From positions 1 through 41,615 of the IMG/VR virus record IMGVR_UViG_3300042691_042025: a DNA stretch of 41,615 nucleotides, one strand, 5' to 3'. This stretch comes from a virus. Positions 1 through 41,615 of the stretch are shown here, piece after piece; within the stretch, counting starts at the first letter, position 1, and every line of letters starts with the position of its first letter. A program made the position numbers and the translations under genes. The notes below the pieces were generated by a model. That model ran no database searches. It saw only the letters and a program-made list of their open reading frames with translations, and was not told where the DNA came from.

Positions 1-2
1 CC

Positions 3-221
3 TGGGTTCATGGAAGCGACTACGTTACTGCGACGATGCTTGCTCGCTTCTCTGGAAGTCCTCCAGCCCTTGAAACGCTCGAGGAGATGTTTGAGGAGAG
101 CGTAGTTTCCAGCTTCAAGAAGGACCCTGTCGGTACGTTCAAGAAGATGCCCCTTGAACAGCAAGTCCTAGTCTCTCGCCTCGTGTCGCAATCCGGGGAC
201 TCGAACAATGGCGGATATTGA
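3..221 (+). CDS. C-terminal end of an unknown protein (5' truncated by window edge)
   Basis: The frame is open from base 3 to a TGA at 219-221 and has no start codon that must be used, so this is the tail of a gene beginning upstream of the window. About 72 residues are visible. They are mostly helical and charged, with the stretch FKKDPVGTFKKMPLEQQ, and end in a polar GDSNNGGY. The end overlaps the start of the next gene at 208 by 14 bases, the tight packing seen throughout this module. I do not recognise the product. Its place just ahead of a putative virion protein and the portal suggests a head gene, but that is inference only. Confidence 0.6.
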   Translation, partial: WVHGSDYVTATMLARFSGSPPALETLEEMFEESVVSSFKKDPVGTFKKMPLEQQVLVSRLVSQSGDSNNGGY

Positions 222-2070
222 TACTGGAGTATTTAAGGCCGAGGGCGTACACCCCCTTGTCCTACTCCGAGAGTACCTGCGCCTCTTTGGCCCAGGCGCC
301 CTCGAGTGGGAGCCCTTTGTCATCAAAAGGTCTATCGACGGAACGGTAAAGGAGAACATTTCTCGGGTAAACCTGACGAAGTTGATGGCAGCGATCACGG
401 TCGCAAACCACGACAACTTCTGGACGTATTGGGAGACATTCCATACAGTTTCTCAGGCCCTTGCTGGAAAGATCCCGTCCGTCAGTCACATCGACAATCA
501 GAGCATCTCCGACCTCATGTTGTCAGTAGATGCCGCCTTCAGAATTCGCAAAGACCTGGGGTCTGCCTCCGATATCCCAGAGTTTTCTGAGGAAGTTCGA
601 CGGTACATGGCCGCACAGCTTCATGAGTCTGGCATCTGGTATGCGCCTGAGCCGCTGGAGTTCTTGAATCCGCTGATCTCGGGCGAAACGCAGGTATGTG
701 GGCTTTGTCAGAACGAGGAGACTCCGAAAGAGGACGGTATGTGCAGCTATTGCACAGATCGTTACAACATGGACAGTCTTCTCAAGTTTGAACCAGATGA
801 CGACCTCAAGAAGGTCTTTGATGGCTCAAAAGTCAAGATTGTTGCCAAGTTCCCTACCAAGGGCGTCCAGGATGCTCTTCGTCGAGCCCAAAAGTCAGGG
901 GGAGAGGTCCTACAGGAGGACGCTGATGACATCTGTGCTGCGAAGATCTTAGAGGGTCTACGCGATCTCGAGAAGTACCAAGCCCAGCTTGAAGCTACAA
1001 AGACCGCAGGAATAGCCAACGCTCCGAAGGCTGTTACGGCGCACAACTTAGCTAACCCCGACAACGAAGTTCAGATGCCGGGCAGCCAAAGCGTACAGCC
1101 AAAGTCTCCGATCCTAAAGTATGTCAATCCTATATCTGTTGGAGGATCTGCGTTGGTTGCTGGAGCTCTGCTACGCAAGCCTGGAATGGCGGGGAAGTTT
1201 CTCAATACTGCTAAAGAGGTCGTAACAAAACCGATTACCTCAGTCGGGCGTTCGATGCGAGCTGGCGCTAACTATGTAGGGCCTGGGGCAGACGAATTTG
1301 CAAGAGGTGCTGCGCAAAGTAAACGAGTAGAGTTAATGTCCGATAGCCTACGGGACTTGAATACTACGCTCCAAAGTCAAGTAACTAAGGGACAGCCTCT
1401 AACCGGGAGAGTAGATCAGTTTGCTGCGCTTTCTGGGGGAGAACAAGGCCTAGGCACTTTCTCGGATAAACTTCGTCGATCTGGGTTTGCATCTGCAGGT
1501 CGGCAGAAGTTCAATAATGTTACCTTTGATACGGCTACTGCAGATAAGCTAAATAAACTGTTGTCAGAAATGGATGCTGCCTCGGCAGCAGGCAAGACGG
1601 TGGATTACTCTAAAATCAGAGGACTGTATGATGAGCTAGGAAATACGGCACGACAGCAGGTAGCAGCGGGAACTGCCCGGCAGTCAAAAGGCCTTGGTTA
1701 CTATGCGCCCGGAGAACGGGTAGTAGAAGTAGGCACCCCCATGCTGACTGGAGCAGCGGCATACGCCGACGATACTGATCCAGAAACAGGTAGAAAAAGA
1801 AGCACCGCCGAGCGCCTTGCGCGGGGCGTCACAGCTGGGGGAGTTGCTGCCGGGACTGGTGCACTTTTTGCTGGTAGAAATCTTGGGCTGTCCAAGGCCA
1901 ACCTCATTACAGGCACAGGTCGGTCAGGCTTTAGTGCTAAGGCGCTAGTTCCCGCAATAGGGGGCATGGCAGTAGGGTCTACTGTTGAAAACCTTGGGGC
2001 TGATGCAGTAGGGGCCGGAGCGCGAGCGATTGATACCGCCTTTGGACAAAAGAAGGATACTTCGTCATGA
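208..2070 (+). CDS. Unknown 620-aa virion-type protein with a four-cysteine zinc site and Gly-rich segments
   Basis: I do not recognise a family. The N-terminal third looks globular. It is followed by a compact CxxC-x11-CxxC cluster (C164, C167, C179, C182) that should bind zinc. The C-terminal half is low in complexity and rich in Ala, Gly and Ser, with two hydrophobic Gly-rich stretches near residues 308-322 and 540-556, similar to segments in other proteins of this window. The ATG at 208 follows a GGGGA-type ribosome site at a suitable distance. The gene overlaps the portal start by four bases (ATGA at 2067-2070), so translation is probably coupled. A minor head or ejected protein is plausible from context; no enzymatic motif is visible. 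Confidence 0.75.
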   Translation: MADIDTGVFKAEGVHPLVLLREYLRLFGPGALEWEPFVIKRSIDGTVKENISRVNLTKLMAAITVANHDNFWTYWETFHTVSQALAGKIPSVSHIDNQSISDLMLSVDAAFRIRKDLGSASDIPEFSEEVRRYMAAQLHESGIWYAPEPLEFLNPLISGETQVCGLCQNEETPKEDGMCSYCTDRYNMDSLLKFEPDDDLKKVFDGSKVKIVAKFPTKGVQDALRRAQKSGGEVLQEDADDICAAKILEGLRDLEKYQAQLEATKTAGIANAPKAVTAHNLANPDNEVQMPGSQSVQPKSPILKYVNPISVGGSALVAGALLRKPGMAGKFLNTAKEVVTKPITSVGRSMRAGANYVGPGADEFARGAAQSKRVELMSDSLRDLNTTLQSQVTKGQPLTGRVDQFAALSGGEQGLGTFSDKLRRSGFASAGRQKFNNVTFDTATADKLNKLLSEMDAASAAGKTVDYSKIRGLYDELGNTARQQVAAGTARQSKGLGYYAPGERVVEVGTPMLTGAAAYADDTDPETGRKRSTAERLARGVTAGGVAAGTGALFAGRNLGLSKANLITGTGRSGFSAKALVPAIGGMAVGSTVENLGADAVGAGARAIDTAFGQKKDTSS

Positions 2071-4112
2071 ACGTAATCACGAGCGAGGTAAACCGCTTCA
2101 ATCCCCGTCCGGTAACTGCCGAAGGTGGGCGGGGTTTTGGTATCCGGTACCCGTCTCCCTTCTTTGATATTGCCCAGCAGTTTTTACCTTCAAATCAGCA
2201 CGAGCTTCACAAGTGGTGTAGGTACTACTTCCTCACCAATCCAATCATCAACGCTGCCTGCTCAAAGATGGCGGAGTATCCCGTCACCGCTCTCATCTTT
2301 GAGTCGGATGATCCTGAAGTTCAGAAGCTCTACAAGAAGGTCGAGGATCACCTAAAGCTCAGATCTTTCCAGGTTGAGGTTGGACTCGACTATTTTGTGT
2401 ACGGAAACGCATTCGTCTCCGTGTTCCTGCCGTTTGAGAAGTACCTGATCTGCGGCTCATGTGGGGCTCGGTACCGCGCAAAGACCAATAGATTCCGCTA
2501 CAAGTGGCGTGACTCCCGCTTCTACATTCACAAGTGTACCTGTGGAAAGGAAGGCTACGCCAAACAACAGGACGTTTATATTCGGAGCTTTAGACAGATC
2601 CGATTGGTTCGCTGGAACCCGGAAAACATTGACATCAAGCATAACGAAATCACAGGAAAGACGAAGTACTACTTCAGGCTCCCGAAGAGCGTGATTAACG
2701 ACATCAAGCTCGGCGACTACGACGAGATCGAGTCCATCCCCCTCGAGTTCCTCGAAGCTGCGCGCGCGGGGAAGTCTCTGCTCTTCTCAGAGGACAACCT
2801 GTACCACCTGAAGCGCCCCACAATCGCGCAGAAGGACCAGGGCTGGGGCACTCCGCTAATCTTCCCGCTTCTGAAGGACGCCTTCTACCTACAGGTAATG
2901 AAGAAGGCCAACGAGGCTATTCTTATGGAGAACATTGTTCCCCTGAGAATGATCTTCCCTGGCCAGAATACGGGAGGAAATGAGGGCCCTTACGGGTCGT
3001 ACAACCTGACAAACTGGAAGAGACGGGTTGATGAAGAGATCAACATGTGGAAGCGGGACCACAACTACATCCCAGTTCTTCCTGTAAACATCGGATTTCA
3101 GCAGATCGGCGGGCAGGGCCGAGCTCTATTGATGTACCAAGAGATGCGGCTCCTTGCCGAGCAGATGCTTGCTGGGGCCGGCATCCCGGTGGAGTTCATC
3201 TTTGGCGGGCTTCAGTGGTCCGGCTCTAGCACATCGCTTCGCGCGCTTGAGAACATGTTCCTCGGGTACAACAAGCAGCGGCACGAGCTGGTAAACGTCT
3301 TCATTATGGGAAAGATCGCCTCGTTTATGGAGTGGCCCAAGATTACGAGTCGGTTTGACAAGTTCCGCATGGCCGACGATCTCCAGAGAAGCATGTTCTA
3401 CCTGCAGCTAAACCAGGCGCAGAAGATCAGCGATCACCGACTCATGGAAGAGCTCGGGGAGGACTTTGATCTCGAGTCCCAGCGCATGGGCAACGAGATC
3501 AAGAAGCAGCTCCAGGCGAACCGTAAGATGCAGGTTGCATCTGCAGATATTCAGGGAGAGGCGCAGCTGAGGACATCGAGGTACCAGGCGAAAGCACAGG
3601 CACTTTCGATGAAGGCCCAGGCGCAGACGCAGATGGAAATGCAGCAGGCGCAGATGCAGGCACAGCAGGCTCAGGCGCCGCAGCAGCCACCCCAGCAGGA
3701 GGCGGCGCCCGCAGAAGCGCAACCACAGCAGGCACAAGATCCCGCCGCGCAGGTTCAAGGAGTCCCGGAGGGAGCAACGATGTACGAGGAGAACGCGCAG
3801 GCGCCAAATGAAAGCGCGCTTCCGACTGCCATGGCAGGGGCCGCCTCTCCCCTTCAACAAGGCGCTGGTGGCGTAGACCTGAGATACGTCGCCCAGCGCG
3901 CGGCATCGTATTTCCGTACCCTAAAGAAAGAACAGGGCGCGGATGCTATGTTCCAGGCGCTACAGCAGCTTCAGACCGAGAACCCCCCGCTGTACCAGCT
4001 CGTTGTTCAACTTATGAACGACACTGGATCTCAGGTCAATCCTCTAGATGCCATGCAAAATCCAGCAGCTAATGGAACGCCGCAGGCCGACCCTGGAAGA
4101 CAGATTGGCTGA
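2067..4112 (+). CDS. Portal protein with zinc-binding insertion
   Basis: Portal proteins form the dodecameric DNA channel at one capsid vertex and dock the terminase and the neck. The 681 residues have the right size and pattern. There is an N-terminal region with NPIINAACSKMAEYP, a YFVYGNAFVSV strand, then an alpha/beta core with WNPENIDI, YHLKRPTIAQKDQGWGTPL and the helix-rich GAGIPVEFIFGGLQWSGSS stem/clip region, as in other myovirus portals. A cysteine cluster (C129, C132, C157, C159) inserted in the wing region probably binds zinc, which is unusual for portals. The last ~180 residues are a Gln/Ala-rich coiled coil and linker. It overlaps the upstream gene (ATGA) and ends in a hairpin facing a convergent gene. 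Family assignment is by recognition of the motif pattern, not by a search. Confidence 0.85.
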   Translation: MNVITSEVNRFNPRPVTAEGGRGFGIRYPSPFFDIAQQFLPSNQHELHKWCRYYFLTNPIINAACSKMAEYPVTALIFESDDPEVQKLYKKVEDHLKLRSFQVEVGLDYFVYGNAFVSVFLPFEKYLICGSCGARYRAKTNRFRYKWRDSRFYIHKCTCGKEGYAKQQDVYIRSFRQIRLVRWNPENIDIKHNEITGKTKYYFRLPKSVINDIKLGDYDEIESIPLEFLEAARAGKSLLFSEDNLYHLKRPTIAQKDQGWGTPLIFPLLKDAFYLQVMKKANEAILMENIVPLRMIFPGQNTGGNEGPYGSYNLTNWKRRVDEEINMWKRDHNYIPVLPVNIGFQQIGGQGRALLMYQEMRLLAEQMLAGAGIPVEFIFGGLQWSGSSTSLRALENMFLGYNKQRHELVNVFIMGKIASFMEWPKITSRFDKFRMADDLQRSMFYLQLNQAQKISDHRLMEELGEDFDLESQRMGNEIKKQLQANRKMQVASADIQGEAQLRTSRYQAKAQALSMKAQAQTQMEMQQAQMQAQQAQAPQQPPQQEAAPAEAQPQQAQDPAAQVQGVPEGATMYEENAQAPNESALPTAMAGAASPLQQGAGGVDLRYVAQRAASYFRTLKKEQGADAMFQALQQLQTENPPLYQLVVQLMNDTGSQVNPLDAMQNPAANGTPQADPGRQIG

Positions 4113-4132
4113 CATCATCGGACGATGTCAGC
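4110..4132. terminator. Short hairpin shared by two convergent stop codons
   Basis: The inverted repeat CTGACATC...GATGTCAG spans the TGA stop of the portal gene and the stop of the minus-strand gene that ends at 4115. It lies exactly where two converging transcripts meet, so a bidirectional terminator or 3'-end stabiliser is likely. There is no U-tract on either strand, so it is not a canonical intrinsic terminator. Confidence 0.45.
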
Positions 4133-4369
4133 CCTCCGCTTCCTGGGTGGCACTACGATCTCGCCCTCGTACAAACGCTCGAGAATAACTCGAGAGTTGT
4201 TGAGTAGGCAGGATTCATGGAAGATAGCCTCGCTCCCAAGAGTGGCAAACGCCTCGTCATCTAGCTCCCAAGACGACGGGCGACGCTTGACTCTATGGCG
4301 AGCGAGGCTGACTAATTTTTCTCCCTTGTCTGCTGCAGCTCCACAAAAGTCGCAGAAATAGCGCATCAT
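4115..4369 (-). CDS. Small cysteine-containing (zinc-finger-like) protein, 84 aa
   Basis: The N-terminus contains CDFCG followed by an Ala/Gly/Lys stretch, and a further Cys occurs in the HESCLL segment with an adjacent His. This is the CxxC...HxxxC arrangement of small treble-clef or zinc-ribbon proteins. The rest is basic, with RHRVKRRPSSW and PPRKRRADIVR, which suits nucleic-acid binding. The start overlaps the stop of the neighbouring minus-strand gene (ATGA at 4366-4369), so the two form a coupled operon read away from the polymerase gene. The function is unknown. A regulator or accessory factor of the adjacent RNA polymerase is possible from position alone. Confidence 0.6.
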   Translation of the reverse strand: MMRYFCDFCGAAADKGEKLVSLARHRVKRRPSSWELDDEAFATLGSEAIFHESCLLNNSRVILERLYEGEIVVPPRKRRADIVR

Positions 4370-4692
4370 GTTAAAATGAGGACGCTCGAGTAGACTCCGC
4401 AGGAATCACAGGCGCCTGAAGTCCAGAACGGATGAGCCTCTCCGCGACTGGTGCAGGAACTGCAGAGCCACCGAATCTTATTCGGATCTTTTACGAAGGA
4501 GACCAGCGAGCAGTCTCTACATTCCATCACCCCGCACCTACCCTCTAAAATAGGGCAGTATTCCTTAAGAGTGTCTTCTTCCTCCCGCTTAAAAGTAACC
4601 CTTGAGGAGTGGGGGAGGGAGGGCAGCCCTCCGGCCTCGGCTTGGAGCCGAGACCGGAGGCGCCCCTTACTCAAGGGCGTCCTCCAAAACAT
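4366..4692 (-). CDS. Cysteine-rich zinc-ribbon-like protein (start uncertain)
   Basis: The C-terminal half carries CRDC, CSSC and CDSC pairs plus two further cysteines (CPIL, RCGV). This is enough for one or two zinc ribbons. The full reading frame is 108 codons, but the first ~35 codons run through strong inverted repeats and look unlike protein. No good ribosome site precedes the ATG at 4692. An internal ATG (MECRDCSL) would give about 54 residues. The true start therefore lies somewhere between these. It is coupled by ATGA overlap to the 84-aa gene downstream. The zinc-ribbon content and its position back-to-back with the RNA polymerase gene make a transcription-related role attractive but unproven. 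Confidence 0.5.
   Translation of the reverse strand: MFWRTPLSKGRLRSRLQAEAGGLPSLPHSSRVTFKREEEDTLKEYCPILEGRCGVMECRDCSLVSFVKDPNKIRWLCSSCTSRGEAHPFWTSGACDSCGVYSSVLILT
4628..4660. promoter_or_regulatory. Hairpin 1 of the cluster upstream of the polymerase gene
   Basis: Two 7-bp arms separated by a single mismatch enclose a 3-base TGG loop: CCTCCGG/CCGGAGG outside and CTCGGCT/AGCCGAG inside. It overlaps the 5' part of the minus-strand 108-codon frame. There is no T-run on either side, so a simple intrinsic terminator is not shown. Confidence 0.6.
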
Positions 4693-4701
4693 CGGAGGAC
4701 G
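4678..4701. promoter_or_regulatory. Hairpin 2 of the cluster upstream of the polymerase gene
   Basis: The arms CGTCCTCC and GGAGGACG pair perfectly over 8 bp around an AAAACATC loop. The possible ATG at 4692 of the minus-strand cysteine-rich gene lies in the loop. A weaker CGCCC/GGGCG pairing lies just before it (4661-4679). Confidence 0.55.
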
Positions 4702-4704
4702 ACT

Positions 4705-4731
4705 GGATGGCCGCCGTAACGGCGGCCATCC
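4705..4731. promoter_or_regulatory. Hairpin 3: perfect 12-bp inverted repeat with 3-base loop
   Basis: GGATGGCCGCCG and CGGCGGCCATCC pair perfectly around TAA. This is one of the strongest stems in the window. It lies between the divergently read zinc-ribbon operon and the RNA polymerase gene. It lacks a following T-tract. It could be a transcription block, a protein-binding palindrome or part of a structured leader RNA. Confidence 0.65.
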
Positions 4732-4868
4732 AAAAGATGAGGGCGAGCATTACCACTCGCCGAATTTTCCGGTGTCAACCGGCCAGTCGGGATCGGACAC
4801 GTTATCTCCTTTGCCGAGGGGTTATATCTCGGCTACGATACTTATGACCTGCTCGCGAGGGTATTTTC
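4732..4868 (+). promoter_or_regulatory. Intergenic leader of the RNA polymerase gene with further hairpins
   Basis: This non-coding stretch holds three more inverted repeats: GGCGAG/CTCGCC (4742-4761), CCGGT/ACCGG (4769-4782) and GCCGAG/CTCGGC (4813-4833). An AT-rich TTATAT and a TACGATACT follow at about 4822-4845 and could serve as a -10-like element, but no convincing -35 partner is seen. A GCGAGG ribosome site at 4855-4860 precedes the ATG at 4869 by eight bases. Promoters for both the polymerase gene and the opposing zinc-ribbon genes should lie here. Confidence 0.5.
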
Positions 4869-7800
4869 ATGCCTAATCTAAACCCGATTGAAACGCACAA
4901 GCTCATGGTTCAGCGGGCAAAGGAGGCTATTGCCACTCACTTCCCGATTGATGGAAGTAAACACTTGCTCGAGCTAGTTCGCGTCGAAGTCGAGGACGAC
5001 TCCGCAGCTGGCGCGTCACAGTTCAACCCGACTAACTACGAAAGTCAGCTTGATGCTCGCCTCAACGACCGGACGTGGGGACCGGACATTGTCGGAGTAT
5101 TTCGGCTGACGGATAAGGCCACTGGCAAGGTTCTTGACGAGCGCTCCAGAACTCTCGGCAAAATTCCTAAGATTACAACTCGCTATTCTTACATCGTGAA
5201 TGGAAACGAGATGCAGCTGGACAGCGTGTTCCGGCTGAACCCTGGGGCCTATCACGCAGAGGCGCAGAACGGAGACTTGCTGGCCAAGTGGAACGTAGCC
5301 GCCGGCAGCCGAATCGGATCTTTCGACATTTACATTGAAAGAAAAGATCCGAAGAAACTCGGACTCATGACTATGAGTGTGAGTAGCAGCGGGAGTTCTT
5401 CGGTTGAAATCCCCATCTACCCGATCCTTCGTGCGATGGGGATTGATGACGGGCAGATCAAGACGGCACTTGGCGAGAAGATCTATGTCGTCAACCGCGA
5501 CAAGAGCTCTCCGTCGGATCTCGTCAGATTTCACAAAGCTATTGAGAACCGCAACAAGGACACCAAGTACGCACCACCTGGAGCGCAAGAAGCGGCAAAG
5601 TTTACGAGAGAAGTCTTTGAGTCTGCGGAGGTCAGCCCTCAGACCATGAAGGCTGCGTTTGGGAAGGAGTTTGACCGCATCTCGGGTGATGCTCTGCTCT
5701 TATCTGCTAAGAAGCTCGTTGACATTAGCCGAGGTGATGTTGCCGAAGACGACCGCCAGAGCTTGTCAAACAAGCGCCTTTATGGCGCCGAAGATTTTGT
5801 TTACGAAGAGCTCACCAAGGGCAAGACGATCTACGCGCTGACTCGGAAGATCCGCAACAACGTAGATCGTAAGGACAAGATTCAAGACATCATCCCCGCG
5901 TCTACCTCTGGCTACGGCGCTGCAATCCTCAAGCCGTTCAAGGCCGGTCAGCTTCCTACGCAGACCAATCCCCTTCAGTTTGTCTCAAACCACACCAAGA
6001 CTACGATTCTCGGAGCAGAGTTTGGAGGTATTAAGGGAGAAAACATCAACCTTACGCAGGACAAGCTGATCAACCCGAGCCACCTCGGGCTGCTCGACCC
6101 GCTCCAGACCCCGGAGAGCTCAACTACAGGTATTCATCTGCACGTCCCACTCGGAGCTCAAAAGGTTGGGCATGACCTGATGGCGCAGGTTGTGAATGTC
6201 AGGACTGGAAAGATTGAGAGGAAAAGTGCGGCTGATTTAGAGCGTGCGGTCGTTGCATACCCGGATCAGGTGAAGATCGAAAAGCGTCCTGATGGGACGG
6301 CCAAAGTCACACCCCTCGAGCCCAACGTCATTGTTTACGACAATGATCGAAACACGTCAAAGCGTCCGTGGAAGGACGTTGACTACGTGCTGCCGTCTGC
6401 AAAGCTCCTCTTTGCCGTCAGCGCAAACCTGATTCCCTTTGTGCAAAACGACAACGGTAACCGCGCGATGATGGCCGCCAAACACCAAGAGCAGGCGGTG
6501 GGGTTGAAGGAACGAGAAGCCCCTCTAGTGCAGACGCAGGCGTCTGGTGGTGCCTCCTATGAGGATCTTGTAGGGGGAATGGCCGCTGTGTCTTCCTCTG
6601 CGGATGGAGTTGTCTCCGAGATTACAGATACAAAGATTGTGGTCAGCGGTAGCGACGGAAAGAAATACACCCACCCCATCTACAACAACTACCCGTTGAA
6701 TGGAGCAAAACATATGCTTCATTCGGAGGCGCGAGTAAAGAAAGGAGATCGCGTTCGCAAGGGTCAGCTGCTTGCAGACTCAAACTTCACGAGCGGCGGG
6801 AAGCTTTCGCTGGGCACCAATCTCCGTGTCGCCTACATCCCGTACCGTGGGTACAACTTTGAAGACGGTGTGGTCATCTCTGAGACTGCGGCCAAGAAGC
6901 TTGTCTCAAATCATTTGCACTCGGCAGAAGTCGAGATGCACCCCAACGTCGTCGTCAACAAGAAGATGTGGCGTCAGTATGCCGGCCCTGTAAAGGCGAC
7001 GCCGGAAATCTTACAGAAGCTAAACGACGATGGAGTTGTCAAGGTAGGCCAGAAGGTCGAGCCTGGAGACGTCCTCATTGCCAAGCTCCAGAAGCAGGTG
7101 CTCTCGAAGGAGACCGAGGACATTCGTCGTCGGCTAAAGGGCGCTGTTCAGGACTACACGGATGCAGGCGTCCGCTGGGATCACGAATACAACGGAGAGG
7201 TCGCCCGGGTCGTAAACAATGGCAGAAAGATTGTCGTCTATATTCGAACCGAGCAGACAATGGAGGTCGGTGACAAGCTCTCCGGTCGCCACGGAAACAA
7301 GGGAATTGTTACAAAGATTCTGCCCGATGACAAGATGCCGAGGGACAAAGGAGGAAATCCTGCGCACATCTTGATGTCCCCTGCAGGTATCCCCTCTCGT
7401 ATGAATCCGGGCCAGGTTTTAGAGACTGTTGCTGGGAAGATTGCGCTAAAGACGGGCAAACCTTTTGTTGTAAATAACTTCGACGCGTCTACTGACTACT
7501 CTGCCCTTGTCAAGGCGGAGATGAAGAAGCACAACGTCTCCGATACGGATGAGCTCTTCGACCCCGAAACGGGGGAGAGCCTGGGCCAGGTTCTCACCGG
7601 GCATCAGTACATCCTTAAGCTCGACCACCAGGCAGAGAAGAAAATCTCCGCCCGGGCGGGAGGTTTTGGCTACGCCTACAAGACCACAGGAGAGGCGTCA
7701 CAGGGATCGGGGCTGGGAGAAGGTGGGCAGCGCATTGGAGGCCTCGACACCTACACGCTGCTGGCGCACGGTGCCCGCCAAAACTTGCGGGAGATGCAGA

Positions 7801-10800
7801 CGTACAAGTCTGACCGCGAGCAGGCAGAGGATGTCTGGACACGGATCATGCGCGGAGAGCGTCCGCCTCCGCCCAAGGTCCCGCGCTCTATGGAGCAGTT
7901 TGTTCACTACATGCGTGCAATGGGAATCAACGCCGAAAGAAAGGGGCGTGAATATTCCCTGATGCCCATGACAGACAAGCAGACTGTCTCTCAGAGTTCC
8001 GGCGAGCTGGCCTTTCCCGAGAAGACCCTCGCCGCAAAGGGATCTCTTACAAAAGAAGAGCGGGGCGGTCTATTTGATCGAGCCAAGACTGGAGGCCTCG
8101 AGGGTACGAAGTGGTCCCATATCGACCTAGGCGTCAGAATTCCTAACCCAGTATTCGAGGAGCCAATTCGACTCCTATTGAAGATGAAAAAAACGGAGTT
8201 TCAGGCTCTATTGACTGAAACTGGTGCAGTTGGAAAGAAGTCAGGCTTTGAGATCATTGAAGAAAAGCTACGCGAAATCAACGTAGACAAAGAACTTGCG
8301 ACGGCTGAGAAGGCACTCTCTGAGACTACTGGAGATACGCTAAACGTCGCCTACAAGCGTGTCCGGTATCTTCGAGCTCTTAAGGAGCTTGAAGTCAAGC
8401 CTGTCGACGCGTACACAAACAAGGTTCTGCCCGTCCTTCCTCCGGCTCTGCGGAGGGTGAGCATCGGCTTTGATGGGACTCAGATCATTGACCCAGCAAA
8501 TAAGATGTACGCAATTATTGGGCAGATGGTAAAACAGCACGAGCAGGCAAAGAAAGAAAAGATGCCTGTTGGAGAAATTCAAAAGATCCAGGCGCAGATC
8601 TACGAGACAACGAAGGCGCTTCGAGTCTCTGGTATGCAAATGGAAGGGAAGCAAGTCCCAAGTTTGATGGACAAGTTGACAGGACTAAAGCAGCCAAAGG
8701 GGTCTTTCTTCCAAGCCGGAGTTCTTGGGAAGCGGCAAGACCTCTCCGGTCGTTCAGTCATCACACCAGATCCAGAGATGCCCCTCGATGAGGTTGGCAT
8801 TCCTCGGGAGATGGCGATGGAGCTCTACAAGCCCTTTGTCATCAAGGAGCTGTGGAGGACCATGGGTCGCGCAAACTCTCCGGGAGAGGCGCGTCTTATG
8901 ATCAAGAAAAACCATCCTGCAGCCTATCAGGCACTCGAGCGGGTTGTCAGAGATCGCCCTGCTCTAATGAAGCGGGACCCTGCGCTCCACATGTTCTCGA
9001 TCCTTGCGTTCCGCCCGCGGCTTGTGGAAGGCAAGTCGATCAAGATTCATCCACTTGTAACCGGAGGTTTTAACGCAGACTTCGACGGGGATACAATGGC
9101 ACTCTACGTGCCGATTACGGATGGAGCGGTCGAGGAGGCAAAGAACATGCTTCCTTCAAAGAACCTGTTCTCTCCAACCAGCGGATCCCTCATGGTGACG
9201 CCGAGCCAGGACTCAGTTCTGGGCATCTTCCAGGCTACAGAGTGGGGCAAGCCCGTGTCTGGGAGCTTCACTGTGGATGAGGCCCTTCGAGCACTCAAGG
9301 CAGGGAAACTGAAGTCGTACAACGTGATCAACGTCAAGGGCCATAGCAAGCCGACCACCGCAGGTCGGCTGCTGGTAAACTCAACGCTCCCCGATCAGTT
9401 CAAGGGCGATGCGGACCTTCTGTACGATCCGAACTTCCGAATGGCAAAGGGAGGCATGAAGCGCTTTGCTACTCGAGTTGCACGAGCGGAGCCCGAAGAT
9501 TTCTCTCGAATGATTGATGAGTGGAAGACCATTGGCTTTGGTCTTGCGTTCAAAAATGGGTCGAGCGTAAAGCTAAACGACTTCCACGACGGCTTTAAAC
9601 TTCGTGATGAGGTTCTCGTCAAGTATAAGAAGGAGGAAGATTCCATTCGTAAGGGTGGGGGCTCACTCAAGAGCAAGGACGAGAAGATTATTGAACTGTA
9701 CCAGAAGGCTCAGAAGGAGCTGAAGCAGGTAGGTGAGGCGCGGTACAACTCCACCCTAAACAACGGGATGTGGGATTGGGCGCGCTCCGGGGCGAAGGGG
9801 GATTGGAACCAGTTTGGCCAGATGGTCATGGGGCCGATGCTCGTACAGGACCCTCTCAACAGAACGGTCCCTTTCCCGATTACAAAGAGCTTTGGAGAAG
9901 GGCTACCAGTTTCGCAGTACTACGCTGCGCTGCATGGCGCACGTAAGGGTACGATTGACAGAGCCTCTGCGACTGCCAAGCCAGGTGCTCTGACTAAGGA
10001 GCTCATCAATACCGTCATCGACAACACGATTAAGACGAAGGACTGTGGGACCATCCGCGGGGCGCTTCTCTCGTCAATGGAGTCGGATGTCGAGGGCAGA
10101 TACTTGGCAGGTGACGTTCCCGTAAAGGACGGTCAGACCATCCCCAAGGGGACCCTGATCACTCCCCAGATCCGGTCCAAGATCAAGAATGACGGTCCTA
10201 AAAAGATCCTCGTTAGGTCTCCCCTCTACTGCACCGAAGTGAAGGGAATCTGTGCGACTTGCTATGGACTCAACGAGCGTGGTGCACTTTATTCTACTGG
10301 GACAAACGTAGGGATCATTGCCGGCCATGCATTAGGCGAGCCGATTACGCAGATGCAGATGAGAACCTTCCACACTGGCGGCGTTGGCGGGACCAGTGGA
10401 GTAGGTGACTACTTCACTGCAGCCGAAGACCTCTTCAAAGTCCCCAAGAAGCTTAAGGGGTCCGCCACGCTGTCTACGGTCGCAGGAAAGGTAGAAAAGA
10501 TTGAAACTGACGCCCTGGGTGGAAAGATCGTCACAATCGCAGGTAAACCTCACGTCGTTCCGTTTACAAACCCTCTTTTGCCTATCATTCGTGTAGGAGC
10601 GGAGGTTGACAAGGCAGACGCGCTGTCTGAAGGAAGAAAGAATCCTCACGACATTCTGTCCATCACCAAGAACATGGGTGCGGTTCGAAACCACCTGGCC
10701 GACTCACTCAACGAGCTGTACTCCGAGACTACGGGCAACGAGCGGCGTAGAAACATTGAGACGGTTATCCGCGCGATGACTGACTTGACTAGAATCGACG

Positions 10801-11225
10801 ATCCGGGCGATGATCACGCCTACCTCCGCGGGCAGCTGGTCCCGATGTCTGAGATTGAGCGCAAGAACAAAGAGCTTCGCTCGATGAACAAACGCGAGAT
10901 TCGACACGCACCGCAGCTCAAGGCCATGAACAAGATGCCGCTAGCAGCACAAGAGGACTGGATGGCGCGTCTGAACTTCCAGCGCCTTGAGGAAACCTTT
11001 GTTGAGGGTGCCGCGCAGAACTGGAAGTCAGATATTCATGGGCATCCGATTCCGGGAATCGCGCATGGAGCGGAGTTTGGACTCGAGCCTCCGGGCTCCG
11101 TAAAGCTGCCCAACGCCTCGGCCCTTCCTGAACGCATGTCAAACATCCCGAAAGTCCGACCCCCTGGAAACCCCAGCCCGTCCTTGCCCTCGCAGAAGAA
11201 CTCCGGCTTCTTCTCATTCCTTTAG
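4869..11225 (+). CDS. rpoBC: Single-chain DNA-dependent RNA polymerase: fused beta and beta-prime subunits
   Basis: This is a full bacterial-type RNA polymerase core in one 2118-residue chain. Beta part: a rifampicin-region equivalent (about 360-382), the TPE of the ETPEGPN loop (T414-E416), YNFEDGVVISE (from 662), GDKLSGRHGNKG (801-812, both catalytic-site lysines kept), IPSRMNPGQVLE and GGQRIGG (952). Beta-prime begins near GGLFD (1066). It has a clamp/sigma-binding helix region (from 1211), LGKRQDLSGRS (1286-1296), the Mg-binding NADFDGD (1402-1408), zinc site C1726/C1788/C1795/C1798 with bacterial spacing, trigger-loop MRTFHTGG (1831-1838), and a C-terminal NPHDIL...DPGDDHAY segment. The beta-prime N-terminal zinc ribbon and trigger-loop insert are absent, which helps explain why it is about 600 residues shorter than separate E. 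coli subunits combined. The next virion gene starts nine bases downstream, so they are likely co-transcribed. Confidence 0.97.
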   Translation: MPNLNPIETHKLMVQRAKEAIATHFPIDGSKHLLELVRVEVEDDSAAGASQFNPTNYESQLDARLNDRTWGPDIVGVFRLTDKATGKVLDERSRTLGKIPKITTRYSYIVNGNEMQLDSVFRLNPGAYHAEAQNGDLLAKWNVAAGSRIGSFDIYIERKDPKKLGLMTMSVSSSGSSSVEIPIYPILRAMGIDDGQIKTALGEKIYVVNRDKSSPSDLVRFHKAIENRNKDTKYAPPGAQEAAKFTREVFESAEVSPQTMKAAFGKEFDRISGDALLLSAKKLVDISRGDVAEDDRQSLSNKRLYGAEDFVYEELTKGKTIYALTRKIRNNVDRKDKIQDIIPASTSGYGAAILKPFKAGQLPTQTNPLQFVSNHTKTTILGAEFGGIKGENINLTQDKLINPSHLGLLDPLQTPESSTTGIHLHVPLGAQKVGHDLMAQVVNVRTGKIERKSAADLERAVVAYPDQVKIEKRPDGTAKVTPLEPNVIVYDNDRNTSKRPWKDVDYVLPSAKLLFAVSANLIPFVQNDNGNRAMMAAKHQEQAVGLKEREAPLVQTQASGGASYEDLVGGMAAVSSSADGVVSEITDTKIVVSGSDGKKYTHPIYNNYPLNGAKHMLHSEARVKKGDRVRKGQLLADSNFTSGGKLSLGTNLRVAYIPYRGYNFEDGVVISETAAKKLVSNHLHSAEVEMHPNVVVNKKMWRQYAGPVKATPEILQKLNDDGVVKVGQKVEPGDVLIAKLQKQVLSKETEDIRRRLKGAVQDYTDAGVRWDHEYNGEVARVVNNGRKIVVYIRTEQTMEVGDKLSGRHGNKGIVTKILPDDKMPRDKGGNPAHILMSPAGIPSRMNPGQVLETVAGKIALKTGKPFVVNNFDASTDYSALVKAEMKKHNVSDTDELFDPETGESLGQVLTGHQYILKLDHQAEKKISARAGGFGYAYKTTGEASQGSGLGEGGQRIGGLDTYTLLAHGARQNLREMQTYKSDREQAEDVWTRIMRGERPPPPKVPRSMEQFVHYMRAMGINAERKGREYSLMPMTDKQTVSQSSGELAFPEKTLAAKGSLTKEERGGLFDRAKTGGLEGTKWSHIDLGVRIPNPVFEEPIRLLLKMKKTEFQALLTETGAVGKKSGFEIIEEKLREINVDKELATAEKALSETTGDTLNVAYKRVRYLRALKELEVKPVDAYTNKVLPVLPPALRRVSIGFDGTQIIDPANKMYAIIGQMVKQHEQAKKEKMPVGEIQKIQAQIYETTKALRVSGMQMEGKQVPSLMDKLTGLKQPKGSFFQAGVLGKRQDLSGRSVITPDPEMPLDEVGIPREMAMELYKPFVIKELWRTMGRANSPGEARLMIKKNHPAAYQALERVVRDRPALMKRDPALHMFSILAFRPRLVEGKSIKIHPLVTGGFNADFDGDTMALYVPITDGAVEEAKNMLPSKNLFSPTSGSLMVTPSQDSVLGIFQATEWGKPVSGSFTVDEALRALKAGKLKSYNVINVKGHSKPTTAGRLLVNSTLPDQFKGDADLLYDPNFRMAKGGMKRFATRVARAEPEDFSRMIDEWKTIGFGLAFKNGSSVKLNDFHDGFKLRDEVLVKYKKEEDSIRKGGGSLKSKDEKIIELYQKAQKELKQVGEARYNSTLNNGMWDWARSGAKGDWNQFGQMVMGPMLVQDPLNRTVPFPITKSFGEGLPVSQYYAALHGARKGTIDRASATAKPGALTKELINTVIDNTIKTKDCGTIRGALLSSMESDVEGRYLAGDVPVKDGQTIPKGTLITPQIRSKIKNDGPKKILVRSPLYCTEVKGICATCYGLNERGALYSTGTNVGIIAGHALGEPITQMQMRTFHTGGVGGTSGVGDYFTAAEDLFKVPKKLKGSATLSTVAGKVEKIETDALGGKIVTIAGKPHVVPFTNPLLPIIRVGAEVDKADALSEGRKNPHDILSITKNMGAVRNHLADSLNELYSETTGNERRRNIETVIRAMTDLTRIDDPGDDHAYLRGQLVPMSEIERKNKELRSMNKREIRHAPQLKAMNKMPLAAQEDWMARLNFQRLEETFVEGAAQNWKSDIHGHPIPGIAHGAEFGLEPPGSVKLPNASALPERMSNIPKVRPPGNPSPSLPSQKNSGFFSFL

Positions 11226-11233
11226 GAGACATT

Positions 11234-11677
11234 ATGGACAAGATCGCAGCCTACGCCATCGCACTTCAGAACATCGAGCTCGAAAAACGAGCAGAGTTCA
11301 TCATTGAGAACTTTGGAACGTGCGAAGGGGAGATGCCTGTTGCATATCTGCAGGCATACGATGCGCTTCTCAACAAGGAAGCCAGCCTCTCTGCCATGGG
11401 TAGGGGACTTTCTACGATCGGAGAGGGAATTGGAGGACTAGCGGGTCGCGCGGGATCTTCACTTTCGAACATGGCCGGGGCAACACCAGGCGGAGTTCGT
11501 CAGACTCTCGGAGGGGCGCTTTCTCGAGCAGCTGAAGGAGTTAAGGCCAACAAGGACACCGCTGCCCTTCTGGGAGCGGGAGCGGTCGGTGCAACGGGAT
11601 TGGGCGTTGGAGCGCTAGGAACTGGCTTTGTTGGTGGACGCATGACTGCTCCGCGTCCCCAGGGCCCTAGCTACTAA
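11234..11677 (+). CDS. Small MDKIAAY-leader protein with Gly-rich C-terminus, 147 aa
   Basis: The N-terminus MDKIAAY is shared exactly with the proteins starting at 18171 and 18833. A K-E-A-S tetrapeptide lies at residues 48-51, the recurrent possible processing site. After it come Gly/Ser/Ala-rich segments at about 58-88, then a hydrophobic Gly-rich stretch at about 111-134 that could insert in a membrane. An AGGAGA ribosome site precedes the ATG. The stop overlaps the next start (TAATG at 11675-11679). I infer an internal or ejected virion protein; no enzymatic motif is seen. Confidence 0.75.
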   Translation: MDKIAAYAIALQNIELEKRAEFIIENFGTCEGEMPVAYLQAYDALLNKEASLSAMGRGLSTIGEGIGGLAGRAGSSLSNMAGATPGGVRQTLGGALSRAAEGVKANKDTAALLGAGAVGATGLGVGALGTGFVGGRMTAPRPQGPSY

Positions 11678-12771
11678 TGCCAAGCTCCCCGCTAAGGCCA
11701 ACAACCGCGCTCATTCTTCAAGGCCGCATTACTTCGGTTGATGCGGCTAGATGGCTTTGCACGGTTTTTTGTAGTGTAGTGAAAAGAGAGTACAGGGAGG
11801 TAGTCATCCCCTCGCTGTATTCGACCTCGTCTGGTGAGGGCGTTCACTACATGCCAGAGGTAGGGGCACAGGTATTCATCGTAACCCCGTCAGATGGTAG
11901 CAATCCGTTCCTCCTCCTATCGGCCCCGCAGGCAACTGCAGCTACAGAGGATGGGCAGCCGGGCTCATTCCATTCCGGTAGGCCGTTCTTAAACCCGGGG
12001 GACATGTCGCTTCTGACTCGAGATGGGAATGGCCTTATTGCGCGGCGCGGAGGTCTCACTGAGATTCGAGGCACTCCGCTTGCGAGAATACTTTTCAACC
12101 CATTCTCAAATGAAGTAACAACAATTGCAGAAAACTGGAAAGTAGACACGGTTGGCGGGTCGATGGAGTGGAGGTCAAACGACCCAAACACAGGACTTCT
12201 CGGAGACACGACCTCTCTGTTTACATCGGAATTTCGAGAGTTTGTCACCTCTCCATCCTGGTCGGTGCGATGTAACTTTGGCAACACGGAGGAGCGTCTT
12301 TGGTTTGATGTAGAACCGCCAGCTCCTCCGCTCATCGATACCTCCACAATCCTCTATGTAGAGGGAGCTGTGGGGCTCGAGCCTGTATCATTTGTAGTCA
12401 AACAGCCGGCAACCCTGGATCCGGCAGCCGTTGTTGCGCGAATCCAAGTTAGCCTAGATGAAACGGCTGAAGAAGTCGTACCGTCCGTAGACTTAAAGGC
12501 CTCTCGAGCTGGAGACATTAAGCTCAGCCTCCTGGGAAAGCTGCAAGTTACAAAAGGTGCGGATACGATCCCAGAGCCCGTCATCCTTGGTAGGTCCTTC
12601 TTAGAGAGCCTCCAATCATCTCTGACAGAAATTCAAGTCGCTCTTACCGCCCTCGGCACAGCTACCGCGACTCCTGTAGTCTTGTCAGAAACGTCGGCAT
12701 TGGTGGCAGACATTGCCGCATCCTTAGCATCCGGCAGCCCGCTCCTGTCCTCATCCTTCGAAACGGATTGA
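11677..12771 (+). CDS. Putative baseplate OB-fold protein (gpV/gp5-like), 364 aa
   Basis: The first ~90 residues follow the OB-fold of baseplate spike and hub proteins such as P2 gpV. A GRITSVD strand is followed by a second strand, then VVIPSLYSTSSGEGVHYMPEVGAQVFIV and a PSDGSNPFLLL edge. The middle contains a beta-rich GDMSLLTRDGNGLIARRGG region. The C-terminus is a helical, Ser/Ala/Thr-rich tail. The gene is coupled to the upstream MDKIAAY gene by TAATG. If correct, it would sit at the tail tip or baseplate. Assignment is by fold pattern only, so a different OB-fold virion role remains possible. Confidence 0.5.
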   Translation: MPSSPLRPTTALILQGRITSVDAARWLCTVFCSVVKREYREVVIPSLYSTSSGEGVHYMPEVGAQVFIVTPSDGSNPFLLLSAPQATAATEDGQPGSFHSGRPFLNPGDMSLLTRDGNGLIARRGGLTEIRGTPLARILFNPFSNEVTTIAENWKVDTVGGSMEWRSNDPNTGLLGDTTSLFTSEFREFVTSPSWSVRCNFGNTEERLWFDVEPPAPPLIDTSTILYVEGAVGLEPVSFVVKQPATLDPAAVVARIQVSLDETAEEVVPSVDLKASRAGDIKLSLLGKLQVTKGADTIPEPVILGRSFLESLQSSLTEIQVALTALGTATATPVVLSETSALVADIAASLASGSPLLSSSFETD

Positions 12772-12780
12772 GAGGTCCAA

Positions 12781-14046
12781 ATGGCCCAGCTATTCCTATC
12801 TCCGGTAGATCCCCACAGTTTCTTCGAAAAACAGGCGTCTATCGCTAAGATGCCAGACGACGATACGAAGTGGCCCGCGCATGTACTTAGCAACCTGCAT
12901 CGGCAGCTTCCGTTTTTGTCGCAGTATGATGTAGACATTGACATGCAGCGGGTTGAGCCCGAGGCTGGCTTCGCCTTTGGCCACGCGCTCCTGATGTCGA
13001 AGAATGACCCTAGTGCAGCAACTTCATCTAAGAATCCGCAGAATATGGTGCGGATCCCGATCATCGTTGCTGATCGACTCCTCCAGCCCTTCCACACGTT
13101 TGAGCTCGGAGGCAACGTCTACCCGTTGACCGCTGAGAGGATTGAGGCGTCGCTGCTAAACCCTGCGATGTTTCAGGGCCCCGCAGATCAGCCGCAACGT
13201 CAGAAGTCTCTCATTGATCAGATGTACCCTCCGTATCAGCAGCGCCAGGGCTTCGGCCGGGTTGTTGGCGATGGCGCGTCATCGATGGGCATCAATAAGC
13301 TGAGCTCTGCTCCCGAGGGCATGGGCTCTCCCATGGACGCACTTAGCATGGATCCGAAAAGACTGGAACGTCTTGCGAAGCTTCGAAAGACAGAGGCAAA
13401 GGATCGGTTTTCAACCCAACAGGGGTTTTTTGAGAGAACTAAGGATAATGTAAAAGGACTGGCGATCCCGGTTGGAGCGGGCCTCACACTCGGGGCGTTT
13501 CGAGGGGGACGAGCTGCACATGCCGCTGGGAAGAGTATTGGAGAAGGAATTACGCAAGGAATGAAGTCGTCTGGAAAGACTTCTGCAGTGATTTCTGCTG
13601 CAAATATGGCTGTTAAGGAGAGAGGTCTCAGTAAGCGCCAGAAAGACCGCGAAACCTTTGGGCTTCCCAGAGCAGGAAGTCCGGAAGATGAGCTATCTGA
13701 AAAGGGAGCTGCCGTTGAGATGACCTTTGGGCCTGGGAACAGAGTTCCCGCCTCGGTGGTTCTTTCTGGGCAAAAGATCAAGGCTGCAAGTGGGGTGAAC
13801 CCCTCGGCCATGGTCTTCTACAGCATTGCAGGAACGCCCTATGTTGTTGGAGTACCTGAATCGATCTCGAGAAGGCTCGAGAAGGAAAAAGACCAGAAGG
13901 CGCTAAGAAAGATTGTAGCTCCGCTTATGAAGACTGAAGCGGATGCACATGTGGCAGGTAGACCCACACCTGGCATGTTTTTGCTGTTCTATAGAGATGG
14001 GAACAGCTATAAGAGAGTAGCTCCGGCAATGGGAGGTGCGCGATGA
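12781..14046 (+). CDS. Unknown virion-type protein, 421 aa, with possible leader
   Basis: I do not recognise a family. The N-terminus contains PHSFFEKQAS, close in pattern to the HPLWxKxA leader end of the MDKIAAY proteins, with K-Q-A-S at about residues 17-20. A globular N-terminal domain of about 130 residues is followed by a Pro/Gln linker. Then comes a basic middle with a Gly-rich hydrophobic stretch near residues 225-250, and a further K-x-A-[S/A] pair (EKGAAVEM, IKAASGVN). The C-terminal ~100 residues look globular again (MVFYSIAGTPYVVGVPES). It overlaps the next gene by ATGA. An internal head protein processed into pieces would fit this layout. Confidence 0.7.
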   Translation: MAQLFLSPVDPHSFFEKQASIAKMPDDDTKWPAHVLSNLHRQLPFLSQYDVDIDMQRVEPEAGFAFGHALLMSKNDPSAATSSKNPQNMVRIPIIVADRLLQPFHTFELGGNVYPLTAERIEASLLNPAMFQGPADQPQRQKSLIDQMYPPYQQRQGFGRVVGDGASSMGINKLSSAPEGMGSPMDALSMDPKRLERLAKLRKTEAKDRFSTQQGFFERTKDNVKGLAIPVGAGLTLGAFRGGRAAHAAGKSIGEGITQGMKSSGKTSAVISAANMAVKERGLSKRQKDRETFGLPRAGSPEDELSEKGAAVEMTFGPGNRVPASVVLSGQKIKAASGVNPSAMVFYSIAGTPYVVGVPESISRRLEKEKDQKALRKIVAPLMKTEADAHVAGRPTPGMFLLFYRDGNSYKRVAPAMGGAR

Positions 14047-14858
14047 CTCTTCCTTTCTGGCCCAAGATCGCGGCCGCATCAGACGCTCCGAATTATCAAC
14101 CCACTGCAGGGGACGACCGTTGCGGAGTGTGCGCATACTTTCGAGCGCTCAACGATGGGTCCGGCTACTGCGAGAAGTTTTCGTTTCAGTGCGAGCCGCA
14201 GAGTGTGTGCGACGACTTTGTAGCCGCCGGAAACGTGAAGACATCGTCAGCCTCTACGGTCGACCGTCTTCGTGAGCTTCTGTCCAACCCCGTTGTGCAG
14301 AGAGCTGGAATTTCTGGAGGGGCCGGAGCTGTATCAGGAGCCGGGTTCGGAGCTCGAGATACTGGGAAAGACAAGGCATCTCAAGGGGCAAAGGGAGCAT
14401 TGATTGGAGGTGCTCTGGGCACCGCACTCGGGCTTGTAGGACCTGCGTCTAGATCAATGGCTGCCGAACATGCCTACGACAAGGGCATTCGGGAGCTAGG
14501 TAAGTCCCTCAAAGATGCGGTAGCTCGCAAGAAGCTCTTACAAGAGAAGTTTAGTGCAGTCCTAAAGGCAAGGAGAACCGGTATAGGGAACGAAGTACAG
14601 GCTGCCGTCGGAGAATACAAAAAAGTCCTAGACGCAGGGATGAAACCTAAAGCCCTTCAAGAAGAAATTAACCGAGTAGAAAGTGTTTTGAAGAACTCTA
14701 AGTATGAACCCGATATGAAGGCAATTTCAACGCCAGATTCCGCCAAAGAGCGTTATGGAGCGCCTGCACTATCTGCCCTCCTTGGAGGAGCTGTAGCTCA
14801 CGGGTCTTCCCTTGACTCCAGAGAACAAAACCGTTTCCGCAAGTCTAAGTCGAAGTGA
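14043..14858 (+). CDS. Protein with five-cysteine cluster and paired Gly-rich segments, 271 aa
   Basis: The short N-terminus ends in WPKIAAAS, a K-x-A-A candidate cleavage site at residues 8-11. Next is a compact cluster, C27, C30, C43, C50, C56, in the pattern CGVCAYF...GYCEKF...C...VCDDF. This resembles small cysteine domains seen in some phage structural proteins and, loosely, high-potential iron-sulfur folds. Residues about 90-104 and 117-134 are two Gly/Ala-rich stretches split by a charged linker (RDTGKDKASQGAK). The rest is a basic coiled-coil-like helix region. ATGA and GTGA overlaps couple it to both neighbours. Function unknown; metal or cluster binding is inferred. Confidence 0.7.
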   Translation: MTLPFWPKIAAASDAPNYQPTAGDDRCGVCAYFRALNDGSGYCEKFSFQCEPQSVCDDFVAAGNVKTSSASTVDRLRELLSNPVVQRAGISGGAGAVSGAGFGARDTGKDKASQGAKGALIGGALGTALGLVGPASRSMAAEHAYDKGIRELGKSLKDAVARKKLLQEKFSAVLKARRTGIGNEVQAAVGEYKKVLDAGMKPKALQEEINRVESVLKNSKYEPDMKAISTPDSAKERYGAPALSALLGGAVAHGSSLDSREQNRFRKSKSK

Positions 14859-16369
14859 GGTCTCCAGTGACACGCTCAAGCCTTTGCGCTACGATTTCTG
14901 GTACCTTAAACCAGACGGACTTTCAACGGTTCGAGGATGAGTTTTCAAACCCGCAAGTTCGTCGTATGATTGAAAAAAATGCGTCGGTTATGGAGTGCCT
15001 CGGCCGACTCACGGAGCGACCAATTCGATCTTCGCAGGCACTGACAAAGGCCGCGTCTTCGCGGTTTAGTCCTGGCGTAGACGTTGTTCAGGTTCGGCCC
15101 AGCGGCTATGGCTACCTGATCAAGGTCTCTGCAGCACCAGCAGGAATGGCGCCACAAGAGGCGCAGGTGTCTGCCCAGCAGGCCCAACAGGTCCTCCCCG
15201 AGCAGATGCTCCAGGTCGCTGACCAGCAGGGAGCTGCGACCGTCACATCAGTTGACGCCGCCCCCGACCCCCTGGCCGAGCAAATGGCTCCGGTCACTGC
15301 GTTTGGCATCTACAAGGTCACAAGCGCAGAGACGGGAAAGCAGGCCCTCGGCTATGTCATTCCTGGGCTGTTTGACCCTGTTCAGGGCGGTCCTACGAGC
15401 ATGTCCCTGTTTACGAACGGCAACTCTTACTCCGTTCAGCCAAGTATCTCAGGGTCTTTGGTCGGAGTAAACCACAACCTCCCGATCCCTGAAACTCCCA
15501 ACATTCGCGGCCTTGGTGCATTCGTAAAGACGAACGGCAAGGCGATTATGTGCACAGTTCCCTACAACATCATCACCAAGGTCAATGTTGAGGGATCTGG
15601 GTACTTTGCTGCGCAGGATCTGAACGGGAACGACATCAGGATCATCCCCTCGCCCGGGCTGGCAAAGCCTGTCGCATCATCGCCGACAGAGATCGCCATC
15701 CCTGCGGACTTCAAGTTTATGCCGCTCGAGAACCCGATCCAGCTCGCAGCTGGAGAAGAGCTGATGAAGGCCGCCCAGGCCAACGCGTATGATTCGATGG
15801 TGGAGATTCGCGCCTGGGAGGGAGGATGCCGCCTTAGTGGGCCGGTCTTCGAGAAGGTGGGCTCAGGCGAGCACTCGTGGGTAGACGGTGTCTTCTGGCT
15901 AGCCGCTGCAGGCATGCCCCAGAACCTAAGCTCCGCGTGTCTAGAGAAAGCAGCCTCTACGGGCAAGCCTGTTCGTATGTTTGGCCTTCAGCCGATCTCG
16001 ACACGTCGCGAGATGGAAGATGACGCAATCAAGGAGGCGGCCCTTGATATGATTGACACGCAGATTCCTCAGCGTGTCAACCTTCTCAAAGAGATCTCGG
16101 CAATTACGTTTGATAAGAAAGCGTCCGCCTTGGTCGACACTGCCTCCGTGGACGCAATCCTTGCGCTGAACTTCTTGAACCCCGAGAACGTCGACACCTT
16201 CATCGAGTTCCTCCCTCAGCTGGAGGAGGCGTCGACCAAGCTCGCAAGCGTCGTCCTTGCTTCGCAAATCGGCCTTCAGAGCATCCCAAAGACTGCTGCT
16301 GTGCGCGCGATGTTTGCACTTGAAGACGTGATCAACGGCCTCAAGAGTCTAAAAACCTACCAGGTCTGA
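14855..16369 (+). CDS. Unknown large virion-type protein, about 500 aa
   Basis: The frame opens with GTG at 14855 (overlapping the previous stop as GTGA). A second in-frame GTG at 14867 has a better-placed TGAGG ribosome site and may be the true start. The first ~70 residues are helical, then come K-N-A-S and K-A-A-S candidate processing sites and a Gln/Ala-rich linker (VSAQQAQQ...). The central ~230 residues are beta-rich with many Gly/Pro turns (GYVIPGLFDPVQGGPTS). The C-terminal ~150 residues are helical with more KAAS, KKAS and KTAA sites. I do not recognise the family. Length and context fit a head or tail structural protein. Confidence 0.7.
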   Translation: MRSPVTRSSLCATISGTLNQTDFQRFEDEFSNPQVRRMIEKNASVMECLGRLTERPIRSSQALTKAASSRFSPGVDVVQVRPSGYGYLIKVSAAPAGMAPQEAQVSAQQAQQVLPEQMLQVADQQGAATVTSVDAAPDPLAEQMAPVTAFGIYKVTSAETGKQALGYVIPGLFDPVQGGPTSMSLFTNGNSYSVQPSISGSLVGVNHNLPIPETPNIRGLGAFVKTNGKAIMCTVPYNIITKVNVEGSGYFAAQDLNGNDIRIIPSPGLAKPVASSPTEIAIPADFKFMPLENPIQLAAGEELMKAAQANAYDSMVEIRAWEGGCRLSGPVFEKVGSGEHSWVDGVFWLAAAGMPQNLSSACLEKAASTGKPVRMFGLQPISTRREMEDDAIKEAALDMIDTQIPQRVNLLKEISAITFDKKASALVDTASVDAILALNFLNPENVDTFIEFLPQLEEASTKLASVVLASQIGLQSIPKTAAVRAMFALEDVINGLKSLKTYQV

Positions 16370-16371
16370 TC

Positions 16372-17235
16372 ATGGCGCATCCGGCGGAGTTTTTCGTCAA
16401 ATACCTACTCGTGATTGGATCTGCGTTGTCCCTGGATGACGTAAATCTGACTCTCGATATTTACGGTATTTCTGAGATGTCGGAGCCTGACTATGACCGT
16501 TGCAGGTCGGTCCTGACTTCGGTGCGAGACGACTTTCGTTTCTGGGATGCCAAGCACCGACCGACGGTGGCGTGGCTTCGCAAGAACAAGATCTATTCGC
16601 TGGTGTTCCCAGATAAGTTCGTAGAAGAGGCGCACGAGAAGATCCTGCGCTCGCCCCCTGTACGTGAGAAGGTAGAGACCCTCTCAATGTCGGGTGTTCC
16701 GTACCACGAGATTTCTAGGCAGCTAAAAGGAATCGGTATAGACATCTCCGACATGGCCGTTAGTGAATTTGCGCACTATTATTGGAACTCAACTCTCATG
16801 GGAGTTGGGGGCTGGGCAAATTATCTGAGGAAAGACACCTCAGATCGAACCTCGCCACTTCAAGGTGCCTATCAACTCGCAGTCCGCGCTGGACCCGAAG
16901 CTGCGTCCTACCGTGTCGGTGTTCGAAAAGAACTTGACGGTAAGAAGATCATGATGGAGGTCCGCTCGGAGCTGTATCACACGTTCCTCGAGACTCGAAC
17001 CCTTCCGCTATCTGACAAGAAAGTGGAAATGCTGGGCAACCTGGCTCGAGGTCTTGCGCGAATCGATGAGCGGGTCCAGGCCGGGGATACTGCACTTCAG
17101 GAGACTCTGAAGAAGTTTGAGAAGTTCAAGGTTCTACACGGAGCCAAGAGGGTTCCCAGCCTGTTAGAGTTGTCTCCCACTGGGTCTGTCTCTAATCGCT
17201 CAAGAGAAGAGATCCTTCATTCGGAGAAGAAGTAA
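16372..17235 (+). CDS. Helix-turn-helix-like protein of unknown role, 287 aa
   Basis: The protein is mostly helical. Residues about 96-137 (VREKVETLSMSGVPYHEIS... then ISDMAVSEFAHYYW) have the spacing of a helix-turn-helix in which a recognition helix follows a conserved Gly/Pro turn. A charged C-terminal half follows, with a coiled-coil-like stretch at about 215-260. It starts two bases after the previous stop and ends in a TAATG overlap with the next gene. A DNA-recognition role, for example a small-terminase-like packaging component (the large subunit is 3.4 kb downstream), is possible. I have no direct motif for that. Confidence 0.6.
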   Translation: MAHPAEFFVKYLLVIGSALSLDDVNLTLDIYGISEMSEPDYDRCRSVLTSVRDDFRFWDAKHRPTVAWLRKNKIYSLVFPDKFVEEAHEKILRSPPVREKVETLSMSGVPYHEISRQLKGIGIDISDMAVSEFAHYYWNSTLMGVGGWANYLRKDTSDRTSPLQGAYQLAVRAGPEAASYRVGVRKELDGKKIMMEVRSELYHTFLETRTLPLSDKKVEMLGNLARGLARIDERVQAGDTALQETLKKFEKFKVLHGAKRVPSLLELSPTGSVSNRSREEILHSEKK

Positions 17236-17813
17236 TGCCTGCGCTGCGCTCAAAGACCGTTCGCGATGAAAACGCCATGATCGAGTTTCTCGAAGAAGAG
17301 AACATCCCCGGCCTTGTGGGAGGGCCTGACTACACGGGCAACAGCTCGGGCTGGCTCTCCATCTTCTGCAACGACGCACATAAGGACCGGGGAACAACTC
17401 CGATCTACGGAAGTGTCGGGAGCGGCGCCGCGGCATCAACGGCCAACTACGCAGCCGCAATCGCAGCAGGTCATTACTCCCAAAAGATTAACGTCGCAAA
17501 CGCGTCGAAGATCATCTTTGGCCTTGAGGTCGTTGCGGCCTCCTCCGCGGACCTCCATCTCAATCTGCGGCTGTCGAATCTTGGCGACCCAGACCTCACG
17601 GCGACCGGAGACTGGTTTCGCCAACTGACGGCGCCCGAGTACTCATCTTCAGCGTACAGAGCTGATGTTGCTGAGTATGTAATCAAGAATGGTCTGCTCA
17701 CTATCGGGGAGAAGTACGTCCTTGAGTTCCCGGTTACGGCAAACTGGGCCAGCTTTGTCATTCATCATGCACACGCAGATGCGCGCTTCAGAATCTACGC
17801 GGATATCGGCTGA
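17235..17813 (+). CDS. Unknown beta-rich protein, 192 aa
   Basis: A short helical N-terminus (MIEFLEEENIPGLVGG) leads into a region rich in Ala, Ser, Tyr and alternating hydrophobic residues (KIIFGLEVVAASSADLHLNL...). This predicts a compact beta-sandwich, as in phage decoration or fibre-related proteins. No transmembrane segment or catalytic motif is visible. It is coupled to both neighbours by one-base stop/start overlaps. I cannot name it. Confidence 0.6.
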   Translation: MPALRSKTVRDENAMIEFLEEENIPGLVGGPDYTGNSSGWLSIFCNDAHKDRGTTPIYGSVGSGAAASTANYAAAIAAGHYSQKINVANASKIIFGLEVVAASSADLHLNLRLSNLGDPDLTATGDWFRQLTAPEYSSSAYRADVAEYVIKNGLLTIGEKYVLEFPVTANWASFVIHHAHADARFRIYADIG

Positions 17814-18160
17814 TGACCCCCGACTTTATGAAAGACCCCGCCAAGTCTGAGGCGGGGCATGAAGTTCAGTTCTCCGTTCCGCCGAGGGCTACCTACTATG
17901 GTAAGAACTTCAAAGCGGAGATTGTTCTACGCGGAGACGATCTGATTTATCAGTTTTTCAACGTCAAGCACTCTGACTTCCGCACGCTTCTTTCAGAGAT
18001 TATCGAGGCGCACTTTGGAAAGACAGATGCATTCAGTGCTGCGTTCGTCCCAGAGTTAAACTCACTCGGTGTTCGTGCAAAAGGAGTATGCGATGCTCCC
18101 TTCTTTGACTACCGGCACTATACTGAAAAGTTTCTAGGGCTAGTAGACAAGTGTCTGTAA
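17813..18160 (+). CDS. Unknown small protein, 115 aa
   Basis: The protein has one mixed alpha/beta domain (YYGKNFKAEIVLRGDDLIYQFF... then DFRTLLSEIIEAHFG). No family is recognised. Its last codons lie in the left end of an 83-bp direct repeat. In this gene the repeated DNA is read as GLVDKCL-stop, while the second copy at 18801 is read in another frame at the end of the following gene. The ATG overlaps the previous TGA (17811-17815). Confidence 0.6.
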   Translation: MTPDFMKDPAKSEAGHEVQFSVPPRATYYGKNFKAEIVLRGDDLIYQFFNVKHSDFRTLLSEIIEAHFGKTDAFSAAFVPELNSLGVRAKGVCDAPFFDYRHYTEKFLGLVDKCL

Positions 18161-18221
18161 AGGTGTAGTTATGGACAAGATCGCTGCATACGAAATGCTT
18201 CTTTCTCAGCATCCGTTGTGG
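18139..18221 (+). repeat. Direct repeat, copy 1 (gene 3' end, ribosome site and leader)
   Basis: The block begins GCTAGTAGACAAGTGTCTGT and runs through the stop of the 115-aa gene, the ribosome-binding region and the first ~17 codons of the 219-aa gene. The first 49 bases differ from copy 2 by a single base, and similarity continues through the HPLW codons. It marks a duplication of the leader and its translation signals. Confidence 0.85.
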
Positions 18222-18830
18222 CAGAAAACCGCGTCTGCACCTTCTTTGCTTCTACCCGCCGGAGGGGCCGCCATCGGAGGCGCCCTTGGTGGTGTTGGTG
18301 GATACTTCTCAACGGATGATAAAGAGAAGAGAAAGAAGCGCGCAGTTATCGGGGCGATTACCGGCGGGGCACTTGGCGGCATTGGGGGAGAGGCAGTACG
18401 AAGATTTAGAGCTGTCAAACCGTCTCTGCCCGAGCTTCCTCCTCCCCATCCTACTCTAAATAACATTCCATTAAAAACGAAGTTTGTACACGACGCTCTT
18501 GACAAGCATCGGGAAGACTATTTGCGATACGAAACGGGCCTACTTGGAGTCAAACACCGATTGACACCTGACGAAGTTAGAGGACTTTTAGGTGGGATGG
18601 AAATCAGAGATGATGCTCCGACTCTAAGCCTTGCTGGAGAAGGTGCGCCAGAATGGCGTGCCGGTGAGATTGCAGAGATTATCGGAAAGTACCAGGGATT
18701 TAACGTACCACCTGGAGGATCTCTCGTTGATGCACGAGCGAGCAGGGGAGCCCGTGATGCAGCCCGTGCTGAAGCTCAAAAAAGAGTAAATGAGTTCTTG
18801 GCTAGTAGACAAGTGTCTGTAGAGGTGTAG
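18171..18830 (+). CDS. MDKIAAY-leader protein with paired Gly-zipper segments, 219 aa
   Basis: The leader MDKIAAYEMLLSQHPLWQK is followed at once by T-A-S (K19-S22), the recurrent K-x-A-S site. Residues 30-45 and 59-74 are Gly/Ala-rich hydrophobic stretches (GGAAIGGALGG and GAITGGALGGIGG) separated by a basic/acidic linker (DDKEKRKKR), which could form a helical hairpin in a membrane. The remaining ~140 residues are polar and globular. I infer an internal virion protein, processed at the leader and possibly ejected with the DNA. Its last codons fall in direct-repeat copy 2. Confidence 0.75.
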   Translation: MDKIAAYEMLLSQHPLWQKTASAPSLLLPAGGAAIGGALGGVGGYFSTDDKEKRKKRAVIGAITGGALGGIGGEAVRRFRAVKPSLPELPPPHPTLNNIPLKTKFVHDALDKHREDYLRYETGLLGVKHRLTPDEVRGLLGGMEIRDDAPTLSLAGEGAPEWRAGEIAEIIGKYQGFNVPPGGSLVDARASRGARDAARAEAQKRVNEFLASRQVSVEV

Positions 18831-18883
18831 TTATGGACAAGATCGCTGCGTATGAACTTCTTCTCGCCAAGCATCCATTGTGG
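18801..18883 (+). repeat. Direct repeat, copy 2
   Basis: This is the same block as at 18139-18221. Here the upstream 30 bases are read as the C-terminus LASRQVSVEV of the 219-aa protein, a different frame from copy 1. The ribosome region and leader follow at identical spacing (two bases between stop and ATG). It shows that the unit copied was junction DNA and not just a protein domain. Confidence 0.85.
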
Positions 18884-19825
18884 GAAAAATCTGCTGGTAT
18901 GGAGCGTTTAGGCATCCAAGAGCTATCCTCTCGGGCGAAAGAGGTACGAAGGATGCCACCGTCAGGACAGTCGACTTCAGGGATGATTGGAGGGGATCCC
19001 GCCTCCGCTCTTCGGGCACTGTTAGGTGCCGACCCTCCTCCAGATATGCGGGAACTTTTTAAGCTCCCTGAAACCGTAAAGAAAGCTGCGGCTAGCTACG
19101 TCTCTGGATCTGACGATTGGAGTAAGCAAAGTATCTCGCAGAGGGAGAAAGAGTGGGCCGGAAAGGCTGGTCGATACTCGGGGTTGCCGAATAGCGTGTT
19201 CTCACGCCTATCGAATCGCAACTCTTTCCGAGGGGCTCCGCCGATTGTCCATGATCAGACCGTGGACGAGATCGCGGACTTTAATGTTCCCGGCAATGGG
19301 CTTGAGGATCTTTCCGCAGGAGGGGTTAAGTTGCACTATGATCCAGAACACCACACCCTGTACCGGTGGGGTGTTCCTGCAAAAAACATGAAGATTTCGC
19401 TACCAAACTGGTTTCGGGGATCGAGTGACGAGCGCAGGAAGGTGAGGCTCTCTCTGCAAGAGGGGTCTATTGGTGTGGGTGACCTCAAGGGCTCCGCGTA
19501 TGATGGTCGTGAGACCACTAAGAAAGCCGAGTTTGTAGATACACCCTACGGCAAGGTTCATAAAGATGACGCACATTTCCTTGCCGGTCATCTAGACTTC
19601 GGAGACCCCGATGATCCTATGGAAGCTCGCGATGCTCTAATCGCACGCGTATCTTCTGCAAAAAAACCGGAGTACAAGCCCGGGATCTTCCCAAGTTTCC
19701 GCCAAGAAGCAAAGAAGAAGAACCACGCCGATGAAGTGGCTTCTTGGGAGAGAACCCGGAATCCTGAATACCTTAAACGAGTAGCGTCTGATTTTGTAGC
19801 CAACGGAGAGGCTGGAGTATTTTAG
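18833..19825 (+). CDS. MDKIAAY-leader protein, 330 aa, unknown function
   Basis: The leader MDKIAAYELLLAKHPLWEK is nearly identical to that of the 219-aa neighbour and is followed by S-A-G. The body differs: a polar, Pro/Arg-rich region, a KKAAAS site near residue 83, and a globular C-terminal half with HYDPEHHTLYRWGVP and VHKDDAHFLAGHLDFGDPDDP. The last motif is rich in His and Asp and could bind metal, but no known enzyme signature is clear. The TAG stop overlaps the TAA stop of the converging minus-strand gene at 19822. Leader sharing with an unrelated body supports a targeting role for the leader. Confidence 0.75.
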   Translation: MDKIAAYELLLAKHPLWEKSAGMERLGIQELSSRAKEVRRMPPSGQSTSGMIGGDPASALRALLGADPPPDMRELFKLPETVKKAAASYVSGSDDWSKQSISQREKEWAGKAGRYSGLPNSVFSRLSNRNSFRGAPPIVHDQTVDEIADFNVPGNGLEDLSAGGVKLHYDPEHHTLYRWGVPAKNMKISLPNWFRGSSDERRKVRLSLQEGSIGVGDLKGSAYDGRETTKKAEFVDTPYGKVHKDDAHFLAGHLDFGDPDDPMEARDALIARVSSAKKPEYKPGIFPSFRQEAKKKNHADEVASWERTRNPEYLKRVASDFVANGEAGVF

Positions 19826-20139
19826 TCCTCCTGAAACGGATCGTTCTCTTGGATCGGCCCTAGCCCTTTAATGATGATTAGCGCCTTGAAGTCCCACTTC
19901 CCCCACTCGGACTTCTTGTAGACTGCGTCATTGGCCTCGCACCACTCCTTGAGAAGTGACCTAAAAAAAGGGACCTCCCCCTTCTGAACGTGCCGAAGGA
20001 GCCGCAGATGGAACACCCACTTAAGGGGGTCCACCTGCGGGATCAGGTCCCAGCCGTACAGGTCTCCCTGAAGGCTACGCTCGAAGCTCTTGGCTGCTAG
20101 CGGTATCCACCGTAGGCTCGCTGGCGAGCTCGTATCCAT
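19822..20139 (-). CDS. Unknown small protein, about 105 aa
   Basis: This reads from the ATG at 20139 but overlaps the upstream minus-strand gene by 65 bases, so the true start may lie slightly downstream. No good alternative start is visible. The sequence is Trp-rich (GWDLIP, LKWVFH, EWCEAND, WGKWDFK), basic and probably globular and cytoplasmic. I do not recognise a family. It converges with the 330-aa virion gene, sharing overlapping stop codons. Confidence 0.5.
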   Translation of the reverse strand: MDTSSPASLRWIPLAAKSFERSLQGDLYGWDLIPQVDPLKWVFHLRLLRHVQKGEVPFFRSLLKEWCEANDAVYKKSEWGKWDFKALIIIKGLGPIQENDPFQED

Positions 20140-20623
20140 TCTCGGTTTCCCGGATCTTGAGGATGCTGCGGAGAGTGAAGTCTTTCCTCAGCGCAGTCAT
20201 CGTCAATCTGGTGTACTCGCGGTACACCGTCAACAGATCTTCTCCATCTCGACACTCAATCTCGTGGAACGGCACGGAGAAGCAGACCACAGGCACATTG
20301 ATGCGCCCGCCAGCGGTGCCTCGAACGTCTACCCACGACAATCCCCGCAGACCATTCCACTCATCGATGGCTACAGAGTGCCCAGTAACCGGACCCTCGG
20401 AACTAGTTCCCCGCATGGTGGTAACACACTTGCGAAGATCTCCTCCAGGGAAGTCTTCTCCGAACTTATCGGCGCGAGCGCTCACATAACGAGCAAGCTC
20501 TGCGGGATCTTCGCTCACTAAGCGAAGGGTCGTGAAAGATCCCTCAAGTCCCAAAATGTGCAGAACGAGGGCAAACTCGCGCGTGCCACGGATTTTTCTA
20601 ATTTCATAGCCCGAGACGATCAT
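20075..20623 (-). CDS. Unknown protein, 182 aa, non-structural island
   Basis: I place the start at the ATG at 20623 (MIVSGYEIRK) because AGAGG lies seven bases upstream. A longer frame to 20659 would run through a palindrome and lacks a ribosome site. The protein looks like a mixed alpha/beta globular domain (FALVLHILGLEGSFTTLRLVS..., VPVVCFSVPFHEIECRDGEDLLTVYREYTRL). It has no known motif. It is read divergently from the terminase gene and sits with one downstream partner. A non-virion role is inferred from strand. Confidence 0.6.
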   Translation of the reverse strand: MIVSGYEIRKIRGTREFALVLHILGLEGSFTTLRLVSEDPAELARYVSARADKFGEDFPGGDLRKCVTTMRGTSSEGPVTGHSVAIDEWNGLRGLSWVDVRGTAGGRINVPVVCFSVPFHEIECRDGEDLLTVYREYTRLTMTALRKDFTLRSILKIRETENGYELASEPTVDTASSQELRA

Positions 20624-20642
20624 GTTACATCCTCTTAGATCT

Positions 20643-20659
20643 ATGCTCATCATGAGCAT
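20643..20659. promoter_or_regulatory. Perfect palindrome in the divergent gap before the terminase gene
   Basis: ATGCTCAT-C-ATGAGCAT is a perfect 8-bp inverted repeat with a one-base centre. It lies between the ribosome sites of the minus-strand 182-aa gene and the terminase gene. This is the place expected for a dimeric repressor or activator site controlling divergent promoters. No clear -10/-35 pair can be assigned. Confidence 0.5.
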
Positions 20660-20680
20660 GTGTCTTATGGCGGAGTTGTT

Positions 20681-22405
20681 ATGGATTTTTTAGACGAGCG
20701 TTTTAGCGGCCCTTGGGAGTACGAACTTCCGCGTAAAGAGCAGGAATACGTCTCAGAGGCGGAAGTGCGGGACGCTCAGATTCCGCTGACTCCGTCGGAG
20801 TTCATAGAGACCACGATGATGATGCCCAACCCGCACACGCGGAAGTTGGAGAACTTCTCCTTTGATGAACGTAGATACCTACGACAGATCTACGACATCC
20901 AAGCTCCGCGTGTTCTTCTTATGTGCGGAAGACAGGTAGAAAAAAGTACTACACTAGGAAACAAGACACTTTCATATGCGTGTCTGATTCCTCACTTTCG
21001 CATCCTTTACGTCTCCCCCTCTAGCCAGCAGACGAAGGAGTTCTCTAAGACTCGCCTAAGAGAGCCTCTCGAGACCTGTCCCGACCTTAGGACTTGGTTT
21101 CCAGGGCACCTCACAGATAACGTCTTCGAGAAGAAGGCAATTAATCGCAGTGAGATCAAGCTTCGATACGCGTTCCTCAACGCAGACCGATGCCGCGGAC
21201 TCTCAGCTGATCTCATCTGCATGGACGAGTTTCAAGATCTTCTTCTCGATAACATCCCAGTTATTGAAGAGGCCGCATCGCACAGTCCCTTCAAGTGGTT
21301 CATCTATAGCGGCACACCCAAGAGCCTAGACAACCCCATCCAGCGGTATTGGGACTCGTACTCGACGCAGAACGAGTGGGCTGTGCCGTGCCTACGGCAC
21401 GGGTTCAACAACAACCCGGGGACTTGGCATTGGAACATTCTTGGGGAGAAGAATATCGGCATCAATGGGCTTTCCTGCGATAAATGCGGGGAGTTGATTC
21501 GCCCAGATCATCCACAGGCCCAGTGGGTTCGTACGGGAAATCCAAACCCGAAGTTTGATACCTTTGAGGGATTTCGTATCCCTCAGCTCATGGTTCCCTG
21601 GCTGGACTGGAGCAACATTCTCACCAAGTACAACCAATACCCCCGAGCCAAGTTCTACAACGAGGTCCTTGGGGCTAGTTTTGACTCAGGCCAGCGCCCA
21701 TTGACAGAGGGCGACGTACAGGCCTGCTGTGATAACGAGTTTTCGGCTAAGTCAGAGAAGCTAAAAGAGTTCCTGCCGAAACTTCGAGGCAAGCAAGTCT
21801 ACGCGGGGATCGACTGGGGCCAGGACTCCAACAACTCTTACACGATTGTGATGATAGGAGCGTACATAGACGGGTTCTTTAGAATCGTATTTGCGCATCG
21901 GTTTTCTGGTGCAGAGGCAGAGCCAAAGGAGCAGATTGCCAAGATCAAGAAGCTCTTGGCTGCCTTTGATGTCACTCGAGTCGGAGTTGACTACGGCGGT
22001 GGCTACTGGCCCAACGACGAGCTCCTGAGAACATACGGGTCTCAGAAGATAGTCCGCTACCAGTACTCTACTCCGAAGACAATCATGAAGTTTGACTCAG
22101 ACAAGGGCCGGTTCCTTATTCACCGCTCAGAAGTCATGAGCGCCGTGTTCAACTCAATCAAGCGACGGGTGTTCAAGTTTCCGCGCTGGGCAGAGTTTGG
22201 TAACCCCTTTGGCTCGGACATGCTTGCAATCTTTTCGGAGTACAACGAGCGAACAAGAATGACTGAGTACAAGAAGTCTCCGAATACAACGGATGACTCT
22301 TTTCACGCACTCCTGCTGTGCTTCATCGTGTCAATGATCGACCACCCCCGGCCGGACATCCTTGTTCCAAGTGCTAAAATTGATCGAGAACTAGACACAG
22401 ACTGA
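20681..22405 (+). CDS. terL: Terminase large subunit (packaging ATPase-nuclease)
   Basis: TerL pumps DNA into the prohead through the portal and cuts concatemers. The ATPase shows Walker A GRQVEKST (83-90), Walker B LICMDE (178-183) and motif III SGTP (210-213). The C-terminal RNase H-like nuclease has acidic residues at D378 (GIDWGQD), D437 (GVDYGGG) and D538/D539 (TTDDSFHA). A CDKC pair (C266, C269) lies between the two domains. I chose the ATG at 20681, which has GGCGGAG five bases upstream, over a GTG at 20660 lying at a palindrome. The 574 residues are normal for the family. A strong hairpin follows the stop. Confidence 0.95.
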   Translation: MDFLDERFSGPWEYELPRKEQEYVSEAEVRDAQIPLTPSEFIETTMMMPNPHTRKLENFSFDERRYLRQIYDIQAPRVLLMCGRQVEKSTTLGNKTLSYACLIPHFRILYVSPSSQQTKEFSKTRLREPLETCPDLRTWFPGHLTDNVFEKKAINRSEIKLRYAFLNADRCRGLSADLICMDEFQDLLLDNIPVIEEAASHSPFKWFIYSGTPKSLDNPIQRYWDSYSTQNEWAVPCLRHGFNNNPGTWHWNILGEKNIGINGLSCDKCGELIRPDHPQAQWVRTGNPNPKFDTFEGFRIPQLMVPWLDWSNILTKYNQYPRAKFYNEVLGASFDSGQRPLTEGDVQACCDNEFSAKSEKLKEFLPKLRGKQVYAGIDWGQDSNNSYTIVMIGAYIDGFFRIVFAHRFSGAEAEPKEQIAKIKKLLAAFDVTRVGVDYGGGYWPNDELLRTYGSQKIVRYQYSTPKTIMKFDSDKGRFLIHRSEVMSAVFNSIKRRVFKFPRWAEFGNPFGSDMLAIFSEYNERTRMTEYKKSPNTTDDSFHALLLCFIVSMIDHPRPDILVPSAKIDRELDTD

Positions 22406-22434
22406 GCAGCAGGCCCGGAAGCCTGCTGCTCAGT
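22401..22434. terminator. Strong hairpin between convergent terminase and minus-strand gene
   Basis: ACTGAGCAGCAGGC and GCCTGCTGCTCAGT pair perfectly over 14 bp around CCGGAA, starting in the last codons of the terminase gene. It sits between converging genes, so it can end or protect both transcripts. No U-tract follows on either strand. Confidence 0.7.
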
Positions 22435-22440
22435 CACTCA

Positions 22441-22845
22441 TCAGGCCTTGGCGGCTCGAGCAACCGCCGGCTTGGCTGCGGGAGAAGCTTCCGGCAAACT
22501 CCCCGCCAGGGCCGCTTGGGTCTCCGGGGGCAGGCTCTGGATGACTTCAGCAGTCAGGAGTGCCTGCGTCTCCTTGTCTGCGTTCTTGAACTTTGCGTAG
22601 AGCAAGAGGCTCTCTTGCTCGCTGTCGAGCAGCATGGCGTCGAGGGCCAGAGTTCCGAGGAACCCAGTCGCCACGCCCGCGCCGACGGAGGCGACCAGGT
22701 TGCTCTGAATCACCTCGACGCCACCGTAATGGCCGGCGGCAAAGACGCCGCCGCCCACCAGGCCGCCGTGGGCCAGGCGCTTGCCGTTGCGCCCGAGCCC
22801 GACGGTGTTCTCCATAAAGTTGCTGTACTTTGTGTATGCCTTCAC
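22441..22845 (-). CDS. Small Gly/Ala-rich protein with hydrophobic segments, 134 aa
   Basis: The gene begins with GTG at 22845, supported by AGGAGG five bases upstream, one of the best ribosome sites in the window. Two hydrophobic Gly-rich stretches (about 27-42 and 49-72, with GGLVGGGVFAAG and LVASVGAGVATGFLG) suggest a membrane-associated or helical-hairpin protein. A helical region follows, then an Ala/Pro-rich low-complexity tail. A holin-like or membrane-active function is possible but no known family is recognised. It lies downstream of the DNA-binding gene on the same strand, 36 bases away. Confidence 0.6.
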   Translation of the reverse strand: MKAYTKYSNFMENTVGLGRNGKRLAHGGLVGGGVFAAGHYGGVEVIQSNLVASVGAGVATGFLGTLALDAMLLDSEQESLLLYAKFKNADKETQALLTAEVIQSLPPETQAALAGSLPEASPAAKPAVARAAKA

Positions 22846-22881
22846 ATTGTCCTCCTGCCGAAGCTATTCATCTCTCGGCAA

Positions 22882-23571
22882 TCATCTTATGCCTGATATT
22901 CTCTGTTTTTTTAACTGCTCAAACAGATCATCCCCAATGCTCATATTTTCTCGTAGTTCGGCGGGAACTGCACTTCGGTTTTCTAAGAAGATAAATATAC
23001 TGATTCGTAGCCTCCGCCTCCCCTCGGCAAGAAGTCGATGCGTGGACTGGAGTGGCAAGGATGTGCTGTACTCCTTCCTACCCACGACATCAGCCACCAT
23101 GCGGGCACTGAGTCGAAGCAGGACCTTCCACGCCTCGGGGTTGGGGTACATACAAAAAGTCTGCAGATCAGTCTCGTCGATCCTCGAGAAGATCTGCGCC
23201 CAGCCTTCGAGCTCACTCATGTTGTAGCTTCCGGCAGGCCTGCCGTACTGTTCGATTGCCGTGGCGTACAGCTGGGTCGCGTACTCGGGAGTCATCCCTA
23301 AAGACTCGTTGCGAAGATCCAGCATGTGGCGTATTACTGCCATTTCTGCCTCAAGTCTTCGAACCTGTGCGCGCAAGGATTTGAACTCTGTTACGGTAGC
23401 CCGAGGGGAGTCGTGCTCGACCAAGAGCTCTTGGACCTCCTCTGGATCTAAATAGCGGCTCCTGCCACTTGTGATACTTGATAGTTGGCCGAGTCTGATA
23501 TAGTTTCGTATTGTACGCTCGGTCTTGCTGAGGACTCTCGCGGCTTCAGCTACAGTCATCGTGTACTTCAT
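22882..23571 (-). CDS. DNA-binding regulator with MerR/excisionase-type HTH, 229 aa
   Basis: Residues about 4-45 read YTMTVAEAARVL...TERTIRNYIRLGQLSS, then GRSRYLDPEEVQELL. This is the winged helix-turn-helix pattern of MerR/excisionase-type proteins. A coiled coil follows (about 63-85), then an unassigned helical domain to the end. I chose the ATG at 23571, which has GGAG five bases upstream; the longer frame to 23628 crosses the divergent gene. It probably regulates phage promoters. Its 18-base gap to the plus-strand gene at 23590 means that any divergent promoter must overlap coding DNA. Partnership with the phage polymerase is an open possibility. Confidence 0.75.
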   Translation of the reverse strand: MKYTMTVAEAARVLSKTERTIRNYIRLGQLSSITSGRSRYLDPEEVQELLVEHDSPRATVTEFKSLRAQVRRLEAEMAVIRHMLDLRNESLGMTPEYATQLYATAIEQYGRPAGSYNMSELEGWAQIFSRIDETDLQTFCMYPNPEAWKVLLRLSARMVADVVGRKEYSTSLPLQSTHRLLAEGRRRLRISIFIFLENRSAVPAELRENMSIGDDLFEQLKKQRISGIR

Positions 23572-23589
23572 TTCATCTCCGGATTTTTC

Positions 23590-24705
23590 ATGTTTGGCCA
23601 GCCCCCCGTTACTAAGGAATACCTTCAAGGTCTGGCCCAGTCTGCGACCACGGACTTCCTTTCTAACGGGACGCCGCTGACCGAAGCCGTCGTAAAGCAG
23701 GCCAGCGCTTGTGGGGCTAACCTCACATCAGAACACGTTCGCCGCATCTGCGAGATGACCTACCACGACACCTATGAGCGCATGCACAAGCAGGCCTCCA
23801 GTGCAGACCGGTATATCGTGTTTGATCCCCCGGATGCAGATGTCGCAGCAGAAGTATTGCGGACTAAAAAAGTAGCGTCTGCACCCCTCCGCACTTCCAC
23901 CTCGGCGGGTGAATACATGTCAGAGAAGAATGCAAGTATGCAGCACCGCGGCACGGAATCAAAACTAGCAGCCGCTCCAGGTCACCGGCTCAAGTTTCAG
24001 CCGGCAAACGCTTTTGATCAGGTCGTTAAAACTGCGTCTACGGACCACAATGAGCAGTTCTTGCAGGCTCAAGGTCTTCATGATCTGAAGCAGATCCACG
24101 ATGCACTGAAGGAGGCTTCGGCGCAGATGGACGCCGAGGCCCGGGCTGCAGACTCCGCGCTCATTTTTGCCAGACAGGAACTATCTAAGGTAGCCTACAG
24201 TCTGGTAAAAGAGGGGACCTCGGTAGAGGACATTCTCCATGCAGGATTTTCTGGCGTAAAGTGGGAGTCGACGTCCGAGGACGTTGCCGTTAAGGTGGCA
24301 TCAGATCTCTCGAACTTCCTTCTGGGCAAAGAGCGTACTACCGCCGGCCTCAGACTCTCAAAGATTGCGTCGGCGGGGGATGTAAACCCAGATCATCCGC
24401 TACCACAAGCATTTGCCAAGGTAGCGAGCATCGAGGAGCGACGCGTTCATCTCGAAATTGGTCTAAACCAGATCAGAGCGGACCTCGAGTACGCAAACAA
24501 CGCCCTGGTTTCAACCCTGTTTGGAGAGAAGTCAGCCTCCGTATCAGGAGCTATTCGTGGAGCTAAGGCACTAGGTCGCCTTGCAAAGGACCACCCAGTT
24601 CTTGCGGCTGGTACGGCTGTTGGGACCGTAGGCATTGGCGCGCTGGCTGCGAGATCTAAAACGAAGAAGCTAGACCCAACAAATGCTCCCGGAGGTAAGA
24701 AGTAA
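23590..24705 (+). CDS. Virion-type protein with many K-x-A-S sites, 371 aa
   Basis: I start at the ATG at 23590 (MFGQPPVTKEYL), since a longer frame would run antisense through the regulator gene. The protein holds an unusual number of K-x-A-S motifs (KQAS twice, KVAS several times, KTAS, KEAS, KIAS, KSAS), spaced along a mostly helical chain. A Gly/Ala-rich hydrophobic stretch lies near the C-terminus (VLAAGTAVGTVGIGALAA). If the motif is a protease site, this protein would be cut into many peptides, like internal head or scaffold proteins. It is coupled to the next gene by TAATG. Family not recognised. Confidence 0.7.
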   Translation: MFGQPPVTKEYLQGLAQSATTDFLSNGTPLTEAVVKQASACGANLTSEHVRRICEMTYHDTYERMHKQASSADRYIVFDPPDADVAAEVLRTKKVASAPLRTSTSAGEYMSEKNASMQHRGTESKLAAAPGHRLKFQPANAFDQVVKTASTDHNEQFLQAQGLHDLKQIHDALKEASAQMDAEARAADSALIFARQELSKVAYSLVKEGTSVEDILHAGFSGVKWESTSEDVAVKVASDLSNFLLGKERTTAGLRLSKIASAGDVNPDHPLPQAFAKVASIEERRVHLEIGLNQIRADLEYANNALVSTLFGEKSASVSGAIRGAKALGRLAKDHPVLAAGTAVGTVGIGALAARSKTKKLDPTNAPGGKK

Positions 24706-25268
24706 TGTCTATTCAAGTGCCTGCTTCCGCCTATAAGGCGTATGCTCGTGGGGAGATCTCTCAGTCGGAGCTTCTGGGGCTAGAAAAGTTTGCCTCCGAT
24801 CTCAGCAAGAGCGCATCGGTGCCCTTTGACCCTCTGTCAGCAAGAGGGGCCGCTACTCTAGGAGGCTTAGCTCTTGCTGCGCCTGCTTTGACATACGCCG
24901 GTGCTGCGGTCCCCAAGGCAATGGATAGCACGATGGGGGCGCTGACATTTAATAGAGATCTGAAACGCGTCGTAGAAGTAAATCCCCAGCTGGGGGACGC
25001 CTCTGATCCGAACCTTCGAATGGCGTTTAAGACCCTCCGTAGTGTCAACCCCGACTACTCAAAGGATCCTTTGATTGCCGGGACTATCCTCGATATGGTC
25101 ATGACCAATAGAATGGACCCCGACGATCCTTCGAGTGCTCCTCGGTTCGATCCTGCGCTGCTCCAGAGCATTCAGATGAGGGGTGGAAAGAGTCCTTTGG
25201 ATGTAGCTACGGACCAGGGTAAGGCCGCTGTTCCTGGCCTGGCACAAGGGCTGATTGGCGGCGACTGA
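24705..25268 (+). CDS. Small virion-type protein upstream of the protease, 187 aa
   Basis: The N-terminal ~40 residues form a helical leader ending in LEKFAS and LSKSAS, both candidate processing sites. A Gly/Ala-rich hydrophobic stretch (GAATLGGLALAAPALTYAGAAV) follows at about 48-70, then a polar domain with repeated Asp/Pro turns. It overlaps both neighbours by one base. I do not recognise a family. The architecture of leader, cleavage motif and Gly-rich segment is the one shared by several proteins here, suggesting an internal head protein. Confidence 0.65.
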   Translation: MSIQVPASAYKAYARGEISQSELLGLEKFASDLSKSASVPFDPLSARGAATLGGLALAAPALTYAGAAVPKAMDSTMGALTFNRDLKRVVEVNPQLGDASDPNLRMAFKTLRSVNPDYSKDPLIAGTILDMVMTNRMDPDDPSSAPRFDPALLQSIQMRGGKSPLDVATDQGKAAVPGLAQGLIGGD

Positions 25269-27160
25269 TGGAGAAATACTCCCTATTCTCAGGCAAGGCC
25301 GATTCCGGGGCTCCGCTCATTCATAGAGTGGAGCCCGGGAGTTCGTATGGCCTTGGGGACACGGAAGGCATCTCCAAGACTGCATCCGGCGAGCATATGC
25401 CGGAAGTAATCGAACTGATCGAGTCTATCAAGGCGCAGCCGGGCCGGCTTTACCTGGTCAACTCCGCGTTAGGCGCGGGTGAGTATGTAGGCTTCAACCT
25501 TCGAGGAGACTGGTTTACTGAGGCCGGTCTCGTCAGAAGCCCTCCAGGGTTTGAGAAAATCCCAGTATGGGACATTGACGCAAGAAGAAAGGCAGCGAAT
25601 CAGACAGAAGCGCTGCCTCAGTGGGGATCTCTTACCTGGGGATACCCGACTTTCTACAACGCGCATAGATTTCGTCACCATGTAAATAAAGACCCAGACA
25701 AAGCATATGGATTTATCCTAGGTGCTTTCTGGGACTCGCGCATGAAGCGCGTCATCCTCGTGTCTGAGTTGATCCGAGAGATGTGCGCGCGCCAAGGTGC
25801 GCTCGATCTCTACTCGAGAATTGAAGCGGGAGAGTTCCCTGACACGAGCATGGGGAGCAAGGTTCCCTACGACCGCTGCTCGATCTGCGGACATATTGCT
25901 CGAACTCCGATGGAGTACTGCAAGCACGTCCAGCGGGGAGCTCCGGCTCCCTACGGCATGAAGGCGATGCTCCCTGACGGCCGTGTTTGCGGCGTATACA
26001 ACGACTACCCCAGATTCTTTGACGACTCCTATGTCTTTGTGGGTGCTGAACGATCCGCGAAGGTGATGACAAACGTCACGCCGATGATGTCGGGGCAGAA
26101 CGCATATTCACAAACGATCTATCCCTTTCAGCCCATGGGGTTCAAGCTTGCCAGCGCCCCTCCGCAAAGTGCGGCGCCCGCTGTTATTCCTGATGCAGTC
26201 ATGGAAGAGCGATTAACTCGAGCCCTTGAGTCGCTTCCGGTATCGACCCCTCTCGAGAGAGAGGCTCTTCGTTACTTTATGCAGGAACGACTAGCCGAGG
26301 AACGCCTCGTCTCTGGGACGCTTGCAGCTTCGGAGCTACAGCTCTGGAGGGAGATTTCGGTTCAGACATTCCAGCGTAGATATGGAGTTAGTCCAGACCA
26401 GATCACTCATCTAAAGCAGATCTTTAACGAACGTGCCAATAACCTACTCGGCATAAAGACGGCTTCCTTCTCCAAGGTGGCTGAGATGCTCAAGCGCATT
26501 CCTGCTCCGAGCGCATCCCAGATGAGCTTTGTGCGCAAGGATGAGATGTGCCTGCCTGAACTTCCGAAAGACGTTTTAGAACGGATGGCTGAGTCGCCCG
26601 GAGTAAATCTTCGGGCAGCGGCCAAGCTCGGTGTTGTCCTGAAGCCTCAAGAGTTTATGCACGTACTTCTTCGTGCTAAAGATCCTGAAATGGCGGACGA
26701 CATCTACGAAAGGGGCGAGGTGTTTGCTCCTAGAGCTATCCGAATGGAATCTTCTCCATTCGACGCATCCTCGGACATTCCGTCGGGCGCCGTACAGCGG
26801 ATGTTGGAGCTGCTTGGGCCGCTTCTGACAAATAGATCTTTCGCTCCATCAGTTTTGCGGGTAAGAATGGTCAAGGAGGGAAGCAGCCCTGCCCCTTCGG
26901 ACCTAAGACCAGTGGACGGCTTTGAGGATATTGCGGACCTTTACAATGCGTACCGACTTGGTCTTGTTGACAAGAAACCGGACCTGTCTGCAGTCCAGGC
27001 CCCCTATGTATTCTCAAACTCCATCGAAGATGACGTAAAAATCGCAGACGATGCGATTGCGCTATCAAACATCTTGCTGCATGTTGCCTACTGGCCTGGT
27101 CTTGTATTAGGATTGCAATCGCAGGCAGAGGGACACTCTCCCGAAGACGCCCCCTACTAA
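25268..27160 (+). CDS. Probable prohead maturation protease, 630 aa
   Basis: The catalytic region (about 45-225) matches the layout of herpesvirus-fold prohead proteases. A His in HHVNKDPDKAYG (H137/H138) is followed by strands and then SMG (S194), the expected nucleophile. Directly after it is a zinc-like cluster, C204, C207, C218, H220 (CSICG...YCKH), which I recall from similar proteins of large phages. Candidate self-cleavage sites flank the domain: K37-T-A-S40 and K293-L-A-S296. The C-terminal ~330 residues are helical and may be a scaffold-like or internal part released on maturation. The position just ahead of the scaffold-like gene and capsid gene supports the role. Confidence 0.65.
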   Translation: MEKYSLFSGKADSGAPLIHRVEPGSSYGLGDTEGISKTASGEHMPEVIELIESIKAQPGRLYLVNSALGAGEYVGFNLRGDWFTEAGLVRSPPGFEKIPVWDIDARRKAANQTEALPQWGSLTWGYPTFYNAHRFRHHVNKDPDKAYGFILGAFWDSRMKRVILVSELIREMCARQGALDLYSRIEAGEFPDTSMGSKVPYDRCSICGHIARTPMEYCKHVQRGAPAPYGMKAMLPDGRVCGVYNDYPRFFDDSYVFVGAERSAKVMTNVTPMMSGQNAYSQTIYPFQPMGFKLASAPPQSAAPAVIPDAVMEERLTRALESLPVSTPLEREALRYFMQERLAEERLVSGTLAASELQLWREISVQTFQRRYGVSPDQITHLKQIFNERANNLLGIKTASFSKVAEMLKRIPAPSASQMSFVRKDEMCLPELPKDVLERMAESPGVNLRAAAKLGVVLKPQEFMHVLLRAKDPEMADDIYERGEVFAPRAIRMESSPFDASSDIPSGAVQRMLELLGPLLTNRSFAPSVLRVRMVKEGSSPAPSDLRPVDGFEDIADLYNAYRLGLVDKKPDLSAVQAPYVFSNSIEDDVKIADDAIALSNILLHVAYWPGLVLGLQSQAEGHSPEDAPY

Positions 27161-27180
27161 CCGTTTGAACCGAGGAAATA

Positions 27181-28470
27181 ATGTCGCTCTTAGATCAGCT
27201 TGTATCGCGTGGGGTAACGTCCGAGGACTTAGAGAAAGCCGCCGCAGTACGCCTTTTTGAGAAAGCTGCCAGTGCCGAGGGCGTTAACCTCGACGAACTC
27301 TCAGAGGGACAGGTCTCAGACTTGTTTAACCAATTCACGTCGAATCTCCACCCAACTAAAGAGGCATCCACCATGGATCAGGAAGTCATTGACCTTTTCG
27401 AGAAGACCGCTGCCGCCGAGGGCATTGACCTTGGGGAGATGGACGACGACGATCTCCAGCAGCTGTTCCAGCACTACGTTGAGAACGTGCTTCCCGGGCA
27501 GGTTGAGGCGAACAAGGAGGCCTCTGCCGAGGAGATCGTCCTCGATATGTTCCAGAAGACCGCTGCTGCGGAAGGTATCGATCTCGAGGAGATGGGCGAG
27601 GAAGAGCTCGAGCATCTCTACGCCCACTATGTTGAGAACGTGCTCCCGGATCAGCTCGATGAGGGCGGGGAGGACGATGAGGAGAAGGTCGCTAGCGCGC
27701 ACGAAAAGCTCGCCGAGGCCGAGATCCTCGGTCGTCACATGGCCCGCGCCTACGTCGATGAGATGAACAAGGTTGGGGCGAAGTTTGTAGTTGACGGTGG
27801 AAAGGGTAAACCCAGTCCGCAAGGGGACGAGGCCCGGTCCAAAGAGGACTTCATGGGCAAGATGAGGAGACGCGTCACCTACGTCGATGATAAGGCGCAG
27901 GACCTCGGCGAGGCTATCGCGGGGATCGGTTCCGGTGGCGCCGGTCGTGGCGGCGTCAAGACGCACCGTGCCCTCGGCTACGGTGCGCCTGCGCTCGCCA
28001 CCGCCGGCCTCGCCTACGGCGGCAAGAAGCTGTACGACCGCTCGAAGCGCGGTCAGGAGAAGCGCTCGGGCTTTAGCGAGCTCGAGGTTGACGCCCTCCT
28101 GAAGATCGCGGCAGAGGGCGGCGCCGACGCCGCGGCTGATGCCAAAGAAAGCCTCATGGACAAGGCCAAGAGAGGCGCTAAGTACGTCGATGATAAGGCG
28201 CAGGGCCTCGGCAGAAGCATTGCAAGTGTTGGAACTGGTCTCCCAGAGGGAGTTTCCGGCCCAAGGCAGGTTCGCGGCGGCGTCAAGACGCACCGTGCCC
28301 TCGGCTACGGTGCGCCGGCGCTTGCCACCGCCGGCCTCGCCGCTGCGGGCAAGAAGATGTACGACCGCTCGAAGCGCGGTCAGGAGAAGCAGTCCTCCGC
28401 TGTTGACTACGATGATGTGGTCAACGAGGTCGCTCTTCGGATGCTTGCGGACGCCGGCTACAACGTCTGA
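27181..28470 (+). CDS. Acidic repeat-rich scaffold or internal core protein, 429 aa
   Basis: The N-terminal half carries three tandem ~45-residue units built on FEKxAxAEGxxLxE followed by an acidic helix and HYVENVLP-type end. Each contains a K-x-A-[S/A] motif, and extra KEAS and KVAS sites lie between. The C-terminal half contains a second repeat, twice: YVDDKAQxLG, then GGVKTHRALGYGAPALATAGLA and YDRSKRGQEK. These copies are nearly identical in DNA. Acidic, helical, repeat-rich proteins between protease and capsid genes are typically scaffolds degraded during maturation. The basic Gly-rich C-terminal repeats are less typical. A GAGGAA ribosome site precedes the ATG. Confidence 0.65.
   Translation: MSLLDQLVSRGVTSEDLEKAAAVRLFEKAASAEGVNLDELSEGQVSDLFNQFTSNLHPTKEASTMDQEVIDLFEKTAAAEGIDLGEMDDDDLQQLFQHYVENVLPGQVEANKEASAEEIVLDMFQKTAAAEGIDLEEMGEEELEHLYAHYVENVLPDQLDEGGEDDEEKVASAHEKLAEAEILGRHMARAYVDEMNKVGAKFVVDGGKGKPSPQGDEARSKEDFMGKMRRRVTYVDDKAQDLGEAIAGIGSGGAGRGGVKTHRALGYGAPALATAGLAYGGKKLYDRSKRGQEKRSGFSELEVDALLKIAAEGGADAAADAKESLMDKAKRGAKYVDDKAQGLGRSIASVGTGLPEGVSGPRQVRGGVKTHRALGYGAPALATAGLAAAGKKMYDRSKRGQEKQSSAVDYDDVVNEVALRMLADAGYNV
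27946..28063 (+). repeat. Intragenic direct repeat, copy 1 (118 bp)
   Basis: This block encodes RGGVKTHRALGYGAPALATA through YDRSKRGQEK and recurs at 28273-28390 with only a few base changes. Near-identity in DNA as well as protein indicates recent duplication or gene conversion within the scaffold-like gene. Confidence 0.85.
28273..28390 (+). repeat. Intragenic direct repeat, copy 2 (118 bp)
   Basis: Partner of 27946-28063, offset by 327 bases in the same frame. The upstream YVDDKAQ codons are also repeated, with a more divergent spacer between the two conserved parts. Confidence 0.85.
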
Positions 28471-28476
28471 TGACAG

Positions 28477-28516
28477 GCATGGCGCCACTTTCAATTGTCT
28501 GTAGGTGGCGCCATGC
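28477..28516 (+). promoter_or_regulatory. Hairpin that buries the ribosome site and start codon of the next gene
   Basis: GCATGGCGCCAC (28477-28488) pairs perfectly with GTGGCGCCATGC (28505-28516). The right arm contains the GTGG end of the ribosome-binding region and the ATG at 28513. The structure could end scaffold-gene transcripts, or it could restrict translation of the 93-aa gene. No U-tract follows, which favours the second reading. Confidence 0.6.
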
Positions 28517-28794
28517 TTGATCCTATGTGGGCTGCGTTCTTTACAGAGCTATCTAAAGTAGCCTCTAACAGAATGAGTGACCCACTGCGCGTTCCGGGGA
28601 CCGCCAATGGCACCCCGCCAGGACTTGCGAAGCCTTTCCGCGCAAGCGGTCAAAATCTTGCACGCTTTCAATCCGCCGGACCCGGGAAAGCCATGGCGAC
28701 CGGCACAAGTACTACAGCACACAACCCAAGCTCCTTGATCTCCACTGGATCGACCGGAGCAGTTGGAATCCCCGCACCTCCTTCCGTGCAGTAG
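28513..28794 (+). CDS. Small virion-type protein with leader, 93 aa
   Basis: I prefer the ATG at 28513, just after AGGTGG, over an in-frame TTG at 28495. The N-terminus MLDPMWAAFFTELSKVAS is a short amphipathic leader ending in K-V-A-S, the shared candidate cleavage site. The remaining ~75 residues are Gly/Pro/Ser/Thr-rich and probably unfolded. Translation may be limited by the hairpin over the start. I infer a small internal head protein. Family not recognised. Confidence 0.6.
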   Translation: MLDPMWAAFFTELSKVASNRMSDPLRVPGTANGTPPGLAKPFRASGQNLARFQSAGPGKAMATGTSTTAHNPSSLISTGSTGAVGIPAPPSVQ

Positions 28795-28802
28795 AGGAAC
28801 TC

Positions 28803-30038
28803 ATGAGCTACCGAAACCTGATTGATAAGGCACTGGAAGCTGCTCACGCGCGGGCCCACACCCCCGTCGAGACCGCTAAGATCGCCTCGGCTCCTGATGC
28901 CCTCATCAAAGAGGCGATGGATGTAGCTGGGGCGCTGGAGTTTGTGTCTCTGAGCGCTACTGGTGGAGATCGGGCTGCGGGCTTTCGCGAGGAGATGATT
29001 CGCGAGTTTTACAAGACGGCATCGTCAGGGAACCCCGCAAATGGTCCGACTGCTGCCTCTGGTACCCAGGGCATCGCTCCGGCTGCTGGCAAGACCAAGC
29101 TTGCTCCAAAGGGCCTGGTTGGTGGTAATGCCCCCGCACAGAGCACTGTCTCTGCCGCCACAAAGGATGGCGACAAGGCCATGCTCGAGTCTTTCAAGCA
29201 GGCCGGTGGGCAGTCTCTCTACGACATCCTCATGGGCAACAAGACTGCAGCTGCGGGCGGCCCTGCGGAGCATGACTCCGAGACCTCGGCGGGGGTCGGG
29301 ACCTCCAACGAGAACTCCACCTACCGAAAGACGCTCCACTCGAACGAGGGTCCGGTCAACGCAAATCGCCGTGATCTGAAGAAGAGCACTCGTGCGCGGC
29401 TTGCCGAGGCGTTTGCCCACACTGGCGACACTCTGGGGGATGCGACCGCTGCGCAGATCTTCCCGCAGGCCGCAGCTCGGGGAAGTCTCAAGATCGCCTC
29501 AGTGCTCCGCAAAGAGGCGGCTGAGGACTCGGAAAGAGACATCTTTCAGGTGTTTGGAGACCGTCCGATCTCTCCCCGTTCATACAAGAAGATGATGCGT
29601 ACGGCAGTGAAGTCTCACGGCATGTCCGGCCAGCGGCGCATGGAAATGGCTCGAGAGTCTCTGGAAGGTCGAGGAAAGGACAAGCGCCGCACTGCCTACT
29701 CTACGCTTAAAGGAACCGTTGCTGGGACGCTTGCCGGCGGGGCTACTTCCTCGCTCCTCGGAGGATCCAAAGGGAAGTCGGCTCTAGTCGGAACTCTTAC
29801 TGGTCTCGCATCGGGCGGCGCATCGGGTCTAAGATCCGAGGCAAATCGTCTCAATGCCGCAAAGGCAAGCAAAAACCCCAGCGCGGTCATGGCCGAACTT
29901 GCCCCGACTCGTACTAAGCGTCGGGTAAGAGACGAGGCAAAAACGCTGGCTTCAGTCGTCGCTGCACGATCTGGCCGCAAGGTACAGGGCAACCCCCTAA
30001 TCCGCATTGACCGTGCGGATGGTAACAAGAGGTCCTAA
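28803..30038 (+). CDS. Virion-type protein, 411 aa, with K-x-A-S sites and paired Gly-rich segments
   Basis: A helical N-terminus ends in AKIAS (K26-S29), followed by further KTAS, KTAA, KIAS and KEAA motifs spread along a Gly/Ala/Ser-rich chain. A basic region follows. Residues about 304-321 and 327-342 are Gly-rich hydrophobic stretches split by SKGKS, the hairpin pattern seen in the 219-, 177- and 271-aa proteins. The C-terminus is strongly basic (TKRRVRDEAK, SGRKVQG), which could bind packaged DNA. Its place between the scaffold-like and capsid genes fits an internal head protein. No known family recognised. Confidence 0.65.
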   Translation: MSYRNLIDKALEAAHARAHTPVETAKIASAPDALIKEAMDVAGALEFVSLSATGGDRAAGFREEMIREFYKTASSGNPANGPTAASGTQGIAPAAGKTKLAPKGLVGGNAPAQSTVSAATKDGDKAMLESFKQAGGQSLYDILMGNKTAAAGGPAEHDSETSAGVGTSNENSTYRKTLHSNEGPVNANRRDLKKSTRARLAEAFAHTGDTLGDATAAQIFPQAAARGSLKIASVLRKEAAEDSERDIFQVFGDRPISPRSYKKMMRTAVKSHGMSGQRRMEMARESLEGRGKDKRRTAYSTLKGTVAGTLAGGATSSLLGGSKGKSALVGTLTGLASGGASGLRSEANRLNAAKASKNPSAVMAELAPTRTKRRVRDEAKTLASVVAARSGRKVQGNPLIRIDRADGNKRS

Positions 30039-30039
30039 T

Positions 30040-30573
30040 ATGCCTCTGCTAAAAGCCGCAGGAAATATCAAAGCTCAATTGGCAGAGTCTGCTCTTGGGG
30101 CTGCTCTTGGAGGGGCCGCAGGGGCCGCCTCTGAAGAGAAAGACGAGGAAACCAAGGAGTATAAAGACAAGTCTTTTAAGAGAACTAGAATTGGTACTGG
30201 CCTCGGAATGATCGGCGGCGCGCTTGGTGGAGAGGCCCTCAGAATGAAAAAGCTGGGGCTACCAATTTTAGGCGGTAACGCCACGACTCAAGAACAAGCA
30301 CGAATCATACGCAAGCACAACGAGGACTTTCATCCGTTTGGAATTGGACTCGAAGCATACAAAGAGGCGTCGATTGCTGAGTACTCTGTTCTCTTTGATG
30401 CTATCGATAGCGGAGAGCTTGGTCCTCATGTCAAAGAAGCGCTATTTGGGGTTTGCGAGGGGATGTCTTCTTCGCTACAATCCCATCACGCCAAGGTCGC
30501 ATCCGAATCAATTGAGTTCTCCGAAGCTGATGCTAGGCAAGCCCGCCTAGACCAGCTTCTGAGAAGATACTAA
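30040..30573 (+). CDS. Paired Gly-zipper protein, 177 aa
   Basis: I place the start at the ATG at 30040 (MPLLKAAGN), right after the previous stop, with AAGAGG upstream. Residues 18-30 and 51-67 are Gly/Ala-rich hydrophobic stretches (ALGAALGGAAGAA and IGTGLGMIGGALGG) separated by a highly charged linker of about 20 residues, matching the 219-aa protein. KEAS and KVAS motifs occur in the C-terminal half. A membrane-active ejected virion protein is a reasonable inference. No family recognised. Confidence 0.65.
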   Translation: MPLLKAAGNIKAQLAESALGAALGGAAGAASEEKDEETKEYKDKSFKRTRIGTGLGMIGGALGGEALRMKKLGLPILGGNATTQEQARIIRKHNEDFHPFGIGLEAYKEASIAEYSVLFDAIDSGELGPHVKEALFGVCEGMSSSLQSHHAKVASESIEFSEADARQARLDQLLRRY

Positions 30574-30587
30574 CCGCGAGGACTGCA

Positions 30588-30956
30588 ATGCTGAAGATTG
30601 GTAGTGCAGAACTGGCTGTAGTCTCCGCGAAGGGCGCTGCTGCCATCCGCTCGCTGACCGAAAAGGTCGCGAGCCTTACCGACGAAAACCTTGCTCTTAG
30701 AACCCAGCTCGCCACCATTCACCGGGACACTCAGGTAGCTGAGCTCGCGCGTGACATGGAGGAGAAGGGCCTCAACGCCCACATGACGTTTGATGAGAAA
30801 ATCGCGCACTTGCGCGGACATTCTCAGCTAGAGAACGTTAGAGAGGCGGTAAAGATGGCAAGTGCGGGTAATATCCGCATCGCCGAGCTTTCTGATCGCC
30901 CGGGCATGGGCGCATCACTCGACTCCTTCACCTCCTTCTGCCTCACTGGCGAGTAA
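30588..30956 (+). CDS. Small helical protein upstream of the capsid genes, 122 aa
   Basis: A GCGAGGA ribosome site precedes the ATG. The first ~70 residues form a coiled coil (SLTEKVASLTDENLALRTQ...). KVAS and KMAS motifs lie at about 26-29 and 91-94. A short Gly/Pro-containing tail follows. Its place just before the decoration and capsid genes, its helicity and its K-x-A-S sites fit a minor scaffold or internal protein. I do not recognise a family. Confidence 0.6.
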   Translation: MLKIGSAELAVVSAKGAAAIRSLTEKVASLTDENLALRTQLATIHRDTQVAELARDMEEKGLNAHMTFDEKIAHLRGHSQLENVREAVKMASAGNIRIAELSDRPGMGASLDSFTSFCLTGE

Positions 30957-30967
30957 CTGGAGACAAC

Positions 30968-31555
30968 ATGGCTGGTCAGTTTGTTACCATCCTGAACCCT
31001 GGGTATTCCACCCTTTACACGATGGATCTTCCGTACACCGTTGTTGCAAACGTGGACGGAAGCTCCAGTGCCAACCCCTTCAACCCTGACTCGACTGATC
31101 CTCTCCAGGAAGGCGAGTGGCTGACCTTCGACGGTGCCGGCAAGCTGAAGCGTGCGGCTGCTGATGTGGCGTACACCGCAGCTTCCCCTGCAGCCCTTGC
31201 GGTGGCTGTCGCGACTGACGCAGCCAACACGCCCGCAACCACCCCCTGCTTCATGTACTTCCAGGAGCGTGGTCGTTACGACGCGCAGCTTACCCGGAAG
31301 GCGCACGTGATCGTTGGGCCGTCGAACTTCCAGTTCCGCACCAAGATGATCGTTTGCGCAACGGGCGATGCGGGTGAGCGGTGCTATGTTCAGATGTGCG
31401 TCGACCCTAGCGGCCGTCAGGTCGCCGCGCTCGTCGCTGCAAGCGCGATTGCGGACTACGCCCTCGCAGGTGGAGAGTGGTATGCCGGTGTGATCATGCA
31501 GGTCCACGGCACCAACGACGCCACAGTTCTTTTCCAGCCTGGCTTCAACTTCTAA
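30968..31555 (+). CDS. Probable capsid decoration (head-stabilising) protein, 195 aa
   Basis: The protein is beta-rich, with Gly/Ala/Thr turns and no helical leader or K-x-A-S site. It lies immediately upstream of the major capsid gene, the usual place for a decoration protein. Codon use is biased to C/G-ending codons like the capsid gene, pointing to high expression. A GGAG ribosome site precedes the ATG. Features such as LQEGEWLTFDGAGKLKRA and SAIADYALAGGEWYAGVI are typical of small beta-tulip or beta-sandwich virion proteins. Assignment rests on context and composition. Confidence 0.5.
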   Translation: MAGQFVTILNPGYSTLYTMDLPYTVVANVDGSSSANPFNPDSTDPLQEGEWLTFDGAGKLKRAAADVAYTAASPAALAVAVATDAANTPATTPCFMYFQERGRYDAQLTRKAHVIVGPSNFQFRTKMIVCATGDAGERCYVQMCVDPSGRQVAALVAASAIADYALAGGEWYAGVIMQVHGTNDATVLFQPGFNF

Positions 31556-31578
31556 ACCCCAGTCCATAGGAGAACACC

Positions 31579-32709
31579 ATGGATTATTCCGCTGAAATGG
31601 TGAACTCGGGCTTCATCGAGCGCCTCGAGACTGAGGGTCCGACGAAGACCGCCGCCGCTAGCCTGAACTACATCAAGGACCGCCTGCGCGAGTCCAGCTT
31701 CGCCGACATGATCGTTCCGAACGAGCGTGTTGTTCGTGGCGACCTGCAGCGCAGCACCGAGCACGACACCCTCGTGAAGATCGTTGACATCGAGCCGGGC
31801 AGCCGGGCGATGGCAGTCAACTTCCGTGGTCAGCCCACCGCTGAGTACGTGAACGGCAAGCGCTACGCCATCGGCTTCTTCACCATCTCGAGCCTCCGGT
31901 TTGAGATCGTCGAGCAGGAGCTCATGGCATACGAGATGCCCATCACCAAGATCATTGAGGAGAACAGCCTCAAGGATATGGTGGAGGTCAAGGACCGTGA
32001 GTTCCTGAACCACGTCGAGTCGTGTATCAACGCGATGCAGGCCGAGGGCAACAGCGGGAGTAGCGCGTTCTCCGTTTTTGGGGGCCAGCGCACCGTCTCC
32101 AAGATCAAGGGCGTCCTCGCTACCCAGTCGGGGGGCGGAGCCACGGACTACACCCCGTACGCCATCCAGCGTCAGGATATCGTCCGCATCAAGAAGCTCC
32201 TCAAGCAGCAGATCACGGTCTCTGGCGAGACTGTCCGTGCTGGCCGTCTGAAGCCCGCGCTGATGCTGATGACCGAGACTGACGTGGACGACTTCGACCA
32301 GTGGACCCACGAGGACTACGGCGATCGTCTCCAGAGTGAGACTCTTCTGGACGGCTACACCTACTCCAAGGTGCTCGGCCTTCGCATCATCCGCACCATC
32401 AAGAACGACATCCTGCGTGAGGGCAACGTCTACGTCTTCACTGCTCCCGAGTTCTTTGGTCGCAACTACACCCTGAACGATGTGAAGTTCTACATCGACA
32501 AGGTTGCGAACCGGATCTTCTGGCAGGCCTGGATGGACGTGGGCATGGGCTTCGGCAACATCGCCGCGGTGGTGAAGCTCGAGCTCTACGCGGGTGACGC
32601 GACCAACGCGGCTGCCACATCGGTCATCCCGGTTGAGGAGAGCGCCATCGGTGCTCTGAACAACAAGGCAGCCGACGGCCTGACCTTCCCCAGCATCAAC
32701 GTCTTCTGA
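31579..32709 (+). CDS. Major capsid protein (HK97-fold type), 376 aa
   Basis: The gene follows a TAGGAGA ribosome site and has the strongest codon bias in the window, as expected for the most abundant virion protein. The N-terminus (MDYSAEMVNSGFIERL) leads to T-K-T-A-A-A-S at residues 22-28, the best candidate for prohead protease cleavage. The body has the order of helices and strands seen in HK97-fold capsids of myoviruses: an N-arm, a long helix (VEVKDREFLNHVESCINAMQ), an A-domain with PALMLMTETDVDDFDQW, and a C-terminal beta region with NRIFWQAWMDVGMGFGN. Two hairpins follow the stop. Assignment is by length, pattern and context. Confidence 0.85.
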   Translation: MDYSAEMVNSGFIERLETEGPTKTAAASLNYIKDRLRESSFADMIVPNERVVRGDLQRSTEHDTLVKIVDIEPGSRAMAVNFRGQPTAEYVNGKRYAIGFFTISSLRFEIVEQELMAYEMPITKIIEENSLKDMVEVKDREFLNHVESCINAMQAEGNSGSSAFSVFGGQRTVSKIKGVLATQSGGGATDYTPYAIQRQDIVRIKKLLKQQITVSGETVRAGRLKPALMLMTETDVDDFDQWTHEDYGDRLQSETLLDGYTYSKVLGLRIIRTIKNDILREGNVYVFTAPEFFGRNYTLNDVKFYIDKVANRIFWQAWMDVGMGFGNIAAVVKLELYAGDATNAAATSVIPVEESAIGALNNKAADGLTFPSINVF

Positions 32710-32719
32710 CATAGAAGAC
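32701..32719 (+). terminator. Small hairpin over the capsid gene stop
   Basis: GTCTTC...GAAGAC flanks the TGA of the capsid gene with a seven-base loop. It is the first of two hairpins after this highly expressed gene and may stabilise the 3' end of its mRNA. Confidence 0.4.
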
Positions 32720-32736
32720 CGCTGGTCGGTCAGTTC

Positions 32737-32765
32737 GGCCCCGGTCCGTCTATCGGGCCGGGGCC
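32737..32765 (+). terminator. GC-rich hairpin after the major capsid gene
   Basis: GGCCCCGG and CCGGGGCC form an 8-bp stem with a 13-base loop in the 77-base gap before the next gene. It is followed by CTTCACTT, not a true U-tract. Partial termination or mRNA stabilisation would reduce expression of neck genes relative to capsid protein. Confidence 0.55.
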
Positions 32766-32786
32766 CTTCACTTAGAGAGGACGCAT

Positions 32787-33359
32787 ATGAAGATCGTGAT
32801 CCAGAACTCCGTCAGAGACATCTCCACGCGTGAGCTTCGTAGAAAGAGCCCGGGCGAAGTAGTCGCTGCTCCTTTGATCGCCGGCGCCCGCCTTCCCCCG
32901 AGAAGAAGTAGGACGGTAGACAGCGATATCCTCAACCAGCGCGACATCGAAACAATCTGTCGGATGCTGGAGTGTGGGGTCGTCCGAGTCTTCTCTGCCT
33001 CTCCCTACCTCCCGCTTACCGAGGAGAGCATTCGCAAGCTGCGTGTGAGTGCAGTACACGAGGAGCCCGTCCCGGAGCCGCCCCTCGATACTTCGAGTCC
33101 GGTGTTCCCGGCAGTCGCCGAGCCTGAAGCTGCACCCGAGGTGAGTGAGGAAACAGCAGAGGAAGCTCCTGTAGCTGAGCCTGAAGATGCGCCCGCCTCT
33201 CCAGAGCATACCGATCTTCGGGCAGAGCTTATGGCTCTGAAGAACGCCGATCTTCGTGTGCGCTTGGCAAAGTTGGGCGGTGGAAATGGAGCCGGAATGT
33301 CGAAGTACCAGCTCGTAGAGGCCATCCTCTCTGTGAGCTCTGAAGGGGAGGCACAGTGA
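32787..33359 (+). CDS. Unknown neck-region protein with C-terminal SAP-like motif, 190 aa
   Basis: The N-terminal ~95 residues form a small mixed domain (MKIVIQNSVRDIS..., LNQRDIETICRMLECGVVRVF). A long acidic Pro/Glu/Ala-rich linker follows (about 92-145). The C-terminal ~40 residues (LRAELMALKNADLRVRLAKL...MSKYQLVEAIL) resemble a helix-extension-helix/SAP-like unit, which in other proteins binds DNA. A GAGAGGA ribosome site precedes the ATG, and the stop overlaps the next GTG start (GTGA). A head-completion role is likely from its place after the capsid gene. Confidence 0.6.
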   Translation: MKIVIQNSVRDISTRELRRKSPGEVVAAPLIAGARLPPRRSRTVDSDILNQRDIETICRMLECGVVRVFSASPYLPLTEESIRKLRVSAVHEEPVPEPPLDTSSPVFPAVAEPEAAPEVSEETAEEAPVAEPEDAPASPEHTDLRAELMALKNADLRVRLAKLGGGNGAGMSKYQLVEAILSVSSEGEAQ

Positions 33360-33823
33360 TCGTTCACAACATCAGCGACCGGCCGAATTCGACCGCGGTT
33401 CCTAGCGCAATCTACATTGGTAGTACTTTGATTCGGCCCGGCAGATTTGCCGAGGTTCCCGACTCAGACATTACGCCAAAGGTTCGAAAGCTCCACGGAT
33501 CCCACATTTGGATCGGCAACACCCTCCACGGAAGGTTTTCTTCGACCAGCAAGGGAGCCCTTCGTGCGCTGACCACAAGCGCTCCTCCGATGACGATCGA
33601 CGAGGCGCGGGCGTTCCTCAATGGACTGCCGCGAGAGGAGCTACTCTCCCTGTGCACGCAGGTCTCCCCTCCGGTCTCGTTCGCGAGAGCCCCCGGCGCA
33701 GCCATGCTGGCGATCCTCATCTCTCGCGCCCTGTTTCGAGAAGACGCATCCGCCAACCCCGAGTCGTTCTTTTGGCTTCGCAGATGGACTCGTCATGGCA
33801 ACGAGTATGAGGAGCGTGACTAA
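33356..33823 (+). CDS. Unknown neck-region protein, 155 aa
   Basis: It starts with GTG in a GTGA overlap and ends in a TAATG overlap, so it is translationally coupled on both sides. The N-terminal part is a small beta domain (YIGSTLIRPGRFAEVPDSD, HGSHIWIGNTLHG). The C-terminal part is helical (SIDEARAFLNGLPREELLSL-like helices, then AAMLAILISRALF). I do not recognise a family. Context suggests a connector or head-completion protein. Confidence 0.6.
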   Translation: MIVHNISDRPNSTAVPSAIYIGSTLIRPGRFAEVPDSDITPKVRKLHGSHIWIGNTLHGRFSSTSKGALRALTTSAPPMTIDEARAFLNGLPREELLSLCTQVSPPVSFARAPGAAMLAILISRALFREDASANPESFFWLRRWTRHGNEYEERD

Positions 33824-34323
33824 TGTCGTTCGAGTCCACAACGGTCATCCCTTCGGCAAGCAAGCGGATGAACGAGATTGTAGCGATGATTCGTCTCTTT
33901 CTGCGCGACTTTCCCGAGCTCAATCGGTTGATCGCTGGGGAGGAGACGAGTGATCGTATGATCGCGTGGGCGGTGGCTGACATCCTCGCAGACTACAACG
34001 GCACCCCTCCGTTCATCGGCAACACCAGCCTTCGAAACTTCCCCAATCTCAGCATGTTGAAGGACGGGGTTGTCTCTCAAGTACTCGAGTCTGTTGCAAT
34101 CCTACAAACTCGAAATCAGATGCAGTACTCAGATGGTGGTATTTCTGTGTCTGTGTCTGACAAGGCTCCGATGCTGATCCAGTTCGCTCAGATGTTTCGC
34201 AATAGATACGAGCAACAGAAAATCCGCACTAAGTCTTCGCTGAATGTGGAGTACGCATTTGAAGGTGGAGGCGTTGAGTCTGAGTACTTCGTCATTAATG
34301 GCGTGTACTTCTCAAACTTCTGA
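33823..34323 (+). CDS. Unknown neck or connector protein, 166 aa
   Basis: A helical N-terminal half (MNEIVAMIRLFLRDFPELNRLI, then MIAWAVADILADYN) is followed by a region with ISVSVSDKAPMLIQFAQMF and a C-terminal beta hairpin. Proteins with this layout occur as head-tail adaptors in other myoviruses, but I cannot assign the family. It is coupled to the previous gene by TAATG. Confidence 0.6.
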   Translation: MSFESTTVIPSASKRMNEIVAMIRLFLRDFPELNRLIAGEETSDRMIAWAVADILADYNGTPPFIGNTSLRNFPNLSMLKDGVVSQVLESVAILQTRNQMQYSDGGISVSVSDKAPMLIQFAQMFRNRYEQQKIRTKSSLNVEYAFEGGGVESEYFVINGVYFSNF

Positions 34324-34330
34324 GGTACTC

Positions 34331-34852
34331 ATGGAAGAGCTATTCTCCAATCCGAGCTCACCTGTTCCTGATGAACTCTGGAAGTCCCCCTCAGTTCAAG
34401 AGCGGCAACTGGCTGCGGTTGAGTTCTGGGCCGAGCTCAAAGGCTTGAACAAAGAGGCAGCGGACAAGGTTCCGTTGATCAGACGCATCCGTGATCTTGC
34501 TGCGCATCCCGATGCTCCGGCACGAGGGACAGCTGCAATTATGGGCGCACTAGTTGCCGGAGAGAACGTCCTAGGCACAAGAAAGAAGCCCCAGGATAAA
34601 GAACTGGAAGTTGCCCCTGGGGTCTTTACAAAGAACCCAAGTAAGCAGCAACTTGACCTTCGAGAGCGCCGCGCTGCCCTACAGGAGCGGGCAGCTCGAG
34701 GATCCTCGAGTAAGCTCCGAGATAAGTTGCAGGACACTAGAGAGCGCGCTGCCCAGCTAAGTGCTGAAAACAGGGCTCTTTCTACGGCCCTAAAGGGCGT
34801 AGTTGCAGCTGGCGGGGCATACGGTCTCACTCGCCTTATGCGCAAGAAGTAG
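34331..34852 (+). CDS. Unknown helical protein, 173 aa
   Basis: I place the start at the ATG at 34331 (MEELFSNPSS), with TGAGG upstream just after the previous stop; the longer frame from 34244 overlaps the previous gene by 80 bases. A helical N-terminus ends in a K-E-A-A motif (LNKEAADK). A short Ala/Gly stretch (GTAAIMGALVAGENVLG) follows, then a long charged coiled coil (DLRERRAALQERAARG...) and a C-terminal Gly-rich hydrophobic helix ending in RLMRKK. This pattern is shared with the putative internal proteins. Function unknown. Confidence 0.6.
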   Translation: MEELFSNPSSPVPDELWKSPSVQERQLAAVEFWAELKGLNKEAADKVPLIRRIRDLAAHPDAPARGTAAIMGALVAGENVLGTRKKPQDKELEVAPGVFTKNPSKQQLDLRERRAALQERAARGSSSKLRDKLQDTRERAAQLSAENRALSTALKGVVAAGGAYGLTRLMRKK

Positions 34853-34854
34853 TC

Positions 34855-35730
34855 ATGCTCCAGTTTCGAAACGAGCGAGTGCTCTCCTTCTCCCTGAACT
34901 ACTACGATGTGTTTTGGGAGATTGAGCCTACGACCGAAGATCTGCAGCAGTATGCGTTCTACGTTGAGCGCTCTGAGGCAGAGGCCGGTCCTTGGGACGT
35001 GATTGCTGGTCCTTTGATTGATCAGTACTTTATCCGTGACAATAGTATTCACGGCATCACTACCAACGCTCGGACGATGTACTACCGTATTCGGTGTAGG
35101 CACGTACCGTCCTCCAAAGAAATCTACTCAGCCACAGTAGACAGGGAAGGATCTCCCAACCTGATGGCCACGGAGATGATCCGTCTCGAGCGCGTCCTTT
35201 TCGAAGAGTTTGTAGGTGTTCGTTGCTGGCTCTTTCCCCGAAGATCTTTCGGCCAGAGATGCCCGAACTGCTACGACTCTATTCTCGGGAAAACAATCGA
35301 CTCCAGATGCCCTACCTGCTGGGGAACTGGCTTTAGTGGTGGGTACCACTACCCAACGGCCTTTTGGGGACAGGTCGATGCGATGCCAGAGACAGACCAG
35401 GTGACGACCGAGGATCATCGAAGAGTGCAGATGGCGCAGATGCGCTGCGGGCCCAGTCCCGGGATCAAGCCCCTCGACCTGATCATCGACAACCAAAATC
35501 GGCGCTATAGAGTTGTAGAGTCGGGTGGTACTACCCTTTCTGGAGCTCTCGTACGCGCGGAGCTCAAGATGGTCCTCATTCAACGAGGATCCATCGAAGA
35601 TAAGATCCCTCTCAAGGTAGACACTTCAACAGTGGTGCTTGTCCCGCCAAGAAGCTTTCAGAATGCGCATACGCAAGAAGGCTCTAAGGCTACATCCATC
35701 GACGTTTTCGGTCTATATGGGGTACGATAA
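34855..35730 (+). CDS. Neck/tail-connector-type protein with zinc-like CxxC pairs, 291 aa
   Basis: The N-terminal ~95 residues form a beta-sandwich resembling a fibronectin type III domain (VFWEIEPTTEDLQQYAFYVERSE...). A cluster of two pairs, CPNC and CPTC, lies at about 138-160, followed by WGTGFSGGYHYP; this combination recurs in head-tail joining proteins of several large phages. The C-terminal half is beta-rich (IKPLDLIIDNQNRRYRVVES). It is coupled to the next gene by TAATG. Connector role inferred from motif recollection and position. Confidence 0.55.
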   Translation: MLQFRNERVLSFSLNYYDVFWEIEPTTEDLQQYAFYVERSEAEAGPWDVIAGPLIDQYFIRDNSIHGITTNARTMYYRIRCRHVPSSKEIYSATVDREGSPNLMATEMIRLERVLFEEFVGVRCWLFPRRSFGQRCPNCYDSILGKTIDSRCPTCWGTGFSGGYHYPTAFWGQVDAMPETDQVTTEDHRRVQMAQMRCGPSPGIKPLDLIIDNQNRRYRVVESGGTTLSGALVRAELKMVLIQRGSIEDKIPLKVDTSTVVLVPPRSFQNAHTQEGSKATSIDVFGLYGVR

Positions 35731-36026
35731 TGAGTGACAAGCCTGAACGTAAGCAGAGAGTTGCCGAGATTGTCGCGTACCCGGCACTCGCCGCAGGTGC
35801 GGGCTCTCTTCTGGGTGGCGTTGCCGGAGGGCAGATTACAAAGACTGTGCTCACCTCTCCTGGGATCTCTGAGCGAATCTCAAAGATGTCGCCTGCCTCC
35901 AGACGTAAACTTCTATCGACCCTACAGTCTGCAGGTGCCGGAGTTGCGGGTACGGCTGCCGCACTTGGAAGCTACGCGCTATCAGAGCACATCCGTGATA
36001 AGATGGAGAAGAGGGAGCAGAAATAG
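35730..36026 (+). CDS. Small two-segment Gly/Ala-rich protein, 98 aa
   Basis: Two hydrophobic Gly/Ala-rich segments (residues about 17-34, LAAGAGSLLGGVAGG, and 67-84, SAGAGVAGTAAALGSYAL) are separated by a basic linker (ERISKMSPASRRK). Both ends are charged. This is a minimal form of the paired Gly-rich hairpin seen in larger proteins here. A holin-like or membrane-active role could be proposed, but the position among neck genes makes a virion component just as likely. It is coupled to both neighbours by one-base overlaps. Confidence 0.6.
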   Translation: MSDKPERKQRVAEIVAYPALAAGAGSLLGGVAGGQITKTVLTSPGISERISKMSPASRRKLLSTLQSAGAGVAGTAAALGSYALSEHIRDKMEKREQK

Positions 36027-36865
36027 TGAGTTTTGCACACGTAAGACGCGAAAGCCTGCAGATCGGGATCGGAGACGACCCCGCTGTCTACGCTATGCGT
36101 CTATACGTCCAGTACCTTCAGGGCCTCTTCAACTGGATGCCAGCGGGATCTTTCCACTGGGAGCCTAATGATGAGATCACTGAGATTATGATTCGGGGGC
36201 AAGCGCCCCTCAATACAGAGGTCGTAGGAAAACGGCCTGCGATTACTGTAGTAATGGGACCATACCAATACGCAAACATTGGTATAGATAATCTTCTCTC
36301 GTATAATCCAAAAACGGGAGCAAGGACTAGAACCGACCTCATAACCGGCCATCTGGTGGTGTACACTCTGGCCGACTCAGATATTATCGCGATGCGGTTA
36401 GCCCATCTGGTATCTCACCATACTAGGGTGAACCAACGGCTCCTCGAGAGCCCTGGCGGCTTCCATGCCATCGCAAGGCCTTCCCCCACCATCAACTCCC
36501 CCAGTCCTCCTGGACAACTAGTAATGGGAGATCCTGGCCAGCTGATCATGTGCCAGGTTAATATCCCGTTTCAACTTCAGTGGACTTGGGAAACAACCCC
36601 AAAACAATCGGCTCAGTTCAGGTCTCTCGATCAAATCACCGGGTCTCGGCGCGCATCTGAGTACGAGTTTGCTCCCGACACGACCGTATCCTCAATAAGA
36701 CTGGCGATGAACACCGATGACGTACGAGTGCGTCGGCTTGGTGGTAATAGAATCGTCAGCAGGACCAACGGCATCCCGACATCTCAGAGACCTGTGACAG
36801 AAGTAATTCACTCGGGAATCAATGATTTCCAAGTATCTGGCCTTGAAGACTTCCAGGACGAATAG
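36026..36865 (+). CDS. Unknown tail-completion-type protein, 279 aa
   Basis: GTG start overlapping the previous stop. The protein is mixed alpha/beta: an N-terminal helix pair (DPAVYAMRLYVQYLQGLFNWMP), a beta core (RPAITVVMGPYQYANIGIDNLL), a loop rich in Pro/Ser (about 155-175) and a beta-rich C-terminus. The position directly before the sheath gene fits a tail terminator or neck protein. No family is recognised. Confidence 0.6.
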   Translation: MSFAHVRRESLQIGIGDDPAVYAMRLYVQYLQGLFNWMPAGSFHWEPNDEITEIMIRGQAPLNTEVVGKRPAITVVMGPYQYANIGIDNLLSYNPKTGARTRTDLITGHLVVYTLADSDIIAMRLAHLVSHHTRVNQRLLESPGGFHAIARPSPTINSPSPPGQLVMGDPGQLIMCQVNIPFQLQWTWETTPKQSAQFRSLDQITGSRRASEYEFAPDTTVSSIRLAMNTDDVRVRRLGGNRIVSRTNGIPTSQRPVTEVIHSGINDFQVSGLEDFQDE

Positions 36866-36876
36866 GAGTAGCTCCC

Positions 36877-39800
36877 ATGGCAAGTGAGAACCGCCCCGGC
36901 GTAGTCGTAGTTCAGGAGCTCCGTGAGACTCCTGCCGCGGTTACCGCCCCTACCCTCAACCCTGTGGTTGTAGCTCCCTGCTTTCAGATCGTTAGCGCGA
37001 TTGATAGCTCTGGCTCAGTGAACGGAGACGCCGAGTACACCACGCAGCGGTACGTACAGGCGGCCGTTGCCGTTACTCAGGCAGAGTTTCCTGACCCGCG
37101 AAACAACATCGATGAAGTAAACATCGATGAGACCCAGGTGGGTGCCCGTCTTCTTTACGCGGGTGCGCTGACCACCCTTCCGAGAGGGAGCCACGGAAGC
37201 ACGGGCTCTGCGTTCCTGGCTGCGGCGAACGACGCTCGGCGCGCAGTGGTCATCTTCAACTCTGGGTCTACTACGACCTTCGACTTCGGCGCCACGACTC
37301 GACTGCTGAACATCAAGGCCAACAGTCCGACGGACACCAGTCCCACAGTCGTTAGTCTGACCGGCGCAATGAGCGCTGCGGCAGTTGCTGCGGCACTCTC
37401 TACGGTTCCTGGAATCATCGCTACCGCGTACGAAAATGGGAGCAGTTTTGCTGGGTCCAGCACAAACGCTCGAGTGGTTGTCCAGAGTCGGGCCTTCGGG
37501 GCATCGTCATCGATCTCCATTACGGGTAGCGCGCTTCCTTTCCTCACCGATGGAGAGTCTTCGGCTCTTGTAGCTGGGGACCTTTACCGAGTAGAGGGGG
37601 CTGGCTTCCGCGGGCAAGACGACCTCGACGGAGACCTTACTACTCCCTGGATTCAGTTCCACATTGGAGCTGTTCCTTCTGGTCCGTTCCGTCTCGAGAG
37701 CAAGAGCGGAGAGCTGTTTTCCGCTGAGGCCGCTCCCCATGTCTTTGCCGGCTCGGGCGCGACCATTCCTCTTCGTGCTGCGACCGCCACGGCCCCAGGA
37801 GACGAGTTCTGGGCAGACGGCAGTCAGGTCTCTGGGGCTGTCGTTACCGCTGTGGAGCCGTCGCGCTTCAAGCTGGGCATCCTGGATTCCGCGAGATCGA
37901 CGTTTGACGCAGATGGCGTGCTGACCTCCGCGGTGTATTCCACTGTGGAGATTGCCACTCCGTCCGCGCTGATCCCCTTCTCTCCGGTGTTTGCGTACTT
38001 CATCGCGAACAACCTCGTCTGGGGCTCGGTGACTCCGGCCCCCGAAGCTGCCGTGCTGACTGGAGATGACTCTGACGCTATCGACGCGCTGCCGGCGCAG
38101 TTGATGGGAGCGCAGTTCTCCTCAACGATTCCTGTCCTGACCGGAGGGACAATCTCCTTCCGTATCGTAGAAGATGGAGTCACGCTGGATGACGTGACGC
38201 ACACGTTTACTGCCGCCGTGGGTAGCGACCTCACCGCTGCGGTGGCGAGCTTGAATGCAAACCCCAACCTCGCTGCGCTCACGTTTGTCACTGGCACGGT
38301 CGGTTCAAACAAGATCCTGATGATCAGCACCGTGAAGCTCGGCGCTGATCAGAGCGTGACCATCCTTCCCGGAGGCTCAGCTGCACTGCACACCACGTTT
38401 GGTCTGGCGGCCGGAGATACAGCCGCCGGCGTCGATGTGGAGTACGCAGAGCGCGCATCCGTTGCTACTGCGTCCGTTGATGAGGGTCACCCGGACCCTG
38501 TCACGCTTACCTTTAGCATCACGCACATCGATGGAAGTGAGTTCGAGTGGTCTAAGGCCGTAACAGGAGGAAAGGCTTCAATCGCCGCGTTTGCGGAGGA
38601 GCTAGCTGGTGGGGCAGCTGTTAGCGGCGTCTACAAGATCTATTTTCAAAATAGCAGCAGCCTCCAGCATCTGATCGACATGACAGTCGACGGTGAAAAT
38701 CTTGTATTCACGTTGGTTCGCGGTGGTAACGGCAACGACCTCACAGTTTCGGTGCCTAACGCAAGTCGTGTTGCGTTTCCTGTTGGGGATGATGGCACTA
38801 ACCTAGCTGAGACTGGTGTAGGAGCAGACACTCTCAATGGAGAGCGCCTCACCTTCACGCTGGACAGCAACCCGCAGGTTTACGAGGTGGACTTCACCTC
38901 CAACTCTCTGCGCGAGGCTGTCAATGCGATCAACGACGCCGTCGGTGGCGCAGTTGACATCGCTAGTGAGGACGGCAACGCGCTTGTCCTGACCAGCGCG
39001 TTCGCGGGCACGGCATCGTCTGTTGATGTGGTGAATGATGGCGCTGGGTCGATCCTCTTCGATAGCTTTGCCGCGGAAGGCGCAGGTCGTCCGAACCCGA
39101 GCTTCTATGTAGATGGAGACGGCACCGCGCACATCGGTCCCCACGTCCTCCGCAACCGGAGCACAGGCCTGCCGATTGACCTGAGCGCAAGCGGGGCTCG
39201 GATTTACTTCGATTACGTCGGACTTCGTCTCGACGTGACGGCATCCGCGGCCAATCCGGCGTTGCTGACCTTCTCCGATGTGGACACGATGGTCGCTGCC
39301 ATCGGGCCCATCTCCACGGAGAACCCGCTGGCTCTGGCGTGTTTCCTGATGCTCCAGAACACGCCGTCGCAGTCGGTCTCGGCTCTCGGCATCGCTGCTG
39401 TGAACGAGGCTGCTCCGATGGGTACGACCACGGCGCACCTGTCGGCGCTGACCTTCCTTGAAAGCAAGGATGTCTACGCCATCGCCCCCATGACGGACGA
39501 CCCCTTCGTTCAGCAGCTCTACTCGGCCCATGCCGAGAGTATGTCTGCGCCCGAGGAGCGCGGAGAGCGCATTGTCTTCCTGTGGCAGGGCCCTCCTACC
39601 CGGGAGATGGACACGTCGATCCTCGCGGGCTCTGATGCTCGAGTCAACGGCGCACCCAACAGCATCACTCTCGGCACCACGCCGATTGAGGGGATCGCTA
39701 CGCTGGGCCTCGATCCTGCAGAGCTCTCCTTCGACGACAGCATCTACCTCGAGCTCGTGGTCACGATGCTGGGGGAGACCAACGTCTACAAGTTCTCTGT

Positions 39801-40614
39801 GGCGTCGGTCAGCGGAACGGCGCTCCAGCTGCGTGGGTCTTTCGCAGCGAGCGAGAACACGGACGGCTTCTTCGATACGCCCGCTCTGGACTGGACCGAC
39901 GACGAAGATCTGAGTGGACTGACCTACACGCTGAAGCAGCGCGGCAGCCGACTCCTGATCCCCGGCACGAACTTGTCGGATCGGGCGGCAATCGCCGCTA
40001 CCGCGGCCGCACAGGGAGAGTCCTACAACAGCCGGCGAACCTTCATGCTCTACTGCGGGAACGTAGACACGAGCATCGATGGCATCGTGACCCCGGTTCC
40101 GGGCTACTACGCCGCTGCCGCGATTGTGGGCATGATTGCAGAGCTCGCTCCTCAGCAGCCCTTCACGCGCGTCTCCATGACGGGCTTCTCGAAGGTCTAC
40201 GGAACGGACGACACTTTCAGCGAAAACCAGCTGGACACCATCGCGGACGGTGGGCGCTACATCCTCATCAACCAGGCTGGGCGGATTGCCTCGCGGCACC
40301 AGAGATCGACCAAGAGCACGTCCATCGAAGCGCGCGAGCTGTCCATCACCAAGGCGATTGACTTCTTGGCGAAGGGCCTTCGGGCGACGAACCGCGTCTA
40401 CATCGGCCGGTACGTCATCAACCCCGGGTTCATCGACCAGCTGGTAATGTCCAACGAGGGCTACCTGGCCCGCGTTGTTCAGGCAGGCGTAGTGAACTCC
40501 GCGGCGCTCAATGGAGTGCTGCAAGACTCCTCGGCTCCCGACACCGTCTTGATCGAGGTCACCGTCGCTCCTGCCTACCCCTGCAACAAGATCCGCATCA
40601 CGATCGTCTCCTAA
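36877..40614 (+). CDS. Contractile tail sheath protein, unusually long (1245 aa)
   Basis: The N-terminus (RPGVVVVQELRETPAAV) and the C-terminal ~150 residues (FTRVSMTGFSKVYG..., GRYILINQAGRIASRHQ, TNRVYIGRYVINPGF, VAPAYPCNKIRITIVS) carry the conserved sheath pattern. Between them are at least three or four beta-rich inserted units, at roughly 135-225, 421-520, 544-640 and 655-730. These follow a pattern of strand, FT/DFTS, a helix such as LREAVNAINDA, and L-L-S strands. Phage sheaths are often 400-700 residues, so the inserts roughly double the protein and should protrude from the tail. An AGGAG ribosome site precedes the ATG. Codon use is strongly biased as for an abundant protein. Confidence 0.85.
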   Translation: MASENRPGVVVVQELRETPAAVTAPTLNPVVVAPCFQIVSAIDSSGSVNGDAEYTTQRYVQAAVAVTQAEFPDPRNNIDEVNIDETQVGARLLYAGALTTLPRGSHGSTGSAFLAAANDARRAVVIFNSGSTTTFDFGATTRLLNIKANSPTDTSPTVVSLTGAMSAAAVAAALSTVPGIIATAYENGSSFAGSSTNARVVVQSRAFGASSSISITGSALPFLTDGESSALVAGDLYRVEGAGFRGQDDLDGDLTTPWIQFHIGAVPSGPFRLESKSGELFSAEAAPHVFAGSGATIPLRAATATAPGDEFWADGSQVSGAVVTAVEPSRFKLGILDSARSTFDADGVLTSAVYSTVEIATPSALIPFSPVFAYFIANNLVWGSVTPAPEAAVLTGDDSDAIDALPAQLMGAQFSSTIPVLTGGTISFRIVEDGVTLDDVTHTFTAAVGSDLTAAVASLNANPNLAALTFVTGTVGSNKILMISTVKLGADQSVTILPGGSAALHTTFGLAAGDTAAGVDVEYAERASVATASVDEGHPDPVTLTFSITHIDGSEFEWSKAVTGGKASIAAFAEELAGGAAVSGVYKIYFQNSSSLQHLIDMTVDGENLVFTLVRGGNGNDLTVSVPNASRVAFPVGDDGTNLAETGVGADTLNGERLTFTLDSNPQVYEVDFTSNSLREAVNAINDAVGGAVDIASEDGNALVLTSAFAGTASSVDVVNDGAGSILFDSFAAEGAGRPNPSFYVDGDGTAHIGPHVLRNRSTGLPIDLSASGARIYFDYVGLRLDVTASAANPALLTFSDVDTMVAAIGPISTENPLALACFLMLQNTPSQSVSALGIAAVNEAAPMGTTTAHLSALTFLESKDVYAIAPMTDDPFVQQLYSAHAESMSAPEERGERIVFLWQGPPTREMDTSILAGSDARVNGAPNSITLGTTPIEGIATLGLDPAELSFDDSIYLELVVTMLGETNVYKFSVASVSGTALQLRGSFAASENTDGFFDTPALDWTDDEDLSGLTYTLKQRGSRLLIPGTNLSDRAAIAATAAAQGESYNSRRTFMLYCGNVDTSIDGIVTPVPGYYAAAAIVGMIAELAPQQPFTRVSMTGFSKVYGTDDTFSENQLDTIADGGRYILINQAGRIASRHQRSTKSTSIEARELSITKAIDFLAKGLRATNRVYIGRYVINPGFIDQLVMSNEGYLARVVQAGVVNSAALNGVLQDSSAPDTVLIEVTVAPAYPCNKIRITIVS

Positions 40615-40643
40615 CTCCCACCTAGTCTGAACCGGAGATCAAC

Positions 40644-41081
40644 ATGCCTTCCGCCCCTACTTCCAAGGCCGTTCTTGCTGTCCCGTCCGTCGGCGACAAG
40701 TGGCACCTCAAGCGGCTCCATCGTCGCCTTGACAACCGTGACGAGGTCCTCGAGGCCGCACTCCAGCTCATTGAGGAGTGGGACTCCGCGGTCTTTCCGG
40801 TGATCACCAAGGTCGTCGGATTCGATCCTTCCCAGGGGTCTGCTGATAACTCGATTACTGTGTCCATCGGCGGCGTAGATTTTAGCGCAAGCTCTGTCAT
40901 CACGGCGGTGCTCGGAACTACATCCCTGACTGTGACCAAGGATGTAGGCGCTCAAACTCTCGCGCTGACGGGAGTTAACGCAGTTGTTGATGCGGCCGCG
41001 ATCGGTGATCAGCTCATGCTCATGGTTCGGATCGACAACGTCCTGTGTCCTCCCGTCACCATGACCCCAGTTAAGTCGTAA
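40644..41081 (+). CDS. Small tail protein between sheath and tube genes, 145 aa
   Basis: A short N-terminal helical region (WHLKRLHRRLDNRDEVLEAALQLIEEW) is followed by an Ig-like or IPT-like beta domain (VVGFDPSQGSADNSITVSIGGVDFSAS...). The last part is strand-rich. A CCGGAGA ribosome site precedes the ATG. Position between sheath and tube suggests a tail component or chaperone-like accessory, but the family is not recognised. Confidence 0.6.
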   Translation: MPSAPTSKAVLAVPSVGDKWHLKRLHRRLDNRDEVLEAALQLIEEWDSAVFPVITKVVGFDPSQGSADNSITVSIGGVDFSASSVITAVLGTTSLTVTKDVGAQTLALTGVNAVVDAAAIGDQLMLMVRIDNVLCPPVTMTPVKS

Positions 41082-41107
41082 TTCCTCCACATTAGAGGGC
41101 AGCACCT

Positions 41108-41615
41108 ATGGCAACTCTTTCACAGTGGTCCCCCTACGAAGACTTCGTTCAGGGGGGAATGAGCGACGGGAGGTTCATGAGCGGTGCTTACACCGTTCTA
41201 TGCGCCGGCCCGCCTCGCCTTGCCAATGTGGGTGGCCCCGACTTCCTCGGTGCTGCCCTCACTGCTGGCTCAACAGCTGAAGACATGCTGGCCTACCCCA
41301 TCGGGGTGGTCCAGAACTTCAACCTGAGCCACAACATGCAGCTCAACCGGATCTTTGAGCTTGGATCCGTGCGCAGCTACCACATCCCCGGTCGCGTCAT
41401 GGGACAGATCGGGCTTGGGCGTGTGCTGTACCACGGTCCCTCACTGCTCCGAGTGCTGTACGCGTACTACCAGGACATCATCCCGCCCACGTTCGTGAAC
41501 CCGGTCTTCTCGAACATTGGCTCGGCGACGGTGGCGAACCCGCATGACGTGATCATCCCTCCGGGGTATGAGAACATCTTCCTGAACCTCGCCTCTGACT
41601 TGTTCACTCAGCCTG
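41108..41615 (+). CDS. Tail tube-like protein, 3' truncated by window edge
   Basis: The ATG at 41108 follows AGAGGGC, and the frame stays open for 169 codons to the end of the window. It contains YPIGVVQNFNLSHNMQLN, then RIFELGSVRSYHIPGR and GQIGLGRVLYHGPSLLRVL. This succession of strands with an ELGS-type turn is typical of myovirus tail tube proteins, which polymerise inside the sheath. It directly follows the sheath and accessory genes, where a tube gene is expected. The C-terminus is missing. Confidence 0.7.
   Translation, partial: MATLSQWSPYEDFVQGGMSDGRFMSGAYTVLCAGPPRLANVGGPDFLGAALTAGSTAEDMLAYPIGVVQNFNLSHNMQLNRIFELGSVRSYHIPGRVMGQIGLGRVLYHGPSLLRVLYAYYQDIIPPTFVNPVFSNIGSATVANPHDVIIPPGYENIFLNLASDLFTQP

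Follow-up and report, generated by a model that had tools for sequence, protein, structure and literature searches.

A predicted single-chain beta-beta-prime RNA polymerase in a phage lineage and its candidate partner sigma factor

The DNA stretch analysed here, 41,615 nucleotides of the viral IMG/VR record IMGVR_UViG_3300042691_042025 (hereafter "the window"), contains a 2118 aa frame at 4869-11225 which, judging from its sequence and modelled structure, almost certainly specifies, on a single polypeptide with beta ahead of beta-prime, the full catalytic core of a bacterial-type DNA-dependent RNA polymerase (coordinates are on the plus strand unless marked otherwise). New here are the clade-wide loss of a beta-prime zinc domain, the case for later fission of the fused chain, a sigma factor family that co-varies with the polymerase and a strand-biased promoter-like element, and the fusion itself seems to be undescribed.

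The polymerase frame

The frame runs from ATG to stop over 2118 codons without an internal stop, as claimed by an earlier sequence-only reading, and the profile search proposed there returned RNA polymerase families of both Pfam and PHROG. The Pfam matches comprise Rpb2_6 (residues 577-932, 4.5e-61), Rpb2_7 (residues 952-1023), Rpb1_2 (residues 1287-1428, 2.7e-31), Rpb1_3 and Rpb1_5 (residues 1678-1845). The same reading had listed the universal beta and beta-prime core motifs in order, and the alignment places them in register with Salmonella: corresponding positions were found for NADFDGD, the catalytic Mg-binding loop (residues 1402-1408; 9072-9092), for GDKLSGRHGNKG with the active-site lysines K803 and K811 (residues 801-812; 7269-7304), for the second beta-prime zinc site formed by C1726, C1788, C1795 and C1798 (10044-10262), and for MRTFHTGG (residues 1831-1838) in the trigger loop region (10344-10403). 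Among 59 aligned clade rows, both lysines as well as D1404 and D1406 of the active site are invariant, D1408 is kept in 58 and each of the four cysteines in 57. The trigger loop lacks the enterobacterial SI3 insertion, as residues 1805-1860 map to Salmonella beta-prime 906-1149. Alignment also located the bridge helix region (9876-9965) and the clamp helices (8499-8654; Salmonella beta-prime about 265-323), which are divergent but present and which in bacteria constitute the docking site for sigma region 2. From its sequence, the chain is predicted to be catalytically active. The Salmonella alignment places T364, N374 and T379 at the sites that E. coli numbering gives as D516, H526 and S531 of the rifampicin pocket, so that transcription is predicted to be rifampicin-insensitive.

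Alignment to Salmonella together with AlphaFold and Foldseek analyses divides the chain into a beta part (residues 1-1033; 4869-7967) and a beta-prime part (residues 1034-2118; 7968-11222). In the models, the two halves adopt the folds of bacterial beta (pLDDT 82.5; Foldseek E 1e-72, TM about 0.7) and bacterial beta-prime (pLDDT 85.9; TM 0.85, E 1e-67), and the possibility raised earlier that the catalytic motifs might fall out of register in a structural model is thereby removed. The transition occurs at about residue 1034-1040 without an extra linker domain; around it (about residues 1034-1050; 7968-8018), the C-terminus of Salmonella beta and then the N-terminus of beta-prime align directly.

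A deletion was identified at the position of the beta-prime N-terminal zinc-binding domain (8058-8144), where the polymerase has 29 residues and no cysteine. The site spans 24-32 residues without cysteine in 59 of 59 clade rows, compared with 61-63 residues and four to five cysteines in 19 of 19 bacterial rows. By this alignment, the domain is lost in all 59 dereplicated clade members. The "bacterial appearance" emphasized in the sequence-only reading is therefore accurate for the core motifs but overlooked both this deletion and the undetected partner subunits, as the alpha (RNA_pol_L) and omega families turned up in none of 25 related records, with working controls.

Genomic context and comparison with known polymerases

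The polymerase had been assigned to a phage virion module, and its neighbors bear this out. Upstream lies a portal protein gene (2067-4112; PHROG portal 8e-4) that matches the ORF holding gp204, the annotated portal of Salmonella phage Arash (E 7e-92), and its counterpart in Vibrio phage D69 (2e-86); among the loci compared, 51 of the 61 with a single chain and 17 of the 18 with several chains have a portal homologue close to the polymerase. Downstream follow a probable baseplate gene (11677-12771), whose weak Phage_base_V match (E 0.004) falls under the curated Pfam cut-off and which is present in 50 of 61 one-chain loci, and genes for the terminase large subunit (20660-22405; phrog_675 E 2.8e-58, Pfam GpA_ATPase 2e-8), a probable head maturation protease (25268-27160; phrog_18299 E 2.7e-5, D69 and Arash homologues about 1e-33), the major capsid protein (31579-32709; phrog_2522 E 6.6e-5, D69 homologue 1e-19) and the sheath of a contractile tail (36877-40614; phrog_279 E 6.9e-11, D69 homologue 3e-15).

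The polymerases of Arash (Gp206/Gp216) and of Vibrio phages D69, D181 and D148 are homologous to the window polymerase over nearly its full length, have likewise lost the zinc domain and share with its clade the gene order portal-small gene-polymerase and a Gp10-type sigma factor. They differ in being divided after the catalytic barrel into two chains, one of about 1525 aa in which beta is fused to beta-prime-N and one of about 606 aa that represents beta-prime-C. Existing annotations label these chains simply beta, beta-prime or hypothetical.

A phage clade with bacterial-like beta and beta-prime, termed mReC, has been known since 2020 (Weinheimer and Aylward, 2020, PMC7481178). The clade described here is probably the same one, a match made by features, as the named mReC contigs lie outside the retrieved loci. 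Both are phage-encoded, align easily to bacterial beta and beta-prime, carry NADxDGD, stand apart from cellular enzymes and occur in IMG/VR among tailed-phage hallmark genes (terminase, portal homologue, capsid and tail sheath in the window). The COG0085- and COG0086-like regions, NADxDGD and length above 800 aa by which mReC was delimited correspond here to Rpb2_6, Rpb1_2, NADFDGD and 2118 aa, and the separation from cellular polymerases is seen with SH-aLRT 100 in trees whose cellular rows are bacterial. The window does not show the mReC-typical PF07068 capsid and PF03237 terminase, as its capsid has no Pfam match and its terminase belongs to PF05876; these families were assigned for a minority of mReC (8 capsids and 17 terminases of 97; PMC7481178) and are hence typical rather than defining. 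The novelty suggested in the sequence-only reading thus does not extend to the existence of such a phage clade but seems to hold for the fusion: no description of a fusion in mReC was found in the literature, and PMC7481178 treats its beta and beta-prime as two subunits, mentions fusion for crAssphage only and does not refer to sigma or alpha in its text.

The crAss-like enzyme resembles the window polymerase in joining beta- and beta-prime-like parts in one polypeptide but has no recognisable similarity to the bacterial beta and beta-prime profiles (PMC7481178), which the window polymerase matches at the values given above. The same study describes it as a fused beta/beta-prime protein, so the earlier contrast with a "single-subunit fold" was unfair. 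The jumbo-phage polymerases of the phiKZ/AR9 type are also phage-encoded and devoid of alpha and omega, and one of the two is packaged. However, each comprises four to five highly diverged chains, there are two polymerases per phage compared with a single Rpb1_2-bearing frame in each of 25 records related to the window (itself a fragment), and they have no recognisable initiation-factor homologue (PMC7598289), whereas 21 of the 30 clade records contain a Gp10-type sigma. Phages Carin-5 and GN1 likewise encode beta and beta-prime, but as separate genes near a DNA polymerase gene, with the zinc domain kept, on a long separate branch and with no Gp10-type sigma found. Fused rpoB-rpoC of Helicobacter and Wolbachia forms one frame as in the window. 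These are cellular genes whose enzymes use alpha and keep the beta-prime zinc domain, whereas the window polymerase is located on a viral contig, lacks this domain and has relatives in which alpha was undetected.

A co-inherited sigma factor and a promoter-like element

Neither the Sigma70_r4 nor the Gp10 family identified a sigma gene in the window, a 41.6 kb fragment. A Gp10-type sigma (family A6) is encoded by 21 of the 30 records, the nearest long relatives of the window among them. Pfam Sigma70_r2 alone gives a patchy picture (11 of 25 records), yet a search for homologues of one divergent member revealed the family to be widespread. Pfam detects region 3 (Sigma70_r3) in 19 of 20 members, region 4 in six and region 2 in three, and the family profile matches SigA across 31-261 (E 3.5e-16), spanning sigma-70 regions 2, 3 and 4. 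Among 50,697 phage records, members were found only in Arash, D69, D181, D148 and two short unannotated fragments, and the distances between sigma factors follow those between polymerases (Spearman 0.82; 0 of 2000 permutations as high). As judged from these sequence comparisons, the family occurs almost only in carriers of the fused-lineage polymerase and is co-inherited with it, and this core would be expected to pair with the Gp10-type sigma. Several clade members bearing the element described below also encode a second sigma.

The pattern G[GT][CT]ATAA, which was found in one genome (G001) and generalised after k-mers of the other genomes had been seen, exceeds expectation between genes in seven of seven clade genomes (for example, 20 versus 3.0 and 25 versus 5.6 expected) and beats nearly all permuted motifs in six of them, G002 being the exception. 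It is almost restricted to the strand opposite the structural genes (64 of 349 upstream regions on the strand opposite the polymerase versus 5 of 233, p 1.5e-10), and the control phages Carin-5 and Va2 show weaker enrichment. For TATAAT and TTGACA, these intergenic regions show no enrichment. The element is a candidate promoter recognised by the polymerase and its sigma. In the window, which represents a structural region, GTCATAA occurs once (4842-4848, minus strand), no more than expected by chance. In Arash and D69, the element occurs in variants that include TATAA and come near a host -10 sequence.

Probable virion packaging and a proposed model for transcription

Mass spectrometry of Arash virions detected the fused beta/beta-prime-N chain Gp206, the beta-prime-C chain Gp216 and the Gp10 sigma (PMC10585845). 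Gp206 yielded 128 unique peptides and 3516 spectra, the most spectra of all proteins, and Gp216 and Gp10 gave 1210 and 467 spectra (PMC10585845), corresponding to about 2.3, 2.0 and 2.0 spectra per residue, respectively. Gp196, the other Arash sigma, is absent from the virion protein list (PMC10585845). By analogy with Arash, whose two-chain enzyme is about 30% identical, the window polymerase may have a virion role.

We consider it probable that an alpha-free holoenzyme, composed of the one-chain core and the Gp10-type sigma, is packaged in the virion, injected and transcribes the non-structural genes. In this model, a lineage of contractile-tailed phages, probably mReC, would possess a single-chain core that assembles without alpha or omega, as the fusion holds the two large subunits together. 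The core would work with its co-inherited sigma-70-family factor (Gp10 family), and both would be packaged and enter the cell alongside the DNA. Transcription of the non-structural strand by the holoenzyme would then begin at promoters in which an A-rich element precedes a -10-like element, G[GT][CT]ATAA(G), by about 14-19 bases, while the structural genes, including the polymerase gene, would use other promoters. We infer injection and the extension of the model to the window's own phage, as well as early timing of the transcribed genes, the latter from the non-structural strand and gene content. The broader proposal of a two-protein bacterial-type machine, in which an alpha- and omega-free one-chain core and a private sigma are packaged, injected and serve their own promoters, and in which the fusion is ancestral and fission came later, appears evenly balanced between right and wrong.

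Alternatively, the polymerase might be a non-virion enzyme produced in the course of infection to serve middle or late genes, with its presence in Arash particles being carry-over and the sigma mainly redirecting the host polymerase to G[GT][CT]ATAA promoters. This would agree with the second sigma in several relatives and with the TATAA-containing variants in Arash and D69, and many replication enzymes, ribonucleotide reductase, primase and ligase among them, are present in the preparation from Arash, whose authors allow carry-over (PMC10585845). However, the reductase, primase and DNA ligase gave 2-11 unique peptides as opposed to 128 for the fused chain (PMC10585845), the polymerase gene is grouped with portal and structural genes, the sigma family is near-exclusive to polymerase carriers and co-varies with their enzyme, and TATAAT and TTGACA are unenriched. 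We therefore regard this scenario as rather unlikely, though still to be reckoned with.

In cells, multi-subunit polymerases use an alpha dimer as their platform for assembly. How jumbo-phage enzymes manage without alpha has been stated to be unknown (PMC7598289), and a core that has kept its bacterial look in one chain would provide a clean test of alpha-free assembly. As the cultured phages Arash and D69 share core, sigma and promoter-like element, the packaging model is testable now.

Evolution of fused and divided chains

The trees, FastTree among them, were rooted on bacteria, with Helicobacter/Wolbachia, archaeal and eukaryotic rows absent. The phage rows all come together in a single group, separated from bacteria with SH-aLRT 100, and in this group three-chain rows nest inside two-chain rows. 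The first break of the three-chain enzymes falls about 90 residues into beta-prime, so that chain 1 still holds the beta/beta-prime junction. With this rooting and the displaced breakpoints, the fused chain appears to be the older state, from which the two-chain (Arash, D69) and three-chain enzymes would have arisen by fission, and the one-chain rows may represent a grade rather than a clade. One member, L054, forms the deepest branch in FastTree; its placement is unstable between models, and no conclusion is built on it.

These findings touch on the question of whether the divided polymerases of phages represent a primitive or a derived state. For jumbo phages, splitting has been proposed as the primitive condition (Iyer et al., 2021, PMC7824862), and correspondingly the multi-chain enzymes of Arash, D69 and the three-chain phages could be primitive and the single chain a derived fusion. 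We consider this improbable in view of the nested three-chain rows, the junction retained in their chain 1 and the unsplit beta-prime of the bacteria in the tree, and the trees and displaced breakpoint instead favor fission from a fused ancestor.

Recent capture of a host rpoBC fusion is far less probable still. Natural bacterial rpoB-rpoC fusions, as in Helicobacter or Wolbachia, are known, and the core motifs are highly similar to bacterial ones. However, the phage rows stand apart from the bacteria included (Helicobacter and Wolbachia sequences being outside the tree), the N-terminal zinc domain is missing in all of them, and the fused state extends through the clade to members at about 30% identity. 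The host-fusion origin considered in the sequence-only reading was consequently rejected on the trees and the zinc-domain loss, the polymerase branching with other phages.

The phage lineage is widespread, and the single chain recurs as one frame in more than 100 other viral loci at about 30-89% identity, including full-length frames at 71-89% identity in 11 other contigs, far beyond chance, and in a later search 75 of 80 loci held complete single frames, with four of the remaining five running off their stretch. An assembly or sequencing join of separate genes, named earlier as a potential refutation of the single-chain claim, can thus be dismissed as having a negligible chance of being correct: insertions with intein hallmarks sit inside fused frames of independent contigs, and the one relative broken into overlapping frames, L231, is 99.85% identical to the intact L224, so that its split is explained by an indel.

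A Single-Chain Bacterial-Type RNA Polymerase in a Phage

The sequence-only reading had described a phage-borne, single-chain beta-beta-prime RNA polymerase, and this enzyme proved to be real: the viral record of 41,615 bases contains 2118 uninterrupted codons at 4869-11225 (+). Pfam beta domains extend up to residue 1023 and beta-prime domains are found from residue 1287 on, while the top PDB matches are bacterial beta-prime chains (E down to 6e-122). The core motifs named in that reading are all in register when mapped onto Salmonella beta and beta-prime, an alignment that places the active-site residues at D1404, D1406, D1408, K803 and K811 and the second zinc site at C1726/C1788/C1795/C1798. 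The transition from beta to beta-prime is located at residues ~1034-1040, without an added domain. The two halves were modeled separately with AlphaFold (pLDDT 82.5 and 85.9) and, compared half by half, gave TM values of ~0.7 against bacterial beta and 0.85 against bacterial beta-prime.

The beta-prime N-terminal zinc domain is absent. Its site comprises 29 residues without any Cys, versus 61-63 residues with 4-5 Cys in 19 bacteria, and the loss is common to all 59 dereplicated phage rows. Unlike this clade, a separate group of phage enzymes in Cobetia phage Carin-5 (L188) and Yersinia phage GN1 (L191) retains the domain. This different polymerase consists of beta (~925 aa) and beta-prime (~1085 aa) encoded by separate genes near a DNA polymerase, and forms a long tree branch; in Carin-5, an annotated sigma gene lies directly upstream.

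Chain Architectures and Their History

Eleven IMG/VR contigs exhibit a full-length, unbroken polymerase frame that is 71-89% identical to that of the window. A wider homolog search revealed enzymes of one, two or three chains, with the one-chain form in most loci, down to an identity of about 31-33%. In a third search, the complete one-chain frame was found in 75 of 80 loci; of the remaining five, four end at stretch edges, and L231 differs by an indel from L224, whose frame is intact. Two-chain enzymes, present in cultured Vibrio phage D69 and Salmonella phage Arash, comprise beta plus beta-prime-N up to query residue ~1490 and beta-prime-C from ~1497, and three-chain enzymes are broken at ~1124-1131 and 1490. 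The Arash record (L013, OQ632216.1) names gp206 a beta subunit, although this protein joins beta to the catalytic half of beta-prime; gp216 is the beta-prime C-terminal part only. At L052 7920-14029, a break near query residue 1926-1975 divides a one-chain-type enzyme into pieces of 1859 aa and 129 aa, by either a frameshift or further fission. The INPHARED phage collection is not clean, because several matches (OR846602, OR844998, AFYI01000006 and others) resemble bacterial rpoB/rpoC and some lie on bacterial contigs, e.g., Salmonella AFYI01000006.

In a tree with bacteria as outgroup (LG+C20 PMSF), all phage polymerases form one group (SH-aLRT 100). Two- and three-chain rows form a clade (SH-aLRT 99) with the three-chain rows nested inside, and the one-chain rows fall outside it as either a clade or a grade. 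Chain 1 of the three-chain enzymes runs ~90 residues beyond the ancestral beta/beta-prime boundary and still carries the shortened zinc-domain site. The simplest history is one fusion, followed by one fission after the catalytic barrel and one fission inside beta-prime. By description, and at the level of region, the fission after the barrel coincides with the beta-prime split of jumbo phages and cyanobacteria (PMC7598289).

Insertions ~240-510 aa long interrupt several fused frames (L026, L031, L045, L051, L055, L056, L061, L086) precisely within catalytic motifs, namely behind TPE, behind DFDGD and inside the trigger loop. Many of these insertions bear features typical of inteins (Cys start, terminal HN/GN, homing-endonuclease motifs). 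Vibrio phage D181 (L014; 4494-4774 and 697-904) has two group I introns: one, scoring 100.7 bits in Rfam and accompanied by a homing-endonuclease gene, interrupts the gene for the first chain of its two-chain-type enzyme, beta/beta-prime-N, and the other lies upstream of the portal gene.

A Private Sigma Factor and a Promoter-Like Element

Each of 25 related records has one Rpb1_2-bearing frame. The alpha and omega families gave no match in 25 records, which may be fragments; controls worked. A search of 30 records for a divergent sigma-70-family protein (A6), which has sigma regions by domain and profile matches, gave hits in 21, among them G001, G002 and G023, the long relatives nearest to the window; records without a match are mostly shorter contigs. 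Among 50,697 phage records, A6 is nearly confined to phages of this polymerase clade, and five other phages with a polymerase gave no match to it. Its distances track those of the polymerase (Spearman 0.82), and its Arash ortholog is Gp10.

The regions upstream of G001 genes are enriched in GTCATAA, which follows an A run at a distance of 14-18 bases. The pattern G[GT][CT]ATAA, generalized once the genomes had been inspected, was counted in seven clade genomes. In all of them it occurs between genes more often than expected, and in every one except G002 it outranks no fewer than 197 of 200 permuted motifs. The signal is weaker or absent in four control phages. Host-type TATAAT and TTGACA show no clear enrichment. 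The element precedes 64 of 349 genes opposite the polymerase strand versus 5 of 233 on it (p 1.5e-10); in D69, genes for helicase, RNase H and the like are located on the opposite strand, and structural-type genes on the strand of the polymerase. Its spacing and sequence resemble those of the sigma-28 promoter, a similarity that is no more than a lead.

In all likelihood, this phage clade corresponds to the already described mReC group (Weinheimer and Aylward, 2020; PMC7481178), and the enzyme is therefore not new in kind. In the openly accessible papers searched, no description was found of the single-chain layout, the succession of fusion and fission, the loss of the zinc domain, the private sigma co-inherited with the polymerase, or the matching promoter-like element, all of which thus appear undescribed there. 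RNAP1, a phage gene reported to code for both beta and beta-prime and to hold a basal position in the mReC clade (PMC10159854), may be another fused case, fusion not being stated in that paper's text.

Genomic Surroundings and Virion Proteins

A portal homolog is located at 2067-4112 (7e-92 to the annotated Arash portal gene). Most loci have such a homolog close to the polymerase, whether one-chain (51 of 61) or multi-chain (17 of 18). Terminase, a probable protease, capsid and tail sheath follow downstream, several with homologs in D69 or in Arash, a myovirus (PMC10585845). Antisense to the sheath gene, an open frame of 573 codons (38803-40524, -) is probably a composition effect.

Mass spectrometry of Arash particles ranked Gp206, i.e., beta fused to beta-prime-N, top by spectra (3516; 128 unique peptides), with 1210 spectra for Gp216 and 467 for Gp10; Gp196, a second Arash sigma, is absent from the virion protein list (PMC10585845). 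Divided by length, the published counts yield ~2.3 spectra per residue for Gp206, ~2.0 for Gp216 and ~2.0 for Gp10 (portal 1.5, capsid 4.3), which is compatible with similar copy numbers of Gp206, Gp216 and Gp10, although spectral counts are crude. Early transcription and carry-over were both raised as possibilities by the Arash authors (PMC10585845).
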